This document shows, piece after piece, positions 1-64,000 of a DNA stretch of 64,000 nucleotides. Source of the DNA: Leptolyngbya sp. NIES-2104. Lineage in GTDB: Bacteria; Cyanobacteriota; Cyanobacteriia; Leptolyngbyales; Leptolyngbyaceae. Location of the stretch: assembly GCF_001485215.1 (NCBI RefSeq), contig NZ_BBWW01000004.1:1-64000 (forward strand), read 5' to 3'. The stretch's first letter is position 1. The number at the start of each line of letters is the position of its first letter. The notes under the pieces are model-generated. The model saw only the letters and a program-made list of their open reading frames with translations, made no database searches and had not been told where the DNA came from. The translations under genes were made by a program, and so were the position numbers.

Positions 1-135
1 TTTGTGAGAATCAGAATGCCAGTTTAAAACTAATCTCGCAAATCCATTCATTTCGTTCTCAGAACTCTTCTCAAAATCAACCTCTCTAATTGAGCTTGTC
101 AAATTGAGTTTTGAGAAATAATCATGCTGTATGAT

Positions 136-167
136 TCATTCACTTACTCAATTGAGTAAGTGAATGA
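136..167. promoter_or_regulatory. 32-bp perfect palindrome upstream of parA, probable operator or centromere site
   Basis: Each 16-base half is the exact reverse complement of the other, centred between 151 and 152, with a TTGAGTAAG core. It ends one base before a possible GTG start at 168. The core recurs at 1200-1208 after the partner gene and, as TTGAGTA/TACTCAA, at 10182-10197. RHH partition proteins usually bind such sites and repress their own operon, so this is probably the binding site of the RHH protein at 872-1195. That assignment is inference. Confidence 0.65.
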
Positions 168-236
168 GTGAGTAAACAATCATTGCAGCATTTAACCATA
201 GCCTCTACAATCTTCTCGTCTTTCACAGAAAATCAT

Positions 237-875
237 GTGGCTGCGATCGCATTTGTAAATCAGAAGGGCGGCTGCTCGAAGTCAACCTCTAGTACTCATC
301 TTTGCTACTGGCTGAACAAGGCAGGGCACAAAGTTCTATTGGTAGATGCTGATGTGCAGAAATCTAGCTCTCGTTGGCTTGCTTCCTTAGAAACTGCATT
401 TCCCTATGAAGTTCTATCGGCTCCGAATGAGTTGTTAGATCAGCTTCCTAAATTGGCAGAGCAGTATGACTACGTAATTATTGACGGACCTGCTGGATTG
501 ACCGAGGCGACGCGAGCGATTTTATTAAGAGTCGATTTAGCGATCGTGCCTTGTCAGCCGACTGGATTAGATCTTGATTCGGCGGGGGAAACAATTTATT
601 TGATTCGGCAGGCTCAGTCGGTGCGGATGGGATTACCGAAAGCGGCGATGTTCATTGCGCGAGCAGTGAAGGGAACCAAGCTCAAAGACGAGGCGGTTCG
701 ACTTTTGGGAAAATCTGGGTTGCCAACGTTAAAGGCAGTGGTTCACCAGAGTCAGACGATCGCGGATGCTTTTGGGCAGGGAGTGACCGTTTTCTCTTCT
801 AAGGGAAGAGCTTCAACCGCAGCAGCTAGGGAATACGACAAGTTATTTCGGGAAATTGTGGAGATGGTGTCATGA
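237..875 (+). CDS. parA: ParA-family partition ATPase (copy 1)
   Basis: This is a small ParA/Soj-type ATPase of plasmid segregation. The deviant Walker A reads KGGCSKST, which fits KGGxxK[ST] but has Ser where Gly is usual. It is followed by a VDAD segment and the switch-like VIIDGPAG. The frame is open from GTG 168, but the ParA at 56507 starts directly before its ATPase core, and GTG 237 gives the same N-terminus here, so 237 is preferred; neither start has a clear ribosome site. The next gene overlaps the stop by 4 bases (ATGA), indicating coupling to the RHH partner. It shares long stretches with the second ParA, including PCQPTG and RAVKGTKLKDEA, so the two are paralogues. The palindrome at 136-167 probably mediates autoregulation. 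Confidence 0.92.
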   Translation: MAAIAFVNQKGGCSKSTSSTHLCYWLNKAGHKVLLVDADVQKSSSRWLASLETAFPYEVLSAPNELLDQLPKLAEQYDYVIIDGPAGLTEATRAILLRVDLAIVPCQPTGLDLDSAGETIYLIRQAQSVRMGLPKAAMFIARAVKGTKLKDEAVRLLGKSGLPTLKAVVHQSQTIADAFGQGVTVFSSKGRASTAAAREYDKLFREIVEMVS

Positions 876-1195
876 CTGGAGGAAAGCGTAAAACGTTGGA
901 TGATGCGTTTGAGAAACGGTTTGTTTTTGGAGAGACTGTCCCAGAAGCCGCGAAACCAGAGTCAGAGACACCTACGGTTCCTCCGAAAGAATTGACTCAA
1001 GCAAAGAGTTCTGAGAAAGCAAGTCCTTGGGCAGATTTGGAAGCGCCGGAGCGTGAGGCAACGATTCGGTTAAATGTGGATATTCCGGTAGCGTTGAATG
1101 ATCGACTTGCTGAAAAGGCGCGAAAGTTACGGAAACCTAAGACAGAACTGGTAAGGCGATTACTTGAGTGGGCGCTTGATGAATCAAATGAGTAA
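872..1195 (+). CDS. Small RHH centromere-binding partner of ParA (ParB-like)
   Basis: The 107-residue protein has a polar, low-complexity N-terminal half rich in Glu, Lys and Pro. Its C-terminal domain reads as a beta strand (TIRLNVDIP) followed by two helices, ending in LVRRLLEWAL. This is the ribbon-helix-helix pattern used by ParG/omega-type centromere-binding proteins. A flexible N-terminus that stimulates the cognate ParA is common in that group. The ATG overlaps the parA stop. GAGTAA repeats immediately downstream match the core of the upstream palindrome, which supports a DNA-binding and autoregulatory role. There is no HTH-type ParB domain, unlike the second partition locus. Confidence 0.75.
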   Translation: MTGGKRKTLDDAFEKRFVFGETVPEAAKPESETPTVPPKELTQAKSSEKASPWADLEAPEREATIRLNVDIPVALNDRLAEKARKLRKPKTELVRRLLEWALDESNE

Positions 1196-1223
1196 TGATT
1201 TGAGTAAGTCATCGAGCGAGTAA
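1190..1223. repeat. GAGTAA repeat cluster after the ParA/RHH operon
   Basis: GAGTAA occurs at 1190-1195, 1202-1207 and 1218-1223. The middle copy lies in TTGAGTAAG, identical to half of the palindrome core at 152-160. This is likely an additional binding site for the RHH partner. Confidence 0.5.
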
Positions 1224-1354
1224 AAAATTTATGACTGCTGAGGGCTTGCACGAATTCTAGAGAGCGCCTTCAAAGGCTCCCACATTCGCCAGTTTGCTTA
1301 AAATGTGGGAGCATTCTAAATCGGCAACCGACCTTTCGTTTACGGAACAGACTT

Positions 1355-3469
1355 TTGACTCCAGACGACCTGAAACAGCTAGAAGCCACTCTTTGGAAAA
1401 GCGCTGATGATTTGCGGGCAAACTCAGATTTGAAGTCGAGCGAGTACGCGACACCCGTGCTTGGATTGATTTTTCTCAAGTTTGCTGACAATAAGTATCG
1501 TCAGTATGCGGCTGAGATTCAGCAGGAGTACGAAAAGCTGAAAGGGGGACGACGAGAGAAATTGCTCTCAGAAATTGCGATCGAGAAGTGCGGATTCTAT
1601 TTGCCGGATCATGCTCGATATGACTATCTTCTGACGCTGCCGGAAGAAGAGAACATTGCACAGGCGCTCAAGGTGGCGATGATGGCGATCGAGGAGCATA
1701 AGCCAGAACTGAAGGGGGTGTTGCCGCAGGATGAGTATTTTCGGCTGGTGCGGGGCAATGACAAAAGTATTCCGAATCGACTATTGAAGAATTTCTCGAA
1801 CATTCCGGCTGATGCGACTGGGGATATGTTCGGGCAGATTTATCAGTATTTTCTAGCTGAGTTTGCACTGGCTGAGGGGCAAGGGGGCGGAGAGTTTTTC
1901 ACGCCGGACACGGTGGTGCGGCTGATGGTCGAAATTGTTGAACCTCGGCGCGGTAAATTGCTTGATCCGGCTTGTGGGTCGGGCGGAATGTTTGTGCAGT
2001 CGCGGCGGTTTATTCAAGAACACGATCGGGAGGATGGATCTGATCCGAATGACTTTTTTGTGTATGGGCAGGAGAAAACGCTGGAGACGGTGAAGCTGGC
2101 GAAGATGAACATTGCTGTGAGTGGGTTGAAGGGCGATGTGCGGCAGGCGAATACTTATTATGAAGACCCATTTAATGGCTTTGGTGAGTTTGATTATGTG
2201 CTGGCGAATCCGCCGTTTAATGTGGATGATGTCAATCTGAGTCGGGTTGAGGCGGATCGGCGATTTAATAGTTACGGCATTCCGCGCAATAAGAGCAAGC
2301 CGACGAAGAAAGAGCAAGGCAATGAGACGGTGCCGAATGCGAACTATTTGTGGATTAATTTGTTTGCGACCTCGCTGAAACCGAAAGGACGGGCGGCGCT
2401 GGTCATGGCAAATTCGGCATCAGATGCGCGGCATTCGGAGGCGGACATTCGGGAGACGCTAATCAAACAGAATTTGATTTATGGAATGCTGACGCTGCCC
2501 TCGAATATGTTTTATACGGTGACACTTCCAGCAACGCTGTGGTTTTTTGACAAGGGTAAGTCGGACGATCGAATTCTATTCATTGATGCTCGGAATGTTT
2601 TTACTCAGATCGATCGCGCTCATCGAGAGTTTTCACCGGAGCAGGTGAGTAATTTGGCGGTGATCAGTCATTTGCATCGCGGAAAGCGGCATCGGTTCAT
2701 TCATTTGGTCGATCGCTATTTTCAGCAGGGAATGGAGAAGCTGATCGAGAATCGGGTGCAGGTGGAGCCAGTCTCGCAACAGTTGATAGCAGTGCTGGAG
2801 GATGAGACGGATGATACGAAGGGGAAAGAAGCGGCGCTGGGATTTGTGGACTCTTGGAGAAGTCTGGATGCGCTGAAAACTCAGTATCAGAACTATCGCG
2901 ATCGCTATCCTGCACCGCCCTCGAATCATGAGGATAGCCAAACGATCGAGGAGCGGAATTTGGCGCAGCATCAGCTTAGTGGGGCGTTTGAGCCGTTTTT
3001 TGTTGAGTTGCATTCGGGGCTGAAGCAGTTGGATAAGACGGTGCGATCGCATGAAGCAATGCTGGCAGAGAAGGCGAAGCAGGCGGGGACTCAGAAGCGG
3101 AGTTTAATTGATCGACAAATTAAAGCGCTGAAAACGACGCTAGAAGAACTTCATGCCGAGGTGAAATCGGCGGAGTCGTTTTTTGCTCATGTTGGCTGGC
3201 TTCAGGAGCGATTCCCGGAGGCGAAGTATGAGAATGTGACGGGGTTGTGTAAGTTGGCAACGCTGGAAGAGGTGGAGGAGCAGGACTATTCGCTGAATCC
3301 GGGGCGGTATGTGGGCGTAGTGATCGAGGAGGATGGCAAGACGGAAGAAGAGTTTATCACGGAAATTTTGGAGATGAATCAGGAGCTAGAAAAGCTGAAT
3401 CGGGAGGCGCATCAGCTAGAGGGAATTATTGCTCATAATGTGAAACAGTTAGCAGGAGAGGATTCGTGA
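1355..3469 (+). CDS. hsdM: Type I restriction-modification methyltransferase subunit HsdM (locus 1)
   Basis: N6-adenine methyltransferase subunit of a type I RM complex. The N-terminus (residues 1-45) is the HsdM N-terminal helical domain. The SAM-binding motif DPACGSGG lies at residues 204-211 and the catalytic NPPF at 285-288. At 704 residues it is longer than the usual 500 or so; the extra part (about 480-640) is charged and coiled-coil-like. TTG 1355 gives the family-typical start TPDDLKQLE, and no ATG lies in frame upstream. The next gene overlaps the stop codon, so hsdM, the TA pair and hsdS probably form one operon. Confidence 0.95.
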   Translation: MTPDDLKQLEATLWKSADDLRANSDLKSSEYATPVLGLIFLKFADNKYRQYAAEIQQEYEKLKGGRREKLLSEIAIEKCGFYLPDHARYDYLLTLPEEENIAQALKVAMMAIEEHKPELKGVLPQDEYFRLVRGNDKSIPNRLLKNFSNIPADATGDMFGQIYQYFLAEFALAEGQGGGEFFTPDTVVRLMVEIVEPRRGKLLDPACGSGGMFVQSRRFIQEHDREDGSDPNDFFVYGQEKTLETVKLAKMNIAVSGLKGDVRQANTYYEDPFNGFGEFDYVLANPPFNVDDVNLSRVEADRRFNSYGIPRNKSKPTKKEQGNETVPNANYLWINLFATSLKPKGRAALVMANSASDARHSEADIRETLIKQNLIYGMLTLPSNMFYTVTLPATLWFFDKGKSDDRILFIDARNVFTQIDRAHREFSPEQVSNLAVISHLHRGKRHRFIHLVDRYFQQGMEKLIENRVQVEPVSQQLIAVLEDETDDTKGKEAALGFVDSWRSLDALKTQYQNYRDRYPAPPSNHEDSQTIEERNLAQHQLSGAFEPFFVELHSGLKQLDKTVRSHEAMLAEKAKQAGTQKRSLIDRQIKALKTTLEELHAEVKSAESFFAHVGWLQERFPEAKYENVTGLCKLATLEEVEEQDYSLNPGRYVGVVIEEDGKTEEEFITEILEMNQELEKLNREAHQLEGIIAHNVKQLAGEDS

Positions 3470-3711
3470 TGAAGACGATCGAAGCCAGAGTTAGCGTTGA
3501 CGAGGATCGCAAGGTGACGATTCAGTTGCCTGCTAGTATGCCAACTGGTGAATATGAGATTGTGTTGGTCTTAAATGACTGCTCTGCTCAAGATGCAAGG
3601 CAATCCTCAATTCAGGCGGCTCAAGATCTTTTGCGAAAGTATGTGCCTGCGGGACGCTCTCTTTCAGATGAATTGATTCAAGAACGCAGAGCGGAAGGGC
3701 TGAATGAGTGA
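3469..3711 (+). CDS. Probable antitoxin partner of the PIN toxin
   Basis: An 80-residue protein with a beta-rich N-terminus (ARVSVDEDRKVTIQLP) and a helical C-terminus. It lies directly before, and overlaps by 8 bases, a PIN-domain gene, which is the standard antitoxin-toxin order. ATG 3469 overlaps the hsdM TGA. An AGGAGAGG ribosome site at 3454-3461 supports this start. Function is inferred from size and position; the fold resembles DNA-binding antitoxin N-termini but no family was recognised with certainty. Confidence 0.6.
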   Translation: MKTIEARVSVDEDRKVTIQLPASMPTGEYEIVLVLNDCSAQDARQSSIQAAQDLLRKYVPAGRSLSDELIQERRAEGLNE

Positions 3712-4087
3712 AGTTGTGTTGGATGCTTCAGCCGTTTTAGCGCTGTTGAATCAAGAACCAGGTGGTGAGATAGTGGCTCAATTCATTGAGCAAGCCTCAA
3801 TCAGTGCTGTCAATTTCTCGAAGGTAGTGACCAAACTTGCAGAAGCGGGAACGCCAGAGGAGGCGATCGCGCAAATTCTAGATAATCTAAGCCTCGAAAT
3901 TATCTCCTTTGAGAAAACTCAGGCTGTTAGAGCCGGAATGTTAAGACCATTAACTCGATCGTTAGGGTTGTCTTTGGGAGATCGGGCTTGTTTGGCATTA
4001 GGTCTATATCTGAATCAGCCTATAATTACTACCGATCGCCAATGGGCTAGTCTCAATCTCGAAATTGAAATTCGAGTGATTCGATAA
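3704..4087 (+). CDS. vapC: PIN-domain ribonuclease toxin (VapC-like), locus 1
   Basis: A 127-residue PIN-domain protein, the usual VapC length. The acidic metal-binding set is visible: the Asp of VVLDASAVLAL near the N-terminus, an Asp in LGDRACLALG and an Asp in TTDRQW. VapC proteins cleave RNA, often tRNA, when free of antitoxin. The start overlaps the antitoxin gene by 8 bases. The pair sits between hsdM and hsdS, as does an unrelated-looking pair in RM locus 2. Confidence 0.85.
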   Translation: MSEVVLDASAVLALLNQEPGGEIVAQFIEQASISAVNFSKVVTKLAEAGTPEEAIAQILDNLSLEIISFEKTQAVRAGMLRPLTRSLGLSLGDRACLALGLYLNQPIITTDRQWASLNLEIEIRVIR

Positions 4088-4177
4088 TGTTAGGAAATAA
4101 GCTAAAAACCTGAATTGGAAAGCGCAATAGTTATAAAGAATCATTGATTTTAATATGGGTGCGATCGCGGAGAATTT

Positions 4178-5455
4178 ATGAGCGAGTGGAGCGTAAAAAC
4201 TATTGGGGAGCTTTGTGATCTTGGTAACGGTAAAGTTCAGACCGGACCTTTTGGCTCTCAACTTCACCAGTCAGATTATCAAGCGGAGGGCTACCCATTC
4301 GTAATGCCCAAAGACATTGTTAATGGAAAAATTGACGAGTCTTCTATTGCAAGAGTATCTATTAGCCACGTTGAGCGATTATCAAAACATAAATTATCAC
4401 TAGGAGATATCATTTATGGACGAAGAGGCGACATTGGAAGACAGGCATTAGTAAGGCAAGAAAATATTGGTTGGCTGTGTGGAAGTGGATGTTTAAGAAT
4501 TAGTTTAGGAGACGCGCCTATTGATTCTAGATTTCTTCACTTGTATCTAAAGCTGCCTGAAGTAATGGCATGGGTAGAGAATCAAGCAATCGGCGCAACT
4601 ATGCCGAATCTCAACACCAAAATTTTAAGAAGTGTTCCAGTTCGCTATCCTGCAAATGTCAATCAGCAGCAGCAAATTGTAGCGATCGTTTCTGCCTATG
4701 ATGATTCGATCGAGAATAACGATCGACGAATTGCCCTACTCGAAAAAATGGCAGAGGAAATCTACCGCGAATGGTTCGTCCGCCTGCGCTTTCCGGGGCA
4801 TGAGCAGGTCACGTTTCACAAGGGCATTCCTGAAGGTTGGCAAATTAAGCAATTACAGGAAGTCGCTCAAGTTAACGCAAAAAGTATTACGAAAAGCAAG
4901 GAATTTAAGACAATAAATTATGTGGATATAGCATCAGTAACAACTAATCGAATTAACCATGTTGAAGAAATTGATTTCAACAGTGCGCCAGGAAGAGCAA
5001 GGCGTATTGTAAAGCATGGTGATGTAATTTGGTCTACAGTGCGACCAGCGAACAGAGCTTATTGCTTGATACTAAATCCACCAGATAATCTCATTGTCTC
5101 AACGGGATTCGCTGTTGTTAGTCCAAAGAAAAACATACCTTATTCTTTTCTGCATCAGGCAGTAACCAGTAACGCTTTTGTTGAGCGAATAGCGAATGTT
5201 GCAAAAGGCTCTGCTTATCCAGCAGCCAGTAGAGAGGATTTTGAGAAGGCAGAAATTATCATTCCTGTGAAAGAACTATTGGCAACTTTTCATGCTTTAT
5301 GCGCTCCCATGCTCAAACAGAAAGATTTTTTAATCAGAAGAAATGAGAAATTGAAGCAAACTCGCGATCGTCTTCTCACCCGCCTAATCTCCGGCAAACT
5401 CTCCGTCGAAGACCTCGACATCCAATTTCCACCCAGCACGATCGACCTACAATGA
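4178..5455 (+). CDS. hsdS: Type I restriction-modification specificity subunit HsdS (locus 1)
   Basis: A 425-residue specificity subunit with two target-recognition domains (about 1-165 and 215-375), each followed by a conserved helical spacer. The first spacer includes QQQQIVAIVSAYDDSIENN and the second the ETRD-like KLKQTRDRLLTRLISGKL. It sets the DNA target of the HsdM and HsdR subunits. The gene starts 90 bases after the PIN toxin, in the same direction. The target sequence cannot be read from the protein. Confidence 0.93.
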   Translation: MSEWSVKTIGELCDLGNGKVQTGPFGSQLHQSDYQAEGYPFVMPKDIVNGKIDESSIARVSISHVERLSKHKLSLGDIIYGRRGDIGRQALVRQENIGWLCGSGCLRISLGDAPIDSRFLHLYLKLPEVMAWVENQAIGATMPNLNTKILRSVPVRYPANVNQQQQIVAIVSAYDDSIENNDRRIALLEKMAEEIYREWFVRLRFPGHEQVTFHKGIPEGWQIKQLQEVAQVNAKSITKSKEFKTINYVDIASVTTNRINHVEEIDFNSAPGRARRIVKHGDVIWSTVRPANRAYCLILNPPDNLIVSTGFAVVSPKKNIPYSFLHQAVTSNAFVERIANVAKGSAYPAASREDFEKAEIIIPVKELLATFHALCAPMLKQKDFLIRRNEKLKQTRDRLLTRLISGKLSVEDLDIQFPPSTIDLQ

Positions 5456-5479
5456 AAGCGACATTCAACGCCTGAGCTA

Positions 5480-5896
5480 ATGCCCGCAAAAGACCTTTAT
5501 CACGATGCTGTGAGAAATGCCTTAATCAAGGATGGTTGGGCAATCACAGCCGATCCTTACATTATCAAATACGAAGACGCAGAACTCTACGCCGATTTAG
5601 CAGCCGAAAAGCCGATCGCCGCAGAACGTCAAGGGCAGAAAATCGTCGTTGAGATCAAAAGCTTTGTCGGCAAATCGATGATGTACGACTTTCACGGCGC
5701 ATTGGGGCAATACATCGTTTATCGCGACCTTATCCAATTGACTGAGCCAGAATATATCCTTTATTTAGCGATCGATAATCTAGTTCATGAGGGATTCTTT
5801 CAAAGAAAATCAGTGCAAGCTGTCGCCCAGCAAAATCATCTGCTCCTAATCGTTGTAGACGTAGAAAAAGAGGAAATTCTGCAATGGATAAACTAA
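5480..5896 (+). CDS. xisH: XisH family protein
   Basis: A 138-residue protein with the XisH start (MPAKDLYHDAVRNALIKDGW) and the core KIVVEIKSF, which looks like the ExK part of a PD-(D/E)XK nuclease fold. XisH was named as a factor controlling excision of the Anabaena fdxN element. Most copies, including this one, occur far from any such element. The next gene, xisI, starts 13 bases before its stop. Here the pair lies inside a type I RM locus; a nuclease or TA-like role is possible but unproven. Confidence 0.9.
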   Translation: MPAKDLYHDAVRNALIKDGWAITADPYIIKYEDAELYADLAAEKPIAAERQGQKIVVEIKSFVGKSMMYDFHGALGQYIVYRDLIQLTEPEYILYLAIDNLVHEGFFQRKSVQAVAQQNHLLLIVVDVEKEEILQWIN

Positions 5897-6237
5897 CTCA
5901 CTATCGCCGCATCATTCAAACAACATTGAATCGATACTACGAAATGACGATTGCTCAAACTCATTTATCAACCAGCGATGAAGTCAGCGATCGACTCGCT
6001 TTCGACTCTGACCGAGATCAATATCTCTGGTTCCGCTTCGGTTGGAACGATAAAAAGCAAGTACAGCACATCATCATGTATCTCTGCATCAAAAACGGCA
6101 AAATTTGGGTCGAAGAAGACGCAACCAATCTATGTGTAGTCGATGATTTACTAGCGGCGGGCATTTCACAGGCTGATATTGTCTTAGGCTTCCACCACCC
6201 TAGCAAGCGAACCCTAACAGAGTTTGCTCACGCCTAA
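5884..6237 (+). CDS. xisI: XisI family protein (first copy)
   Basis: A 117-residue XisI protein, recognised by the N-terminal YRRIIQTTLNRYYE, the central GKIWVEEDATN and the C-terminal pattern ADIVLGFHHPSKR. It overlaps xisH, as in many cyanobacterial xisHI pairs, so the two products probably work together. No enzymatic residues are evident. Confidence 0.9.
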   Translation: MDKLTHYRRIIQTTLNRYYEMTIAQTHLSTSDEVSDRLAFDSDRDQYLWFRFGWNDKKQVQHIIMYLCIKNGKIWVEEDATNLCVVDDLLAAGISQADIVLGFHHPSKRTLTEFAHA

Positions 6238-6279
6238 TCTGCTCGGTTAATTGTCCACAGCGCACGAGGAACTAGAGCA

Positions 6280-6606
6280 ATGGATCGAGTAAACGAGTAC
6301 CGCCAAATCATTCAGAACTATTTAGCAGATTTTATTGCCCAATACGATCCCAACGCCCAACTTATTTTCGATCAAGAGCGCGATCGCTATCTCGTCATGC
6401 ACAACGAATGGCGCAATCACAACCGCATCTATGGCTGTGCCATCCAGTTAGATATCATCGACGGTCAAATTTGGATACAGCAAAATAACACCGAAATTTA
6501 CGTCGATCGAGAACTGATCGCCGAAGGAGTCACCCCCCAAGACATTATTTTCGGCTTCCGCTCCCCCAGCATCCGAAAAATGATTGCCGCCGCCAACCGT
6601 CAATAG
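6280..6606 (+). CDS. xisI: XisI family protein (second copy)
   Basis: A 108-residue second XisI, with YRQIIQNYL, GQIWIQQNNTE and DIIFGFRSPSIRK matching the same three positions as the preceding copy. It follows the first xisI by 42 bases and has no XisH of its own. The two XisI sequences differ too much for a recent duplication. It could compete with the first XisI for the single XisH partner; that is speculation. Confidence 0.87.
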   Translation: MDRVNEYRQIIQNYLADFIAQYDPNAQLIFDQERDRYLVMHNEWRNHNRIYGCAIQLDIIDGQIWIQQNNTEIYVDRELIAEGVTPQDIIFGFRSPSIRKMIAAANRQ

Positions 6607-6678
6607 TGTTGATTGCTCCCGTTCTTGGTAAAACTAGAGACATCGGTTTAAGCCTGTGCGGAGGCGGTCACATTTCCC

Positions 6679-9600
6679 ATGCCAAACTTTATTTCTGAAG
6701 ATGACATCGAGCAAGCGATTCTACGAAAGCTCAATCAAACCTACGGGTTTCAGTTGCTCAACTGCTACACCGTCAATGCTGATGATCTCAACGATCGCTC
6801 CAACCGCACCGACAAACGCGATGTCATCTTCCACGATCGCCTCAAAGCCGCTGCTCTCCGCCTCAACCCAGCACTACCCGAAACCGCGATCGACAAAGCC
6901 TTGGCAATTCTAACTAATCAGCGCTCCACCCTTTCTACGATCGCAGCCAACCGCGAAATCGACGGACTGATCCGAAACGGCATTCAAATCGAATACGAAA
7001 ACGCTCAAGGTAGAACCGAAAACGGTCAAGTCCGCATCATCGATTTCAACGACCCCAGACCCAACGGTAACAATGAATTTCTTGCCGTCTCCCAACTGTG
7101 GATCAAAGGAGATCGCACCTACCGCCGCCCCGATATCCTGCTCTACATCAACGGCTTGCCCCTCGTCTTCATCGAACTAAAAAACTCCAACATCAAGCTT
7201 CAATCCGCCTACGACGACAACCTCACCAACTACAAGCGCGACATCCCCCAACTCTTCCACACCAACGCTTTCTGTATCCTCTCCAACGCGATCGAAACCA
7301 AAATCGGCAGCTTCACCGCCGCCTGGGAATATTTTTTTCACTGGCTCCGCCCCGAAGATGAAAAAGAAAAGCTCGATCGCGACCAGCTTAAAGAATCCGG
7401 CACCAGTTTAGAACGTGCGATCGACGGACTTTGCGCCCTACCGAAACTCCTCGACTACCTCGAAAACTTCATTCTCTTCCACAAAGAAACCCAAAAAATC
7501 ATTGCTCAAAACCACCAGTTCATTGGTGTAAATCGAGCAATCGAATCGTTCACAGATCGCAAAGCCAAAGAAGGAAAACTCGGCGTGTTCTGGCATACCC
7601 AGGGTTCCGGTAAAAGCTTTTCGATGATCTTCTACGCCCGTAAAATCTTCCGCAAACTCAAAGGCAACTTTACTTTTGTGGTCATCACTGATCGAGAAGA
7701 CCTCGATCGACAAATCTATCGAAATTTCCTCAACACCGAAACCGTCAAGAAAGACGAAGCGGCGCAACCCAACAACAGTAAAGAGATGCGACAGTTCCTT
7801 TCTCAGAACAAGCGAATCGTCTTTACCCTGATTCAAAAATTCCGTTATGAGAAGGGCAAACCGTACCCGAAATTAAGCGATCGTGATGACATCATCGTGA
7901 TTGTCGATGAAGCTCACCGTACCCAGTACAAATCTCTAGCAGAAAATATGCGGACAGGCTTGCCAAACGCGAACTATCTCGCTTTTACAGGCACTCCTCT
8001 ACTCGGCAAAGATCGTAAGACGAACGCCTGGTTTGGGGATTACGTCAGCGAATACAACTTTTCTCAATCAATGGATGACGGCGCAACGGTGCCCCTGTTC
8101 TACCAAAAGCGCGTTCCAGAAGTGCTGATTCAGAACGAAGATTTGAGTGAGGAATTTTATCAAATCCTCGAAGAAGAGAACCTCGACGACGCACAGCAAG
8201 CAAGTTTAGAAAGAAAATTTGCCCGTGAAGTCGAAGTGATCAAACGCGACGATCGCTTAGATACGATCGCCAAAGACATCGTTTACCACTTCCCCCGCCG
8301 AGGCTACTTAGGTAAAGGGATGATTGTTTCCGTCGATAAATTCACCGCTGTGAAAATGTACGACAAGGTACAGCATCACTGGAAAGCAGAAATCAAGAAC
8401 TTAGTCGGACGCATCAAACGATCATCAAACGACATTGAAAAAGCCCGCCTCAAAAAGATTCTGGACTTCATGCGAGAGACCGATATGGCAGTCGTGATCA
8501 GCCAGGAAAATAGCGAAGCCGAAACCGACAAGTTCGCCAAACAAGGACTCGACATCAAGCCACACCGCGATCGCCTCAATTCCGTCGATAAAGAGGGACA
8601 CGACATCGAGTATCAGTTCAAAGATGCTGACCATCCGCTGCAATTAGTCTTCGTCTGTTCCATGTGGTTAACAGGCTTCGATGTCCCCAGCCTGTCTACG
8701 CTTTACCTCGACAAGCCGATGAAAGACCATACTCTGATGCAAACGATCGCTCGCGCCAACCGCGTCAGTTCTCATTCAATCAACCACGTCACCAAAGCAA
8801 ACGGCGAAATCATTGATTACTACAACGTCTTTCGCAACATGAAACAGGCACTCGCGGCTTATGCGCTAGGCGGTGGTGAAAATCTAACCGATGACGATAC
8901 TGATTCCCCGATTCAGAAGAAAGCAAACCTGTTTACCCTGCTCGATGATGCGATCGCCCAAGGACTGGCATTTTGCCAACAACACAACATCAATTTAGAA
9001 AGCATCCTGGCGATTCAAGACACGTTTAGAAATCTAGAGCAGTTCAATCAGTTTGCCGATACCCTCTTACAAAAAGACGAATGGCGCAAAGCTTTTGCGG
9101 TCTACGAAAACACCATCACCTCGCTCTACGAAGCCTGTAAGCCCGAAATCTTAAGCGAACCACGCCCGATCGTCTTCGTTTTCCAATACTTACGAGGCGT
9201 GATCGATAGCATTATCGGACGCGCCAACATCGACTCAGTGAGCCTCAAGATCGCAGAACTGCTCGATGAGAGCGTTGTTGCAGACAACCAAGGCTTAAAG
9301 CAGAAAGAGTACGGGGCAGAATATAAAATCGTTCAAGCAGGCAAAGTTTGGGACTTGAGCCAAATGAACTTTGACAAACTCAAAACAGAATTTCAAGCTG
9401 CACTCTACAAGAACATTGAAATTGCTGATTTGCGTAGCTTTCTCGAAGACAAGCTGAATCAGATGCTTCAACAGAACACGACCCGGACAGACTTCGCCCA
9501 ACGATTGCAAGCCATCATTGATCGCTACAACGCGGGCGGCTCCTCGACTGAGAACTACTACGAGGCATTAGTCGATTTTGCCGAGAACCTCAAGCAAGAA

Positions 9601-9933
9601 ACCGAGCGCCACGTTCGGGAAGGTTTAACCGAAGACGAGCTAGAACTGTTCGACCTGCTCAAAAAAGACAAAATGACCGCCGATGAAACTCAAAAAGTCA
9701 GACTAGCTGCAAAATCTCTTTTGAGCCGATTAATTGCAAATCAACCCAAAGTTTTAGTGCAGGACTGGTATAAAGACGATCAGAGTCAGCGCCGAGTGAA
9801 ATCGACGGTTGAAGAAGTTTTAGACGATAATCTACCTGGCACTTACGATCGTCTTCTATTTAAGGAGAAGTGCGATCGTGTTTTTGATCTCATTTATAGC
9901 CAAGCAAGCAAAGGGCAAAAATGGGCAGTCTAA
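6679..9933 (+). CDS. hsdR: Type I restriction endonuclease subunit HsdR (locus 1)
   Basis: A 1084-residue motor and nuclease subunit. The N-terminal PD-(D/E)XK nuclease site has Asp152 in RRPDILL and FIELK at 164-168. The translocase has Walker A GSGKS (309-313), a DEAH box (410-413), TGTP and the helicase motif with TIARANRVSS. A helical C-terminal region binds the methylase core in this family. It is intact and close to the usual length. It cleaves DNA unmodified by the locus 1 methylase and lies in the same direction as hsdM and hsdS. Confidence 0.95.
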   Translation: MPNFISEDDIEQAILRKLNQTYGFQLLNCYTVNADDLNDRSNRTDKRDVIFHDRLKAAALRLNPALPETAIDKALAILTNQRSTLSTIAANREIDGLIRNGIQIEYENAQGRTENGQVRIIDFNDPRPNGNNEFLAVSQLWIKGDRTYRRPDILLYINGLPLVFIELKNSNIKLQSAYDDNLTNYKRDIPQLFHTNAFCILSNAIETKIGSFTAAWEYFFHWLRPEDEKEKLDRDQLKESGTSLERAIDGLCALPKLLDYLENFILFHKETQKIIAQNHQFIGVNRAIESFTDRKAKEGKLGVFWHTQGSGKSFSMIFYARKIFRKLKGNFTFVVITDREDLDRQIYRNFLNTETVKKDEAAQPNNSKEMRQFLSQNKRIVFTLIQKFRYEKGKPYPKLSDRDDIIVIVDEAHRTQYKSLAENMRTGLPNANYLAFTGTPLLGKDRKTNAWFGDYVSEYNFSQSMDDGATVPLFYQKRVPEVLIQNEDLSEEFYQILEEENLDDAQQASLERKFAREVEVIKRDDRLDTIAKDIVYHFPRRGYLGKGMIVSVDKFTAVKMYDKVQHHWKAEIKNLVGRIKRSSNDIEKARLKKILDFMRETDMAVVISQENSEAETDKFAKQGLDIKPHRDRLNSVDKEGHDIEYQFKDADHPLQLVFVCSMWLTGFDVPSLSTLYLDKPMKDHTLMQTIARANRVSSHSINHVTKANGEIIDYYNVFRNMKQALAAYALGGGENLTDDDTDSPIQKKANLFTLLDDAIAQGLAFCQQHNINLESILAIQDTFRNLEQFNQFADTLLQKDEWRKAFAVYENTITSLYEACKPEILSEPRPIVFVFQYLRGVIDSIIGRANIDSVSLKIAELLDESVVADNQGLKQKEYGAEYKIVQAGKVWDLSQMNFDKLKTEFQAALYKNIEIADLRSFLEDKLNQMLQQNTTRTDFAQRLQAIIDRYNAGGSSTENYYEALVDFAENLKQETERHVREGLTEDELELFDLLKKDKMTADETQKVRLAAKSLLSRLIANQPKVLVQDWYKDDQSQRRVKSTVEEVLDDNLPGTYDRLLFKEKCDRVFDLIYSQASKGQKWAV

Positions 9934-10272
9934 CGTTACTCAGAAGCAATAATTGCAAAATCTTCATTCAGCTATCTTGTTACTTTTTCTTAAGTAATCT
10001 GAGTTTAGAATAAGGAATCGTGGAAACGCTTATAATGAGCCGAAAACGTTCGTTTGGAATGACTGATAAAACTATCCTTTTCCAAAATCGGACTTTTGAA
10101 CCAGGCTGCAAATGTCTGAAAGCCAGCCAATCTGCTTCTTCTTATTCAGAACTCAGGTTAAGTAGGTAATTGAGTGACTACTTGAGTAAATACTCAAACT
10201 CCTCTGCAAGTTTTGTTTATTGAAACTGGGTCTCTCAGCAGCAGCGAGTAGTTGGGAAGTTAACACAAATGT
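9934..10272. other. Intergenic region with TTGAGTA inverted repeat
   Basis: No gene was found here. It separates convergent hsdR and the KAP gene. At 10182-10197 TTGAGTA and TACTCAA form an inverted repeat with a two-base spacer, and TTGAGT also occurs at 10170-10175. This is the same core as the parA palindrome at 136-167, about 10 kb away, so it may be a distal binding site of the RHH partner. The rest shows no clear structure. Confidence 0.45.
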
Positions 10273-12249
10273 CTACTGCTGTTTTGCCTCTAATTGAGAT
10301 TTATCTTTTTCGAGTTTGCCGATAGCGCCATCTAGATAGTGCTGACTATATGATAATAAAACAAATCCACTGACTTTCCCTCTCTTATTTTCGACTTCTA
10401 ACTGTAGTAGATGTCGAACAGCCTTAAGCCACTCTAATTCCTCAATTAGCTTTGGGCTAATGTTCGCAAATTTATACCGTTCGCATAACGACGCAAGAAT
10501 ACGCCTTTTGTCTTCAGCATCCATTTGTAGGAATGCAGTTATGAATGCAATTGGGTCTACATATTTCAGTATTGGAAGGTCATGATACTCCTGAATGAGA
10601 ACATCCTCATGTTGATATCTACTGATGCTGATCATTCTAGAGAATTTCCAAAAATCACACTGCATAATTGTAAGCAAATCTTGACCAGCAGCAGGTAAGC
10701 CCTCCTCTTGTGCTAATTTTCGCGTTTCGTTGATATAAGAGGATAACTCTTGAAATTCCTCAAAGTCTTTTCCTTGAAAGCCAAGGCTACCATAACTATC
10801 ATCAGTTATGGAATCAATTACTGAAGGAGCAGCAATAGCAAACTGCTTATTATCTTTTAGGTAGTCGATGTAACATTTAGCATCCTTAAGAACTTCGCCC
10901 TTACTTTTGCTGTAAAGCCCAGCATCAGAAAACATAAGAAAGAGTCCAAAGACATGCTTTACTACTCCAATCTCAAGGTACTTTCTATTAGAGAAGTCTA
11001 GTTCAACGCTTCTAATAATACTCTCAAAATCGTCATCAGAAAGGTCAGTAAAATTCCAAAGCTTGACCCAGTTTGGGGTATTTTCGTTTTGGAAGTATTT
11101 GCTGTTTAATATTGACTGATTTAACTCCTCAGTATCTAAGACACCCTTATCAAAAAATGTTTGCCACCATAAATCGCTTGGAAATGGGTCGCGCAAGTTG
11201 ATCGAGGGATATCTGTTAAGTACCTCTTGAAGCGGGGTGTGCTCTTGTTTATCAACTTGGCTGACACCAAGAGATTGACTCGCAATTCGCCGACCCAGAC
11301 TAGCTGAATACGCTTCTCGTAATTTGCCGATATTTTTCGGAAGCATCTTTCCACGCTTAATCTCTATTGAAAAAGCTATCAGTAGCTTCAATAGATCCTG
11401 TACTAACTCCATTTTCTCTTTTGCTTTTTCTGGCAAAGCATTAAAAATTCTTTCAAAATCTAAAACAATCTGCTTCAAGCTTCTTAGATTTTCGTATCTA
11501 GCTTGCTCGTAGAAAAATTTTATCAGATCAGTATTATCAGATAAAATTTTTCTGGCTCTTGAATTATCTATCATAGTAACAAAGCTCTCAAGCGCACCCT
11601 CAAAATCTAGGGACACACCAAAAGTTTTACCTATCAACTTCTCTTTGATAACCTGATATTTACTGTCTTCCGCTAGTTCACCTTCATTGACGACCTCATA
11701 TCTACTATTTTTTACCAGTTCATCTTCGTTGGCGATAAGGAGCACTTTCAAGTCTTGATGTTCTACAAAGAAATTGATATACCCTAACAGATTAATCAGG
11801 TTAATCTTGCAGCGCTCCAAATCGTCGAAGATTAAGATGCTTTCATCGGCATCTCTAAGATATTCTGGCAGATTAATTTCTGGAATCTGGAGATTCAACG
11901 TTCCGTCATCTTTGTTGTCGTTATTAAGATCAATCTTTAATGCACCTTTTAGTAGACCCTTAAGAATTTTTCCTGTTATCGCCATTCCTTTTGAGGAGAG
12001 CATAGGATGTAACTGCTGAAAGAAAGCATTTTCTATCTCAGAGAAACTGGTCATTCCGTAAAGACTGATATACAGACATTTGCGATCGTTCTCTTTAAGT
12101 TTCTCTCGGTATTGATTGATAAACCATGTTTTTCCAGATCCCCACGGACCTTGTAGAAGAACTGCGAATCCAGGCGCATGGGATAAATTACAGTAATAGT
12201 CTAGATATGCTTCTATGTGCCCATTAATCGTTTGTTGCTCTTGACTCAT
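10273..12249 (-). CDS. KAP-family P-loop NTPase
   Basis: A 658-residue NTPase of the KAP type. Walker A GPWGSGKT lies at residues 34-41 and Walker B ILIFDDLERC at about 138-146, followed by LLIANEDEL in the sensor position. KAP NTPases often carry membrane segments; none is obvious here. The C-terminal 400 residues are helical with no recognised domain. KAP proteins occur repeatedly in defence islands, and this one sits between an RM locus and the mobilisation genes. It is a single gene with no obvious partner, so defence is a hypothesis only. Confidence 0.8.
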   Translation of the reverse strand: MSQEQQTINGHIEAYLDYYCNLSHAPGFAVLLQGPWGSGKTWFINQYREKLKENDRKCLYISLYGMTSFSEIENAFFQQLHPMLSSKGMAITGKILKGLLKGALKIDLNNDNKDDGTLNLQIPEINLPEYLRDADESILIFDDLERCKINLINLLGYINFFVEHQDLKVLLIANEDELVKNSRYEVVNEGELAEDSKYQVIKEKLIGKTFGVSLDFEGALESFVTMIDNSRARKILSDNTDLIKFFYEQARYENLRSLKQIVLDFERIFNALPEKAKEKMELVQDLLKLLIAFSIEIKRGKMLPKNIGKLREAYSASLGRRIASQSLGVSQVDKQEHTPLQEVLNRYPSINLRDPFPSDLWWQTFFDKGVLDTEELNQSILNSKYFQNENTPNWVKLWNFTDLSDDDFESIIRSVELDFSNRKYLEIGVVKHVFGLFLMFSDAGLYSKSKGEVLKDAKCYIDYLKDNKQFAIAAPSVIDSITDDSYGSLGFQGKDFEEFQELSSYINETRKLAQEEGLPAAGQDLLTIMQCDFWKFSRMISISRYQHEDVLIQEYHDLPILKYVDPIAFITAFLQMDAEDKRRILASLCERYKFANISPKLIEELEWLKAVRHLLQLEVENKRGKVSGFVLLSYSQHYLDGAIGKLEKDKSQLEAKQQ

Positions 12250-12388
12250 TTCTGTTTCGATTCTGTTTCATGGCGCTAGGCGTAACTATAGCAAACGTCA
12301 GAAGCAGAATTTTTAGTCTGGGTCATTCGCGATTCGACCTTGACTGTGAATTCGGCGATAATGAGTTATCGAGCCTTGGTTACTGCCC

Positions 12389-13144
12389 ATGACTGGTCAA
12401 CTTCTCAACAGTGAAGAAATCGTCACTGAGCTAGACCTCAGCCATTTGACGATCGAGGACGATACGCCCGTGGACAATCTTCAATCTGAAAAGCAGCAAC
12501 GGCTTCTCGTCGAGCCGCTCTACAGTTCTAAAGCGCTACCGTCACCGTTCCTAGCGGCTGCCAATGTTGGACTCTTTTACAAACTCAAGGGTGATCCAGT
12601 CGTACCCGACATGATGTTGAGCTTGAAGGTTCAGTGCGCGGACGACTTCTCTAAAAAACAGAATCGTTCTTATTTTGTCTGGGAATTTGGCAAACAACCA
12701 GAGGTTTGTGTTGAGATTGTCTCCAATGCGGAAGGTGATGAACTCATTCTGAGCCGAGAGTCCCAGCAAAAGGGGAAGACGACAATCAAGAAAAATCTGT
12801 ACGCTGAAATCCGCATTCCTTACTATGTTGTATTCGACCCACTGAAACAAATTCAGGGTCAGGACGAAATGAACGGAGCGCTGCTGCGGGTTTGGTTGAA
12901 TGTGGCAGGTCGCTACACCGAGTTGACTCCTCAAGCAGGAATCAATGAAGCTGGGCAATCGGTTTGGTTAGAGGAAGTGGGATTGGGACTCACGCTTTGG
13001 TCAGGGCAGTTTGAGGAAGAAGTCACGCGGCTGTGGTTGCGCTGGTGCGATCGCGAAGGACGAGTGATTCCAACCGGAGCAGAACGGGCAGATCGCCTCG
13101 CCGAACGCCTGCGGTCGATGGGAATTAACCCAGACGAAATTTGA
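12389..13144 (+). CDS. Uma2-family (DUF820) endonuclease-like protein
   Basis: A 251-residue Uma2 protein, a PD-(D/E)XK-fold family greatly expanded in cyanobacteria. Visible family features are VVPDMMLSL in the nuclease core, the PEVCVEIVS strand, IPYYVVFDP, and the C-terminal tail ending in LAERLRSMGINPDEI. Their biological role is unknown. The gene stands alone and converges with the 13146 gene, their ends being one base apart. Confidence 0.85.
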   Translation: MTGQLLNSEEIVTELDLSHLTIEDDTPVDNLQSEKQQRLLVEPLYSSKALPSPFLAAANVGLFYKLKGDPVVPDMMLSLKVQCADDFSKKQNRSYFVWEFGKQPEVCVEIVSNAEGDELILSRESQQKGKTTIKKNLYAEIRIPYYVVFDPLKQIQGQDEMNGALLRVWLNVAGRYTELTPQAGINEAGQSVWLEEVGLGLTLWSGQFEEEVTRLWLRWCDREGRVIPTGAERADRLAERLRSMGINPDEI

Positions 13145-13145
13145 G

Positions 13146-14369
13146 CTACATCTCAATCTGCAAGTCATTCTTCTGAATTCGATTATCAGTGGGGGTTGGC
13201 GTTTGCCGAGAAGATTCGATTTGTCGCTGGTTTGATCCCTGCACATCAGGAAGCAATTCTTGAGCAATTCTTCGTTCTACCTGATTGGCGGCAGCCAAGT
13301 TTTGGACTAACGACCGATCAAGTTCTTGCCCTGCTGTCCACTCCTTAGCGTTGAGCCAGTGATCGAGCGATTGAAATTCGAGGACATCTCGATCAGACAA
13401 GTAGCCCGATTTGCCTAACCCATCTATCAGCCAAGATTGAGTAATTTCATCGTAGCTAGCAGAACGATCAGTAGAAGTCATAAGCACTTCACCATTATGA
13501 TTGGCAATCCAGAGTTCATCATCCTTGGAGCGATAGCCAATAGTGTACTGCCCAACATCTTGCACTACATAGCTTTCGAGATTCGCGACGTAGTGAACAA
13601 GTCCGATCTCTTCTTGATGCGTGAGCGCTCGTTCTGCGATCAGAAGAACTTCATTTGCCCGTCGCTGCTGCTGATCCCAATAGGTCTCGTCAGGAGAATC
13701 TTCGGTAAAAGTTGTTTGGGCAGCCATTTCTTGTACTCCAAGCCAGTAGCTGATTTCACCCCACGTCTGCTCGTCCTCAGTGGTAAAGGTTAGAACAGCA
13801 TTTTCACGTTGGATACCGTATTCTCCAGTCGTATCGTCTCGACTCACAATGTAGATTGCGTCATCTACTGCAAATCGGTAACACTGCTCGGTACTTTCTT
13901 CGGAGGAGCGATAAGCAGAAGCACCTTGCTCCGCATAGAACTCAAATAAACGCTCGGCAGTAGAAAAGCTTGCCGTTATCGCTTGTGAAATTTCTGTCAT
14001 CGCTGTGGTGATTTGAATACTACTAAGATCGATGTTCTGGGGCACTTTCTGTTGATCGAGCCAACGTTCTAACTCTCGGCACTCCAGAAGCTGTTCATCA
14101 GTAATAATGTCGCTCAAATCAGAATTATATTTCTGTTCATCCCAATGAACATTCAATTGTCTCTCTGCTGATTCAATCCAAAATGCTCGATTTTGAGAGT
14201 CATAAACAAGAGAGTGATTCTCGCCGTCATACCGCCAATCTCCAACCTCGTCAATCTTCACATCTCCCTTTGCTTGAGCAACTGCAAAGGTGCGTTCTAG
14301 AATCGAACGAATCTCCTCGGCTCGGCTAATCTGCTCTTGCTGAAATTGTCGATCGTCTGCTGTGTTCAT
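13146..14369 (-). CDS. Unrecognised protein with three internal repeats, mobilisation operon
   Basis: A 407-residue acidic soluble protein of unknown function. It appears to hold three diverged units of roughly 100 residues (about 15-110, 127-215 and 238-345). Each begins with a helix (EEIRSILERTF, AERLFEFYAEQ, NEVLLIAERAL), continues with a Tyr-rich beta section (for example YTIGYRSKDDELWI), and ends in a helix with LERWLDQQ, SYWLGVQE or LDHWLNAKE. The tail is polar. ATG follows AGGAGGT by 5 bases. It starts 9 bases after the preceding gene and is probably co-transcribed with the relaxase, so an accessory role in transfer is plausible. Confidence 0.75.
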   Translation of the reverse strand: MNTADDRQFQQEQISRAEEIRSILERTFAVAQAKGDVKIDEVGDWRYDGENHSLVYDSQNRAFWIESAERQLNVHWDEQKYNSDLSDIITDEQLLECRELERWLDQQKVPQNIDLSSIQITTAMTEISQAITASFSTAERLFEFYAEQGASAYRSSEESTEQCYRFAVDDAIYIVSRDDTTGEYGIQRENAVLTFTTEDEQTWGEISYWLGVQEMAAQTTFTEDSPDETYWDQQQRRANEVLLIAERALTHQEEIGLVHYVANLESYVVQDVGQYTIGYRSKDDELWIANHNGEVLMTSTDRSASYDEITQSWLIDGLGKSGYLSDRDVLEFQSLDHWLNAKEWTAGQELDRSLVQNLAAANQVERRIAQELLPDVQGSNQRQIESSRQTPTPTDNRIQKNDLQIEM

Positions 14370-14378
14370 AACTACCTC

Positions 14379-15074
14379 CTATTTGAGTCGCTCAATTTTA
14401 ATTAGGGCATCATTGACGCGGGCGTTGATGTGATTCATTCCGATGGGACCGAACTTAATTAGAAGCCAAGTTAATAGGCTGGTCGCGATTGCAATTCTGC
14501 CCTCTTTAAAGAGAAAGCTCTTGATCGTTTTTTCGCTCTTCGGACTCTTGTTCTGATTTTTCTTCACTTGGCTCAGATCGGTCGAGAGGCTGTTGGATAC
14601 TCGCAGTATCTGGATGAGAATTTGAGGAACTGTGAACGTCTCGCCCGTTTGAGTGGTGACCAACCAGGACTTGTTTAAGTTCTGCAAACTCTGATCGGAG
14701 TTGTTGCAATGTGTTGAGATCGACTCCAATTCCCGATGGTTCTCGCTGATCAAGACCGCAATCTCGCTCTGTCCCTGTTTGAGAGCAAGCAGTGTGCTGG
14801 GTAGAGGTTTCAGCAACATAATCAGCTCGTTCAGTTGTCCAGCCGTCGCTGGCGCTGCCGCTGCTTTCATAGCTTGAGAAACTGAATCTCTTGACACTGG
14901 ATTTGGATTTCTTAAGGTTTGCGAACCGTTGGTAGAGGTGGAAGTTGGCTGATTCTTGGATTTGGGCTGCGGTTGGCTGGGGACTGACCCAGACGGCGGC
15001 TCCAGCAGAGTGGGCGGGCGTAGCGTCGATGGCGCTGCTTGTCGCTGCTGGCGTAGATCTTGAAACAAATTCAT
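14379..15074 (-). CDS. Proline-rich protein with C-terminal membrane segment, overlapping the relaxase gene
   Basis: A 231-residue protein starting MNLFQDLRQQ, with the ATG preceded by AAGGAGAGAG at a proper spacing. The first 90 residues are rich in Pro, Ser and Thr. A coiled-coil-like middle section follows (about 95-185), then one hydrophobic segment near the C-terminus (IAIATSLLTWLLIKF). Its first 569 bases overlap the 3' end of the relaxase gene in another frame. The frame is open for longer upstream, but this start has the ribosome site. It could be a small membrane-linked mobilisation accessory; no family was recognised. Confidence 0.65.
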   Translation of the reverse strand: MNLFQDLRQQRQAAPSTLRPPTLLEPPSGSVPSQPQPKSKNQPTSTSTNGSQTLRNPNPVSRDSVSQAMKAAAAPATAGQLNELIMLLKPLPSTLLALKQGQSEIAVLISENHRELESISTHCNNSDQSLQNLNKSWLVTTQTGETFTVPQILIQILRVSNSLSTDLSQVKKNQNKSPKSEKTIKSFLFKEGRIAIATSLLTWLLIKFGPIGMNHINARVNDALIKIERLK

Positions 15075-17715
15075 TGGGACTCTCTCCTTGGAGTAGTTCA
15101 AGTGGATTTTCTTTAGCTCTGGACTCTTGAGCGTTTTCGTCGAGATATCTGCGATCGCTGGCATAAATTTGAAGGTCGTACTTAGCGCGACTGACCGCAA
15201 CGTAGAAACTTTCTCGGTTGAGCGATCGGTCTTTTGATGTAGAAACAAATACGCGATCAGCCGACTTACCTTGACTGCTGTAGGTTGTAGCAACGAGAGC
15301 GTGATCGAGATGTTGAGGCTCATTGAGATCGAAACGATCGATAGTGCCGTCTCGGTTTTGCACTTGAGCAATACAACCTGAAATGCTTGTAATGAGAAAC
15401 TCCTGTCCGTTCCGTCGATTTTTGTCGTGGTCATTCTTCGACCATCGCAAGCGATCGCCTTCAGCAACCTCGATCGTCCGCTCTTCAAAAACGGCTTTCT
15501 TCTTAATTCGGTAAGGATCAACGCTGCGCCGAGTTCCATCGCTGCTCTCGAGCGTGAGCATCTCTGCGTCTTGGGCGACGATCGTGTAGAGGCTGCCCTT
15601 TCTCAGTCCCAGCCGTTGATAGTCATTGAGCGGCATCAACTTATCGCCAATCGAATAACTTCGTGCGAAGTTCATCTGTATTTGCGTCAAATCTCTCGGC
15701 TTGAGTTGGTTCACCGAAGCGGTTTTGCCCAAAGTTCCTTCAGCTTTTAGTTGCTCACGCAAGCTTTCTGTAAGTGCCTGTCGTTCTTCGTTCGTACCCG
15801 CCAACAATAAGGTGCGCTGACGTAGATCTGGTGATAGTCCGACATAATCCTGAGTAATGCGGGCAATTTTCTCAGAACGATCGGGAATAACCTGAATGCG
15901 CCCTGCTTGATCGAGCTGATCAATTCCCTGCTGAATTTGTCCCTCCGAAATCAAATCGACAGCTCGCTTTAAGTCAACGACTTTTTGCCTAAGCGATTCT
16001 TCTAAATGAACCGTCGGCATTTCATAACGCTGAAGTGATTTGAAGGGATTTCCTGCTTCCACCGCCGATAATTGACGGGTATCACCGATTAGGATCAGAC
16101 GAGCATTTTCTACAGCAGCTTTTTCTAGGAGGCTTTCTGCATCTCTAGCAGAGAGAAGACCTGCCTCATCGATAATCCAGATTTGGGAAGATTCAGCTAT
16201 TCTCTCAGAAGGCTCTGACTTGGAATTAAGAAGACTTGCAACAGTCCGGCTTTCAATCCCTGCTTCCTCACCCAGCACTTTAGCTGCCTCAGCGCTGGGA
16301 GCAAACCCTCGAATTTCAAAGCCGTATGACTGCGCGAACTCATTAATTGCTTTCACCGTATAAGACTTACCAACTCCTGCTTTGCCTTGAAACGCCATGA
16401 TCTGGTCTGTTGTTGTAAGGGCTTGAACAGCGGCTTGATATTGCCCGGTCGTCAAAGACTTTCCAGCTAAAAATTGATCAACTTCTTCGAGAAGTGCGAT
16501 CGCGCTGACTCGTCCTTGTCCCTGCCGCATTAACTCGATCGTGTGGTTTTCCCGATCGATCGCTGACTGCGTTGTGAACCGTTTACTAGCCTGGTTTTTC
16601 TTTGAATCAACCTCAATCAAGTTTGAGTTTGCGGCGATCGCTGCTTCGATTTCATCAAAGCCATATTTACCAATCTCTGATAGCACAAACTTCTCGATAT
16701 CCTCCTGTCGAAAAGCAGATTCGCGTTCAGCACAGTGAGCAATACCACAGCAAACTGCTATTTTTGTTTCTGCTTCAGTAGCCACAGATTGAATAACAGC
16801 CGATTCTTTTGGTTGTACCGGAGTAATTCCGACAGCGATCGCTTCTTCCTGCCAACGGCGAACTAGCTCTTCGCGGGGAATCTCCTGCTTCTTCGCTCGA
16901 TTGGAATGAGTAGCAATCCACTCCTTGTCTCTACTACTGGCATTAGGACCTGCTGCTTGCTTGATTTGTTGAGCGCGTTTACTAAACTGCTCCAGTTTTA
17001 GCAAGTCATAGCCTTTGAGTTCCCAGAACCCGTGAGTCTGGTCAGTGATTTCAATTTCATAGCCTAACGCTTGAACTTCTCGCGCCAGTTCATTTCGGTA
17101 GATTCGACCCATCAACATTTTGTTTGCAAAGATAGGTTCGTTTTCTAAGCTCTGCCACCGTCCGTCTGCTAATTCCTGCAAGTTGAGCGGAAGATTGTGA
17201 GTATGAAGGCTTGGATCTAGCAGTCGGCTGGCATCGTGGTCAAACTGTGCAATTAAAAGCTTTCCGGTCACGATCGCCATTCGCTCCCCAGATTTCCTTA
17301 ATCGTGTTATGGCACAACGATTCTCCAGAACTTGCATGGTGCGATCGTTGGCGCGGCGGTGAGCTTCCTCTAATCGAGAGTCACCGAACACTAAAGCTTG
17401 CATCGACACGCTTTTTGGGGCGCTAGTCGTACAGTCGATCGCCCCACGCTCGACGGGGACAAACTGCCCAGTTGCTTTCGCATTTTCCTGTTGCTTGTGC
17501 AATCTACTTTTATCTACCAATATTTCGCCTGATGGGGCACAGCCATGTAGCAGACGATCAAAAACCTTCGGATCGATCGCTCCTTTCAAATCCAACGTTG
17601 CAGCAAGTTTTCCAAACCATCGCGATCGCTGCTGACTTTCGCCATTAGTGTAATAGCCCTCGCCAGCGTAATAACTTGTGCCCATTTCGGGGCTGACATT
17701 GCTCAGGCTCAGCAT
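14506..17715 (-). CDS. MobF-family conjugative relaxase with helicase domain (TrwC/TraI-like)
   Basis: A 1069-residue relaxase that nicks oriT and unwinds the transferred strand. Candidate catalytic tyrosines lie at 15-16 and 21-22 (SYYAGEGYYT). The three-histidine metal site is H160, H171 and H173 in HDASRLLDPSLHTHN. The C-terminal RecD-like helicase has Walker A GKAGVGKS (444-451), IIDEAG (514-519) and TTYSSQGKSADRVFV with AVSRAK. The last 190 residues are low-complexity and overlap another gene. The upstream RHH gene overlaps its start by 7 bases. No mating-pore genes are visible in the window. Confidence 0.93.
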   Translation of the reverse strand: MLSLSNVSPEMGTSYYAGEGYYTNGESQQRSRWFGKLAATLDLKGAIDPKVFDRLLHGCAPSGEILVDKSRLHKQQENAKATGQFVPVERGAIDCTTSAPKSVSMQALVFGDSRLEEAHRRANDRTMQVLENRCAITRLRKSGERMAIVTGKLLIAQFDHDASRLLDPSLHTHNLPLNLQELADGRWQSLENEPIFANKMLMGRIYRNELAREVQALGYEIEITDQTHGFWELKGYDLLKLEQFSKRAQQIKQAAGPNASSRDKEWIATHSNRAKKQEIPREELVRRWQEEAIAVGITPVQPKESAVIQSVATEAETKIAVCCGIAHCAERESAFRQEDIEKFVLSEIGKYGFDEIEAAIAANSNLIEVDSKKNQASKRFTTQSAIDRENHTIELMRQGQGRVSAIALLEEVDQFLAGKSLTTGQYQAAVQALTTTDQIMAFQGKAGVGKSYTVKAINEFAQSYGFEIRGFAPSAEAAKVLGEEAGIESRTVASLLNSKSEPSERIAESSQIWIIDEAGLLSARDAESLLEKAAVENARLILIGDTRQLSAVEAGNPFKSLQRYEMPTVHLEESLRQKVVDLKRAVDLISEGQIQQGIDQLDQAGRIQVIPDRSEKIARITQDYVGLSPDLRQRTLLLAGTNEERQALTESLREQLKAEGTLGKTASVNQLKPRDLTQIQMNFARSYSIGDKLMPLNDYQRLGLRKGSLYTIVAQDAEMLTLESSDGTRRSVDPYRIKKKAVFEERTIEVAEGDRLRWSKNDHDKNRRNGQEFLITSISGCIAQVQNRDGTIDRFDLNEPQHLDHALVATTYSSQGKSADRVFVSTSKDRSLNRESFYVAVSRAKYDLQIYASDRRYLDENAQESRAKENPLELLQGESPNEFVSRSTPAATSSAIDATPAHSAGAAVWVSPQPTAAQIQESANFHLYQRFANLKKSKSSVKRFSFSSYESSGSASDGWTTERADYVAETSTQHTACSQTGTERDCGLDQREPSGIGVDLNTLQQLRSEFAELKQVLVGHHSNGRDVHSSSNSHPDTASIQQPLDRSEPSEEKSEQESEERKNDQELSL

Positions 17716-18023
17716 GGGTTTGAGATAGATTTGCGAGAGTGAATTGTTTGGGCAAGACGCTGATTAATGCGATCGATCATTGCCTGCCGCTCTAGCTTGT
17801 CTTTCTCCGAAGCTGCGTCTATCGCAATCAGCTCTAGAAGAAAGTGCATTGCATCTAGTTGGTTTTCCAAGTGCGCGATCGCAATCTGGAATTGGCGGAG
17901 GTCTTCCCACTCGCGTAATCGTGTTCGGATCACTTGAGGTACTGTTGTTCCAGCGTAACGGGCTGCCTCTTCGATTAGTCGAGCCTCCGCAGTCGGTAAG
18001 GAAACATGAAATGAGTTAGCCAT
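17709..18023 (-). CDS. RHH mobilisation accessory protein (MobC/TrwA-like)
   Basis: A 104-residue protein starting MANSFHVSLPTAEARLIEEAARYAG, a beta strand followed by two helices as in RHH DNA-binding proteins. A long helical region follows. The position directly upstream of, and overlapping, a MobF relaxase is that of TrwA-type proteins, which bind oriT, help nicking and repress the operon. The role is inferred from position and fold. The region upstream of its start is the best place for oriT. Confidence 0.75.
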   Translation of the reverse strand: MANSFHVSLPTAEARLIEEAARYAGTTVPQVIRTRLREWEDLRQFQIAIAHLENQLDAMHFLLELIAIDAASEKDKLERQAMIDRINQRLAQTIHSRKSISNPC

Positions 18024-18418
18024 AAGGTTTTTAGCAATTTAGTGTCGGGTTACTTGTCTGAATGGTCAACAGGTAGAAAGTTATGTAAATCGATAGAGCG
18101 GAAAGCTGATGCTGTAAGGGTTTGAGCGTGTCGGATGACAATGGCAGCATCATGTCGATCGTCTTTCTCTAGGCTCCCTGCCTGGGCGTTGGGTGTGAAC
18201 TGCGTAGCCCCAGAGGGCGTAGCACCTATTTGCCAAATTACTAGGGCGATCTGTCAGAAAACTGTTGCCAGACCGCTGACAGATCCCTCTTCTATGCTGA
18301 TTGTGTGCGGTGCCAAAACACGCCCTTTTACTCCCAGAACCTTTGCCTTGCAGCAAGACTCGTAATTGTGAGTGCCCAACGCCGCCAATGCACGCCAACC
18401 ACACACAAGCCAACACCT
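18024..18418. other. Divergent intergenic region, candidate oriT
   Basis: This lies between the divergent mobilisation operon and the actin-like gene. It contains a perfect 10-bp inverted repeat, GATCTGTCAG at 18248-18257 and CTGACAGATC at 18276-18285, with an 18-base spacer, and several G/C-rich stretches. The relaxase operon reads away from it, as expected for oriT. No known nic sequence was recognised. Part may instead be the operator of the actin-like segregation operon. Confidence 0.4.
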
Positions 18419-19534
18419 ATGAGCAATTATCAGATTTTCGTTGATTTAGGTTTATCAGGAACAAAGGCAGGATTTATCGATAGAAGCATCTGCCATAGCT
18501 ATCTGTGTCCGCCCAAAGTGGCAGATTTGACACCTTCTGAACTGCAAATTCTTCGTGATCAAGGCGACCAATATGGAGGCGGTTTGGAGTCCGGTGCATA
18601 TCTTCAGCTTGGCGAATCGGCTTACGCGCTCGCCTCGGACGCAGAAGGACGACCAAACAAAACGACTGCCATGCTACGAAAAAGTGCTTTAGCGAACCTA
18701 CGGATTTTGGGAGCGATCGGAGAAATGGCATACCGCTTCAAAACGACTCATTTAGCGATCGACGTTGGCGTAGCGCTACCCTTTGATGAATATCTGTGTG
18801 ACCAAGCCGCGCTGATAGAAATTCTTTCTAAAACTAAATCGTTCGTCTATCGAGGACAACAGATCACCTTAGAGATTCAGACGATGAAGGTGCTACCAGA
18901 AGGCGCAGGATTAGTTCAGTGGCGCAAAATGCAGGCTGCTCAGAACAATGAGCCAGCCGATCAAACCTATGTAGTTGTCATGATTGGATACAGAGACCTA
19001 ACGTTTTTGCTGTTTCGAGAAGGCAAACCTCCAACTGGAGAGCCAAGCGGCTCAGTCAAGTTTGGTTATCTAGAATTCCTTCAGTCGATCGCGCGAGGAA
19101 TGTGCAAGCCAGAAAATCCATTTCTCTACGATGCACTTCTACGAAACGCAGATACAGTCGCATTTCCAGATCAGCCTGGTAAAGTCTTCTCACTCAAAGA
19201 GCGACGACAAAAATCGGAAGATTTCTATTGGGAGCAGATTCGACATCATTTAAGCGACAAATTCGCAGCGCTCAATTTTCCTCGATATGAAGTGTTGATT
19301 GGAGGTGGAACTGCATTGACGTTGTTACGTCCGCATCTGGCAAACTACCTGGAAACGCTACCGGGAGCAACGGTGAATTGGTTGCCAGCGCTGACGCATG
19401 AAATTACCAGAGTTTTCAAAGATATTCAGTTAGAAGCAGACCAGATAAGGTTTGGGGACTGCTATGGTGGCGCAAAGTGGTTAGCGGTTCGGAGCGCTCA
19501 TTCAGCTAAGAAAGCGGTGGGGAGAGTTTCATGA
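18419..19534 (+). CDS. ParM/StbA-like actin-family ATPase (first)
   Basis: A 371-residue actin-fold ATPase of plasmid segregation type. The phosphate-1 loop is FVDLGLSGTKAGF near the N-terminus, the second phosphate loop is probably VVMIGYRDLTFLLF, and the adenosine motif is EVLIGGGTALTLL. The frame is open from 18305, but ATG 18419 starts just before the first strand, as in ParM proteins. The next gene overlaps by 4 bases. ParM proteins polymerise into filaments that push plasmid copies apart with a ParR adaptor. Confidence 0.82.
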   Translation: MSNYQIFVDLGLSGTKAGFIDRSICHSYLCPPKVADLTPSELQILRDQGDQYGGGLESGAYLQLGESAYALASDAEGRPNKTTAMLRKSALANLRILGAIGEMAYRFKTTHLAIDVGVALPFDEYLCDQAALIEILSKTKSFVYRGQQITLEIQTMKVLPEGAGLVQWRKMQAAQNNEPADQTYVVVMIGYRDLTFLLFREGKPPTGEPSGSVKFGYLEFLQSIARGMCKPENPFLYDALLRNADTVAFPDQPGKVFSLKERRQKSEDFYWEQIRHHLSDKFAALNFPRYEVLIGGGTALTLLRPHLANYLETLPGATVNWLPALTHEITRVFKDIQLEADQIRFGDCYGGAKWLAVRSAHSAKKAVGRVS

Positions 19535-19947
19535 GCAAACGAGAACGAATTACTCTGCGATTAGATGCAGAAGTAGACTCGATCGAAGGCTATCTGATTA
19601 AGTATTTGAAGCATGATCCAGCGATCACCTCAAGAGAAGCAATTCTACGAGCACTAAAAGCGTTCTATTTGCTCTGGGCACTGGAAAATTGTTATGACAA
19701 AGATAACCTCAAATTTCTCGCAAAAACTCTGCTAGAAGAATTGCATTTTCGGATGCTTCAAATTCATCAGCGCTTTCTAGAAGATGAAGCACCAATTACT
19801 TTTTTGCCTTTGACAGCAAATTCGTCTGCTGGAAGTTCTGAATTGCCTCGTTCTCAACCAGCAAGTACATTATCTAGATCTTCAGGAACTTTTTCAGAGC
19901 TAATTCAACAACTCAACTGCGAAGAACTGGAGTTAGACGAATTTTAA
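19531..19947 (+). CDS. ParR-like small partner of the actin-like ATPase
   Basis: A 138-residue protein whose ATG overlaps the stop of the actin-like gene. The start reads as a beta strand (RERITLRLDAEV) followed by helices, consistent with an RHH adaptor such as ParR. The C-terminal part is Ser-rich and polar and ends in an acidic tail, which in ParR contacts the filament. Sequence similarity to known ParR proteins was not established; the call rests on order, size and predicted fold. Confidence 0.6.
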   Translation: MSKRERITLRLDAEVDSIEGYLIKYLKHDPAITSREAILRALKAFYLLWALENCYDKDNLKFLAKTLLEELHFRMLQIHQRFLEDEAPITFLPLTANSSAGSSELPRSQPASTLSRSSGTFSELIQQLNCEELELDEF

Positions 19948-20066
19948 ACTCACACGCAAATAGGAAGAAAGTGCAGGATTTATACTGCTGCTTTAAAACA
20001 GATTTACTACTATAAGAAAATTCCCTCGCTTTGACCACTGTACAGATTTCTAGGGAGACAAGACGA

Positions 20067-20804
20067 ATGGCAAACATACTCATCATTGAGGACGACGTTG
20101 CTATCGCTGATACGATCCGAGCCTGCGTCCAGAATGCGGGTCACACTTACCAAATTGCGAACTGTGGAGAGTCTGGACTGAAGTTATGCCAGCAAATGGA
20201 ACCAAATTTAATCATTCTCGATCTTGGACTGCCCGACATTGATGGATTGAAAGTTTGTGAAAATATTCGACAAAATCAAACCCCATATAATCCATTCATT
20301 CTGATGCTTACTGCTCGTGTGGAAGACGACGACCTTGAAATTGGAGTATCGATGGGAGCCGACGATTATTTAAGAAAACCATTTAGTCCAAAAGAACTAA
20401 AATCGCGAATCTATGCGCTGTTGAGGCGTGATGTACGGCTTAGTGAAACAGCACTGTCACAAAAACTAATTTGTTCTGCTCGACTGCGTATTGATCAAGA
20501 AAGAGGTGAGGTATTTGTGCGATCATCCTTCTCCAATCCCTGGAAGAGGGTCACAAACCTGAGCGATCGACAAGTCAAGTTACTGGCACTCATGGCAAAA
20601 CATCCTGGTCGAACTTGGGAATTCGAGACTTTGATTGCTCACTTCTGGAGAGATGCAGATGGCGATGACAAACGGCAAGCAATTCACTCTTGCGTCAGTA
20701 AGCTTCGTACAAGCCTACGCGAATCTGGAGGCATAGGCGAAAAACACCCATTCATCAAAAACGTTGCCAATGAAGGGTATAAATTCAGAGATGAAAAAAT
20801 CTAG
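20067..20804 (+). CDS. OmpR/PhoB-type response regulator
   Basis: A 245-residue response regulator. The receiver has the acidic pair in LIIEDDVAIAD, the phosphorylated Asp in [13 protein letters not shown], Thr in LMLTARVED and Lys in LRKPFSPKEL. The C-terminal winged helix ends in the typical IKNVANEGYKF. ATG 20067 is chosen over the longer TTG frame because it begins at ANILIIEDD and follows AGGGAG. The kinase gene overlaps its end. The target genes are unknown; the flanking segregation and ATPase operons are candidates. Confidence 0.93.
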   Translation: MANILIIEDDVAIADTIRACVQNAGHTYQIANCGESGLKLCQQMEPNLIILDLGLPDIDGLKVCENIRQNQTPYNPFILMLTARVEDDDLEIGVSMGADDYLRKPFSPKELKSRIYALLRRDVRLSETALSQKLICSARLRIDQERGEVFVRSSFSNPWKRVTNLSDRQVKLLALMAKHPGRTWEFETLIAHFWRDADGDDKRQAIHSCVSKLRTSLRESGGIGEKHPFIKNVANEGYKFRDEKI

Positions 20805-21819
20805 CTACCTTAACAAGCTGCGACGCAAGACTGATTTACAAGCTCAGCTTTTGATCTCTCATGTGCTAGCGATGGCTCTAGGTTTGCTACCAGGGCTTAT
20901 CCTCGGTCGGCTTTACACAGACGGTATTTGGACTGCGGTGGAAGCTGTCATCGGTGTGCTACTGAGTGTGGCGCTAATGAGTCTCTCAACAGGAAGCCTG
21001 ATTGTACAACCAGTGAAATCCTTAGAAAAAGCAATAGAAAGGTTCGATAGGGAGGGAAAAAGTTCAGAGATCGAAGCAGGACCAGTTCCCGAACTAAGGC
21101 GATTGGCATTAGCATTTGATTCGCTTACAGAGAGATTGGAATTAGCAGGGAACCGCCGTTATGAATTGATCGGTGCTTTAACACACGAAATTTATACGCC
21201 ACTCACTGTGTTAACAGGCGATCTAGAGATGCTCCAGCAAAACGAGCGCGAACCAACCCCAGAACTTTACGACAAACTGCTTCAGCAGACAGCAAAATTG
21301 ACTCGATTGACAAAGGATTTATCAACACTGTCAAAGGGAGAACTCGGTCAACTGTCAATCAATCGTCGATCGTTTTCTATGAGATCGCTGTTGCAAAACG
21401 TTCAAGAAGAACTCACGTTCAATCCACTTAAGTCATCCTGCCAAATTCGATTAGACTGTCCAGCGAACCTACCCAACGCATTTGCTGACCCAGATCGAGT
21501 AGGGCAAATTTTGACAAATTTGATTAGCAACGCAATTCGCTATGCGCCAGGAGGAACAATCAGCGTTCGAGCTTGGACAAACGCTAATTACTTATGGATT
21601 GCGGTTGCGGATGATGGAATTGGTATTGCACCAGATGAGATAAATCACGTATTTGATGCTTTTTGGCGATCAAATCGCGCTCGTCATCTTGCTCCTGAAG
21701 GTCGTGGAATCGGACTCTCGCTTGTTCAACAATTAGTTAGATTGCAGGGCGGACAAATTGACGTAGAGAGTGAACTTGGCAAAGGAAGTACGTTTCGCTT
21801 TTCTATTCCTTTGGCGTAG
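20791..21819 (+). CDS. Membrane sensor histidine kinase
   Basis: A histidine kinase of about 342 residues from ATG 20791. It has two membrane segments (LLISHVLAMALGLLPGLILG and a second beginning VEAVIGVLL) with only a short loop between, so no sizeable external sensor. A HAMP linker, the dimerisation helix with ALTHEIYTPLT and the ATPase motifs NLISNAIRYA, ADDGIGIAP and GRGIGLSLV follow. It overlaps the response regulator by 14 bases and is surely its partner. An upstream ATG at 20764 is possible. Confidence 0.92.
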   Translation: MKKSSYLNKLRRKTDLQAQLLISHVLAMALGLLPGLILGRLYTDGIWTAVEAVIGVLLSVALMSLSTGSLIVQPVKSLEKAIERFDREGKSSEIEAGPVPELRRLALAFDSLTERLELAGNRRYELIGALTHEIYTPLTVLTGDLEMLQQNEREPTPELYDKLLQQTAKLTRLTKDLSTLSKGELGQLSINRRSFSMRSLLQNVQEELTFNPLKSSCQIRLDCPANLPNAFADPDRVGQILTNLISNAIRYAPGGTISVRAWTNANYLWIAVADDGIGIAPDEINHVFDAFWRSNRARHLAPEGRGIGLSLVQQLVRLQGGQIDVESELGKGSTFRFSIPLA

Positions 21820-21852
21820 ATTTGAAAAGGCTACACCCTAAATAAAGGATGT

Positions 21853-22317
21853 TTACTTACACCGATCGATGCGATAACTGGTTGGAGTTGTACGGAGTGA
21901 ACACCGGAGCCTCACTTTCACCGTTTTTCCAGCATTGTTACCGCTCCAGCGCAACACGACGATCACAGATTGAGCAGAGGACTGAGAGATGTTCAAAATC
22001 TCAGCTTGAATTGAGCCTGCTTTAAATTGCTCCCAGTAGCGCTGAAACTTCCCACGCTCAATGCCCCAAGCTGGCGATAGAAAAGCATAAGCCGTATCAA
22101 AATCATGTTCATCCAAGGCTTCAAAATATCGACTCACAAAGTCCTCGATCGACGGTCGAGCAGTGGACGCAATTGAGGGTAGTGGAGCCGGAGAGGGAGA
22201 CAATTCTGAAGTTTGATCGCGAGCAGATTCTTGATTGAAATGAATCAAGGCAGTACTGACTCCAATTAACGTAGCACAAAGTCCTGCTGTTACCAAAATC
22301 AAATGAGAAGAACGCAT
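21853..22317 (-). CDS. Secreted or membrane-anchored NTF2-like protein (cassette 1)
   Basis: A 154-residue protein with an N-terminal hydrophobic anchor (ILVTAGLCATLIGVSTALI), a Pro/Ser-rich linker and a C-terminal domain resembling the NTF2-like fold. In that domain FEALDEHDFDTAYAFLSPAW is followed by strands and two cysteines. It is close to the protein at 59195-59662: by hand alignment 37 of 49 residues match from the start of that domain. It is the best conserved member of the duplicated cassette. It lies 345 bases beyond the ATPase gene, with the repeat cluster between. Confidence 0.7.
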   Translation of the reverse strand: MRSSHLILVTAGLCATLIGVSTALIHFNQESARDQTSELSPSPAPLPSIASTARPSIEDFVSRYFEALDEHDFDTAYAFLSPAWGIERGKFQRYWEQFKAGSIQAEILNISQSSAQSVIVVLRWSGNNAGKTVKVRLRCSLRTTPTSYRIDRCK

Positions 22318-22576
22318 AATTACTGACCCTAGTAAACAGTAAAGAACAGTACTAACACAGCGATCACTAAAGCCGAATACAAACGCAACCTATTGATTAT
22401 TTTTTAATATGAAAACAGTTTTCTATCGTTAGTCTTTGAGCTAGATTTCAAATTGGTTGATTGCATAAAAACTGATTTCTCAGATACATTTTATTAGCTG
22501 TCTTCTAGTGGTATGAGTAACAGTTGAATCAATAATTGTCAGAATGCTGAATTTTAATTAGCGTCTGCTACTCATC

Positions 22577-22662
22577 TACCCACTTACCCGCTTACCCGGT
22601 CTGCCCGCCTTATACCCACCCTGGGTAAAGTCACTTGAGCCACTTGGGTAAATGGGTAAGTG
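22577..22662. repeat. TACCC/GGGTA repeat cluster beside the ATPase stop codon
   Basis: TACCC starts at 22577, 22585 and 22593 with exact 8-base spacing and again at 22613. The complement GGGTA starts at 22623, 22646 and 22654, the last two 8 bases apart. CACTTACCC (22581-22589) and GGGTAAGTG (22654-22662) are inverted copies. The last copy abuts the stop codon of the ATPase. The rest of the 22318-22662 gap is AT-rich and shows no gene. Short 8-base repeats beside a translocase gene resemble the recognition repeats of Streptomyces TraB, by analogy only. Confidence 0.7.
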
Positions 22663-24240
22663 CTACAAGTCAGAATCAATTAAAGTTAGCAAATAGCGAA
22701 TTTCAGGACGAGAAAAACCATGCTTACGGCTCTGCCATTTCTCGTAAACATTTGAGGCATCGGCAATACCTGTTTGATCGAGCCACTCTGCTAATTCAGC
22801 CGCAACTAACATGATTTCTTTTCGAGATAATTCAGGCTTTTTTGTATTTGCCTTTGCGTCAGATTGAGCCGATTGTTTTGTGTCTTCAGACGACTTTATT
22901 TCGGCTACTCGACAATCATTTTTCGGTTCACAATCAACAACAAATGTACGAGCATCGCGATCGTATCCCGAATGATTTGGCAGTTCGGGCATCGGATACC
23001 ACCGCATTCCATCGCACCAAGCCCGTCGTACTGGAGAACGCCGCATCTCTGAAGTAATTGCACTGAGATCACGAGCAGAATCCGCAAACCACTTCGCCTG
23101 CAACACCGCTTCGATCTGCATCTCTTCGCCCAGCATCCCAATCATCAAAGGACGAAATCGAGATCGCGATGCCCCGTTCGTCTTCAAATCATCGTTGTGG
23201 GCAGATTGCCCCGCTTCCCAGCAGTACTTTTGCCGTGAATCTCCAGAAGAAACCAAGCTCTTTACGACATCCGCGTATCGCTTCGACTTCTCACGAATTA
23301 ATGTGCCTTCATTGCAAATAAGTAAACAGCATTCAGGACGACCATTAAAGTCATCGAGAATCGCATCAATCCAAGCTGAGATCGTCGAGTCACTGGAAAT
23401 TGCCAAATTCAATCGATAGAACGTGACCCGATCGAGTTCAGCATAGTAGCCCGTTTCTTTCGGGTCGTTCTTGCAGTCCATGACGATCACGGTGAACTTT
23501 GGGTAAATGGACAAGAACGATCGCAGCGCGTTCGAGAGCAGGATATCTTTACCACCACCGGACACAGAAATAATTAGTGATGTTCGTAAACGATCCCCAA
23601 CGAGGTAATTGATCGGACTGAAAGATGGTAATGGATTGGTCATTTCATTTGATGGAGTTGAATTTTGGGGAATTGCATCAGGTGCTTGCACTGCGATCGC
23701 TGGAACATCCACAGTGTTTTGCTCTGAATCGTTCGCTATCGCAGGTTCTGCACGTTGCTCAGATTGATTCTGTAAGTTTGTCGCGTAAGCTTTTTTGACT
23801 TCAGCGAACGTCGATGGCGTTAACCGCCCCTCGACCATTTCCACGAGTTCGATCGCGGCTCCAGTTAATCGCATTCCGTCGATATGCGCCGCAACGCATT
23901 GATCTACGATGAACTTTCGTCCTGTGAACCGGATAAGTTGGGCAATCTCTCGATGATTCAGCAAATGGCAGAAGTTGCCAGTCCGTGCGATGTACTCGGC
24001 TTGCTGACCATTTTTAGTAGCGCTTTTAATTGCATTGACAAGAATTGGAAGTGCGATCGCGCCTGCTGCTGGCAATCCACAGGGAATGACTAATGCGCCA
24101 AAAATGCCAACTGCTAAGAGAAATCGCCCAGTGGGTGCGTTGTTCACTCGCGAAGCTGCAAGCTCTTCAAAGTCGTCAATCTTATCTTCAATTTCGTCTG
24201 CGCTGAAGCGTCCTTCAGTCTCACCATATCGGCTTAGCAT
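22663..24240 (-). CDS. Membrane-anchored P-loop ATPase, translocase-like (cassette 1)
   Basis: A 525-residue protein. One or two hydrophobic segments (about 40-72) are followed by a linker and an ATPase domain. The Walker A region reads SGGGKD (227-232), with Asp where Ser/Thr is usual. A strand with VIVMDCKND follows (Asp255), and LLICNEG may be a second acidic strand. The C-terminus has a conserved helical domain with ELAEWLD and SRPEIRYLLT. The protein at 59937-61685 shares the GKD, the DxKN and the C-terminal domain. The layout resembles coupling proteins or FtsK/TraB translocases, but sequence identity to them was not shown. Confidence 0.65.
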   Translation of the reverse strand: MLSRYGETEGRFSADEIEDKIDDFEELAASRVNNAPTGRFLLAVGIFGALVIPCGLPAAGAIALPILVNAIKSATKNGQQAEYIARTGNFCHLLNHREIAQLIRFTGRKFIVDQCVAAHIDGMRLTGAAIELVEMVEGRLTPSTFAEVKKAYATNLQNQSEQRAEPAIANDSEQNTVDVPAIAVQAPDAIPQNSTPSNEMTNPLPSFSPINYLVGDRLRTSLIISVSGGGKDILLSNALRSFLSIYPKFTVIVMDCKNDPKETGYYAELDRVTFYRLNLAISSDSTISAWIDAILDDFNGRPECCLLICNEGTLIREKSKRYADVVKSLVSSGDSRQKYCWEAGQSAHNDDLKTNGASRSRFRPLMIGMLGEEMQIEAVLQAKWFADSARDLSAITSEMRRSPVRRAWCDGMRWYPMPELPNHSGYDRDARTFVVDCEPKNDCRVAEIKSSEDTKQSAQSDAKANTKKPELSRKEIMLVAAELAEWLDQTGIADASNVYEKWQSRKHGFSRPEIRYLLTLIDSDL

Positions 24241-24298
24241 TGATGTACCCTCTCATCTTGAGGGCGCAGCCGCGCCCGTACATAGCATCACAGTTGGC

Positions 24299-25021
24299 TT
24301 AGTTAGCAGAATCAAACTGACGTGCCCGAATCCAGAAAATTACGATCACGAACGGGATCAGAAGCAGTTCAAAGCTAAACATCATCGTCAAAAGTTTTGT
24401 AAGATTGCCCCAGTCAATCCGGCTCGTGATGCCAGATGCGATCGCCACGAAGAAAACTTGCAAGTTGCGAGCAGGCGGATATTTGTGAATACCGATCGCA
24501 AAATCAAAGGCATAAGCAAACAGTGCTAACAATGCAGACCATCGGATGAAAAAGAAAGGAATGCCGTTCACACCTCGTGCAATCCGGCGAGACCGTCGAT
24601 CGCTAAAATCATCTGGGTTCACGCCGTTCTTTCGTGCATCTTTCAAAGCTCCGCGCTTGGCTTTGCGATCGAGCAAAATTAAAATCCACAAAACCTGAAA
24701 AATTTGTACTACGCTCCATACGAGAATCGCACCGACCGAAGCAATCACATTGTTCCAGGTGGTGAGCATCCAGCCGAGTACCGGAAGATTCTTTACCCAC
24801 GGTGCTTCAGCTCCGGCGCTGGCAAACAGGCTGTAGTATGGCTCAATATTCGTGAGGGCAACTCGAATCAGGGCAACGCCAAGCCCGATCGCTAAAACCC
24901 AGGCAATGAAGCCGAAAAAGGGATTATCGATCGCATCTCTTGCTTCACGCCCTGCCTGTCGTGCATAGGTTCTTGCGTTGTCTTTCCAAGACGGAGAATC
25001 AGACTGCGACTGTGTTTTCAT
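24299..25021 (-). CDS. Multi-pass membrane protein (cassette 1)
   Basis: A 240-residue protein with a charged N-terminal 35 residues and about four hydrophobic segments (for example FIAWVLAIGLGVALIRVAL, IASVGAILVWSVVQIFQVLW and FELLLIPFVIVIFWI). A positively charged stretch between segments two and three suggests a cytoplasmic loop. It has the same position, size and topology as the gene at 61743-62477. No enzymatic motif was seen. Lying 58 bases upstream of the ATPase gene in one operon, it is a candidate membrane partner of that ATPase. Confidence 0.7.
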   Translation of the reverse strand: MKTQSQSDSPSWKDNARTYARQAGREARDAIDNPFFGFIAWVLAIGLGVALIRVALTNIEPYYSLFASAGAEAPWVKNLPVLGWMLTTWNNVIASVGAILVWSVVQIFQVLWILILLDRKAKRGALKDARKNGVNPDDFSDRRSRRIARGVNGIPFFFIRWSALLALFAYAFDFAIGIHKYPPARNLQVFFVAIASGITSRIDWGNLTKLLTMMFSFELLLIPFVIVIFWIRARQFDSAN

Positions 25022-25032
25022 AGTAGGGACTC

Positions 25033-25581
25033 CTAACGAACAGGATTGGAATAGGTGCCACGCGCTCGCTGTTTCGCTGCGTTGATTAAGTCCTGATTGC
25101 CCGTATTAGCTAAGTCGCGCGCCACTGCTAATCCATTGAGTGCAGGATCAGGAACTAATTTCGCTGTATTGCCATAGACATCGCAGATTTCCATTCCAGC
25201 AGGCAGAAAAGCATTTCTGGGCATCTTGCGAATGTCGAACTTCTTACCGCGATACAGTTTTGCCAGCTCGCCCTTCAGCACAGGTTCACCATCAGTGATT
25301 GCGGTGTAATAGCCTTGCTGATTTAGAGAAAAGATGACCGTGCAGTGATTGCGGTATCGCTCTTCTGCAATCTCGCGCCGCTGCTCAGAAACCAATTGCT
25401 CGGTTTGCAGACGTTGATTGTCTTGTTGCTCTACTTTAAGCGACGCTCGAAGCTGGTTGCTGGAATCAATGAAGCTTTTGATGCTGCCTGAATTGAGGGT
25501 CAGAACAATCAGTGCGATCGCGCCACAAACACATTCCGCTTTATGTTCGTGCAGCAGTTCGTAAAGCTGGTGTTTTTTCAT
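25033..25581 (-). CDS. Bitopic membrane protein with coiled coil (cassette 1)
   Basis: About 182 residues from ATG 25581, preceded by AGGAGC at good spacing; the frame is open ten codons further. One membrane segment (CGAIALIVLTL) is followed by a coiled coil (about 45-85) and a globular C-terminal part with two cysteines (HCTVIF and EICDVYG). The gene at 62479-62964 has the same plan and also a CENTV / VICDR cysteine pair, so the two are positional counterparts. The soluble part probably lies outside the cytoplasm, where the cysteines could pair. Confidence 0.65.
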   Translation of the reverse strand: MKKHQLYELLHEHKAECVCGAIALIVLTLNSGSIKSFIDSSNQLRASLKVEQQDNQRLQTEQLVSEQRREIAEERYRNHCTVIFSLNQQGYYTAITDGEPVLKGELAKLYRGKKFDIRKMPRNAFLPAGMEICDVYGNTAKLVPDPALNGLAVARDLANTGNQDLINAAKQRARGTYSNPVR

Positions 25582-25616
25582 CGGATTGCTCCTGGGTGTG
25601 AGTTCCTGCAATCGAT

Positions 25617-25934
25617 CTACGCGGCGTAAACGCCGTCTTTCAATTGATTCGCGATCGCAATTTGCAAGCTCAGTGCATCATTTGGGGTGACGCGATCGAG
25701 AATGGCAAGCGCAACATAAAATTCATCGGACGCTCTCAAACCGCAGTCTTCAGAAGCTGCGTACAGTCCGTAATCTTCAGAGTCATCAGCTAGAAAGCCT
25801 GCCAAGGTTGCAAGTAGAGCAAGCTTATCGGCGGAAGACATTCGCTCTAATCGATCGCCATACTGTTCAGTCAATTTCACAAGGCAATCGGATGAAGCAT
25901 AGTAAGTCACTGAGTCGTACTTTGTTGCCATCAT
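25617..25934 (-). CDS. Small acidic protein (cassette 1)
   Basis: A 105-residue acidic, helical protein of unknown function. It starts close to ATKYDSVTYYASSD and contains YGDRLERMSSADKLALLATL. The gene at 63151-63498 has matching elements (SKYDSPHYYYKD, FGDYLERLSAIEKFDLIALL) and also a conserved AL.IAIANQL-like end, so they are homologues. A perfect AGGAGG lies 7 bases before the ATG. It sits between the RHH-like protein and the bitopic membrane protein in the operon. Confidence 0.7.
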   Translation of the reverse strand: MMATKYDSVTYYASSDCLVKLTEQYGDRLERMSSADKLALLATLAGFLADDSEDYGLYAASEDCGLRASDEFYVALAILDRVTPNDALSLQIAIANQLKDGVYAA

Positions 25935-25993
25935 TAAAAATCCTCCTGGATGAGTTGAGGGATGAGGATAGAGTTGCCGAATACTTGCAGCCT

Positions 25994-26257
25994 TTAAAAC
26001 GAAAGCGGTTCGTCAAACTTGAACTGTTGATCTTGCACAGTGCGACTTTCAGAGGTTAGAGGTTGGCTGTTTTGATATGCCAATGGGTTTGGATCACCGT
26101 ATCGCTCTGGGTCTAGCTCCCAGGTAAGCAAGAGATGTTTTCCGTAGCGGCTGACCATCATGGCAATCGCATGAGAGGGTGAGGGACTTTTGGTTACTGC
26201 TTGAATTTGATCGACGATCGCACGAGTAGATTCGTCTAAAACAATGCGGCTGGTCAT
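25994..26257 (-). CDS. Small protein, RHH-like N-terminus (ParM operon)
   Basis: An 87-residue protein. The first 45 residues (SRIVLDESTRAIVDQIQAVT and following helix) fit a strand-helix-helix arrangement; the rest is polar. It starts 4 bases after the actin-like gene, the position of a ParR adaptor. Whether it or the divergent RHH protein at 27489 binds the centromere-like repeats is unclear. No family was recognised. Confidence 0.55.
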   Translation of the reverse strand: MTSRIVLDESTRAIVDQIQAVTKSPSPSHAIAMMVSRYGKHLLLTWELDPERYGDPNPLAYQNSQPLTSESRTVQDQQFKFDEPLSF

Positions 26258-26261
26258 AGCG

Positions 26262-27272
26262 TTATCCTGCTGTCATGCCGAGCAGAGAGATCAATTGTGG
26301 AAAGCGATCGATTTGTGAGTGTCGAGCGACTTTAAATCGCCCTTTGGTCGCTTCTTCTAAAGGTTCGGCTAAAGATGCAGAGCCGCCAATGACGAGGACT
26401 TCGCCGATTTCGCTCATCCATTGATTCCATCGGCTTCGTAATTCTGCTCGAATGTCGGAAAGCCATTGTTCGCGGCAAATCTCAAACTGTTTTTGAAACT
26501 GAAAGCCGCTGGTTCCGAGTGTAAAATCCTGCCGCTCGATGCCATCCATGATTTGGGACAAATCAGGACTGTTGGTAAGCTGGGGTGTGATTCGGGCGCT
26601 GATGCGACGAGCAAGATCATACGTGCCGGGGAGAATGGCATCGGCTTCACGAATGAGCGAACCGCCGACACTATAAAGTCTGCCGATTCCAGTTCCGCCA
26701 CCAAGATCTAGAACTCCGTTAAGTTGTCGTTTACTACGGTATAAATCGCGCTTCATGGCGAAGTTGTAAGCGGCTTGGGTTTCGTCGATCGGCTTCACTT
26801 CATGCACGACGGCTGTAATGCGTTGTCCGTTGCGGGTGAATTGGTGGGTGCCTTCAACTTTTTTCAACTCTGCAATATCTGCTTGATTGCGGCTGTTTGG
26901 AAGAGCAATGACGAGCCTTTGAACAACGACAGCGCTACTGCCGGGATGAGGTTCGATCGCGGCTAAAACCAATTTCTTCGCCAATTCGCATTTGTTGTCT
27001 TGAAAAACTGGTGTACCGCGCATATCGCGGGCGACTGCACCCAGGCAGAAGTGATTATCGCCAGCGCTGATGACGACGCTGTGATCGTCGGGGGTAGGAT
27101 CATCGAATCCTGGCTCAAACTGCTTGATGAATGCGGGGATGATGCGGGGACGGTTATCGATGTCGAGCCATTTGAGAGTGCGGTTGCCGCCATCGAAAAC
27201 GACGATCGCTCTCTTGAGCAGAACGCTTTCACTCAATGACCGTGCATTAGATGTAGCGAGATTGTTAAACAT
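26262..27272 (-). CDS. ParM-like actin-family ATPase (second), first gene of cassette 1
   Basis: A 336-residue actin-fold ATPase. The phosphate-1 loop is VVFDGGNRTLKW (about 28-40), phosphate-2 is GVLDLGGGTGIGRLY and the adenosine motif is VLVIGGSASL. It differs clearly from the actin-like protein at 18419. The genes that follow (RHH-like, acidic, bitopic, multi-pass, ATPase) are spaced 4 to 60 bases apart in the same direction, so this gene heads a six-gene operon. The palindrome and AACATG repeats at 27397-27491 lie 125 bases upstream. A filament-forming role in segregation is likely by family; why it is linked to membrane genes is open. Confidence 0.8.
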   Translation of the reverse strand: MFNNLATSNARSLSESVLLKRAIVVFDGGNRTLKWLDIDNRPRIIPAFIKQFEPGFDDPTPDDHSVVISAGDNHFCLGAVARDMRGTPVFQDNKCELAKKLVLAAIEPHPGSSAVVVQRLVIALPNSRNQADIAELKKVEGTHQFTRNGQRITAVVHEVKPIDETQAAYNFAMKRDLYRSKRQLNGVLDLGGGTGIGRLYSVGGSLIREADAILPGTYDLARRISARITPQLTNSPDLSQIMDGIERQDFTLGTSGFQFQKQFEICREQWLSDIRAELRSRWNQWMSEIGEVLVIGGSASLAEPLEEATKGRFKVARHSQIDRFPQLISLLGMTAG

Positions 27273-27396
27273 AAAACTCTGCTTTTCCTGAGAAGTAGGT
27301 CAAATGCTGATGCTGCTTTGGAGCAAGGCTATCTAGAGCAACCTGGAAAGTGCGTTTCTATGAGCGCTGCACGTCCTTTTGTTGTTCTACCTGCGA

Positions 27397-27491
27397 ACAC
27401 GATAACATGTTAACATGTTATCGTGTCAACATGCAGACACGAAAAATTAGAGAGTTCTACAAACATGGCAACATGGAGGCATACAAACATG
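27397..27491. promoter_or_regulatory. 30-bp perfect palindrome and six AACATG repeats
   Basis: 27397-27426 is a perfect palindrome built on ACACGATAACATG and its complement. AACATG occurs at 27404, 27412, 27428, 27462, 27470 and 27486, the last overlapping the start codon of the RHH gene. The cluster lies between the divergent actin-like operon and the RHH gene and could be both operator and centromere of this segregation module. Confidence 0.65.
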
Positions 27492-27698
27492 TACGACGAT
27501 ATGGCAGCAGTAAGGCGAAACGACCCAAACTTTGCTCAGGTGAGTGGATATATCCCAAAAGAAATGGCTTTGCAGTTCAAAATTGCTTGCACAGCCAAAG
27601 AAATCAGCATGACCGAGGGATTGGAACAAGCAGTTAGTTTGTGGTTAGAAAAGAACGCGCACGACAAAGCTCCTGTCAGTAAAAACAGAGACGATTAA
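27489..27698 (+). CDS. Small RHH-type DNA-binding protein
   Basis: A 69-residue protein from ATG 27489, which has GGAGG at 27475-27479. The frame is open from GTG 27423 inside the palindrome, but that lacks a ribosome site. The C-terminal half (VSGYIPKEMALQFKIACTAK then EGLEQAVSLWLEK) is a strand followed by two helices as in CopG/ParG proteins. It is divergent from the actin-like gene, with AACATG repeats covering its leader. It is probably the repressor and centromere binder of the module. Confidence 0.7.
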   Translation: MYDDMAAVRRNDPNFAQVSGYIPKEMALQFKIACTAKEISMTEGLEQAVSLWLEKNAHDKAPVSKNRDD

Positions 27699-27711
27699 GA
27701 AGGTGATCGCC

Positions 27712-28344
27712 ATGATTCAAGCCATTCCTAAGCCGTTTACGTTTGAAGAATTCGTCGCGTGGTATCCCGAAAACGGACGCTACGAGCTAATTGATGGAAT
27801 TGTTGTCGAGACGCAACCCACCGGACCGCACGAAGATGTCACTGAATTTGTTTCAACCGCGCTCACCCTGGAAGCGAATCGGCTGAAACTGCCCTACAAA
27901 TTCCCCCGACGCGCACTGGTCAAAGCCCCTAGCTGGAATACGGGTTATCTGCCTGATGTCTTAGTTATTAACAAAGAGGCATTGGCAAGCGAACCCCTAT
28001 GGCAGCGTGAAGCCACGATCACGCAAGGCGCTTCAATTCGATTAGTCGTAGAAGTAGTCAGTACAAATTGGGAAACCGATTACGCTCGGAAACTGGAAGA
28101 TTACGAGGATATGAATATCGCTGAGTACTGGGTCGTTGACCACATGGCTCTGGGTGGTAAGAAATACATCGGTTTTCCAAAACGCCCCACAATTTCGGTC
28201 TACCAACTCGTTGACGGAGAATACCAGGTGCAGCGATTTCGCGGCAGCGACCCTTGCGGTATCTGCGAAGCAGCGCGCATTATCTCCCCAACGTTCAAAG
28301 AGCTACAGTTAACGGCTGAACAAGTCTTTGCGGCTGGAGGGTGA
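27712..28344 (+). CDS. Uma2-family (DUF820) endonuclease-like protein
   Basis: A 210-residue Uma2 protein. It shows the family start (FTFEEFVAWYPENGRYELIDG), the nuclease-core strands with LPDVLVI and RLVVEVVS, and IAEYWVVDH. ATG 27712 follows AAGAAGG by 9 bases; a GTG at 27703 is possible. It lies 13 bases after the RHH gene and may be co-transcribed, with no evident link to segregation. Its role is unknown. Confidence 0.9.
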   Translation: MIQAIPKPFTFEEFVAWYPENGRYELIDGIVVETQPTGPHEDVTEFVSTALTLEANRLKLPYKFPRRALVKAPSWNTGYLPDVLVINKEALASEPLWQREATITQGASIRLVVEVVSTNWETDYARKLEDYEDMNIAEYWVVDHMALGGKKYIGFPKRPTISVYQLVDGEYQVQRFRGSDPCGICEAARIISPTFKELQLTAEQVFAAGG

Positions 28345-28351
28345 GATCCCA

Positions 28352-30019
28352 ATGGCAACAAATGACTCTACCCCTGAAACATCAGATGTCTTATTGGGTT
28401 GGGAGGCATTCACAGAGCTTTGGAATACTGACATTCCTAAAGTTTCAGATTGGATTGAGCGAGCCGAAACTTGCTTGATCACGCTTCTCAAAGCAAAAGA
28501 CGTAACTGATGTTAACCTCAGCAGCGAACTGAAGCTGTGCAAAACGCGCTTAGAATCTGCAAAACCCCTGATTGATGGAGTTTTCACACTCTTTCAATCC
28601 CTGGAGAAGCCACCCGAACTGAAAGAGCGATCATCTCTCATTGCCAAACAAGTCGAAAGCATCAACAAGAAAATCACTTCTTTGAGTCGCCAACTCGAAG
28701 AAGTTTCTGATTCTACGATCGCCAGCGCTCCAAAAGCAGGTCGGCTTTTTCGCGCCAAAACCTTTCATTCACTGCCCACAAGCGCACCAATGATCAGTTC
28801 ACTAGCATCTCAAATGCGACGTGACCTGTGGCAAGAGCGAGATGGTGTTTCAGTTTTTGAGAAGCGATCGAAGAGCAATCCTCAGAACTACATCGAGCAT
28901 TACATTTCGGGTCCTGGAGATATCTCTCTGCTTCCGTGGGATGCCGCCGAAAAAATCATCAACCAATTTGGCTTCAACACGGTCAGATTGCAATTGCTGC
29001 TTGCAGCTCACGCGATGAATCTGGCAGAACCCTGGAATGGCTCCTTTACCCTTTCTGGTGAAGATCTCCTTAAAGATCTCGGCTGGAACAATCGAAAAGA
29101 TATTTCACTCAGCAAGAAGCTTTCTGAGTTGGTGAACTGTGCTTTCGCGCTAGACTGCCTACTCGTCAAGGTTGAGTGGAAAGAAGGACAGCCCACAAAA
29201 CGCGGAATGGAAGTCACCGTTGAGACTTCCAGAATGTGGAATATCGCCATCAGTGCAACCGGACAGAAGAATCTTCTAACGGGTGAATTGGAAGATATTC
29301 AGAAAGCTGAATTTCAAATCCGCCCTGGTGCCTGGACAGAGAAGTTTCTGAATCGTGGTGGCGCGAAAGCAAGAGAAGCACTTTATCAATTTGGGTATCT
29401 CGCTCAAAATGTTCTCTCGATCGATCCATATCACAACGAGCTTGCTTTACGATTAGCCATTCATCTCAGCGTAGAGAGCAGAATTCATCAATCTGGAGGC
29501 TATCGAGTCCGAACTTTACTAGAGTCTGTCCTAGTAGGGTACGAGAACAAAATCATCCAGGCTCAACGCGATCGCGACAAAGCCCGCGATTTAATGAACC
29601 AATGGAACGAAGCCTTGAAGACTTTTCTCAGAATTGGATGGTTAATCGAGTTTGACGAGAGTTACCCAGAGATTCTTAGACCCGACAGCAAAGCTCGCAG
29701 ACCAAAAGGCTACCTAGAGATGTTATTGGAAAGCAAGCTGACAATTCAGCCATCCGACCCAATTCCAAACTTACTCTCCAGAATCCAAGCCAGTCGAAGT
29801 ACACGCCAGAGCTTGCCTAAACCTCGATCGCTCCCCAGCGCAAGCCAACCTCTCACGGGCGACCAGGTTCGTGCTGCTCGCAAAAGCCAGAAATGGAGTC
29901 AGGCGAAGTTAGCGGGGCTGTTAAACATTTCACAACCGCTGATCTCACAAATCGAAGCTGGAACCCGCGAACCGACTCCAGAAATTGAGGCAGGACTCAG
30001 AAAACTCCTCAGTCTCTAA
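28352..30019 (+). CDS. Large protein with C-terminal XRE helix-turn-helix, next to the origin
   Basis: A 555-residue protein from ATG 28352 (GGAGGG 11 bases upstream). The N-terminal 130 residues are helical and coiled-coil-like, the middle is unrecognised, and the last 65 residues form an XRE/Cro helix-turn-helix (QVRAARKSQKWSQAKLAGLL then SQPLISQIEAGTREP). It directly precedes the iteron region and the CyRepA gene. It may be a replication or copy-number regulator. The middle part might be a winged-helix replication domain; this could not be confirmed by eye. Confidence 0.6.
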   Translation: MATNDSTPETSDVLLGWEAFTELWNTDIPKVSDWIERAETCLITLLKAKDVTDVNLSSELKLCKTRLESAKPLIDGVFTLFQSLEKPPELKERSSLIAKQVESINKKITSLSRQLEEVSDSTIASAPKAGRLFRAKTFHSLPTSAPMISSLASQMRRDLWQERDGVSVFEKRSKSNPQNYIEHYISGPGDISLLPWDAAEKIINQFGFNTVRLQLLLAAHAMNLAEPWNGSFTLSGEDLLKDLGWNNRKDISLSKKLSELVNCAFALDCLLVKVEWKEGQPTKRGMEVTVETSRMWNIAISATGQKNLLTGELEDIQKAEFQIRPGAWTEKFLNRGGAKAREALYQFGYLAQNVLSIDPYHNELALRLAIHLSVESRIHQSGGYRVRTLLESVLVGYENKIIQAQRDRDKARDLMNQWNEALKTFLRIGWLIEFDESYPEILRPDSKARRPKGYLEMLLESKLTIQPSDPIPNLLSRIQASRSTRQSLPKPRSLPSASQPLTGDQVRAARKSQKWSQAKLAGLLNISQPLISQIEAGTREPTPEIEAGLRKLLSL

Positions 30020-30096
30020 AGTCAGCCGCAATCGATCGCGCTCAAACCCAGAACGAAGAGGAAACCGTCAGGTTGATCCTCGTAGAGTCGTGCGGC

Positions 30097-30337
30097 TTTA
30101 TTACAACCGTTTATCCCGCTGTTCGCGGCAAAAAGTTGTAATAAAAAAATTAATTAAAAAAATCGACCTCAAAGCCTTACACAGCAGAGCTTTAACCGTT
30201 ATTACAAAATTGCCGCATCGTCCCACAATTTGCCCGGATCAACCCACAATTCGCCCGGATCAACCCACAATCCATTTTCAAAAGCCTTACACCGTCAAGC
30301 TTTCAGCGTTTTATTACAACCTGATCAATATTGATCA
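30097..30337. other. Candidate plasmid replication origin with iteron-like repeats
   Basis: The 493-base gap 30020-30512 carries dense repeats. TTTATTACAAC lies at 30097-30107 and 30310-30320, its complement at 30135-30145, and a partial copy at 30199-30207. An A/T-only stretch follows at about 30140-30162. A 21-bp unit beginning CCCACAATT is repeated at 30222-30242 and 30243-30263, with a third start at 30264. A 16-bp palindrome lies at 30322-30337. Iterons, an AT-rich stretch and the adjacent initiator gene together suggest the origin. Confidence 0.6.
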
Positions 30338-30512
30338 ATTTAAAGCAAACGCAAAACGGCTTTTTGAAAACCTGGCAAGATCTGGCAGTCCATTTTTCTA
30401 GAGAGACTAAACGCCCTATGCCCTCTCGTCACAGCTCCCAAACTTGTCAGATTTCCATCGATCGCCATTCAGAAAAAACTGCTCACTTCTCCCCGTCGAT
30501 CGGAGGTGACAA

Positions 30513-33500
30513 ATGAAGGATTTCACCTCAACTCGTCGCAACAATCCCTGCCAACTCTGCGACGACACGAAAGGAAAGTGCCGAGAAACGCCTATTATTC
30601 GCCTCTGTATGACCTTTGCAGACGCGCTCCAGTCTGTTCCAGGGTTCAAATTCATCGGACGCACAAAAGACGATTTGTGGGGTAAATGGGTCGAGGACGA
30701 CGGGCGCACCTGGACAGAGCAAGAACGCGATCGCTGGCGACAGGAACAGCGTGATAAACGCCAACAACGCGCCGAGGAAGAGGCTCAACGTCGAGCGGCT
30801 GCGATGACTGCTGAAGAACGAGATCGTCACAATCGCCAACTTCTCGATCAATTGACGCTTCATCCCATCGATCGTGCCGACCTGCACAGACGTAATCTCA
30901 CTGATGAGCAGATTACAAAATGGGGCGTGAAGTCCGTCGAGCAGTGGCAAAAACTAGAACACGAACTGCCGCATACCTTGCCAGGTGTAAATCTTACTGG
31001 GGACTCGTTGAACGTTCCCGGTGCTGGGTATCTCTGTCCAATTCACGACGTTGAAGGATTTTTAGTCGGATTTCAGATTCGACTGCGTAACGGTGATACT
31101 CGCTATCTCTGGCTCACCAGCGCCACTAAAAAACGCCCGAATGGTGCAACACCTCATTTACCAAATGGTGAGCTTCCACTGGCTGTCCATCGTTCAGAGC
31201 ATCTCGTCAAGCAAAACATTGCTTTAACCGAAGGAGTCGGAGCAAAGCCGTTTATCACCGCTCAGCGCCGAGGACAGATCACGATCGGTGCAGCAGGCGG
31301 ACAATTTGCCGGTAGTCCAAAAACACTTAAAGCAACCCTCGATCGTCTTTCAGTCGAGCTAAACACAAAAACGATCGACTTCTACCCTGATGCGGGCGCG
31401 ATTCATAACCGTCATGTGATGCGGCAGTATCGCAGTACTTGGCGCTTGTTACGAAAGTGGAATTATCAAGTTCGAGTCGCTTGGTGGGAACAAGAAACCA
31501 AAGCAGCGCCAGATGTCGATGAACTGGAAGATTTCAGCACGATCGCTTGGCTTTCAACCGCGCAAGTCGAGGCAATGGCTCACCCTCGATTCGATTGGTT
31601 GGAGCAAATCAAGAAAAAGCTACAACAGAAACCCAAGCCTGTAGAGTCGGCGGCAGCACTACGAGTCACATTAGATGAAAGTCAAATTCATAAGTATGCA
31701 GGAGGAAATCGACTTCAAACCTGGCAAACTGCGATCGCTCAAGGATATCGTTATGTTCTCGATCGTTCGCTTCCTGGCTGCGGCAAATCCTACGACTCCG
31801 GTAATGTAGACCCTAAAAGCTTTGAAGCCGCGCAGGTAATCTACTTGTCCGATCAGCACCGCAATCCGACCGTTGAAACGCTCGATATTGCAAACGGTTG
31901 GATTGATTTAGAAGCGCGACACGCAGGACTCACCAGAGAAGCAACCCCTAGCGGCAAAACACGATTGCGACGATCGGGAAAAGGAGAAATCCCAAGTATT
32001 TCAGCAAACTGTACTCGTAATCAGGTAATCGCTGCACTCAGAGCCAAGCATGTGTCTGGAGCAGACACAGCGGCGACTATTTGCAGCACTTGTCCACTAC
32101 GCGAACCCTGCACTCATGCAGAAGGGGCAGGCTATGGCTTTCTCAACCAGCGCCGTTCTGCGCTCTCCTCGCCTAAGTTGCGAGCACATCCTGATAGTCT
32201 GCCTGATCCACAAGACTACCCACTGACCGATACAGTCTTGCTGATAGATGAACCAGGGCAAATCTTTCAGAATAAGCAGAACATCCAGATCACCCTCAAA
32301 GACTTAGAACAAACCATTCTCAAACTTATCGGTCACTTCCGCTTATTTGAAGCCGTAGAGCCTCTAATCGCAGCATTACTGCCTTATCTAGACAAATCAG
32401 AAAAAATCGGCAAGTTTGGCATTAACCACCTCGAACTCATTCAAAAACTGCCCGTTCCGATCGTCAACCTCGAAGCATTATCACAAATTCTCAACCCAGA
32501 CCTCAGTTTTCTTAACACCACCGCAGAACACGGTGTTGATCTCGCTGATTTACCCCGACTCTTGAGAAAGCAATTCTCAGAGCGCGACACCCAAACCGCA
32601 GCGCAAGCAGAAGAACGAGTGATCAAACAATGGCTGCCAAATCTGATTGGGGTCTTAGCTGGACAAATTCCAGGGGCATCGATTCGGATTGAATATCAAG
32701 GACTGACTCTAACCCTGCCGGACGATCGACATCGTGGAATCGCTCAAGCTGCTAAAGCCGCCATTTTCCTGGATGGTACGCTCCAACCGATTGATCTCGC
32801 GCTGAAGCTCGGCTGCAAGCCTGAAGAAATCTTTGTCTGCCAGCAAATCATTCCAAATCAGCAAAATCTCAAAATCACTCAGGTGATTGACTTGGGACGC
32901 ATGGGCATACAACGCGGAGCTGACCAACAGAAGCGGGCAAATGCGATCGTCGCTCACTATCTTGAACTAGATTCTGCAACGAAAGTCATCGACTTTAAGA
33001 AATTTGCGAAAGAAGGAATGGGGGCGTGGTGGCGTGACAGTCGAGGCACAAATGACTTTGAGCAAGCCAGCAGACTCATTCTCATTGGCACTCCTTGCCG
33101 CAATCTGGCAGACCTACAAGCGGAATATGCTGTTCTCGGCGGCGGATTTCCTGACGAGAATGATTCAGATTTCAAAGGATTTATTGATCGTGCAATTCTC
33201 GCTGACATTCATCAAGCGATCGGGCGATTACGGGCACATCGTCGCCTTGATGAGTCCCTTGAAATCGTTCTTCTGAGCAATTTCTCGATCGACGTTTCCA
33301 CAACTCTGGTAAAGGCATTGGATATCACTCCAGGAGCCGCAACGAAATGGGAGCGATTTGTTTTAGCAGTTAAATCAGCGATTGAATCATTGACCGCTTC
33401 AGGTGAAAAGATTACACAGACATTAGTTGCAAAAATTTCAGGCTACACGCAGCAGTATTTGTCACGCCACTGGAAACTACTACAAACGCTATTGAGATTC

Positions 33501-33770
33501 TCTAATAGCAAAAGTAGTAAAACAGTAGAATCACCTCCTGATGATCTTATTGCTACTTTTGCGCCCATATTAGAATCAGCCCTCGTGTCCTGCAAAACAC
33601 CTGGTGAAGTTCTTGAAACGACTGACGAATTCTTTTTCGATTGGCTGGAGCCTGCCCTGCACGAATCTTTCTGGAATCAATTAAAGGCAGAGACGCAGAT
33701 TCGCATTCTGGAAGCGCTAATTTTGGTTCTACCGCCCGCACAATTGATAACACTAACCATCGCTGCCTAA
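30513..33770 (+). CDS. CyRepA1-type plasmid replication protein
   Basis: A 1085-residue initiator. The N-terminus has a Cys cluster (NPCQLCDDTKGKC), then a Toprim/DUF3854-like primase region with LTEG (Glu240), GAAGGQF and YPDAGA (Asp293). The helicase part has Walker A LPGCGKS (420-426), a second Cys cluster (ICSTCPLREPC), LLIDEPG and QAIGRLRAHRR. This order matches cyanobacterial CyRepA proteins, which drive replication of plasmids such as pSYSA. GGAGG lies 6 bases before the ATG. It supports the view that the window is a plasmid. Confidence 0.85.
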   Translation: MKDFTSTRRNNPCQLCDDTKGKCRETPIIRLCMTFADALQSVPGFKFIGRTKDDLWGKWVEDDGRTWTEQERDRWRQEQRDKRQQRAEEEAQRRAAAMTAEERDRHNRQLLDQLTLHPIDRADLHRRNLTDEQITKWGVKSVEQWQKLEHELPHTLPGVNLTGDSLNVPGAGYLCPIHDVEGFLVGFQIRLRNGDTRYLWLTSATKKRPNGATPHLPNGELPLAVHRSEHLVKQNIALTEGVGAKPFITAQRRGQITIGAAGGQFAGSPKTLKATLDRLSVELNTKTIDFYPDAGAIHNRHVMRQYRSTWRLLRKWNYQVRVAWWEQETKAAPDVDELEDFSTIAWLSTAQVEAMAHPRFDWLEQIKKKLQQKPKPVESAAALRVTLDESQIHKYAGGNRLQTWQTAIAQGYRYVLDRSLPGCGKSYDSGNVDPKSFEAAQVIYLSDQHRNPTVETLDIANGWIDLEARHAGLTREATPSGKTRLRRSGKGEIPSISANCTRNQVIAALRAKHVSGADTAATICSTCPLREPCTHAEGAGYGFLNQRRSALSSPKLRAHPDSLPDPQDYPLTDTVLLIDEPGQIFQNKQNIQITLKDLEQTILKLIGHFRLFEAVEPLIAALLPYLDKSEKIGKFGINHLELIQKLPVPIVNLEALSQILNPDLSFLNTTAEHGVDLADLPRLLRKQFSERDTQTAAQAEERVIKQWLPNLIGVLAGQIPGASIRIEYQGLTLTLPDDRHRGIAQAAKAAIFLDGTLQPIDLALKLGCKPEEIFVCQQIIPNQQNLKITQVIDLGRMGIQRGADQQKRANAIVAHYLELDSATKVIDFKKFAKEGMGAWWRDSRGTNDFEQASRLILIGTPCRNLADLQAEYAVLGGGFPDENDSDFKGFIDRAILADIHQAIGRLRAHRRLDESLEIVLLSNFSIDVSTTLVKALDITPGAATKWERFVLAVKSAIESLTASGEKITQTLVAKISGYTQQYLSRHWKLLQTLLRFSNSKSSKTVESPPDDLIATFAPILESALVSCKTPGEVLETTDEFFFDWLEPALHESFWNQLKAETQIRILEALILVLPPAQLITLTIAA

Positions 33771-33843
33771 AATTGATCCTAAACGCATTTCGCCATACAC
33801 AAGATCGCGCAGTTTTCGTTGCCCATTCCAAATGGAGAGTAAA

Positions 33844-34179
33844 ATGTCATCCACCCGCCACTACATGGCGATCGTCCTTTACGAGTCGTCCTGTTCTGCA
33901 TCGGACTATAAACCGTTGTATGAGGAATGCTGGACAATTATCGAAGCTGATTCTGAGGAACACGCTCGACAAAAGGCGCACACTCACGCTCAACAAGCTC
34001 AACACAGCTATGAGAACCAATTTGCAGAGATGATAACTGTCACGTTCAAGCAGATCGTAGATGTCGCACCCTTGCTCAATGATGTCGTTGAGGATGGTGC
34101 TGAATTATATGCTCGATTCTTCCGTAACTATCAGGCATATTGCCAGTTCGAGCCGCTTCTAGGTGGTGAACCTCTTTAG
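33844..34179 (+). CDS. DUF4288-like protein
   Basis: A 111-residue protein. The core YMAIVLYESS with WTIIEADSEEHARQKA resembles DUF4288, a small family of unknown function common in cyanobacteria. ATG 33844 is preferred because GGAGAG lies just before it; ATG 33832 is in the same frame. It follows the replication gene in the same direction. No catalytic motif is visible. Confidence 0.6.
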   Translation: MSSTRHYMAIVLYESSCSASDYKPLYEECWTIIEADSEEHARQKAHTHAQQAQHSYENQFAEMITVTFKQIVDVAPLLNDVVEDGAELYARFFRNYQAYCQFEPLLGGEPL

Positions 34180-34206
34180 AACTCCACCGGAAATTTCTAG
34201 TGATTT

Positions 34207-35049
34207 CTATGCTTGCGTCTGCAACCAGAAATCAACGTCTTGCAGCGAGGAGAATTCTAGCAGCGCGATCGCTAACGCAGTCAACTGATCTGCCGAAAGT
34301 TGCTGAATTTGAGCCTGCTTTTCTGGCGGGATCGCTCCGAATCGATGCGAAAGCTGTTGCAGTATCATCACTGCACCCTGCTCCTGCATTGCTTCTTGAT
34401 ACACTCGTGTGTGCTTCAGTTCGCCGAGTCCTAACATCGTCTCAATTTCCTCGCGGCTAAATTTTGGAAACTTGTAGACGAACACCGTCTCAATTAATTC
34501 TACATAAGCATTTTGGGTCTGTACATCCGTAAGCTCTTGCTGAATTCGGTTAAGCAGGGTTCGCCCTCGCTCTGGCGCAACTTGAGGTTTCATTCCAATT
34601 AGTTGCATCACCCCCAGCCCTAAAGAGCGATCGCCGTATTCTAACGGCAATCTGTCTAAATAAATGCGCTGGAGCCGAGGATTATCTTCAAATTCTGAGT
34701 ACTGTTTGGGAATGCCGGGATCAAAGCGTTTCTTCGTAAAAATGAGAACTGCCCGCCAATTATTGCTGGGCTGATAATCTTTCAAATACAGATAGATTTC
34801 TCCAAAGAAGCGATAATAGATGTTTTCGCCTTTCTTATCCCTATAGGCTTGAGTCTCTACAAAGAAGATTGGCAGGTCGATCGCGTAGATCGGTGGGATC
34901 AGGATGCCGTCGATCGTGAAGGCGGTTTGCTTCACCTCCTGCGATCCAAATCCGTAAGTTGTGCCTCTGGGATTGTCGTCGCCAATCAACTCAAATAGTG
35001 TATTTGGTGCGACCTGAAAAATTTTGTAAAAGATTGAATCTGTTTTCAA
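34207..35049 (-). CDS. Rpn/DUF2887-family nuclease-like protein
   Basis: About 280 residues. The start KTDSIFYKIFQVAPNTLFEL, the PIYAIDLPIFFVETQAY core (PD-(D/E)XK-like) and the C-terminal helices with LSREEIETMLGLGEL-like sequence mark the Rpn family (recombination-promoting nuclease / DUF2887). The family start suggests TTG 35049; another TTG lies at 35079. The gene appears intact. Such genes are mobile and numerous in cyanobacteria; the role here is unknown. Confidence 0.85.
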   Translation of the reverse strand: MKTDSIFYKIFQVAPNTLFELIGDDNPRGTTYGFGSQEVKQTAFTIDGILIPPIYAIDLPIFFVETQAYRDKKGENIYYRFFGEIYLYLKDYQPSNNWRAVLIFTKKRFDPGIPKQYSEFEDNPRLQRIYLDRLPLEYGDRSLGLGVMQLIGMKPQVAPERGRTLLNRIQQELTDVQTQNAYVELIETVFVYKFPKFSREEIETMLGLGELKHTRVYQEAMQEQGAVMILQQLSHRFGAIPPEKQAQIQQLSADQLTALAIALLEFSSLQDVDFWLQTQA

Positions 35050-35103
35050 GGGCGGTTTGTAGAAAACGATAGTGTACAACGAATTGAATCGCCTGCTGAT
35101 TCA

Positions 35104-35514
35104 TCAAGGCTCAGTTTTTGCGGTTTTTAGCGTCTTGCCGATGTATTCGCTCACGACTTTCTTTCCGTTCCAGCGGTACGCATACCAGTAAGGACCATGT
35201 AAGGCACCGCTGGCGCATTTACAGCCTTTTTTGCCACATTTAATTTTTTCCAATTGGTAAGTCACCCTTCCCGTCTTATGACTGCTAACGATCTCTCGTC
35301 CGAGTTTGGCGATGATTTCTAACGGTGCGATCGGTTCATCCTCTAGCGTTGTTCCAAGCCAATCACGCAGCTTGGCTAGATTTGGCTTGGTGGATGAGCT
35401 GGTTGTAAGAATGGCGGTGAGCAGTGTATGTAGCGATCGCCTCTGCTCCAGAGAAATGTCGTTCAACTCCAGATAATAGTCGTTGCAAGCATCAGGCGTG
35501 GAGGGACTGTGCAT
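35104..35514 (-). CDS. DUF6788-like zinc-binding protein
   Basis: A 136-residue protein. A helical N-terminus is followed by CGKKGCKCASG and HGPYWYAYRWNGKKVVSEYIG, the Cys-rich and aromatic pattern of DUF6788, often seen in cyanobacterial mobile regions. The cysteines probably bind zinc. The strong inverted repeat at 35522-35573 lies directly upstream of its start and could be its operator. Confidence 0.7.
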   Translation of the reverse strand: MHSPSTPDACNDYYLELNDISLEQRRSLHTLLTAILTTSSSTKPNLAKLRDWLGTTLEDEPIAPLEIIAKLGREIVSSHKTGRVTYQLEKIKCGKKGCKCASGALHGPYWYAYRWNGKKVVSEYIGKTLKTAKTEP

Positions 35515-35521
35515 CGCTCAG

Positions 35522-35573
35522 TTTCTTATGTAAGTTAATCGCTCGATAAAACTATTCTAACTTACATAAGAAA
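35522..35573. repeat. 16-bp perfect inverted repeat with 20-base spacer
   Basis: 35522-35537 and 35558-35573 are exact reverse complements, based on TTTCTTATGTAAGTTA. The site lies between the DUF6788-like gene and the serine recombinase. It could be an operator or a recombinase crossover/accessory site. There is no T-run, so a terminator is less likely. Confidence 0.6.
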
Positions 35574-35661
35574 GCAAAGATACTAACAAATTGGCGACAA
35601 CCGCTGGAGCTGCCGAAACATTCCGATTCGATTAAATTTGTAGGGAGTAAGAGACGACCAT

Positions 35662-36324
35662 TCAAGCAGTGCCTTCTGCAATCACACGAGATTGAAGAAG
35701 AGAAGATTCGGTAGAACCATCAGGCGAAGTTTCGGAAATAGAGGCGGTAGCCTCTTGGGGAACTGCAAGGAGTGTGGACGAGTGAATAAATCGGTAATAC
35801 GTGGCTTGAGAACATCCAAGAAGCTTGCAAATTTCGGTGATGCTGTGGTTTGGGTCAGCCGCGAGCTGTTTTCCCATTGCAATCTTTTGAGCGGTGAGGG
35901 CATGTCTACGCCCGCCTTTTCTGCCCCTGGCTCTCGCTGCTTTCAATCCTGCATGAGTCCGTTCTTGAATCAATCCTCGCTCAAACTCCGCGATCGCGCC
36001 AAAGATATTAAAGATCAAGCGCCCGCCACTGGTAGTAGTGTCGAGCGATTCGGATAGCGACTTGAAGCCTACACCTTGCTCATTGAGCAACGTGATCGTT
36101 TCGATCAAATGACTCAGACTCCGCCCTAGACGATCGAGCTTCCAGACCACCAAAACGTCGTCTTTGCGAACGAAATTCATTGCATCCGATAAACCAGGTC
36201 TATCGGATTTTGCACCACTAGCAATGTCAGTAAACCATCTTTCGCAGCCGACTTGCTTCAGTGCATCGAGTTGTAAATCTAAAGCTTGATCAGGTGTAGA
36301 GATTCTGGCATAGCCTACAAGCAT
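35662..36324 (-). CDS. Serine recombinase, resolvase/invertase family
   Basis: A 220-residue small serine recombinase. The catalytic Ser is in GYARIST near residue 9, and WKLDRLGRSLSHLI and FGAIAEFERGLIQERTHAGL are the family arginine and helix E motifs. A C-terminal Hin-like helix-turn-helix follows (SITEICKLLGCSQATYYRFI), then a 40-residue polar tail. AGGTG precedes the ATG. It may resolve plasmid multimers or belong to a transposon; no complete transposon ends were found. Confidence 0.92.
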   Translation of the reverse strand: MLVGYARISTPDQALDLQLDALKQVGCERWFTDIASGAKSDRPGLSDAMNFVRKDDVLVVWKLDRLGRSLSHLIETITLLNEQGVGFKSLSESLDTTTSGGRLIFNIFGAIAEFERGLIQERTHAGLKAARARGRKGGRRHALTAQKIAMGKQLAADPNHSITEICKLLGCSQATYYRFIHSSTLLAVPQEATASISETSPDGSTESSLLQSRVIAEGTA

Positions 36325-36556
36325 AATAGTTCACCTGTACAGGAGATGTTCTAATCATACTCAGAACTCGTCACTAGAAGCGGCATTTGAGAAGTTGATT
36401 TTGGAACGAGTTTTGAGAGCTGAAAATGCTCATGTTTTCGTCGGAGGGCAATCGCACTCTCAAGCTTCTCAGAATGGGAGGTTTAAGATAAATTTAATGG
36501 TAATAGAGAACTTATCAAGTTTAAGCACGCTTCAGTAACGAGCAATCGTCAATTTA

Positions 36557-37402
36557 GAGCGTGTCATCAATTATAGGATTCGATAAAGTGGAGAGCGTAG
36601 ACCCTGCAAAACAAGGTTGTGAACCGGGATGACAAGTCGACGCTATGCGCTGCGCGATGACCAGTGGGAACGGATCAAAGACCTGTTACCGGGACGAGAA
36701 GGAAGCGTGGGTGTGACGGCAAAGGACAATCGTTTATTTGTCGAAGCCGTGCTGTATCGCTATCGTGCAGGAATTCCGTGGCGTGACCTACCGGGACGGT
36801 TTGGCGATTTTCGGGTGGTGCATACCCGCTTCAGTCGGTGGTCAAAAACCGGAGTGTGGGAACGAGTGTTTCAGCACTTAGCCGAGGCTGCGGATAACGA
36901 AGATGCGATGATTGATGCAACGATAGTGCGCGCCCACCAACACAGTGCAGGCGCAAAAGGGGGGAGCCAGAAGCTGAAGCCATCGGTCGCAGCACAGGCG
37001 GATTGAGTACCAAGATTCATGCGACAACCGATGCGTTAGGCAATCCCTTGAGCTTTCATCTCACGCCCGGACAAGCCTCTGACTTGGATGGAGCCGACAA
37101 GCTGTTGCCGGATGTGGTTGCAGATACAGTGCTGGCTGACAAAGCCTATGATGCTGACGAACGAGTGATTCAGTCGCTCGAAGCGCAAGGCAAGACGGCG
37201 GTGATTCCTCCTCGACGTAACCGAAAGCATCCACGTCAGTATGATAAAGATCTGTACAAAGCACGGCATCTGATTGAGAACTTTTTCGCCAAGCTTAAGC
37301 AGTATCGTGCCATTGCCACCCGGTATGACAAACGAGCGGTCAACTTCTTAGGTGCAATCTATCTTGCAGCTTCGGTCATCTGGCTCAATTGATGACACGC
37401 CC
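36557..37402 (+). mobile_element. IS5-family insertion sequence (IS427-like), 846 bp
   Basis: The terminal inverted repeats are GAGCGTGTCATCAATT (left, from 36557) and the complement of GGGCGTGTCATCAATT (right, ending 37402), with one mismatch in 16. TA flanks both ends (36555-36556 and 37403-37404), consistent with a TA target duplication. The transposase is encoded in two overlapping frames. The element looks intact and sits just beyond the truncated end of the hybrid kinase gene. Confidence 0.9.
36629..37392 (+). CDS. IS5-family DDE transposase, two frames joined by probable -1 frameshift
   Basis: Frame A (36629-37006) holds the N-terminal helix-turn-helix and the first Asp (MIDATIVRAHQHS). 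The second frame, read back through GRSTGGLSTKIHA, holds LADKAYDAD and the final Glu in IENFFAKLKQYR, ending at 37392. The second frame is -1 relative to the first. The run AAAAGGGGGG at 36955-36964 is a typical slippery site just before the overlap. This programmed frameshift is usual in this IS group, so the gene is probably functional. Confidence 0.88.
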
Positions 37403-37439
37403 TAGCAATTCAAATTTTTCGACCAATTGAGCAATTGCA

Positions 37440-38783
37440 TCAATTATCCGCCTGATCTTCGACTAAGAGAATTTGAACTCCTTCAAGAGATGGTGGTTCT
37501 TTCGCACTCGAAGTAGCGTCAGGTAGAGGATCGACAATCTTTTCTGGGTGGCAACTTTCTAGGTATTGGTGGGTGATTGGAAGTTGCACAGTAAAGGTCG
37601 TTCCTTGATTACAACCGTCACTATGCGCGTGAATTTCACCATGATGCAATTCAACCAACTGCCGCGCGATCGCAAGTCCTAATCCCAATCCGCCGTGAGC
37701 ACGGGTCGAAGAACTATCAGCTTGCTGAAAGCGATCAAAAATGTGCGGCAAAAACTCTGGGTCAATGCCAATGCCCGTATCGCTAATTCGCAGTTTGATA
37801 TAGCCATTAGAATCAGACGAAACTTGCAGGTTAACTTGTCCGCCCGTCGGCGTAAACTTGATTGCATTCGTGAGTAGATTCAAAACAATCTGGCGCAATC
37901 GCGCTGAATCTGCCTCTATCGTTGAAATCGTAGGATCGAGTTGTACAGACAGATGAATTGTTTTGGCTTTAGCTTGGGGACAAATCGCGTCGATCGTTGC
38001 ATTAATGAATGCCTTGAGATCTACGGTGCGAATTTCTAGCTGAACTTTTCCGCGCATTAGTCCGGAGATGTCTAGAATATCTTCGATGAGTTGCGCTTGG
38101 GCTTGGGCATTTCTCGCGATCGTTCCTAACGCCCGTTGGGTCATATCAGCATCAAGTTGGCGATCGAGCAGTAGCCGCGACCAACCTAGAATCGAGTTAA
38201 GAGGTGTCCGTAGTTCGTGAGAAACGACCATAAGAAATTCGTCTTTCAGCCGATTTGCTTCTTCTGCTTGTTGGCGAGCGGCTTCGGCGCGGACAATTTC
38301 TGTATTTTTAGCGACCAGTTGAGCTGCCTGATGTTGAACTTCTAGATTCTTTTTAAACAAATCAATGAATACAGAGACTTTAGAAGTCAAAATGACCGGG
38401 TTAATCGGCTTGTATAAATAATCCACAGCACCCAGGGTATAACCTTGTGATTGTAGGTCATCGCCGTCCGCAAACGCCGTTAAAAAGATAATTGGGGTGT
38501 GTTGATATCGATCGCGCTGACGAATTAATCTTGCCGTTTCAAAACCATCAATTCCTGGCATTTGGACATCAAGCAAGATCACAGCCACCTCATGATGAAG
38601 TAAGTACTTCAAGGCGGCTGCACCTGATTGAACTTTGACGAGGTTCTGTCCTAAGCTCTGCAACACAGTCTCTAGGGCAAGCAGGTTTTCGGCGCGATCG
38701 TCCACGAGCAGGACGTTGACTTGCGGTTCGATTTTCATTGAGGAAGCAGGAAATAGCTGTACATTTTGCGGCTGATGATTCAT
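37440..38783 (-). pseudogene. Hybrid response regulator-histidine kinase, truncated in its second receiver
   Basis: A 447-residue protein. It has a receiver domain (LLVDDRAENLLA, then LLDVQMPGIDGFE and YLYKPINP), a coiled coil, HisKA with [12 protein letters not shown] and an ATPase domain with NLLTNAIKFT, DTGIGI and GLGLGLAI. It then enters a second receiver (GVQILLVEDQADN) and stops at once. The remaining 38 bases before the IS encode, in another frame, a piece resembling a receiver C-terminus (IDAIAQLVEKFELL). The second receiver therefore seems lost by deletion. The kinase core is intact, so it may still function. It begins 18 bases after the large kinase. Confidence 0.82.
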
Positions 38784-38801
38784 CCTTAGTTAGAAATTGA
38801 C

Positions 38802-41800
38802 CTATCGGTGAAGCCAAACTCGAAGCGTAGACATCAGTTGATTAGTTTCCACCGGCTTTGTGATGTAATCTGAGGCTCCAGCTTCCATACATTTTTCGCG
38901 ATCGCCCCGCATTGCTTTTGCGGTTAGCGCAATGATCGGTAACCTTGAAAACTGACTGAGTTGCCGGATTGCCCGTGTCGTTTCGTAGCCATCCATTTCG
39001 GGCATCATGACATCCATTAGCACTAAGTCAATGTCTGGATGGTTTTGTAGCATTGTGATGCCTTCTCGACCATTTTCCCCATAGAGAATGTTCACTTGAT
39101 AGCGTTCTAATACACTGGTGAGGGCGAAAATGTTTCGCATATCGTCATCGACGATCAGAATTTTCTTACCTGCCAGCGTTAAATCTTGTTGCTGCGATCG
39201 CTCTAGCATTTCTCGCTGCAACTCTGGTAAATTTGCTTGCACCCGATGCAGGAACAAAGCGGTTTCATCAAGTAAGCGTTCAGGCGATCGCACATCTTTG
39301 AGGATGATCGTGTCTGAGATGCGGCGAAGTTCCCGTTCTTCTTGAGCACTTAGCTCTTTTCCAGTGTAAATAATAATCGGTAAGTGTTTTAGCTTAGGGT
39401 CTTGCTTCACTTGCTCAATAAAGGCAAATCCGTTTATATCAGGCAATCCTAGATCGAGTACTAGACAATCGAAGTGTCCCGATTTAAGCGCCTCTAAGGC
39501 TTCTGTCCCTGTACCAACAGCGGTACTAGCGACATCAGTGTTCCCGATCAGCTCAACAATACTTTGGCGTTGAACGTCGTCATCCTCTACAATCAGCAGA
39601 TTCTTAACTGAGCGATCGACAAACGCTTTAATGCTGGATAAGGCGTTGAGCAGTACCTCGCTGTTGATCGGCTTTTGCAGGTACGCGATCGCGCCTTGAC
39701 TTAAACTGCGTTGCAGTCCTTCCTCGACGGACATCACGTGAACCGGAATATGTCGGATATCAGGGTTATGCTTCAATCGATCTAATACCATCCACCCATC
39801 GAGAATCGGAAGGCGAATGTCGAGCATAATTGCCGTTGGTTTGAACTGTTGCGCCATTTCCAGACCGACATTGCCACGAGTTGCCACAAGCCCTTTGAAG
39901 CCTTGTTGCCTTGCCATATCCAGCAAGATTCGAGCAAAGTTCAAGTCATCTTCGATAATGAGCAGGGTGAAATCGTCTGACTGAATGGTTTCTCGATCAT
40001 CTTCGATCGCCTGATCAAACATCAATACTGGCTCCGATAGCTCAGTTGTGAGAGCCAGTGGTTGAGATGCGGGTTTAACCAGAACCCTTGATAGTGAGGA
40101 AGATGCTGCTGTCGTCGATTCAGATATCAGTGAATGCCAACGTCCACCATCATTTTGAGGGAGATAGAGCGTGAATGTGCTGCCTCGACCGGGTTCGCTC
40201 ACAAGCCGAATCTCGCCTCCTAACAAACGAGCAATTTCTCGACTAATCGACAAGCCTAAGCCTGTTCCTCCATACTTGCGAGAAGTGGTGCCATCTGCCT
40301 GCTGAAAAGCTTCAAAAATGACTTGTTGCTTGTCTGGCGCGATGCCAATTCCTGTATCAGAAACGGCAAAAGCGATCACTCGATCAGCCTGATTTAGCTT
40401 GTCTTGATCAGAACTCCAGCCCTCGATCGCTAAGCGAACATTGAGGCTAACTTGACCTTGCTCAGTGAACTTAAAGGCATTGGAGAGTAGGTTCTTTAAC
40501 ACTTGCTGCAACCGTTTGGAGTCAGTGTACAAACTGCGTGGCAACTGCGGATCGAAACTGATCTGAAAATCGAGGTTGCGGTCTTGGGCAACTTGACGAA
40601 ATGTGCGATCGAGATGATTACGAAGGTCAGTGAATGACATTGGCTCTGGATCGATCGACATCGTACCCGACTCGATTTTTGCCAGATCCAGAATGTCGTT
40701 AATCAGTTCGAGCAGGTCGTTTCCAGCGGAATGGATCGTTCGTGCATATTCCACCTGCTTTTCAGTCAGGTTGTGATCGCTGTTGTCAGCAAAGAGCCGC
40801 GCCAAAATGAGCAAACTATTCAGTGGGGTTCTCAACTCATGAGACATATTGGCGAGAAACTCAGATTTGTATTTAGAACTTAGAGCAAGCTGTTCGGCTT
40901 TTTCTTCTAGCGATCGTCGAGCTTGTTCAATTTCTTGATTTTTGCGTTCAACTTCTTGGTTTTGAACTGCTAACAATTCTGCTTTCTCTTGCAGTTCCTC
41001 ATTGGTTTGCTGAAGTTGTTCTTGCTGATTCTTGAGTAAGTCTTCAGAGGCTTTCAGAGATTGAGCTTGCTGTTCTAGTCGTTGATTTGTTCCGGTGAGT
41101 TCTTTCTGTTGGCTTTGCAGTTCTTCTGCTAGAGATTGGGACTGTTTGAGCAACTCCTCGGTTCGCATACTTGCTGCGATCGTATTGAGAACGATAGCAA
41201 TGCTCTCGGTCAACTGATCAAAAAAGGTCAAATGAATATCGCTAAATCGCGAGAACGAGGCAAGTTCGATCACAGCCGTCACTTGTCCTTCAAACAATAC
41301 CGGAAGGGCGACGGCATTCAAGGGACTCGCTTCACCCAATCCAGAACTGATTTTGATATAGTCAGCCGGAACTTCAGTGAGCAAAATACGCTCTTTCTCT
41401 AGGGCACACTGTCCGATTAGTCCTTCGCCTAGCTGGAAGCGGTTGCCTAAGTGTTTGCGCTCTCGATAAGCATAAGTGCTAAGTAGCTTGAGAAAGCCCG
41501 AATGATGATCGCTGCTTTCCATTAGGTAAAAGACACCATGCTGCGCTGAAACGAGCGGAGCCAATTCCGACAAAATGAGCTTGGAAACCGCTTCGAGATC
41601 GCGCTGACCTTGCAGCATTCGCGTGAACTTCGCCAAGTTAGTTTTGAGCCAGTCTTGCTCAGTATTTTTCTGAGTAGTTTCGCGCAGATTGGCGATCATT
41701 TGGTTGATGTTATCTTTTAACGCAGCAACTTCCCCCTGCGCTTCGACCGCAACCGATCGCGTTAAATCTCCCTTGGTGACCGCCGTTGCCACCTCAGCGA

Positions 41801-44627
41801 TCGCTCTTACTTGAGTCGTCAGATTCGCTGCGAGTTCGTTGACGTTATCGGTCAAGTCGCGCCAGGTTCCTGATGCTCCCGGAACTTTTGCCTGCCCCCC
41901 CAGCTTTCCTTCGATGCCCACTTCTCGTGCCACAGTTGTTACTTGGTCTGCAAACGTCGCGAGCGTATCGGTCATCTCGTTAATAGTGTCAGCTAATGTT
42001 TCGATTTCGCCTTTGGCATCGAGCATTAACTTCCGTTTCAAGTCACCATTCGCCACGGCTGTTACTACTTTGGCAATGCCTCGGACTTGAGCAGTGAGAT
42101 TGCTCGCCATTGAGTTCACATTGTCGGTCAAATCCTTCCAGGTTCCCGCTACGCCAATGACTTGAGCTTGACCCCCTAACTTTCCTTCGGTTCCGACTTC
42201 CCGCGCTACCCGCGTCACTTCCGAAGCAAAAGAACTCAACTGATCGACCATTGTGTTGATCGTGTTTTTGAGATCGAGAATTTCACCTTTCACGTCCACT
42301 GTGATTTTTCTAGACAGGTTGCCATTCGCGATCGCCGTTGCGACTTCTGCAATGTTCCGTACTTGGGCAGTCAAGTTACCTGCCATCGAATTCACGTTAT
42401 CGGTCAAGTCCTTCCAAGTGCCACCAACGCCGCGAACATACGCTTGCACCCCTAATTTTCCTTCGGTTCCGACTTCCCGTGCCACCCGCGTCACTTCCGA
42501 AGCAAATGAGTTAAGCTGATCCACCATCGTATTGATCGTGTTCTTGAGTTCAAGAATCTCACCTTTCACATCCACGGTAATTTTCTTGGAAAGATCACCA
42601 TTTGCCACCGCCGTGGTTACTTCAGCAATGTTTCTCACTTGTGCAGTTAAACTGCCTGCCATGAAGTTCACACTATCGGTTAAATCCTTCCAGGTTCCCG
42701 CCACGCCAGGAACTTGCGCTTGTACACCAAGCTTTCCTTCAGAACCCACTTCCCGCGCCACCCGCGTCACTTCCGAAGCAAATGAATTGAGTTGATCCAC
42801 CATCGTATTAACAGTGTTTTTCAACTCTAGAATTTCACCTTTCACATCGACGGTGATTTTTTTAGAGAGATCCCCATTTGCCACCGCTGTTGTCACTGCT
42901 GCAATATTTCGCACCTGTGCTGTTAAACTGCCTGCCATAAAGTTTACGCTGTCGGTCAGATCCTTCCAGGTTCCTGCTACGCCCCGCACATCTGCCTGTA
43001 CACCGAGCTTTCCTTCAGACCCCACTTCCCGCGCTACCCGCGTCACTTCCGAGGCAAAAGAACTGAGTTGATCCACCATCGTATTGATCGTGTTTTTCAA
43101 CTCTAAAATTTCGCCTTTCACATCGACGGTAATTTTCTTGGACAAATCACCATTTGCTACCGCTGTTGTGACCTCAGCAATACTTCGCACCTGTGCCGTC
43201 AGGTTGCCCGCCATGAAATTCACGCTGTCGGTCAGATCCTTCCAGGTTCCCGCGACACCTTGAACCTGCGCTTGCACACCCAGTTTTCCTTCGGTTCCCA
43301 CTTCTCGCGCCACTCGCGTGACTTCTGAAACAAAGGAATTGAGTTGATCCACCATGATATTAATGGTGTTCTTGAGTTCAAGAATCTCACCTTTGACATC
43401 CACAGTGATTTTCTTAGACAAATCACCATTTGCTACCGCTGTAGTGACTTCCGCAATGTTCCGCACCTGCGCCGTTAAACTGCCTGCCATAAAGTTCACG
43501 CTGTCGGTAAGGTCTTTCCAGGTTCCCGCTACGCCTTTAACTTGTGCTTGACCGCCGAGTTTCCCTTCTGCGCCCACTTCTCGCGCTACCCGCGTCACCT
43601 CTGAAGCAAACGAGTTGAGTTGATCCACCATCGTGTTGACGGTGTTCTTAAGCTCAAGAATTTCACCTTTCACATCCACAGTGATTTTCTTGGACAAATC
43701 ACCATTTGCTACCGCTGTAGTGACTTCCGCAATGTTCCGCACTTGGGCAGTGAGGTTGCCTGCCATCGAGTTCACACTGTCGGTCAAATCTTTCCAGGTT
43801 CCCGCCACGCCGCGCACATCAGCTTGCACCCCTAGTTTTCCTTCAGTTCCCACTTCTCGCGCCACCCGCGTCACTTCCGAGGCAAACGAATTAAGCTGAT
43901 CCACCATCGTATTGATCGTATTTTTCAACTCCAAAATTTCGCCTTTCACATCGACGGTGATTTTTTTCGACAAGTCTCCATTCGCCACCGCTGTCGTCAC
44001 TTCCGCGATGTTCCGCACCTGAGCGGTGAGGTTGCCCGCCATCGAGTTCACACTGTCGGTTAAATCTTTCCAGGTTCCCGCCACGCCAGGGACATCTGCC
44101 TGTACCCCCAACATCCCTTCGGTTCCCACTTCTCGCGCCACTCGCGTCACCTCTGAAGCGAACGAGTTGAGTTGATCCACCATTGTGTTAACAATTTGAG
44201 CCGTTTGCAGGAACTCGCCTTGCAGCGGTTTGCCCTCAATTTCGGTCGCGATCGTTTGCGTCAAATTTCCCGTTGCTACTGCCCGAATCACCCGCGTTGT
44301 TTCGGTCATTGGCTGCACCAAGTCGGTGATCAACGTATTCACAGACCCGATCGATGCTTTCCAAGCACCTCGCGCATTGTCGATCGAAGCTCGTTCGCTA
44401 ATCTTGCCTTCTTTACCAACGACCGTGCTGATGTGTTCTAGCTCGGTTGCCATTTGCTCATTCATCTCAATAATGTCGTTGAGCGTATCCGCAATTTTGC
44501 CTGCGATTCCAGTTTGCTCGATCGGCATTCTGGCTGAGAAATTACCTTTTTTAACTTCAACCAGGGTTTTGAGAAGCTGCTGGAGGTCAAGGGTATCCGA
44601 GTCAACGGTGCGAGGTACAGTAGTCAT
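38802..44627 (-). CDS. Giant cytoplasmic hybrid histidine kinase with HAMP array and three receivers
   Basis: A 1941-residue kinase without obvious membrane segments. Residues about 10-950 are roughly ten HAMP-type units of 92 residues, most containing [20 protein letters not shown] and [14 protein letters not shown] domain, a long coiled coil, HisKA ([12 protein letters not shown]) and an ATPase domain ([19 protein letters not shown]) follow. Three receivers end it, with phosphorylated Asp in [25 protein letters not shown] and [13 protein letters not shown]. Tandem HAMP kinases resemble fungal group III (Nik1/Os-1) osmosensors. The signal is unknown; it likely shares an operon with the truncated kinase. 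Confidence 0.95.
42200..44190. repeat. 276-bp tandem coding repeats of the HAMP array
   Basis: The GATCCACCAT-type segment recurs at 276-base steps near 44174, 43898, 43622, 43346, 43070, 42794 and 42518, with a variant near 42242 (92 codons per unit). Units are highly similar in DNA, so recent expansion or gene conversion is likely, and short-read assembly may miscount them. Confidence 0.85.
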
Positions 44628-44960
44628 AACGAGTTGAGCGAGTGCTTTGGGTCAATAGAATCAGATGTCTTTGGTTTGATTCATGACCAAAGGCTTATTC
44701 CAGGAATATTATCCCTCTACCGTACATATAGCTCGCTTCTATCAATGGGAGTAATCTGATTTCTGTTCCACCTTAAGATAGAGGGCATTCATCTAAAATT
44801 AGGTATTCTTTGTGTGGAATTGCAGAAGTAGTAACGGTTCGATATGATGCTAATTTTTATAGTGAATAAAAATTAATAGTGCTACGTGGATGAAAACAGT
44901 GTACTGAACGCAGTATTCATGCTTCGGCAGTATCAATTCAATTGATAGAGGAATTGCTTC
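44628..44960. other. Intergenic region, no gene recognised
   Basis: This AT-rich gap of 333 bases lies upstream of the divergent giant kinase gene and a small gene. It must hold their promoters, but no clear promoter, repeat or RNA structure could be assigned by eye. Confidence 0.5.
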
Positions 44961-45281
44961 TTGCAAGATCAGCCGCTTAACGAAACACTCAGCGCTAAGA
45001 ATTTCAGTCACTTGATTGAGGCTGTGGTCAAAGCGATTTTGAAAGTCGGTCAAACGCACGACCTAGAGCAAGCGTTCGTAGTCCGGGACGAATTACGCCG
45101 TCTTCCAGATGCGTTGCTGACTGAAGTTCTAAATCAAGTGATGTTGCACCTCGTCTCGATCGATCCTTTATTATGTCGCTGGTTTATTATTGATGTCTTT
45201 CTACGAGATGCATCGCCGGAGGGCAGAGCAGACGTTGCAGAACGGATTAATCTACTGATAGCGGGTCTGCGATCGCTCTAG
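44961..45281 (+). CDS. Small hypothetical helical protein
   Basis: A 106-residue protein of unknown function, predicted mostly helical (HLIEAVVKAILKVGQTHD, LTEVLNQVMLHLVSID). TTG 44961 is the start because GAGGA lies 8 bases before it. The gene is isolated and is followed by a strong hairpin at 45380-45424, supporting it as a transcription unit. It is divergent from the giant kinase, so joint regulation is possible. Confidence 0.55.
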   Translation: MQDQPLNETLSAKNFSHLIEAVVKAILKVGQTHDLEQAFVVRDELRRLPDALLTEVLNQVMLHLVSIDPLLCRWFIIDVFLRDASPEGRADVAERINLLIAGLRSL

Positions 45282-45379
45282 CTAAGTATGGTTAGCTAGA
45301 GCCACAGTTCAGTAAGATCAATGACCAGTAGCTCTCTGATTAGAATTGCCGACTGATATGCGACTTCGCTGTCATCATT

Positions 45380-45424
45380 AAAACTAAACAACTATGCACT
45401 GAAAGTGCATAGTTGTTTAGTTTT
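45380..45424. terminator. Bidirectional hairpin, 21-bp perfect stem
   Basis: 45380-45400 and 45404-45424 are exact reverse complements around a GAA loop. One arm begins AAAACTAAAC and the other ends GTTTAGTTTT, giving T-runs in both directions. It probably terminates the small gene at 44961 and transcripts from the other side. The stem is unusually long for an ordinary terminator. Confidence 0.7.
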
Positions 45425-45571
45425 GACCTTCTACTGTTTCTTTGTTCTCTCAAAAACGGTCGATAAAGATTCTCAAAACGCAGCGTTCTTTAGCGACTGG
45501 AAGCTTCGTGTAGCAACGCCTCTAGCTTTCTAGTGACTAAATGCAAGATGAGTTGTGAGAAGCTCAGTTTT

Positions 45572-46192
45572 TCAAAGCTCCAACTCATAGATTTGAGCGA
45601 TCTCATCCGATTGAATTCCCAAATACGCCAACGTCTGACGCTGAGTGGCGTGTCCGAACGCTTCCATCAGCAAAGGAATTGCAGTGCCTCGCTCCGTTCG
45701 CTGCCAGTAGCCCCAAGTCTTCCGCAGCGTATGACTCCCATAGTTCCCCTTCAGTCCCACATCTTGGCACCAAGTTTTGACCATCGTACTCACAGTCGTC
45801 ACCGTTAAACACCCCCGCTGCCCCGTGAAGAGATTGTCTTCGTCCTGAAGCTGACTGTTCCCCAGCCAATGCTGAATCGCCGAGATCGCAGTGCCATTGA
45901 GCGTCACAGGACGATACTTGTGCGTTTTGCTCTGCTTCAGTTCTAAAACATCGCCGACATTAAGCGATCGCACCTGCCGCACCTTGATCGATAAGAGTTC
46001 GTTTGCCCGATACGCCGTGTTGATTCCCAACGTGAACAAACACAAATCACGCGGATGGTCTGCCAGCACCTTCTTGATTCGTTGGATCGCTTTTTTGTCT
46101 CGAATCGGTTCCACCTTGATCGTTGATCCTGGTGCGGGATGGTTGGGATTCTGCCCTTTCTGAAACGGCATACGGCTCTTTTCTCGACTCAC
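45572..46192 (-). CDS. Tyrosine recombinase/integrase (short)
   Basis: A 206-residue integrase consisting mostly of the catalytic domain. Visible catalytic residues are Arg in INTAYRANELL, Lys in QSKTHKYRPV, the SHTLRK His-Arg pair, His in FGHATQRQTL and Tyr in AYLGI. It lacks most of the usual N-terminal core-binding domain. The start is GTG 46192 or ATG 46171. CTCACTAACTT repeats lie at and upstream of its start. Short recombinases of this kind are common on cyanobacterial plasmids. Confidence 0.87.
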   Translation of the reverse strand: MSREKSRMPFQKGQNPNHPAPGSTIKVEPIRDKKAIQRIKKVLADHPRDLCLFTLGINTAYRANELLSIKVRQVRSLNVGDVLELKQSKTHKYRPVTLNGTAISAIQHWLGNSQLQDEDNLFTGQRGCLTVTTVSTMVKTWCQDVGLKGNYGSHTLRKTWGYWQRTERGTAIPLLMEAFGHATQRQTLAYLGIQSDEIAQIYELEL

Positions 46193-46336
46193 TAACTTTT
46201 AGCCATTTTATCTGTAAACTTAGCGAAGTTGAAAACCTTTGATTTTAGCCCTGTCTAACAGAATCATGCTGAAAGTCAAGACAGAAGCGAGGTTTAGCCT
46301 CTTTCTTATCTCACTAACTTCGAATAAATAGTTAGT
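46188..46336. repeat. CTCACTAACTT direct and inverted repeats by the recombinase gene
   Basis: CTCACTAACTT lies at 46188-46198 and 46310-46320, 122 bases apart. ACTAACT (46313-46319) and AGTTAGT (46330-46336) form an inverted pair with a 10-base spacer, a size compatible with a tyrosine recombinase core site or an operator. The rest of the 46193-46549 gap contains no gene that can be supported. Confidence 0.45.
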
Positions 46337-46549
46337 CAGTTGGATGAGACGTAGGGTTGAGGCGAACATCTGACTCCTGATTAAAGTCGTGCCAGTGATT
46401 CTGTTGATTAAAGTTGCGATCGACAGAGTTCAATCGATGAATTTTCTTGCACTGCTCATTGGTTTTCAAGGTGGCGAGCAGTGCCATCTCAAATTGTCTT
46501 CAGCCAAGTCGAATGGAGGAGTGTCAGGCAGTGAAGCCTTCCGAGATGG

Positions 46550-47269
46550 TCAGTCAATCTTTAGTAGAAAATCATCGATGCTGAACGATGTTAATACAGG
46601 TGCCTTGAGCGCAATTCCTTCGCCTTCGTCGTTGTCCTGAATGTGCCAAGACCAGATACGGCATCTCAAATCTTTCGGTACGCGCACAAGAGCCACATGA
46701 TTAACTTGTGGATTAACGGATTGATAAGAACAAATTCTTCCACCATATAGCCTACCTGCTACATGAGAACAAGCTCTAGAATCCTTGTGACATATATTGC
46801 ACAAATATTTATCTACTATTATTCCAGGGCTAAGATACATACCATTGCCAAAAGCCTTTTGGAAAAAGCTCTCTAAGCCATCTAAAGACTGAGCAACTTT
46901 CCTGATTACTTCACCTTGATAGAATCGGGATGCAAATTCAAGCCTTTCTTTGCAATCGCACAGCTTAATCCATACCTGTTCCACGATCAAATTATGCTCA
47001 TGCCATCTACCATTACTAGTGGCTTGACATATTTGAACAGAATCATGCAATCCTTTGATGAGGATTAGTAGAATAAGCAGTTTATTGTACTCATTGTCAT
47101 CTACTTCAAAGACACGTTGCTTGAATGCAGAGCCATAATTGGTTATAAAGTTTGTGCAGAGTAAATCTGCTTCCTCATACTGCTTATTGAACATCAGCTT
47201 CAACCATGTTTCAACTAACTCTGAAACATGAATTTCAAAGTCTACCGATTCAGTCTTTAGTTTCATCAA
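46550..47269 (-). CDS. Unrecognised protein with Cys/His cluster, third gene of a small operon
   Basis: A 239-residue protein. The N-terminal 130 residues are helical. Then comes YLCNICHKDSRACSHVAGR with a following Gly-rich turn and Cys (GGRICSYQ), a C-x2-C-x6-C-x-H cluster likely to bind zinc. A beta-rich C-terminal section follows. It overlaps the previous gene by 20 bases. The cluster resembles one seen in uncharacterised prophage-type proteins; no function can be named. Confidence 0.65.
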   Translation of the reverse strand: MMKLKTESVDFEIHVSELVETWLKLMFNKQYEEADLLCTNFITNYGSAFKQRVFEVDDNEYNKLLILLILIKGLHDSVQICQATSNGRWHEHNLIVEQVWIKLCDCKERLEFASRFYQGEVIRKVAQSLDGLESFFQKAFGNGMYLSPGIIVDKYLCNICHKDSRACSHVAGRLYGGRICSYQSVNPQVNHVALVRVPKDLRCRIWSWHIQDNDEGEGIALKAPVLTSFSIDDFLLKID

Positions 47270-47522
47270 TTTCGTCTTGATTGTTGATGCCTTTCAAAAT
47301 CCTCAAAAAAGTATCTGCATCACCGTGAAACGTAATTTCACTAGATGCTTTTTCATCCACAATTTTTAGATTGACATGGACTCTTGTTTCGTCTGGCTTC
47401 CCAGAAAGTTGAGAGAGTTTTTGCTGTTTGGAGGACTCTAATTCCTTCTGAATTTTTTCTCCTAGTAGGCGACCTATCACACTGATCAATAAGGGGAGTA
47501 CAGCATGGTTGAGAATCCACAC
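47250..47522 (-). CDS. Small protein with N-terminal hydrophobic segment
   Basis: A 90-residue protein. A short hydrophobic N-terminus (ILNHAVLPLLISVIGRLLG) is followed by a charged helix and a small beta-rich domain (RVHVNLKIVDEKASSEITF, then a helix). It lies between two unknown genes, 9 bases after one and overlapping the other, so all three are probably co-expressed. Membrane attachment is likely but not certain. Confidence 0.6.
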   Translation of the reverse strand: MWILNHAVLPLLISVIGRLLGEKIQKELESSKQQKLSQLSGKPDETRVHVNLKIVDEKASSEITFHGDADTFLRILKGINNQDEIDETKD

Positions 47523-47531
47523 AGAGCCTAA

Positions 47532-47768
47532 TCAAATGTCCAGACCTCTGCGCTCTGAGATTTTGGCATCTAAACCAAGATCATAAGAGTTTGCACACTT
47601 TACACCCTCTTCCTTTAACAGCTTGCATAGAATAATGGATTCACTTGCATCAAATAATTCCAAATGTTCTGATTGATTCTCAATATTTTCAGGAAGGCAC
47701 AACATTTGGTATCGCTCAAAAATATTTGAGCTAACGCCAAGCTTATTTAAGAGTTCTGATTCTATCAT
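47532..47768 (-). CDS. Small helical protein, first gene of the unknown operon
   Basis: A 78-residue protein. ELLNKLGVSSNIFERYQML at the start fits a helix-turn-helix-like segment; the remainder is acidic and helical. GAGAGG precedes the ATG. It could regulate the operon or serve as an antitoxin-like partner. No family was recognised. Confidence 0.55.
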   Translation of the reverse strand: MIESELLNKLGVSSNIFERYQMLCLPENIENQSEHLELFDASESIILCKLLKEEGVKCANSYDLGLDAKISERRGLDI

Positions 47769-47843
47769 TTGCCTCTCACACCACCTCGAAACTCAAATTT
47801 CATTCACTCTATTAAATTCTAGCTGTTATGAAATTTGATGACA

Positions 47844-50800
47844 TTAAGCAGCCCAATCCTTGCAAAGTGTTTCAGCTTGAGCAAGAACGGTTTGAGTTGC
47901 TTTCTCCTGCTTGTCAGGTGGATAACCGTATTTCCGCAGTAGTCGTTTGACGATCGTGCGAAGTTTTGCTCGAACGGTTTCGCGTTCTGTCCAGTCGATA
48001 CTGACGTTGCGTCGGACTGCTTCAACCAGGTCACGTGCGATCGCTTTTAGCGTCGCATCGCCCAAAACTTGAACTGCACTGTCATTCACTTCAAGCGCGT
48101 CATAAAAAGCGAGTTCATCCTCGGATAATCCCAGACTCTCGCCGCGTCGATTCGCTTCACGCATCTCTTTTGCGAGTTCAATCAACTCTTGCAGCACCTG
48201 AGCCGATTCGATCGAGCGGTTTTGATAACGCCGGATTGTGTTTTCTAGCATCTCTGAGAAGCTGCGGGCTTGAACAACATTTCGGGCTGATTTGGTGCGA
48301 ATTTCATCATTTAGTAGTTTTCGCAGAACTTCTAGTGCTAGGTTCTTTTGGGGAATGTCGCGGACTTCTTCTAAAAATTCGTCGGATAGAACCGAGATTT
48401 CGGGTTTGTCGAGTCCAGCGGTCGCGAGAATGTCGATGACTCCATCAGATGCAACGGCACGAGAAACAATTTGACGGACGGCTGCATCGAGTTCTGCTTT
48501 GCCTTTGCTGCCTTCAATCGTATGTTTAGAAAGAGTTGCTTTGATTGCTTGAAAGAACCCAACTGTTTCTCGAAGCGCGATCGCAGTTTCTTCTGTACCA
48601 CAGAGGGCGAAAGCTTTAGAAAGCTCAGTCACCGCTTGAATATATCGCTGTACGCTGTTGTCCACTTGAAATTCCGGGCGAAGAACCCAGTCTGTGGCTT
48701 CTCGTAAAACAGTTAATCGCTCTGGAGGAGTACCTGTAAAAAACTGGGAATAGTCAAAGCCGTGGAACATTGCAGCAACAATTTCGTACTTCTCCTGCAT
48801 CAGAGCGACGGCTCCTTCAATGGGAATGCCTGTCTCACCACGATCGCCTTCTGTGTAGTCCATCAAAGCAGATTTCAAATCTTGGGCAATGCCCAGATAA
48901 TCGACGACAAGACCTCCTGGCTTTTTCCCAAAGACCCGATTGACGCGGGCGATCGCTTGCATCAGGTTGTGCCCTTTCATCGGTTTGTCGATGTACATCG
49001 TGTGCAAACAGGGTGCATCGAAGCCTGTGAGCCACATATCGCGAACGATTACCAGTTTGAGGGGATCTTGAGGATTGCGAAGACGATTTGCGATCGCATC
49101 CCGCCCTTTCTTAGAACGAACATGAGGCTGGAGCAGTTCGCTATCTGATGCACTGCCCGTCATCACGACTTTGATTTCACCTGCGTCGTCTGAGTCGGAG
49201 TGCCACTCTGGGCGAAGTTTGATGATTTGCTTGTAGAGTTCAGCACAGATGCGGCGACTCATGCAGACAATCATTCCTTTGCCTTCCATTGCAGCAAGTC
49301 GATCGTCAAAGTGGGTGAGAATATCTTGAGCCACCAATTCTAAGCGCTTCTCTGTGCCGACCATTGCTTCGAGTTGTGCCCATTTACTTTTGAGCTTGTC
49401 CTTGGTCGTTTGTTCTTCGCCTTCGGTGACATCTTCAAACTCAGGATCAATCTTGGGCTTCTCGCTGGCTTCGAGTGTGATTTTGGCGAGTCGGGCTTCG
49501 TAGTAGATGCTGACGGTCGCTCCATCTTGAACGGCACGCTGGATGTCGTAGATGTCGATGTAATCGCCAAAAATTCGACGGGTGCTGGCATCGGCTTTAT
49601 CGATCGGAGTTCCAGTGAAACCGATAAAGGAGGCGTTGGGTAAAGCATCACGCAGATACTTTGCGAACCCATAAGCGGTGTATGCCCCATCTTCTCCAGT
49701 GGCTTGGTCTTTAGTTTTAATGACTCGTGCTTGGAGTCCATATTGAGAGCGGTGAGCTTCATCAGCAATGAAAATGATATTGCGGCGATCGCTCAACATT
49801 TCATATTCGCCGCCGCGATCTTCTGAGGCGAATTTCTGAATGGTGGTGAAGATTACGCCGCCAGACGCGACTTGAAGCTTATTTTTGAGGTCAGCGCGAT
49901 CGTCGGCTTGAACGGGAGTTTGTCGCAGTAAGTCTTGGCATTTAGAAAAGGTGGTGAAGAGTTGATCGTCTAGATCGTTGCGATCGGTGAGAACAACGAT
50001 CGTAGGATTTGCCATTGCTGGATGCTGCACGATTTTTCCAGCGTAGAATGCCATCGATAAGCTTTTGCCTGACCCCTGAGTGTGCCAGATTACGCCTACT
50101 CGTTTGTCGCCTTGGGGAGAGATAGCTTGGACGGTTTCGGCTACGGCTTTGTTGACGGCGTGATATTGGTGATAGCCTGCTATTTTTTTGATGATGGTTG
50201 CGCCATCGACTTCGTAGACGATGAAGAAGCGGATCAGGTCGAGGAAGCGGGTTTTCTCAAATACGCCGCGAATGACGACTTCGAGTTCGGGGGTGTTTTT
50301 GGGAGCGAGATCATCACCATCGATCGTGCGCCAGGGCATAAAGCGTTCCCGATCGCTGGTAATCGTACCAATGCGAGCATCTAATCCATCAGAGATAACG
50401 AGGGCAGCATTGTAAGCGAACAGGCTAGGAATATCGCGTTTGTAGGTCTGAAGTTGGTTGAAAGCTCCTTCGATATCAGCGTTTTCGCTGGCAGCGTTTT
50501 TGAGTTCAATCACTGCCAGAGGAATTCCATTGATGAAGACGACAAGATCGGGGCGGCGATTTTTGCGGTTTTCGATCACGGTGAACTGGTTGACTACGAG
50601 CCAGTCGTTGTTGTTGGGGTCTGTCCAGTCGATCAGCCATGCTTGGTCGTGGATAGTACGATCGTCGTTTTGATAAACGACAGGTACGCCATTGCTAAGG
50701 AGACGGTGGAAGCGTTGATTATTTTCGACGCTGTTCTGGGTTTCGGAGCGAAGAACTTGTCGAATGACTTCATCGATCGCTTCTGCTGGAAGTTGGGGAT

Positions 50801-50975
50801 TAATTTGAGCGATCGCGTTTCGTAATCGATTTTCTAGAATGACTTCGCTGAGTTTTTGGCGCTCGGCGTTAGGTTCTCCGGGAGCAATGTCGTAGCCGCA
50901 GAGGTAGGAGTAGCCGAGGGTTTCAAAGTAAGAGAGGGCAGCGAGTTCTACATCGGTTTCAGTAAAGTTGCTCAT
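47844..50975 (-). CDS. hsdR: Type I restriction endonuclease subunit HsdR (locus 2)
   Basis: A 1043-residue HsdR. The nuclease site has RRPDLVVF (Asp143) and VIELK (155-159). The motor has Walker A GSGKS (301-305), [13 protein letters not shown] and [10 protein letters not shown]. It is intact. It is only moderately similar to the locus 1 HsdR, so the two loci are independent systems rather than a recent duplication. It is separated from its hsdS by the reverse transcriptase gene on the other strand. Confidence 0.95.
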
Positions 50976-51189
50976 ATGTCGTCTTGATGTGCCACTCCTT
51001 GCTCAAAAGAATTCCCATGTTTTGGGCTGCGATTTCAAACCAATCTTGTTATCAGGTTTTGTAGGAATAGTGGCGGTCTTTTATCTGTATTGATACATGG
51101 AGATAAAGGAAACATCGCGTCTACGTCAAACTATCAACAGATTTATAAGGCTTGCCAGCTAACTTCACAAATTCTTCAAAACAGTTTCT

Positions 51190-51448
51190 AGATAGCTCAC
51201 TTCACCTTTAAGGATGCTGAGTTACATTTAAATCGCCTGTATATGAGTATGCAGGGAGGATGGTTTACCACGGACTTGCCTGCGAAGAGTAGTGCTGGTT
51301 TGAGAAACTTGTCACACATATAGTTTTGCTGACGGTGCTTCCTTGAGTAGTAACATTCCCAAGAGAGTGACAGTAGCGCGTGCGCTAGGGGGTCGTGTGG
51401 ATGCCGTCTATCCTGACCTCCTAGCTCTGCTATATCAACGAGGCACTT
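51190..51448 (+). ncRNA. Candidate structured leader/ncRNA of the reverse transcriptase
   Basis: The 473-base gap 50976-51448 precedes the reverse transcriptase. An 11-bp stem pairs 51384-51394 with 51415-51425 (one G-U), only 23 bases before the start codon. A smaller stem pairs GCAGG (51251) with CCTGC (51279). In the sense direction one frame is free of stops from 51192 to 51320 and another from 51304 to 51453. DRT2 systems carry a template RNA just upstream of the enzyme gene. Boundaries here are guesses. Confidence 0.4.
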
Positions 51449-51456
51449 ATGTCTAA
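51343..51456 (+). CDS. Possible short leader ORF overlapping the reverse transcriptase start
   Basis: The frame gives a 37-residue peptide from TTG 51343, with AVYPDLLALLYQRGTYV at its end, and stops at 51454-51456, 8 bases into the reverse transcriptase gene. The amino-acid pattern looks protein-like, but no ribosome site was found. It may instead be template RNA sequence. Confidence 0.25.
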   Translation: MSSNIPKRVTVARALGGRVDAVYPDLLALLYQRGTYV

Positions 51457-52726
51457 ATTTAGAGATGCCGAATCGAATGATTGGTACAGATCCCGTGGCT
51501 ACATCCATTTCGACCGCGAGGTATCTAGAAAATTTGCTCAGGCCTACATAACAGATTGCAAGAGAGTTGAGCGCCACGCATTCTTTCCTTTTCTCAAATA
51601 CGTTAAAGTTACTCCTCGATATAAGTCTAAAATTCGCAAAACCCAAGATAAAAATCGTCCTATTCTCTATGCAGGACATCTAGATTCTCATATTTATGCT
51701 TGGTACGCACGAGAACTTAGTAAGCTTTACGAAATATATATACAGGCGCAACCTTTACAAGATTGTGTAATTGCCTATCGTTCCTTGGGAAAATCAAATA
51801 TTGATTTCTCCAGAGAAGTATTTGATCAAATTGAAAAAAAGCAAGAATGCACAGCATTGACTTTCGATCTATCAAGTTTTTTCGACAACATTGATCATGA
51901 GAAATTAAAAGCGGCATGGTGCGAAGTTCTTGGTACTGAAAAACTTCCTGATGATCACTACAAAGTTTATAAATCTATTACTAAATATGCTTACGTTGAT
52001 CGTCAGGAAGCTATTGATGCGCTTGAAATTACCAACTATAAAGAGATAAGGGATAATAGACGGCTCTGCACACCGCAGGAATTTCGTGACTGTATTAGAT
52101 CTAAAATATGTGTTAATTCTAATTCGTATGGTATTCCACAGGGTTCACCAATAAGTGCAGTTCTATCTAATTTGTTTCTTATTAATTTCGATAAAGTGAT
52201 GTCACAGCACGCTTTTAGAGTGAATGGTATTTATCGAAGATATTGTGATGACATCTTGTGGGTCTGTCCTTCAGAAGAATCTGAAGAAATAAAAGCTTTA
52301 GTTGAGCAGGAGATTAAAAAAAGTGGAGATGCTCTTTCTCCAAATTCTGAAAAAACTGAAATCTCTAACTTCAGTCGGACAACGGAAGGTTTGCTGCTCG
52401 GCTCACCTCCACTTCAATATTTAGGCTTTACGTTCGATGGGCAGAATCGATTACTACGCTCTCAAACTGTTGCTCGGTACTACCAACGCATGAAACGAGC
52501 AGTTCGTTCAGCAGGTTATGCTGCCAATCAAGCGGGGGATGATAAGATTCATTGCAAAAAACTATATGAGAAGTATAGCCATTTAGGGCAGCGTAGCTTC
52601 ATCAAGTATGCTTTTCGTTCAAGCAAGACCATGAACTCCCCAAAAATTCGCAGGCAAGTACGCAATCACTGGATAAAACTGCATCAAGCAATTGAAAAAG
52701 TTGAAGCAGAATTAAGAGAAGACTGA
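51449..52726 (+). CDS. Antiviral-type reverse transcriptase, DRT2 (UG2)-like
   Basis: A 425-residue reverse transcriptase. Motif A is TFDLSSFFDNIDH (Asp140), motif B GIPQGSPISAVLSN (228-241), the catalytic box YRRYCDDIL (YCDD 265-268) and motif E LQYLGFTFDG. It also has RPILYAGHLDSHIY and SLGKSNIDF near the N-terminus. There is no maturase/X domain or HNH as in group II introns, and no retron VTG signature. The overall pattern matches UG2/DRT2 anti-phage enzymes as remembered. It lies on the opposite strand between hsdS and hsdR, a defence setting. Confidence 0.85.
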   Translation: MSKFRDAESNDWYRSRGYIHFDREVSRKFAQAYITDCKRVERHAFFPFLKYVKVTPRYKSKIRKTQDKNRPILYAGHLDSHIYAWYARELSKLYEIYIQAQPLQDCVIAYRSLGKSNIDFSREVFDQIEKKQECTALTFDLSSFFDNIDHEKLKAAWCEVLGTEKLPDDHYKVYKSITKYAYVDRQEAIDALEITNYKEIRDNRRLCTPQEFRDCIRSKICVNSNSYGIPQGSPISAVLSNLFLINFDKVMSQHAFRVNGIYRRYCDDILWVCPSEESEEIKALVEQEIKKSGDALSPNSEKTEISNFSRTTEGLLLGSPPLQYLGFTFDGQNRLLRSQTVARYYQRMKRAVRSAGYAANQAGDDKIHCKKLYEKYSHLGQRSFIKYAFRSSKTMNSPKIRRQVRNHWIKLHQAIEKVEAELRED

Positions 52727-52757
52727 AGATTCATAAGACTCAGTATTACCGTAAAAT

Positions 52758-54050
52758 TTATAGCTGAGATTCAACAAAGCTCTGAATGTCCTTTACAAGT
52801 GTTTTACCAGCTAGAAGTGCTGGCAGTAGAGTGTCACGGATTGAGAGAAGGGTTAATATTTGTTGTGCTTGGTTTTCCACGCATTGATCTAACGGAAAGG
52901 CTAGTTGCTCAAACCTTCTGATGGTTGCTACTGAAGGAACAATACAAGGTATTGAGAGAAAATCTTTTTTACTCATCGAGCCAAATATCGTTCCTTTTGC
53001 CTCAAAACGAGCAAAATGCTCATTAAGTCCTTGCATGGTGTAGTAGGTATAGGAGCGACTACCATCTTTATGTCGTGCAGCAGCAACTCCACGACCAATA
53101 CAACATTGTTCACTTGCCAGATTGATATCTCCAACAGGAGCACGAACACTAATTAGAGTATCCCCAGCATTAGCGAAGCGAGTTGGAGCGTTACAATAAA
53201 CACGAACGGACGGATAGCGAGAACCAAAATCTTTACGCCCTTGATAAAAAGGTAATCCTTTCTTATCTTGATTGTAGGTTGAGCTTGAAGGTGACTGACC
53301 CATTGTAATTTGGAATTCGTCCTCCACAACTCCTACCCTCCATCCCTTTGGAATTTCGCCTAGTACCGAACTCTCAAACTCAGCAGGAAACAGAGCCGCT
53401 GTTTCAGCATCTATACCTATGAGCTGTTGATCGTCCATTTTTGCCCGAACCGGATCGAAATCAACAAACCATGACTTAAACAAGGCACGAGTGATCGCTT
53501 CCAGCGTTTGATTCATCTGCTGGTTGAGTTCGATTTTATCGTCAAGAGAGGAGAGAATTTGAGCAATCGCTTTTTGCTTATTAATTGGCGGGAATGGTAA
53601 TAATTGAGCAGAAAAGGTATCGCGAGAAAGACTTGGATTAGAGGTTCCATCCTTTAGGTGATTTAGACCAATATACTTTGTAAGGTAGTAAAAGAATTTA
53701 AGGTCGAGAGAAGGTGTGTTAGGAGTGACATAGTAAGCCGTATCGATAACCCAAAAATCGGACTCACACCACTCAACGCCGAGCGGTCCCATACCCTTTC
53801 TTCCAAGAATTACTCCCGGACCTTTCACTAAGCCCTCGTTATGCCATCCACACCGTCCGTTAGTACCATATACAGGAATGTCACCAGAAATTCGGTTCTT
53901 CTCAACGAGTCCCTTTCCATAATTGAGAGTTACTAAACTGTCAGCGCGAACTAACGGATACTTAAAGACGGTATTTTGGGAGAAACCACGTGGAAAAGTT
54001 CCTACAACATTTCCTGAGTTGACAAATTCGATCAATTCGCGAACATTCAT
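52758..54050 (-). CDS. hsdS: Type I restriction-modification specificity subunit HsdS (locus 2)
   Basis: A 430-residue HsdS with two target-recognition domains and two spacer helices. The first spacer reads KQKAIAQILSSLDDKIELNQQMN with LFKSWFVDFDPV, the second LTLLSIRDTLLPALLAGK. It lies 7 bases after the toxin gene in the hsdM operon. The target site cannot be inferred. Confidence 0.94.
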   Translation of the reverse strand: MNVRELIEFVNSGNVVGTFPRGFSQNTVFKYPLVRADSLVTLNYGKGLVEKNRISGDIPVYGTNGRCGWHNEGLVKGPGVILGRKGMGPLGVEWCESDFWVIDTAYYVTPNTPSLDLKFFYYLTKYIGLNHLKDGTSNPSLSRDTFSAQLLPFPPINKQKAIAQILSSLDDKIELNQQMNQTLEAITRALFKSWFVDFDPVRAKMDDQQLIGIDAETAALFPAEFESSVLGEIPKGWRVGVVEDEFQITMGQSPSSSTYNQDKKGLPFYQGRKDFGSRYPSVRVYCNAPTRFANAGDTLISVRAPVGDINLASEQCCIGRGVAAARHKDGSRSYTYYTMQGLNEHFARFEAKGTIFGSMSKKDFLSIPCIVPSVATIRRFEQLAFPLDQCVENQAQQILTLLSIRDTLLPALLAGKTLVKDIQSFVESQL

Positions 54051-54057
54051 CTACTTC

Positions 54058-54501
54058 TCAAGCCTCCATTTCGCCCACCACCAAAACGCGCAATTCTGTC
54101 ACTCGTTTCAGTTGAATATCATTTGTTAAAAACGCATCACAATTTGCTGCGATCGCGGTTGCAATCTGTAGCGCATCTGGCAACTGAAAATTGTATTCAA
54201 ATCGAATTCTTGCAGCTTCACGAGCAATCATCCGGGAACTCTCCACAAACACCACATTCTCACTGTCCAGAATCTCTAAATAAGCCTGCTGCAACGCTGC
54301 TAAGTTCAATCGCAACGCACCCACTAGGCATTCTGCGATCGTCACTGGACTCACAACAGCCGTAATCTCGGCTTCCAACCGTTCAAAGATTGGGTCAACC
54401 ACCCCAACAAACTGCGGATTCCGCTCAACAAAATAAATCACAGGAGACGTATCCAGAAATAGCCGAGAAACTCCTGACACCTCATCGTCAATTTGCATCA
54501 T
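54058..54501 (-). CDS. vapC: PIN-domain toxin (VapC-like), locus 2
   Basis: A 147-residue PIN-domain protein. The acidic residues are Asp in LFLDTSPVIYFVE, Glu in IAECLVGAL, Asp in LPDALQIATA and Asp in FLTNDIQL. Its ATG overlaps the antitoxin stop by 4 bases. It is not closely similar to the locus 1 toxin. The gene sits inside the hsdM-hsdS operon. Confidence 0.87.
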   Translation of the reverse strand: MMQIDDEVSGVSRLFLDTSPVIYFVERNPQFVGVVDPIFERLEAEITAVVSPVTIAECLVGALRLNLAALQQAYLEILDSENVVFVESSRMIAREAARIRFEYNFQLPDALQIATAIAANCDAFLTNDIQLKRVTELRVLVVGEMEA

Positions 54502-54779
54502 TCCCCTCGTGATAGTCGATCGCGATGTTCATCTCCTTCCCGTCGAGTCCGTGACACCCATTCTTGAGCATCTTCCCCCATCATCGGATAAGGAGCCATC
54601 CCCTTAAGATCACTCCACTTACGTTTCGGTCTTGGATTCTCCTCAGCAATGCCTCGTTTGGGCTTATTTTGCGTCACTGCCTGACGTTTTAGTTGCTCTG
54701 CGGTGTGATTTAGGACTTCAAACTGCTCTTCTAGCGTGAGTTGATCAATGTCTTGCAGCACTTGCTGTAATGAAGTCAT
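54498..54779 (-). CDS. Antitoxin-like partner of the PIN toxin, locus 2
   Basis: A 93-residue protein. A helical N-terminus ([21 protein letters not shown]) is followed by a basic, Pro-rich segment and an acidic tail. Its start overlaps the hsdM stop and its stop overlaps the toxin start, both by ATGA. The N-terminus resembles small plasmid antitoxins with a short helical module. The call rests mainly on position. Confidence 0.65.
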
Positions 54780-56359
54780 AACCCCAACCTCCTAAGATTT
54801 TCTCGAATCGCTATCTCTAATTTGGCACTTTCAGCAAACTGCTGGTCGAGCGTCTGGGTCAACCTCTGCATCTTTTCCTCAAACGGCTCATCGTCCTCGA
54901 TCAAGTCTTCCGCCCCCACATATCGTCCCGGAGTTAGCACATACCCATGTGATTTAATGTTTTCCAGCGTCGCACTTTTACAAAATCCTGCCACATCTGC
55001 ATACACCCCAGCCTCCGGTTCGCCACGCCACGCATGATAAATTCCCACAATCCGGTCAAGCTCTGTTTCAGTGAGTTCTCGATGTGTGCGATCGACCAAA
55101 TTCCCCAGCTTCCGCGCATCAATAAATAGGGTTTCTCCCCGTCGATCTCTGAGCGGCGAAAATCCTTTTACGCCGATCGCCCCTTTCTTATTGCGCGTCA
55201 CAAACCACAAACACGCTGGGATTTGCGTAGTGTAAAACAACTGCCCCGGCAGCGCGATCATGCAGTCCACCAAATCCGCTTCTACGATCGCTTGACGAAT
55301 GTCTCCCTCGCCCGACTGGTTAGAACTCATCGACCCATTCGCCAACACAAAGCCAGCAATTCCATTCGGTGCGAGATGATGAATCATGTGCTGCACCCAG
55401 CCATAATTCGCGTTGCCTTTGGGCGGGGTGCCATACTGCCAGCGCACATCATCCGCAAGCGACCCATTCCACCAATCACTGATGTTAAAGGGCGGATTTG
55501 CCAAGATGTAATCCGCCTTCAGATCCTTGTGCAAATCATTCGTGAAACTGTCCGCTTGTCGATCGCCAATATTGCCGTCAATTCCCCGAATTGCCAAATT
55601 CATCAAACACAGTCGCCGCGTGGTCGGGTTTGACTCCTGCCCATAGATGGCAATGTCACCCTTACGCCCGCCATGCGCCTCAACGAATTTCTCCGACTGC
55701 ACAAACATTCCACCTGAACCGCAACAGGGATCATAAATTCGCCCTTTATACGGCTCAATCATCGCAACTAATAGCTTCACGACCGACTGCGGTGTATAGA
55801 ATTCTCCGCCCCCTTTGCCCTCCTTCTCAGCAAACTGCCCCAGGAAATATTCATACACCCGCCCCAAAATATCCTGGGATCGACTGGCAGCATCTCCTAA
55901 CCCAATCCTGCTAATCAGATCAATCAGTTCACCCAACCTTTGTTTATCGAGATCCGGTCGGGCATACTGCATCGGCAATACGCCTTTGAGTCGCGGGTTC
56001 TCTTTCTCGATCGCACTCATTGCCTCATCAATCAGCTTGCCGATCGTCGGCTGTTTTGCATTTGCCTGAATGTGCGACCATCGCGACTCTTTCGGAACCC
56101 AAAAAACGTTTTCACCCACATACTCATCTCGGTCTTCAGGATCGGTGTAGTCCGTTTCTTGTCGGCTTGCTAAGTTGTCGTAGAGTTCCTGGAACGCATC
56201 TGAAATGTATTTAAGAAAAATCAGCCCCAGCGCAACGTGTTTATACTCAGCAGCATCCATGTGACCACGCATCTTGTCAGCCGTTGCCCACAGCGTTTGT
56301 TCAAAACCCAGATTTGCGCCATTGCCGTTTTTGCCGTTCGTTCCTTTTTTCGTCGCCAC
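54776..56359 (-). CDS. hsdM: Type I restriction-modification methyltransferase subunit HsdM (locus 2)
   Basis: A 527-residue N6-adenine methyltransferase of normal length. The SAM motif is DPCCGSGG (210-217), the catalytic motif NPPF (288-291), and [14 protein letters not shown] precedes the SAM motif. The N-terminal helical domain is [17 protein letters not shown]. It is from a different HsdM branch than the 704-residue locus 1 subunit. It heads a tightly coupled operon with the TA pair and hsdS. Confidence 0.96.
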
Positions 56360-56403
56360 GCTGGATGATGTCCTTAATCGAACTCAATGATCAATCGAAA
56401 ACA

Positions 56404-56481
56404 AGTGTAGTGCCACACGTCAGAAATTGAAACTTTTCTCTAAAAGCATTGGCACTTCTAATCGAGAATTTGCCCTACACT
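56404..56481. promoter_or_regulatory. Inverted repeats upstream of the second parA
   Basis: AGTGTAG (56404-56410) and CTACACT (56475-56481) are inverted copies, in the gap between divergent hsdM and parA. They could serve as operator or parS-like site. No canonical parS palindrome was recognised. Confidence 0.35.
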
Positions 56482-56506
56482 ATGCCGTGTAATCCTAATT
56501 CGACTC

Positions 56507-57151
56507 ATGCCGATCGTCGCAATCATTAATCAAAAGGGCGGAGCAGGCAAATCCACCATTGCAGTTCACCTTACCCGTTGGCTCCAGAAGCAGAAGAAGT
56601 CTGTCGTGGTTGCGGATGCAGACGCTCAATGCTCATCCTCAAAGTGGCTATTGCGACTTGAGCAAGACGTACCCTGTGAAATTATTCAAGCTCCGGATAC
56701 ACTTCTGGACGAACTCCCTAAATTACTTGAAAAGTACGACTGGGTAATTGTCGATGGTCCGGCTGCACTCTCCGAAACCACAAGAGCCGTGATCCTCGTG
56801 GCAGATTTAGCGATCGTACCCTGCCAGCCAACAGGCGTTGATCTCGAAAGCGCCTCAGATACCGTTCGCTTAATTCATCAGGCACAACGCATCCGTCGCG
56901 GCGATCCGAAAGCTGTGATGTTTGTGAACCGAGCCGTTAAAGGGACCAAGCTGAAAGATGAAGCGATCGAAGTATTGCGCCTTATGCCGGGAGTCACAGT
57001 TTTAGAAACCGTAATTCATCAGCGTCAAATTCTGGCAGACTGTTTTGGGCAGAACTCAACAGTATTTGACTTGACAGGCTCGACGGCTGGAATTGCTCGA
57101 CGCGAACTAGAGCAACTTTTTAAGAAAGCGCTGGAGGTATTAGATGGCTAA
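56507..57151 (+). CDS. parA: ParA-family partition ATPase (copy 2)
   Basis: A 214-residue ParA with the canonical KGGAGKST Walker A just after the start, VADADAQ and VIVDGPAA. There is no N-terminal DNA-binding domain. It is a close paralogue of the ParA at 237, sharing DLAIVPCQPTG and RAVKGTKLKDEA. The downstream parB overlaps by 8 bases. It segregates plasmid copies with ParB bound at parS. Confidence 0.95.
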   Translation: MPIVAIINQKGGAGKSTIAVHLTRWLQKQKKSVVVADADAQCSSSKWLLRLEQDVPCEIIQAPDTLLDELPKLLEKYDWVIVDGPAALSETTRAVILVADLAIVPCQPTGVDLESASDTVRLIHQAQRIRRGDPKAVMFVNRAVKGTKLKDEAIEVLRLMPGVTVLETVIHQRQILADCFGQNSTVFDLTGSTAGIARRELEQLFKKALEVLDG

Positions 57152-58085
57152 ATCGAGACAATCGCTAACTCAGGGCTTATCGGCATCGATCGCCCAGAAG
57201 TTTATTGAAAATCCCGAAAGCGTTGACCCTTCGCAAACGCTCTCCCTTGGGCAAATTCATCTTCCGAACAAGCAACCCCGACGCTACTTTGATCCGCAGA
57301 AGCAGGCACAGCTCGTCCAATCTGTCCGGGAGTATGGCATTTTAGAGCCATTACTCGTTCGTCCTCTGGAGAATGGAGCTTACGAGTTAGTCGCAGGTGA
57401 GCGGCGCTACCGCGCAGCAAAAGAGCTTGGACTTCAAGATGCTCCCGTGGTGGTCAAGGAGCTTAACGATCAACAGGCGCTTCGAGTATCGCTGATTGAG
57501 AATCTACAACGAGAAGACCTCAATCCAGTCGAAGAAACAGAAGCCATTTTAGATTTACTTGCGATTCAAATTGGCGGGAGTCGTGATGATGTTGCTTCGG
57601 TTTTGCACCGAGCCAATCACGCAAAAACTCGTGAGCAAGAACTGGAGGGAAACGTTTCCCTCCAGCTTCAAACGATTGAATCTGTTTTGGAAGAAATTGG
57701 TCGCTTCAATGCTGAATCCTTTCGTACCAGCCGTTTACCGCTACTTAAGTTGCCGTCCGAAGTTCTACAAGCACTTCAAGAAGGAAAGCTTGAATTTACA
57801 AAAGCGCGAGCGATCGCACGAGTAAAAAGCGAACAGCAACGCAAATCACTACTTAAGCTGGCAATATCAAAGAACCTGAGCTTGAGTGAAATCAAACAAA
57901 AGATCGCAGCAGTCTCCCCTCCTCAAGAAAAAGCACCAGAAGTCAGCTATGCTCAACGATATGCTCAGATTGGACAACGGTTGAGAAAGTCAGCAATCTG
58001 GGAAGATCCCAAAAAGCGAATTAAGCTAGAAAAATTGCTTTCTCAACTTGACGATTTGATTGGAACTGAGAATCCATCAAATTAA
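57144..58085 (+). CDS. parB: ParB-family partition protein
   Basis: A 313-residue ParB. The CTP-binding ParB/Srx domain shows IHLPNKQPRRYFDP, the VAGERRYRAAKELG box (about 92-105) and SLIENLQREDLNP. A helix-turn-helix region follows (about 135-230) and a charged C-terminal dimerisation part. It loads on parS and stimulates ParA. It differs from the small RHH partner used by the other ParA locus. Confidence 0.94.
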   Translation: MAKSRQSLTQGLSASIAQKFIENPESVDPSQTLSLGQIHLPNKQPRRYFDPQKQAQLVQSVREYGILEPLLVRPLENGAYELVAGERRYRAAKELGLQDAPVVVKELNDQQALRVSLIENLQREDLNPVEETEAILDLLAIQIGGSRDDVASVLHRANHAKTREQELEGNVSLQLQTIESVLEEIGRFNAESFRTSRLPLLKLPSEVLQALQEGKLEFTKARAIARVKSEQQRKSLLKLAISKNLSLSEIKQKIAAVSPPQEKAPEVSYAQRYAQIGQRLRKSAIWEDPKKRIKLEKLLSQLDDLIGTENPSN

Positions 58086-58110
58086 ATTTTCAACCTATAG
58101 CTGTGCCACC

Positions 58111-59148
58111 GTGACTGATCAATCCTCACTCTTCTCGCAAAACTATGATGCTTTCCTCAATAGATTGAAGGAGCGCATTCGTCACGCTCAAGTGTTGGCT
58201 GCCACAGCTCTTAACCGAGAAGCAATTTTACTGTATTGGCAGCTTGGTAAAGAAATTCTAGAGCGACAAGAGCGCGAAGGTTGGGGAGCAAAAGTTGTCG
58301 ATCGACTTGCTAAAGATTTACGACGCGAATTCCCTGATGTGCAAGGATTTTCGGCGCGAAACCTCAAATACATGAGGGCATTTGCGGAGGCATATCCAGA
58401 CGTTGAAATTGTGCAACGGCTGTTGCACAAATTGCCGTGGGGTCATTTGATTCGATTATTGGACAGTGTGAAGGATTCAGACCAGCGACTCTGGTACGCG
58501 CAGCAAGCGATCGAGAATGGCTGGAGCCGAACGATTTTGGAGTATCAGATTGAGAGTGGATTACACAAGCGGCAAGGTGGAGCAATTACAAATTTTGAAC
58601 AGACGTTACCGCAGCCCCAATCTGACCTGGCAAGAGATTTAATCAAAGATCCGTACAACTTCTCGTTTCTGACGCTGGGTAAAAATGCCCAAGAGCGAGA
58701 TCTTGAAAATGCGCTTGTCGCACACATTCGAGACTTTTTATTAGAGCTGGGAATGGGATTTTCTTTCATGGGAAGTCAGTACCCAATCGCAGTGGACGGA
58801 AAAGATTACAAACTGGATTTGTTGTTTTATCATGTTCGACTGCGTTGCTATGTGGTTATCGAACTCAAAATGGTGGAGTTTGAGCCAGAGTTTTCCGGCA
58901 AGCTTAATTTCTACGTCTCGGCGATCGATGATTTGCTACGGCATGAAGATGACCAACCCACAATCGGCATTATTCTTTGTAAGTCAAAGCGAAGAACCAC
59001 AGTAGAGTATGCGCTTAGAAATGTGAGTACACCGATCGCAGTTTCCACCCACCAATTACCAGATCAGTTAAAAGAAAATCTACCGTCGAGCGAACAGCTT
59101 GAAATAGAGATTGATACTAAGCTTTCTGAAATTGCAAATCAGGAGTAA
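58111..59148 (+). CDS. YhcG/DUF1016-family PDDEXK nuclease
   Basis: A 345-residue protein from GTG 58111 (an upstream in-frame TTG at 58060 lies inside parB). The N-terminal DUF1016 part has ILLYWQLGKEILERQ and FSARNLKYMRAFAEAYP. The C-terminal nuclease domain shows YKLDLLFYHVRLRCYVVIELK, the Asp and ExK of a PD-(D/E)XK site. YhcG proteins often accompany restriction and defence genes; their cellular role is not settled. It lies 25 bases after parB. Confidence 0.9.
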   Translation: MTDQSSLFSQNYDAFLNRLKERIRHAQVLAATALNREAILLYWQLGKEILERQEREGWGAKVVDRLAKDLRREFPDVQGFSARNLKYMRAFAEAYPDVEIVQRLLHKLPWGHLIRLLDSVKDSDQRLWYAQQAIENGWSRTILEYQIESGLHKRQGGAITNFEQTLPQPQSDLARDLIKDPYNFSFLTLGKNAQERDLENALVAHIRDFLLELGMGFSFMGSQYPIAVDGKDYKLDLLFYHVRLRCYVVIELKMVEFEPEFSGKLNFYVSAIDDLLRHEDDQPTIGIILCKSKRRTTVEYALRNVSTPIAVSTHQLPDQLKENLPSSEQLEIEIDTKLSEIANQE

Positions 59149-59194
59149 TCTCAATCCGGTATGCCATGCTTTGATCTCACTCCCGCGTCAGTAT

Positions 59195-59662
59195 TCATTT
59201 GCAGATTTCGATTCGATAGCTGGCTGGAGTTGTGCGAACTGAACACCGAAATTTTACCTTTACCAGGTTTCCAGCGCTTTCGCCTGACCAGTTCAATTTC
59301 ACATCAATCGACTTATCTGGGCGCTGAGAAACGGATAGAATCTCGGATTTGATCGAGCCTGCCTTGAATTGCTTCCAGTACCGCTGATAATCTTGACGAC
59401 TCACGCCCCAAGCTGGCGACAGAAAACTGTAAGCTGTATCAAAATCATGTTGATTCAACGCTTCAAAATATCGGCTCATGAAGTCTTCAACCGTCATTTG
59501 GATGGGGGTTGGATCAACAGAAGGTGAAGGAACTGAATTTGAGGACAGCGTGGGTGATTGAGTCGAAGGAATCTCTCGATTGATGCGAGTTAAGCCAATA
59601 TTTAATCCAATGAGCGATGCACCTAGCACTGCTCCTAACATAACGAGTTGAGAAGGACGCAT
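59195..59662 (-). CDS. Secreted or membrane-anchored NTF2-like protein (cassette 2)
   Basis: A 155-residue homologue of the protein at 21853-22317. It has the same N-terminal anchor (LVMLGAVLGASLIGLNIGL), Pro/Ser linker and NTF2-like domain (FEALNQHDFDTAYSFLSPAW), ending in SYRIEICK like SYRIDRCK in the other copy. It lies beyond the repeat cluster from the ATPase gene, as in cassette 1. It may be a periplasmic or cell-surface component. Confidence 0.7.
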   Translation of the reverse strand: MRPSQLVMLGAVLGASLIGLNIGLTRINREIPSTQSPTLSSNSVPSPSVDPTPIQMTVEDFMSRYFEALNQHDFDTAYSFLSPAWGVSRQDYQRYWKQFKAGSIKSEILSVSQRPDKSIDVKLNWSGESAGNLVKVKFRCSVRTTPASYRIEICK

Positions 59663-59867
59663 AAATTATGTGGGATAATGTGTGAAGAATGGGTGCTGCC
59701 GCACCCCATGATGAAATTTAGTGCAAATTCAACTAATCGCAGTTTCTACGTTTGACGAAAAGAACTTTTGATCGCTGTTTGACAGAGTGTTTTCTCTTGA
59801 TAGTTAATCTGACGCTTGTAGCGCAACTTAATTCGTTACAGAACCTCGATCGAACACGATCAACACC

Positions 59868-59939
59868 TGACACGGGCGGCTGACCCGCGCTGACCCTGCC
59901 CGTGTCACGGCTTTTCTGCCTGCCGTGTCGCCCGTGTCA
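59868..59939. repeat. GTGTC/GACAC repeat cluster beside the ATPase stop codon (cassette 2)
   Basis: TGACACGGGC (59868-59877) has two exact inverted copies, GCCCGTGTCA, at 59898-59907 and 59930-59939. GTGTC starts at 59902, 59925 and 59934, and GCTGACCC at 59879 and 59889. The last copy contains the stop codon of the ATPase. The location matches the TACCC cluster of cassette 1, but the motif is different. Confidence 0.7.
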
Positions 59940-61685
59940 CTCTGCATCAAGCTGTTCAATTTGTGTTAGCAAATAACGAAATTCAGGACGACTCAATCCT
60001 TTACGACGAGCGTTGTAATTGCTGTAGCTTTGATCGAAAGATAATCCTTGATTCCGATCAAGCCATTCTCCTAATTCCGCGATCGCCAGCATCAATTCTG
60101 TTCGAGAAAGCGGCGGTTTAGAAACATTTCCTCGATCATTCACTTCCTTGCTTTGCGTGTTTTGCGTCAAGGGAGATAGATCGGCTGATTTTGATTCAGA
60201 CGTGGGTTGAGTCGTCTCGCTTTGGTGCTGCTCTTGCGGAAATGCTTCGCCTCGATCGAGTCCTGGATTTTCGAGTCTGGGCATTGGTTCCCATCGATTT
60301 AAGGCAGTGTGAAAATAGCCAATTCCCTTCAGAATCGAATGATTTTTGAGATGTTGGGTTGCGGTCGATCGAGAGCAGGCGGACTGAAAAGCGGATTGGT
60401 CGAGGAGCAGTTTGTTGCTGAACACATTCGTATCGCCTGCCATCTGACTGAGAAAGCCAAATTGAGTAGAGTTCGCGATCGCTAAAAAGTAAACGTTCGA
60501 GCGAGATTCTTTCTTAATGCCCAGCGCATCGAGATTCAACGCCTGAGCTGTACCGTACAAAAACTTGCGTTCTGAATTGCCTTGAATTGCTAGATATGCG
60601 ATCAAGAATGCAACTTCATCCCATTCCTTGATCATGCGCTTAACACCGTAAGCTGCCGCAATGCCGTTGATTTCAGAAAAGGCGATAAAGGCAGTTCCCG
60701 GACGGTCGATCGCGATTTGCAGGGCATCGACGATTGAGGCGTGGTAAGTGGCAGGGTCGTTCCGCATCGAAATTCGCACCACTTGATCGTAGAGATGACC
60801 GGACCACAGCGCCGATTCACTGGGGCTATTTTTGCCGTCAATGCCCAAGAAGTAAGCATTCTGATGGGATCGCTTCAGCGCCGACATCACGTTGTAGAGC
60901 GTAATGTCCTTGCCTGCTTCCGATTGCCCGAAGATGAATGTTGAATAGGGTTTAGCGATCATCAAAGACTGTAAACTTTTGGGAAGCCCAATCTCACACG
61001 GCAAGTTGTACGCCCGCTCTAACTCGGTCACAGGTGAGTGGATTGAATCTTGCTGCTGAGGCGAGAGCGGGACATCCACTACGTTTCGTCCTATCTGGGT
61101 ATCGATTCCGATCGTGTTCTGTAACGACAATAGTTCGGACGAATTGGGATGTGACGGTAGGGTTGGAATTGTCCTGGACTTCTCATCTAAGCGATGCCGA
61201 TGCCGCGCTTCTACCATTCCCGGCAGCATTTCGATTAATTGTGCGGCTGGAATGACATTGCCATCGTAAATAATTGCGTCTTGAGCGTAGTCGTAATTAC
61301 CAATGAACGACTCGTAGGAACTGAGAATTTCGTCTTCTGTCCCGGTTTGCGCTTTTTGCAAATAACCTAATAACTGGATCAAGCGACGATGCTTGTTCAG
61401 CAGCAAAATCTCCCGCTTGTCGTGCATTGTTAAGCGGTGAGATCGTGATTTCCAAAACGTGAATGCGCCCAATGCTGCCACAATCATGCCAACTGGATTG
61501 GTGGACACAAGAGCAAGCCCGATCGCAACCTGACTCGCCCCTGCCCAGTTACCGATCGTTCTAACGGTGTTTGTTTTTGTCGAAAACTCTGCGAGCAGGT
61601 CTACCAGCCGGACGGAGTTAGCTAAGTCAACGCCCCCGTCTACCACCAGCGATCGCAAAATTGATTTTGAGAAGTTTGCATCCAT
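59937..61685 (-). CDS. Membrane-anchored P-loop ATPase, translocase-like (cassette 2)
   Basis: A 582-residue counterpart of the protein at 22663. A hydrophobic N-terminal region (about 48-78) precedes a linker and the ATPase domain. Walker A is GQSEAGKD (253-260), again with Asp after Lys. The next strand has FLGIDGKN (Asp283) and the second acidic strand AFIAFSEING. The C-terminal domain (IAELGEWLD, LSRPEFRYLLTQIE) is the best conserved part between copies. It may couple ATP use to DNA movement across the membrane; this is inferred. Confidence 0.65.
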   Translation of the reverse strand: MDANFSKSILRSLVVDGGVDLANSVRLVDLLAEFSTKTNTVRTIGNWAGASQVAIGLALVSTNPVGMIVAALGAFTFWKSRSHRLTMHDKREILLLNKHRRLIQLLGYLQKAQTGTEDEILSSYESFIGNYDYAQDAIIYDGNVIPAAQLIEMLPGMVEARHRHRLDEKSRTIPTLPSHPNSSELLSLQNTIGIDTQIGRNVVDVPLSPQQQDSIHSPVTELERAYNLPCEIGLPKSLQSLMIAKPYSTFIFGQSEAGKDITLYNVMSALKRSHQNAYFLGIDGKNSPSESALWSGHLYDQVVRISMRNDPATYHASIVDALQIAIDRPGTAFIAFSEINGIAAAYGVKRMIKEWDEVAFLIAYLAIQGNSERKFLYGTAQALNLDALGIKKESRSNVYFLAIANSTQFGFLSQMAGDTNVFSNKLLLDQSAFQSACSRSTATQHLKNHSILKGIGYFHTALNRWEPMPRLENPGLDRGEAFPQEQHQSETTQPTSESKSADLSPLTQNTQSKEVNDRGNVSKPPLSRTELMLAIAELGEWLDRNQGLSFDQSYSNYNARRKGLSRPEFRYLLTQIEQLDAE

Positions 61686-61742
61686 CGCTTTTCTCGATTG
61701 TGTATCGTTGGGGCAGAACCTACGAGAACCGCCCCTTCATTG

Positions 61743-62477
61743 CTATTTCGCCTGCTCGTATCCGCCTAAAAATTGTTTGACTGACCGCGCTAAGCCGATC
61801 AGCACTTCAAACCCAAACACGAGAAAGCAGGTAATCAAAACGTTCTGAAGCAACCAGTTCGACGGAACCAATAGCCCCCACAGTCCGCCTTGCCAAAGCG
61901 GGTAGTCAGTCCATAGCATTCCAAAGTCACCGATGTGCGCGACGATCGACGCGACGATGAACATTTTTCGGCGCAGCTCGGCATCCCTTACCGTCACGTC
62001 TTGCCAATAGAGCAAATCGGTTTGTTTGCCTTCGGTGCGCGACACAATCGGAACGTGCAGCCCGTTCAGGGTTTTGAGGATTTGCACCTTCACGTCATAA
62101 TCCCAAAAGTCAGTACGAGGAAGCGTTTCAAACACTTGAATCAGCGCCCAAGTAAGGAAGGCAATAAGCCATGAGAACGCGAGTAGCCATTGGGCACTCA
62201 CTAATCTCAGAAATGACTCAACGGTCTTTGAGTAACTAGGAACGTTGATGATTGCAAAGAAAATCGCGCCTGCCAGCATGATGAAAATTTGCCCTTTCGG
62301 GGTTTGAATGAAGCTGACGATCGCAAGGAGACGATCGACAAAATCAACATCACCATCGCCGTCTAAGTCGCCTTTTTTCTTGCTGTCTGAAGACTGAGAT
62401 CGTTTGGCTTCATAGCTCGGCGGGTAAACCAATTCGCGGTTATTCGAGTTCGTTTGATTCGATTTTTTGGTATCCAT
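61743..62477 (-). CDS. Multi-pass membrane protein with EF-hand-like motif (cassette 2)
   Basis: About 244 residues from ATG 62477, one base after the preceding stop; the frame is open from 62501. Three or four hydrophobic segments follow a polar N-terminus (for example IFIMLAGAIFFAIINV and LAFSWLIAFLTWALIQVF). Before the first segment lies DLDGDGDVDFVD, a calcium-loop-like DxDxDG motif absent from the cassette 1 counterpart. It is the position equivalent of the 24299 gene. Confidence 0.68.
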   Translation of the reverse strand: MDTKKSNQTNSNNRELVYPPSYEAKRSQSSDSKKKGDLDGDGDVDFVDRLLAIVSFIQTPKGQIFIMLAGAIFFAIINVPSYSKTVESFLRLVSAQWLLAFSWLIAFLTWALIQVFETLPRTDFWDYDVKVQILKTLNGLHVPIVSRTEGKQTDLLYWQDVTVRDAELRRKMFIVASIVAHIGDFGMLWTDYPLWQGGLWGLLVPSNWLLQNVLITCFLVFGFEVLIGLARSVKQFLGGYEQAK

Positions 62478-62478
62478 G

Positions 62479-62964
62479 TTAATGATTCCGGTAAGGAGCA
62501 AATTCGGGCGGAGGATTGTCAGATGGCATCGGGTACGGGCTGCCAGAACGCGGAACGACGTAGGCGGGTCTGAGCATCGCGCCTTTAAGAATGCTGACGA
62601 AGTTACGATCGCAAATTACAAGTCCGTCATAAACGGGTCGATTTGGGTTGCCGTAGATCTTGAAATTGCGATATGAACGATTTCGTTCTAAGCGAGAGAC
62701 AGTGTTTTCACATTGTGGTTCAATGTAATCGCGCCACTGCTCCCACGCTTTTGAGTTGGCGATGATTTGTGCTTTCGTGGCTGCATCACGCTGCGCCTGC
62801 TCGACCTTGGCTTGCTGGTCTTGGTGTTGTTTTGCCTGAGCTTCGTTTTGAGCAGAAATGGCTTGCACCGCTAGGCTTCCGGCGACGACCGCACTCACAG
62901 CAATACACCCGAAAATCACCGTGACATCTGACCTCAACTGCGCCAAACGAGATTTAGGGGTCAT
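62479..62964 (-). CDS. Bitopic membrane protein with coiled coil (cassette 2)
   Basis: A 161-residue protein. One membrane segment (VIFGCIAVSAVVAGSLAV) is followed by a Gln/Ala/Lys coiled coil (about 38-70) and a C-terminal part with two cysteines (PQCENTV and VICDRNF) and a Pro-rich tail. It has the same plan as the 25033 gene of cassette 1. The stop lies one base before the next start. Confidence 0.62.
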   Translation of the reverse strand: MTPKSRLAQLRSDVTVIFGCIAVSAVVAGSLAVQAISAQNEAQAKQHQDQQAKVEQAQRDAATKAQIIANSKAWEQWRDYIEPQCENTVSRLERNRSYRNFKIYGNPNRPVYDGLVICDRNFVSILKGAMLRPAYVVPRSGSPYPMPSDNPPPEFAPYRNH

Positions 62965-62968
62965 TGCG

Positions 62969-63154
62969 CTACCTCCGAGCGTTTGGATCAGAGATTGGGG
63001 GACGATCGCGAAGCATGATCACTCGCTCATTGCGTCCAGTCGCGCGTAACAAGTCGTTTTGCACTTGCGGTGATAGTGTTGCGGCATAGACTCCACAAGC
63101 AAAAGCAGCGACGATCAAGCCGTAACGAGCAGCGATCAAGAGAAGTGTTTTCAT
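62969..63154 (-). CDS. Small membrane protein (cassette 2)
   Basis: A 61-residue protein with one N-terminal hydrophobic segment (YGLIVAAFACGVYAATL), possibly a signal peptide or anchor, and a basic polar tail. Its start overlaps the previous stop by 4 bases. No counterpart was found in cassette 1. Confidence 0.6.
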   Translation of the reverse strand: MKTLLLIAARYGLIVAAFACGVYAATLSPQVQNDLLRATGRNERVIMLRDRPPISDPNARR

Positions 63155-63498
63155 TGAGCAAACACCCCACTTGAAAGCTGGCTCGACATGGATTGCAGTA
63201 GCGCGATCGCGTCGCCTTCGGTGGCGTTGATTAGGATCTGTAAGGCGTGATCGACACTCTCGGAATAGCCTTGGAACAAGCCGTCAGCAACGTCGAGATA
63301 CTGTTCGAGAGTGATCGGATCATTGCCTTCTGCCTGCACTTCGGTGTCGTGGCTCTGCCATAGTGCGAGCAAGGCAATCAGGTCAAATTTCTCTATGGCG
63401 CTGAGGCGTTCGAGGTAATCGCCAAACGCATGGCACAGCCCGTTCAGAACAATCGTATCTTTGTAGTAGTAGTGCGGCGAATCGTACTTTGATGGCAT
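63151..63498 (-). CDS. Small acidic protein (cassette 2)
   Basis: A 115-residue protein from ATG 63498 (an in-frame TTG lies at 63537). SKYDSPHYYYKD and FGDYLERLSAIEKFDLIALL match the 25617 protein of cassette 1 in order and spacing. Function is unknown. Confidence 0.68.
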   Translation of the reverse strand: MPSKYDSPHYYYKDTIVLNGLCHAFGDYLERLSAIEKFDLIALLALWQSHDTEVQAEGNDPITLEQYLDVADGLFQGYSESVDHALQILINATEGDAIALLQSMSSQLSSGVFAQ

Positions 63499-63586
63499 AC
63501 TGGAAAGCCCTCTAGAATTGCAAAATTGTGGAGGCAACAGGGTGTCTAGGCTTTGGTCAGTCGGGACACCCTTTTTAATGCGTTAA

Positions 63587-63805
63587 TTAGCGGTAAACAG
63601 TTGGATCAGGTGAGTGGTCAGTGGGAGCGTTGCGATCCGGTTGATTCACTTGGAATCGCAGCAGCATCGGAACAGTGTGAAAGATGACGATCGCAAGCAA
63701 AATCACACCAGCGGCATTCGTTAGGGTGTTGACCCACAAGCGAATCTTTTCGTGTCGAGGTAAGCGATCGTACTCGGTCGGAAGTTGTTTGATTTTCTCA
63801 AGCAT
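63587..63805 (-). CDS. Small membrane protein, start of visible cassette 2 operon
   Basis: A 72-residue protein from ATG 63805, preceded by AGGAGT; the frame is open to 63895. A charged N-terminal helix is followed by one membrane segment (AAGVILLAIVIFHTVPML) and a polar tail. No counterpart was recognised in cassette 1. Confidence 0.6.
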   Translation of the reverse strand: MLEKIKQLPTEYDRLPRHEKIRLWVNTLTNAAGVILLAIVIFHTVPMLLRFQVNQPDRNAPTDHSPDPTVYR

Positions 63806-63885
63806 TGGAAGTACTCCTATTAACGGCATAAGTGGTGCAGTTTTGTACAAAGTCAGAACGAAGCGATGTGGGAAATCAATCGCCG

Positions 63886-64000
63886 CTAGTCCCAAGACGC
63901 GATCGCTTCAATGTCGTCAAGCACAGAGGAAGTTGATTCGCTTTGGCTCAATACAATCGTTTGTGGAGACTGTAAACAAGGCTGTATCCAACAGTTCAAG
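63886..64000 (-). CDS. Partial gene, C-terminus only
   Basis: The minus-strand frame ending with TAG at 63886-63888 stays open to the window edge and gives a protein-like tail (SESTSSVLDDIEAIASWD). By analogy with cassette 1 this would be the gene upstream of the small proteins, but too little is visible to identify it. Confidence 0.4.
   Translation of the reverse strand, partial: LNCWIQPCLQSPQTIVLSQSESTSSVLDDIEAIASWD

Follow-up and report, generated by a model that had tools for sequence, protein, structure and literature searches.

The translocase FtsK reads an 8-bp polar motif, KOPS, through its C-terminal winged-helix domain, and KOPS are spread along the chromosome. A closer parallel to the locus described here is offered by the Streptomyces plasmids pSVH1, pIJ101 and pWTY27, in which a membrane-anchored, FtsK-like motor (TraB or TraA) with a C-terminal DNA-binding domain is encoded near plasmid-specific repeats, the clt locus. 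An excerpt of PMC4170104 describes the assembly of TraB at 8-bp repeats (TRS), and such 8-bp TraB repeats are also cited in an excerpt of PMC12857230. Excerpts of PMC3583192 cite the reading of repeated 8-bp motifs by helix alpha3 of the TraB winged-helix domain, and describe the clt of pWTY27 as the traA end (16 bp) together with the 159 bp next to it, containing TGACACC repeats and inverted repeats that are bound by TraA. TcpA of pCW3 is described as FtsK-like in an excerpt of PMC12857230.

We analyzed a stretch of cyanobacterial DNA (the window), which comprises bases 1-64000 of the plasmid contig C4 (84,246 bases) and carries two cassettes that each end in an FtsK/TraB-like ATPase gene and a repeat array (Table 1). 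Two features of the Streptomyces systems recur here, an FtsK-like motor with an N-terminal membrane segment and element-specific repeats near its gene, and the C-terminal domain (CTD) of the motor may bind DNA too. In contrast to TraB/clt, the hosts are cyanobacteria, sequence similarity is very low, and the cassette includes an actin-like protein; moreover, the arrays have two orientations, are tied to the CTD and also occur inside the gene, and CTDs are exchanged between dissimilar motors. FtsK/KOPS is likewise a translocase with a C-terminal domain of the kind proposed here to read a short motif, whereas here there is one local array, in both orientations and different for each element. With TcpA and the VirD4/TrwB coupling proteins, the cassettes have in common an FtsK/HerA-type ATPase as found on conjugative elements, and relaxase genes are present on the window contig; however, the cassette motor profiles reach no more than 29% against local TrwB-type proteins, a low similarity. 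We know of no coupling protein that reads a repeat array. Our reading is that the array is a cis-acting address, read by the CTD, that would load the membrane-anchored motor on its own element (probability roughly 0.7). On this comparison the system probably works like TraB/clt, and we file it as an analogue rather than a proven member.

The initial annotation had reported seven TACCC/GGGTA units in both orientations, several at 8-base steps, directly behind the ATPase gene of cassette 1 (locus L001), and the positions bear this out. TACCC begins at 22577, 22585, 22593 and 22613 on the plus strand and GGGTA at 22623, 22646 and 22654; the steps 22577-22585-22593 and 22646-22654, three in all, measure 8 bp exactly. 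The array contains a 17-nt inverted repeat (arms 22581-22597 and 22646-22662, 88% complementary). Since the stop codon of the minus-strand ATPase frame is 22663-22665, the array abuts it; read on the coding strand, the core is TTACCC, three copies of which are followed by inverted copies. Seven TACCC in 86 bp did not arise in 500 dinucleotide shuffles of the intergenic segment 22318-22662, seven copies of any 5-mer arose in 6/500, and shuffling the 86 bp itself matched the array (any 5-mer) in 10/2000. TTACCCNNTTACCC, the paired unit, is present at two places in the 6,386,310-base genome (five contigs), both of them inside the array, and the 102-bp array stretch has a single match in the whole genome. 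By itself, the array is thus only moderately striking and suggestive; it is the comparison with homologues that makes the case decisive.

Table 1. Features of cassettes 1 and 2 (window coordinates)
Feature	Position	Strand	Basis
TACCC/GGGTA array, 7 units; proposed motor recognition/loading site	22577..22662	.	Unit positions, shuffles, genome uniqueness
ATPase P0001, 525 aa: P-loop motor (Walker A ending GGGK231) and CTD behind a hydrophobic segment (~aa 40-58; hydropathy numbering counts 4 extra aa of the open frame)	22663..24240	-	Sequence, hydropathy
CTD, last 66 aa of P0001; proposed array reader, three predicted helices of HTH/winged-helix type	22666..22863	-	Model, covariation
Conserved cassette partner: membrane protein with four hydrophobic segments	24299..25021	-	77-93% identity in five relatives
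Conserved cassette partner, one N-terminal hydrophobic segment and coiled-coil-like region	25033..25611	-	Coiled-coil label from sequence alone
105-aa cassette protein, without family match	25617..25934	-	Family scan
87-aa RHH-like protein	25994..26257	-	Label from sequence alone; without family match
Actin-like (ParM-type) protein, first cassette gene	26262..27272	-	Weak NCBIfam ParM match; homologues in related cassettes
154-aa protein, N-terminal hydrophobic segment; next gene after array	21853..22317	-	51% homologue behind cassette 2
Cassette 2 array, motif TGACACGGGC / GCCCGTGTCA; abuts and overlaps its ATPase stop	59868..59940	.	
Cassette 2 ATPase, 582 aa: CTD type as in cassette 1, motor different	59937..61685	-	

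We then considered the motor. P0001 matched no Pfam or NCBIfam family, PF01580 included, and a PDB sequence search with A1 gave only weak P-loop matches. In a profile-profile comparison, the pooled cassette ATPases (11 sequences) matched nine Streptomyces TraB proteins at 96.3% (E 1.5e-9, 125 columns), while controls from the window reached at most 21% against the TraB profile, all below the pooled cassette motor. The window's own motor group alone scored 87.5%, compared with 6% for TrwB-type proteins; among seven motor groups compared with TraB, only one reached 87% and three stayed below 3%. The similarity to TraB is a distant one. TrwB_AAD_bind was absent from P0001 (Pfam) and matched two of 19 relatives at E 0.1 (best 0.0022); the TrwB-type match of the genome lies on contig C2, not C4. 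One or two N-terminal hydrophobic segments were seen in 14 of 15 ATPases examined, P0001 having one.

The CTD, modeled alone, is predicted to form three helices (pLDDT 85). Its fold matches are weak (no Foldseek E below 1, Z at most 6.0) and mostly to winged-helix/HTH DNA-binding proteins; the full-length model, with a mean pLDDT of 44, was kept out of the fold search. An earlier description of the CTD as strongly conserved holds between cassettes 1 and 2 (46% over 67 aa) but not across homologues, where it is exchanged more readily than any other part of the ATPase.

Besides the motor and the array, the cassette contains an actin-like gene, two membrane-associated proteins and small proteins. 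The window genome has four matches to P0001, counting the protein itself; matches occur in 14/42 genomes of the order and profile matches in 47/388 genomes of the class. Close relatives are Leptolyngbya sp. Prado105 and Cyanobacteria bacterium FACHB-63; the viral contigs scanned contained no relatives. Eighteen named plasmid records also match, from Tolypothrix, Nostoc, Aulosira, Trichormus, Calothrix, Microchaete, Fischerella and Scytonema, all of them filamentous genera. Cassettes occur both on plasmids and in chromosome-size contigs, one of them 1.8 kb from an integrase gene. In the open-licence literature searched, we found no description of these cyanobacterial arrays.

We compared the ATPase 3' ends of 75 genome loci and 13 plasmid genes (88 loci), scoring an array wherever a 170-bp stretch had five or more copies of one 6-mer on either strand. 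An array abutted the ATPase stop in 34/88 loci, lay in the coding linker just before the CTD (120-430 bases before the stop) in 11, and was found 250-700 bases past the stop in four. Elsewhere in the loci, 8/1724 windows reached the score; because several windows were tried per locus, individual arrays, for instance those of L078 and L115, may have arisen by chance. The initial annotation had looked to homologous cassettes for repeats at this place: the close homologues do bear them, with other motifs, yet 39 of the 88 wider-family loci have none by the fixed score, including most of a Nostoc-type subfamily in which the motor is present. Five of these 39 score four at the stop, among them L003 (cassette 2) and L005, where repeats are plain by eye. 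Applied to nine Streptomyces plasmids, the same score revealed no clear array at the 3' end of traB; their background is GC-rich, and this control is uninformative.

A few loci depart from this arrangement. In L071 and L092 the ATPase and the array are separated by an extra gene of ~147 aa, 0-420 bases after the ATPase stop, which looks similar by eye in both loci. L043 has no array at the ATPase, and AGGCAG repeats in both orientations lie ~3.2 kb before its ATPase stop. Just past the array on contig C5 (L002, 300-470) is a fragment like the end of a tyrosine integrase, possibly a recombination scar.

Almost every lineage has its own motif, and the four cassettes of the window genome have four. 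The motifs include, beside TTACCC in the window, TGACCC (C5 and L012), TGACACG (cassette 2 and L011), TGCCACG (L007, L008), AAGTGTC (L004), CTGTATC (L014, L023), CTGTAGCA and TGTAGC (L020, L066), TAGGGACA (L015, L067), CGTAAC (L013, L016), CGTAGGAC (L019) and CAGGAC (L006), and further motifs exist. The layout is common to them: units in one orientation near the stop, often in 8-9 bp steps, are followed, frequently after a gap of ~22 bp, by units in the opposite orientation. At most one orientation switch was seen in 25/35 arrays, as against an expected 2.3 and a maximum of nine in 20000 random sets. In L055 and L069 the array is inside the coding linker; the unit positions are almost identical, and so is the switch. 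Units were 83% and spacers 58% identical (pooled), with the same direction in 11/11 pairs, a difference somewhat inflated because the aligner favors repeats. The DNA past the array is not conserved (39% identity over eight pairs).

Next, we asked which part of the ATPase the motif follows. Across 34 non-replicate loci, motif similarity tracked the CTD with the rest of the ATPase removed (partial r 0.49, 0/5000 permutations); with the CTD removed, it did not track the rest (partial r -0.01, 2509/5000). Here the CTD was the last 85 aa and the rest was all but the last 100 aa; only DNA after the stop, and only arrays outside the ATPase coding sequence, were used. We left out 11 loci with linker or non-abutting arrays (L049, L052, L053, L055, L062, L069, L073, L080, L102, L103 and L105), together with L078 and L017 (lacking an assigned motor or CTD segment), proteins shorter than 330 aa (L012, L089 and others), loci below the array threshold and the replicates L084, L085 and L094; L003, L005 and L065 were retained at four units instead of five.

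Individual pairs show the same pattern. L015 and L067 both have TAGGGACA, and across 14.2 and 17.0 kb only the CTD is common to them (60% over 80 aa, at E 1e-4 or better). Conversely, L001 and L006 have in common the actin-like (40%), RHH-like (38%), coiled-coil (78%) and membrane (80%) proteins and the motor (81%) but not the CTD, and their motifs differ (TTACCC versus CAGGAC); L013 and L019 repeat this, with proteins in common, CTDs not, and different motifs. L013 and L016, which have one motif, are 36% identical in the motor segment. Among pairs with similar CTDs, only 9/27 reached a motif cosine of at least 0.3; similar CTDs often go with clearly different motifs, so the motif changes fast. 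Among pairs alike in neither the CTD nor the rest, 9/467 reached a cosine of 0.3. We consider it highly likely, from these sequence comparisons, that the CTD recognizes the array, and the array is very probably an address label read by the tail domain of the adjacent motor. The initial annotation had proposed such a TraB/clt-like recognition locus, a proposal strengthened by the tracking of the CTD by the motif and by a motor profile whose match to Streptomyces TraB exceeds that of every control. We also considered the RHH-like protein as the reader and rejected it, as L001 and L006 have it in common with different arrays, and L015 and L067 have like motifs but no such protein in common. A host factor is an unlikely reader given four motifs for the four cassettes in one genome.

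We reasoned that array and CTD, being neighbors, would yield part of this correlation by joint inheritance alone. Taken to its limit, this would mean that the arrays are neutral or unrelated to the CTD and hitch-hike with the neighboring gene end in recombination. Exchanges would indeed carry both, and the DNA beyond the array is poorly kept, as noted above. Against such passive linkage, units are better kept than spacers in all 11 pairs, a change of motif affects every unit of an array (TTACCC, TGACCC, TGACACG), unit order and spacing are retained from one motif to another, and some arrays are found on the opposite side of the CTD; these features argue for recognition, and we judge linkage alone very improbable. 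An alternative in which the array is an iteron replication origin or the next gene's operator, with a replication protein or repressor as its ligand, would account for the iteron-like geometry and for the AT-rich, -10-like and ribosome-binding-site-like stretch seen by eye between many arrays and the next gene. It fits poorly with cassettes in chromosome-size contigs, with arrays within coding DNA in one subfamily and with a motif that tracks the motor CTD while other regulators are not common to the loci, and we regard this explanation as improbable. The cassette proteins scanned contained no Rep domain.

The main rival is segregation. The array could be the centromere of a type II (ParM-like) partition system, bound by the actin-like protein with an RHH adaptor or anchored at the membrane through the ATPase CTD. 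In the genomes searched, most cassettes have an actin-like gene ~2.6-4.8 kb upstream, and in cassette 1 an RHH-like gene stands beside it. Still, the plasmid already encodes ParA/ParB, the motif is alike in L015 and L067 where only the CTD is common, and it differs in L001 and L006, which have both the actin-like and the RHH-like protein in common; in the locus pairs compared, no motif was tied to either protein. A partition centromere is thus rather unlikely, while segregation through the CTD is possible.

We favor the address reading, in which the CTD would bind several units, in one orientation and then the other, so that the motor ring would be assembled or oriented. The ring would be loaded on the DNA of its own element and no other, and the element would be pumped at the membrane, most likely for cell-to-cell transfer and possibly for segregation. 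CTD and array would be exchanged between motors as one module by recombination. Because reader and target must match, selection would hold the array beside the CTD-coding DNA, either 3' of the stop or in the linker.

The cassette make-up, the plasmid or chromosome setting and the occurrence of relaxases point to a loading site for a DNA-moving motor, with transfer likelier than segregation, although the actin-like gene fits segregation too; we give a transfer role an even chance. Relaxase genes are on the cassette contig in some cases (C4, C5 and G030:C213), and their presence on C4 makes a relaxase-dependent route possible. G006 and G027 contained no member of the two relaxase families for which the search gave answers; a Mob_Pre search gave no match, in the controls as in the sample.

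If the address reading is correct, the TraB/clt principle extends from actinomycetes to cyanobacteria as a modular, exchangeable address code, and dozens of natural CTD-target pairs would make DNA-motor specificity readable from sequence and testable by swaps. The coexistence of several such elements in one cell would also be explained, and the movement of cyanobacterial plasmids that lack an obvious transfer system of their own would become easier to approach. More tentatively, cyanobacterial mobile elements may carry a DNA-moving system that has so far gone undescribed, built from an actin-like protein, membrane partners and an FtsK/TraB-like motor, in which self-recognition is a plug-in, exchangeable CTD with its two-orientation array. 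The many pairs, up to four per genome, might then form a code by which elements are prevented from moving one another, and the system might move double-stranded DNA between filament neighbors, as TraB does in mycelia.

Several further features were noted. Behind many arrays (L003, L004, L007, L008, L011, L012, L014 and L020-L023) we saw by eye a stretch like TCTACRATC ... AAACTATYAGGAG, perhaps the promoter and ribosome-binding site of the next gene. Apart from cassette 1, another actin-like gene (ALP_N), accompanied by a small RHH-like gene, is found at 18305-19947 of the window, and a short tyrosine recombinase at 45620-46087. A MOBP-type relaxase (G000:C4:73301-73708) lies past the window end, ~12 kb from cassette 2. 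The plasmid contig also carries two type I restriction-modification systems (1355-9933 and 47844-56359); an XisH gene (5480-5896) is inside the first, and a reverse transcriptase gene (RVT_1, 51449-52726) lies on the opposite strand between HsdR and HsdS genes of a type I system.

Follow-up and report, generated by a model that had tools for sequence, protein, structure and literature searches.

The DNA analysed here, a window of 64,000 nucleotides from Leptolyngbya sp. NIES-2104, probably carries a compact cyanobacterial DRT2 abortive-infection system, in which rolling-circle reverse transcription would write a neo gene. In DRT2, an example discovered recently, the protein-coding gene does not exist until an RNA has been copied into tandem DNA. 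On balance, we also favour the reading that the DRT2s of cyanobacteria are a lineage of their own, one that makes neo genes from half-length templates (57–75 nt), which would encode endless repeats of 19–25 residues, probably of one helix each. A direct repeat beside the pseudoknot, free to vary but changing in step at both ends, would define the template ends in place of a constant ACA. The template itself, which is the effector code, would evolve far faster than the rest. The compact format, the units of about 60 nt, the variable non-ACA jump motif, and the repeats of 19–25 residues are new here. The location of the RNA, the shortness of the template, and its non-ACA boundary go beyond the initial annotation, which had been made from the sequence only. 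The features are listed in Table 1.

Table 1. Features of the candidate DRT2 locus and its surroundings (positions in the window)
Feature	Position	Strand	Basis
Drt2 (UG2) reverse transcriptase, 425 aa, YCDD	51449–52726	+	NF041746; PADLOC Drt2; identity to Klebsiella DRT2
Putative ncRNA promoter TTCACC-16-TACATT	51201–51228	+	Read by eye
Predicted DRT2 ncRNA, about 197 nt, ends predicted	51233–51430	+	Elements conserved in three cyanobacterial relatives
5' handle hairpin CCUGUAUA-UGAG-UAUGCAGG	51236–51255	+	Predicted fold and relatives
GTTT, first copy of the direct repeat, at the start of the predicted template	51263–51266	+	Shuffle P 0.042 when taken alone
Predicted 60-nt template of one repeat	51263–51322	+	Geometry common to 4/4 cyanobacterial loci
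Predicted neo repeat unit of 20 aa without stops, YMCDKFLKPALLFAGKSVVN	51263–51322	-	Antisense translation
GTTT, second copy of the direct repeat, where jumped cDNA would re-anneal	51323–51326	+	
Pseudoknot strand GACGG	51331–51335	+	Pairs with CCGTC at 51404
3' scaffold, RT-13-like; stem 51384–51394/51415–51425	51378–51430	+	RF03017
Pseudoknot partner CCGTC, apical loop of 3' stem	51404–51408	+	Covariation
hsdR, type I restriction subunit, RT neighbour	47844–50975	-	TIGR00348, 657 bits
hsdS, RT neighbour	52758–54050	-	PF01420; PADLOC Specificity_I, E 1e-82
hsdM, beyond hsdS	54776–56359	-	PF02384, PF12161; PADLOC MTase_I, E 9e-229
TrwC-type relaxase/helicase	14506–17715	-	
ParA-like genes	168–875 and 56507–57151		
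ParB	57144–58085		
Actin-like protein	18305–19534		

The reverse transcriptase (RT) is encoded by an intact ORF with an ATG start. The initial annotation had described a stand-alone YCDD enzyme of the UG2/DRT2 type, lying in reverse orientation between hsdS and hsdR, and these points are borne out. Drt2 is by far the best profile: NCBIfam NF041746 is matched with 514 bits against a curated cut-off of 390, and the PADLOC Drt2 model with an E value of 3e-157. A phmmer comparison with the solved DRT2 chains gives an E value of about 1e-109, and the protein shares 45% identity with Klebsiella DRT2, whose structure is solved (PDB 9c0i/9lje). The YCDD motif corresponds to residues 265–268 (Y265, C266, D267, and D268), and the other catalytic aspartate is D140. 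All of these residues are invariant when the RT is aligned with five relatives including Klebsiella DRT2. By these comparisons, the product of the gene is a Drt2/UG2 enzyme.

The nearest relatives of this RT are encoded on two plasmids, of Calothrix sp. NIES-4105 (L090) and PCC 7716 (L091). They are 55–56% identical to it and are annotated as hypothetical protein in the plasmid records. One further relative, L192 from genome G1281, was recovered by a profile search of a separate sample of 293 genomes from a different order. In a tree of 23 rows, the window, both Calothrix RTs, and L192 form one clade (support 98/98), set apart from 15 other DRT2s including that of Klebsiella. No relative at E 1e-40 was found among 389 other sampled genomes of the window's class, and no close DRT2 among 41 other sampled genomes of its order. 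A single-sequence scan of genome contigs returned a few distant DRT2-like matches, the best of them from Kurthia, and such a scan of viral contigs returned none. The initial annotation had noted that cyanobacterial plasmid examples appear little studied. Our literature search for DRT2 in cyanobacteria gave nothing specific; among the papers searched, only one general review pairs the two.

A nearby RNA to be copied had been proposed at the outset, and a candidate of the DRT2 type is found upstream of the RT gene. Judged by its handle, pseudoknot, and RT-13-like scaffold, it is the partner RNA that a DRT2 requires. The MFE and centroid folds both contain the handle hairpin, which is kept, with sequence changes, in L090, L091, and L192. 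At the place homologous to the putative ncRNA promoter, Calothrix has TTGCCA-18-TATATT, also read by eye. In the Klebsiella-type RNA, the counterpart of the pseudoknot strand GACGG is the GCGG after ACA-2. An equivalent pairing with compensatory changes is seen in 17 DRT2 loci (GCGG/CCGC, GTGG/CCAC, ACGG/CCGT, GCGAC/GTCGC, and GGGGC/GCCCC); for this count the strand contexts had been chosen by eye beforehand, and the context typed for L111 has no exact match there. In the Klebsiella structure (PMC12596737), R389 of the thumb makes contact with G155 at the pseudoknot end. By our own count G155 is the first G of this GCGG, which supports the assignment of the strand.

The 3' scaffold is matched end to end by the Rfam family RT-13 (RF03017) with 34.8 bits (E 2e-5 to 2e-4), a score below the curated gathering score of 69.1 for RT-13. 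No Rfam match in the whole window exceeds its gathering score. The scaffold match is the sole RT-13 match in the 6.4-Mb genome (E 1.3e-4). Other DRT2 loci match the sister family RT-12 (RF03016) in the corresponding place, and RT-12 fits the 3' scaffold of the Klebsiella-type loci. The RT-12 score is above threshold in L107, L109, and L093, and below it in L092 and L191. Since RT-12 scores above threshold on DRT2 3' scaffolds, this family seems to describe a portion of the DRT2 ncRNA. The matches above threshold lie at L107:2153–2287, L109:133–256, and L093:2846–2958, all outside the cyanobacterial clade. A literature search found no paper linking RT-12 or RT-13 to DRT2. Folded without pseudoknots, the entire window RNA shows no unusual stability (z −0.88).

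Published DRT2 units are 111–129 nt long with an ACA terminal motif (PMC12039810 and PMC11100668). The copied segment of Klebsiella begins about 6 nt past the handle, with ACA recurring 6 nt ahead of GCGG; these offsets are our own reading of close relatives, while the motifs and lengths are those of the two papers. The predicted unit of the window departs from this, with GTTT as its motif and a length of 60 nt. The units of L090 and L091 are both 75 nt, bounded by TTACTTAT and ATTCA, and that of L192 is 57 nt, bounded by GTTTAT. The layout of the RNA is the same in all of these relatives as in the window; their direct repeats are longer than its own, and L192 also has a longer scaffold. In four of the four cyanobacterial loci, the repeats lie 5 to 7 nt after the handle and 8 to 10 nt before the pseudoknot strand, and the unit is divisible by three with an antisense strand that stays free of stops across the junctions. 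Dinucleotide shuffling, which scores a repeat that long with an open unit divisible by three within the set offsets, gives P values of 0.042 for the window, <0.0003 for L090, 0.0077 for L091, and 0.0007 for L192. The offsets were set after the cyanobacterial sequences had been viewed, and the control loci agree with them.

Seven non-cyanobacterial controls (L103, L104, L105, L110, L112, L114, and L190) have ACA at +6 and at −6 or −7, with units of 99–129 nt. Two controls have another motif and a stop-free unit divisible by three, namely AGAT with 111 nt in L093 and AGTA with 126 nt in L189. Because these motifs also depart from ACA, the ACA motif and the length of 111–129 nt would be a trait of the Klebsiella clade and not of the family. 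The ACA pair of L107 and L108 falls outside the four top-ranked repeats, L106 and L191 have no stop-free unit at these offsets, and the same offsets give no clear-cut template unit in L111 and L092. In a blind scan that used motif length and promoter score, without the handle or pseudoknot, other units outrank the 60-nt unit of the window; the same scan recovers several control templates as well as the units of L090 and L192. The exact unit of the window is thus read from its relatives, since the window itself offers just a 4-nt repeat and a weak junction promoter. In a distant DRT2 on a viral contig (L118:2720–2871), a unit of 150 nt bounded by AGTATTA is predicted, which exceeds the published lengths and has a perfect TTGACA-17-TATAAT junction promoter.

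The two Calothrix loci provide a natural experiment. Their RT genes are 94% identical at the DNA level, the handles 90%, the 3' stems 91%, and the segments from pseudoknot to stem 85%. The template units are only 55% identical, without a gap over 75 columns. The divergence begins past the handle and ends at the pseudoknot strand, and the direct repeat has switched from TTACTTAT to ATTCA on both sides together. Confined as it is between the handle and the pseudoknot strand, the divergence delimits the template without recourse to the repeat search. This suggests that the encoded repeat changes rapidly with its length and frame kept, and that the change is confined to the encoded effector. A comparison of the two units by codon position shows no third-position excess.

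The same boundary bears on whether the locus is instead a standard DRT2 whose long template (105–129 nt) extends into the proposed scaffold, as in Klebsiella, which we regard as unlikely. In the window and in both Calothrix loci, the antisense frame stays open from the handle as far as GCGTGCGC, and the Calothrix loci also permit units of 117 nt (GAA) and 123 nt (TTA) at matching places. However, longer units would take in the conserved block beginning ACGGGCGCC, and the Calothrix divergence argues against them by stopping at the pseudoknot strand. Inside the window RNA, no motif of at least 3 nt bounds a stop-free unit of 105–129 nt, and L192 has no long open frame. The only stop-free ACA–ACA pair of that length (51224 to 51353, 129 nt) begins in the putative −10 box of the ncRNA promoter, ahead of the handle, and was rejected. 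The 117- and 123-nt Calothrix units were judged less likely, as they enter the conserved scaffold and pass the pseudoknot.

On the cDNA strand, the unit opens with a −10-like hexamer in the window (TATATG), L091 (TACAAT), and L192 (TATGTT); in L090 the best −10 (AATAAT) straddles the repeat junction. For a sigma-70-type promoter that spans the junction, with a −35 element 17–18 bp upstream of the −10, the match is good in L090 (TTGTCA-17-AATAAT, P 0.001) and L192 (TTGACA-18-TAAACT, P 0.006), and fair in L091 (TTGCTA-17-TACAAT, borderline at P 0.056). That of the window (TTCGCA-18-TATATG, P 0.16) is no better than chance. Such a weak promoter would suit a DRT2 that acts without a Neo protein, with the cDNA itself or another product as the effector. 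According to PMC11100668, Neo is harder to annotate in divergent DRT2 clades, for which Tang et al. suggested alternative mechanisms. We consider this quite unlikely here, as all four units are divisible by three and stop-free, and the junction promoters are strong in two relatives. The weak promoter, the 4-nt repeats, and the RT-13 match below the gathering score could also be signs of a decayed or non-functional plasmid copy. Against this, the RT frame is intact with every catalytic residue kept, and the handle, pseudoknot, and 3' stem are intact as well, which makes decay improbable. That the RT is not a DRT2, the outcome that the initial annotation had linked to a best match with a group II intron, a retron, or another UG class without an RNA partner, is refuted by the profile scores and has next to no probability, since the group II maturase (TIGR04416, 81 bits of 300), retron St85 (65 of 235), retron Ec67 (33 of 450), Drt3a (64.5 of 200), and Drt4 (25 of 450) profiles all give weak RT-domain scores below their cut-offs, far from the Drt2 score, and a DRT2-type RNA lies upstream.

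The compact DRT2 system that we favour starts from the observed RT identity, RNA elements, shared template geometry, divisibility by three, and open frame. The RT would bind the upstream RNA of roughly 200 nt through the 5' handle, the pseudoknot, and the RT-13-like 3' scaffold, and would copy the short segment 51263–51322 into cDNA. At the end of this segment, the nascent 3' end would re-pair with the second copy of the motif just before the pseudoknot and restart, and the product would be tandem cDNA in units of about 60 nt. Phage infection would then trigger second-strand synthesis, and promoters formed across the repeat junctions of the double-stranded tandem DNA would drive an endless, stop-free mRNA. 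Its translation into a repetitive Neo protein, with repeats of 20 residues here and 19–25 in the relatives, would halt growth. Priming, jumping, the phage trigger, transcription, and toxicity are carried over by homology from the Klebsiella system.

The locus resembles the DRT2 of Klebsiella pneumoniae (PMC12039810, PMC11100668, and PMC12596737) in RT family, length, and YCDD. Common to both are an upstream RNA made up of a 5' handle, a central template, a pseudoknot, and a 3' scaffold, a terminal motif repeated at both template ends, and an antisense stop-free frame of a length divisible by three with a −10-like element at the junction. In contrast, the template is 60 nt here (57–75 nt in the clade) versus 120 nt (published 111–129), the clade motifs take the place of ACA, and the match to a junction promoter is weak in the window. 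The RNA has about 197 nt versus 280 nt in Klebsiella, and the cyanobacterial RTs are without about ten thumb-linker residues that are present there. This shortening is in line with the smaller RNA; the linker region contacts RNA in Klebsiella (PMC12596737). DRT10 and telomerase also make short templated tandem-repeat DNA from an RNA partner; DRT10 is a different system, described as protein-primed (PMC12632851). If the half-length lineage holds, it would separate the essentials, namely divisibility by three, matched end motifs, and a pseudoknot stop, from free features such as ACA and the 120-nt length. It would offer a smaller writer of repeat genes, and would tie RT-12 and RT-13 to DRT2 RNA scaffolds.

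The RT gene sits inside a type I restriction-modification (RM) locus, on the strand opposite to hsdR, hsdS, and hsdM, with a gap of 473 bases to hsdR. Between hsdM and hsdS, a PIN-domain toxin-like gene (54058–54501, −) and its small upstream partner (54498–54779) resemble a toxin-antitoxin pair placed within the RM operon in the same orientation. Downstream of hsdR, two overlapping ORFs (46550–47522, −; 90 and 239 aa) have no match in Pfam, NCBIfam, or PADLOC, and are possible uncharacterised partner or defence genes. No RM genes are annotated directly beside the Calothrix RT genes. In L093, a Photobacterium plasmid, an integrase gene and type I RM genes (4367–7284) likewise come after drt2, so that the proximity of DRT2 to type I RM may recur.

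With a length of 84 kb, the host contig is one of five in a genome of 6.4 Mb. It fits a plasmid, since it carries a TrwC-type relaxase and ParA/ParB genes, and its gene content suggests a mobilizable plasmid that has more than one partition system. At 1355–9933 (+), the same contig carries another type I RM system, the second on it, with hsdM at 1355–3469, hsdS at 4178–5455, and hsdR at 6679–9933. A YhcG/DUF1016-type PDDEXK nuclease gene (58060–59148, +) adjoins parAB. At 38802–44627 (−), a hybrid histidine kinase of 1941 aa contains about ten near-identical HAMP-like repeats, as seen by eye in the translation.
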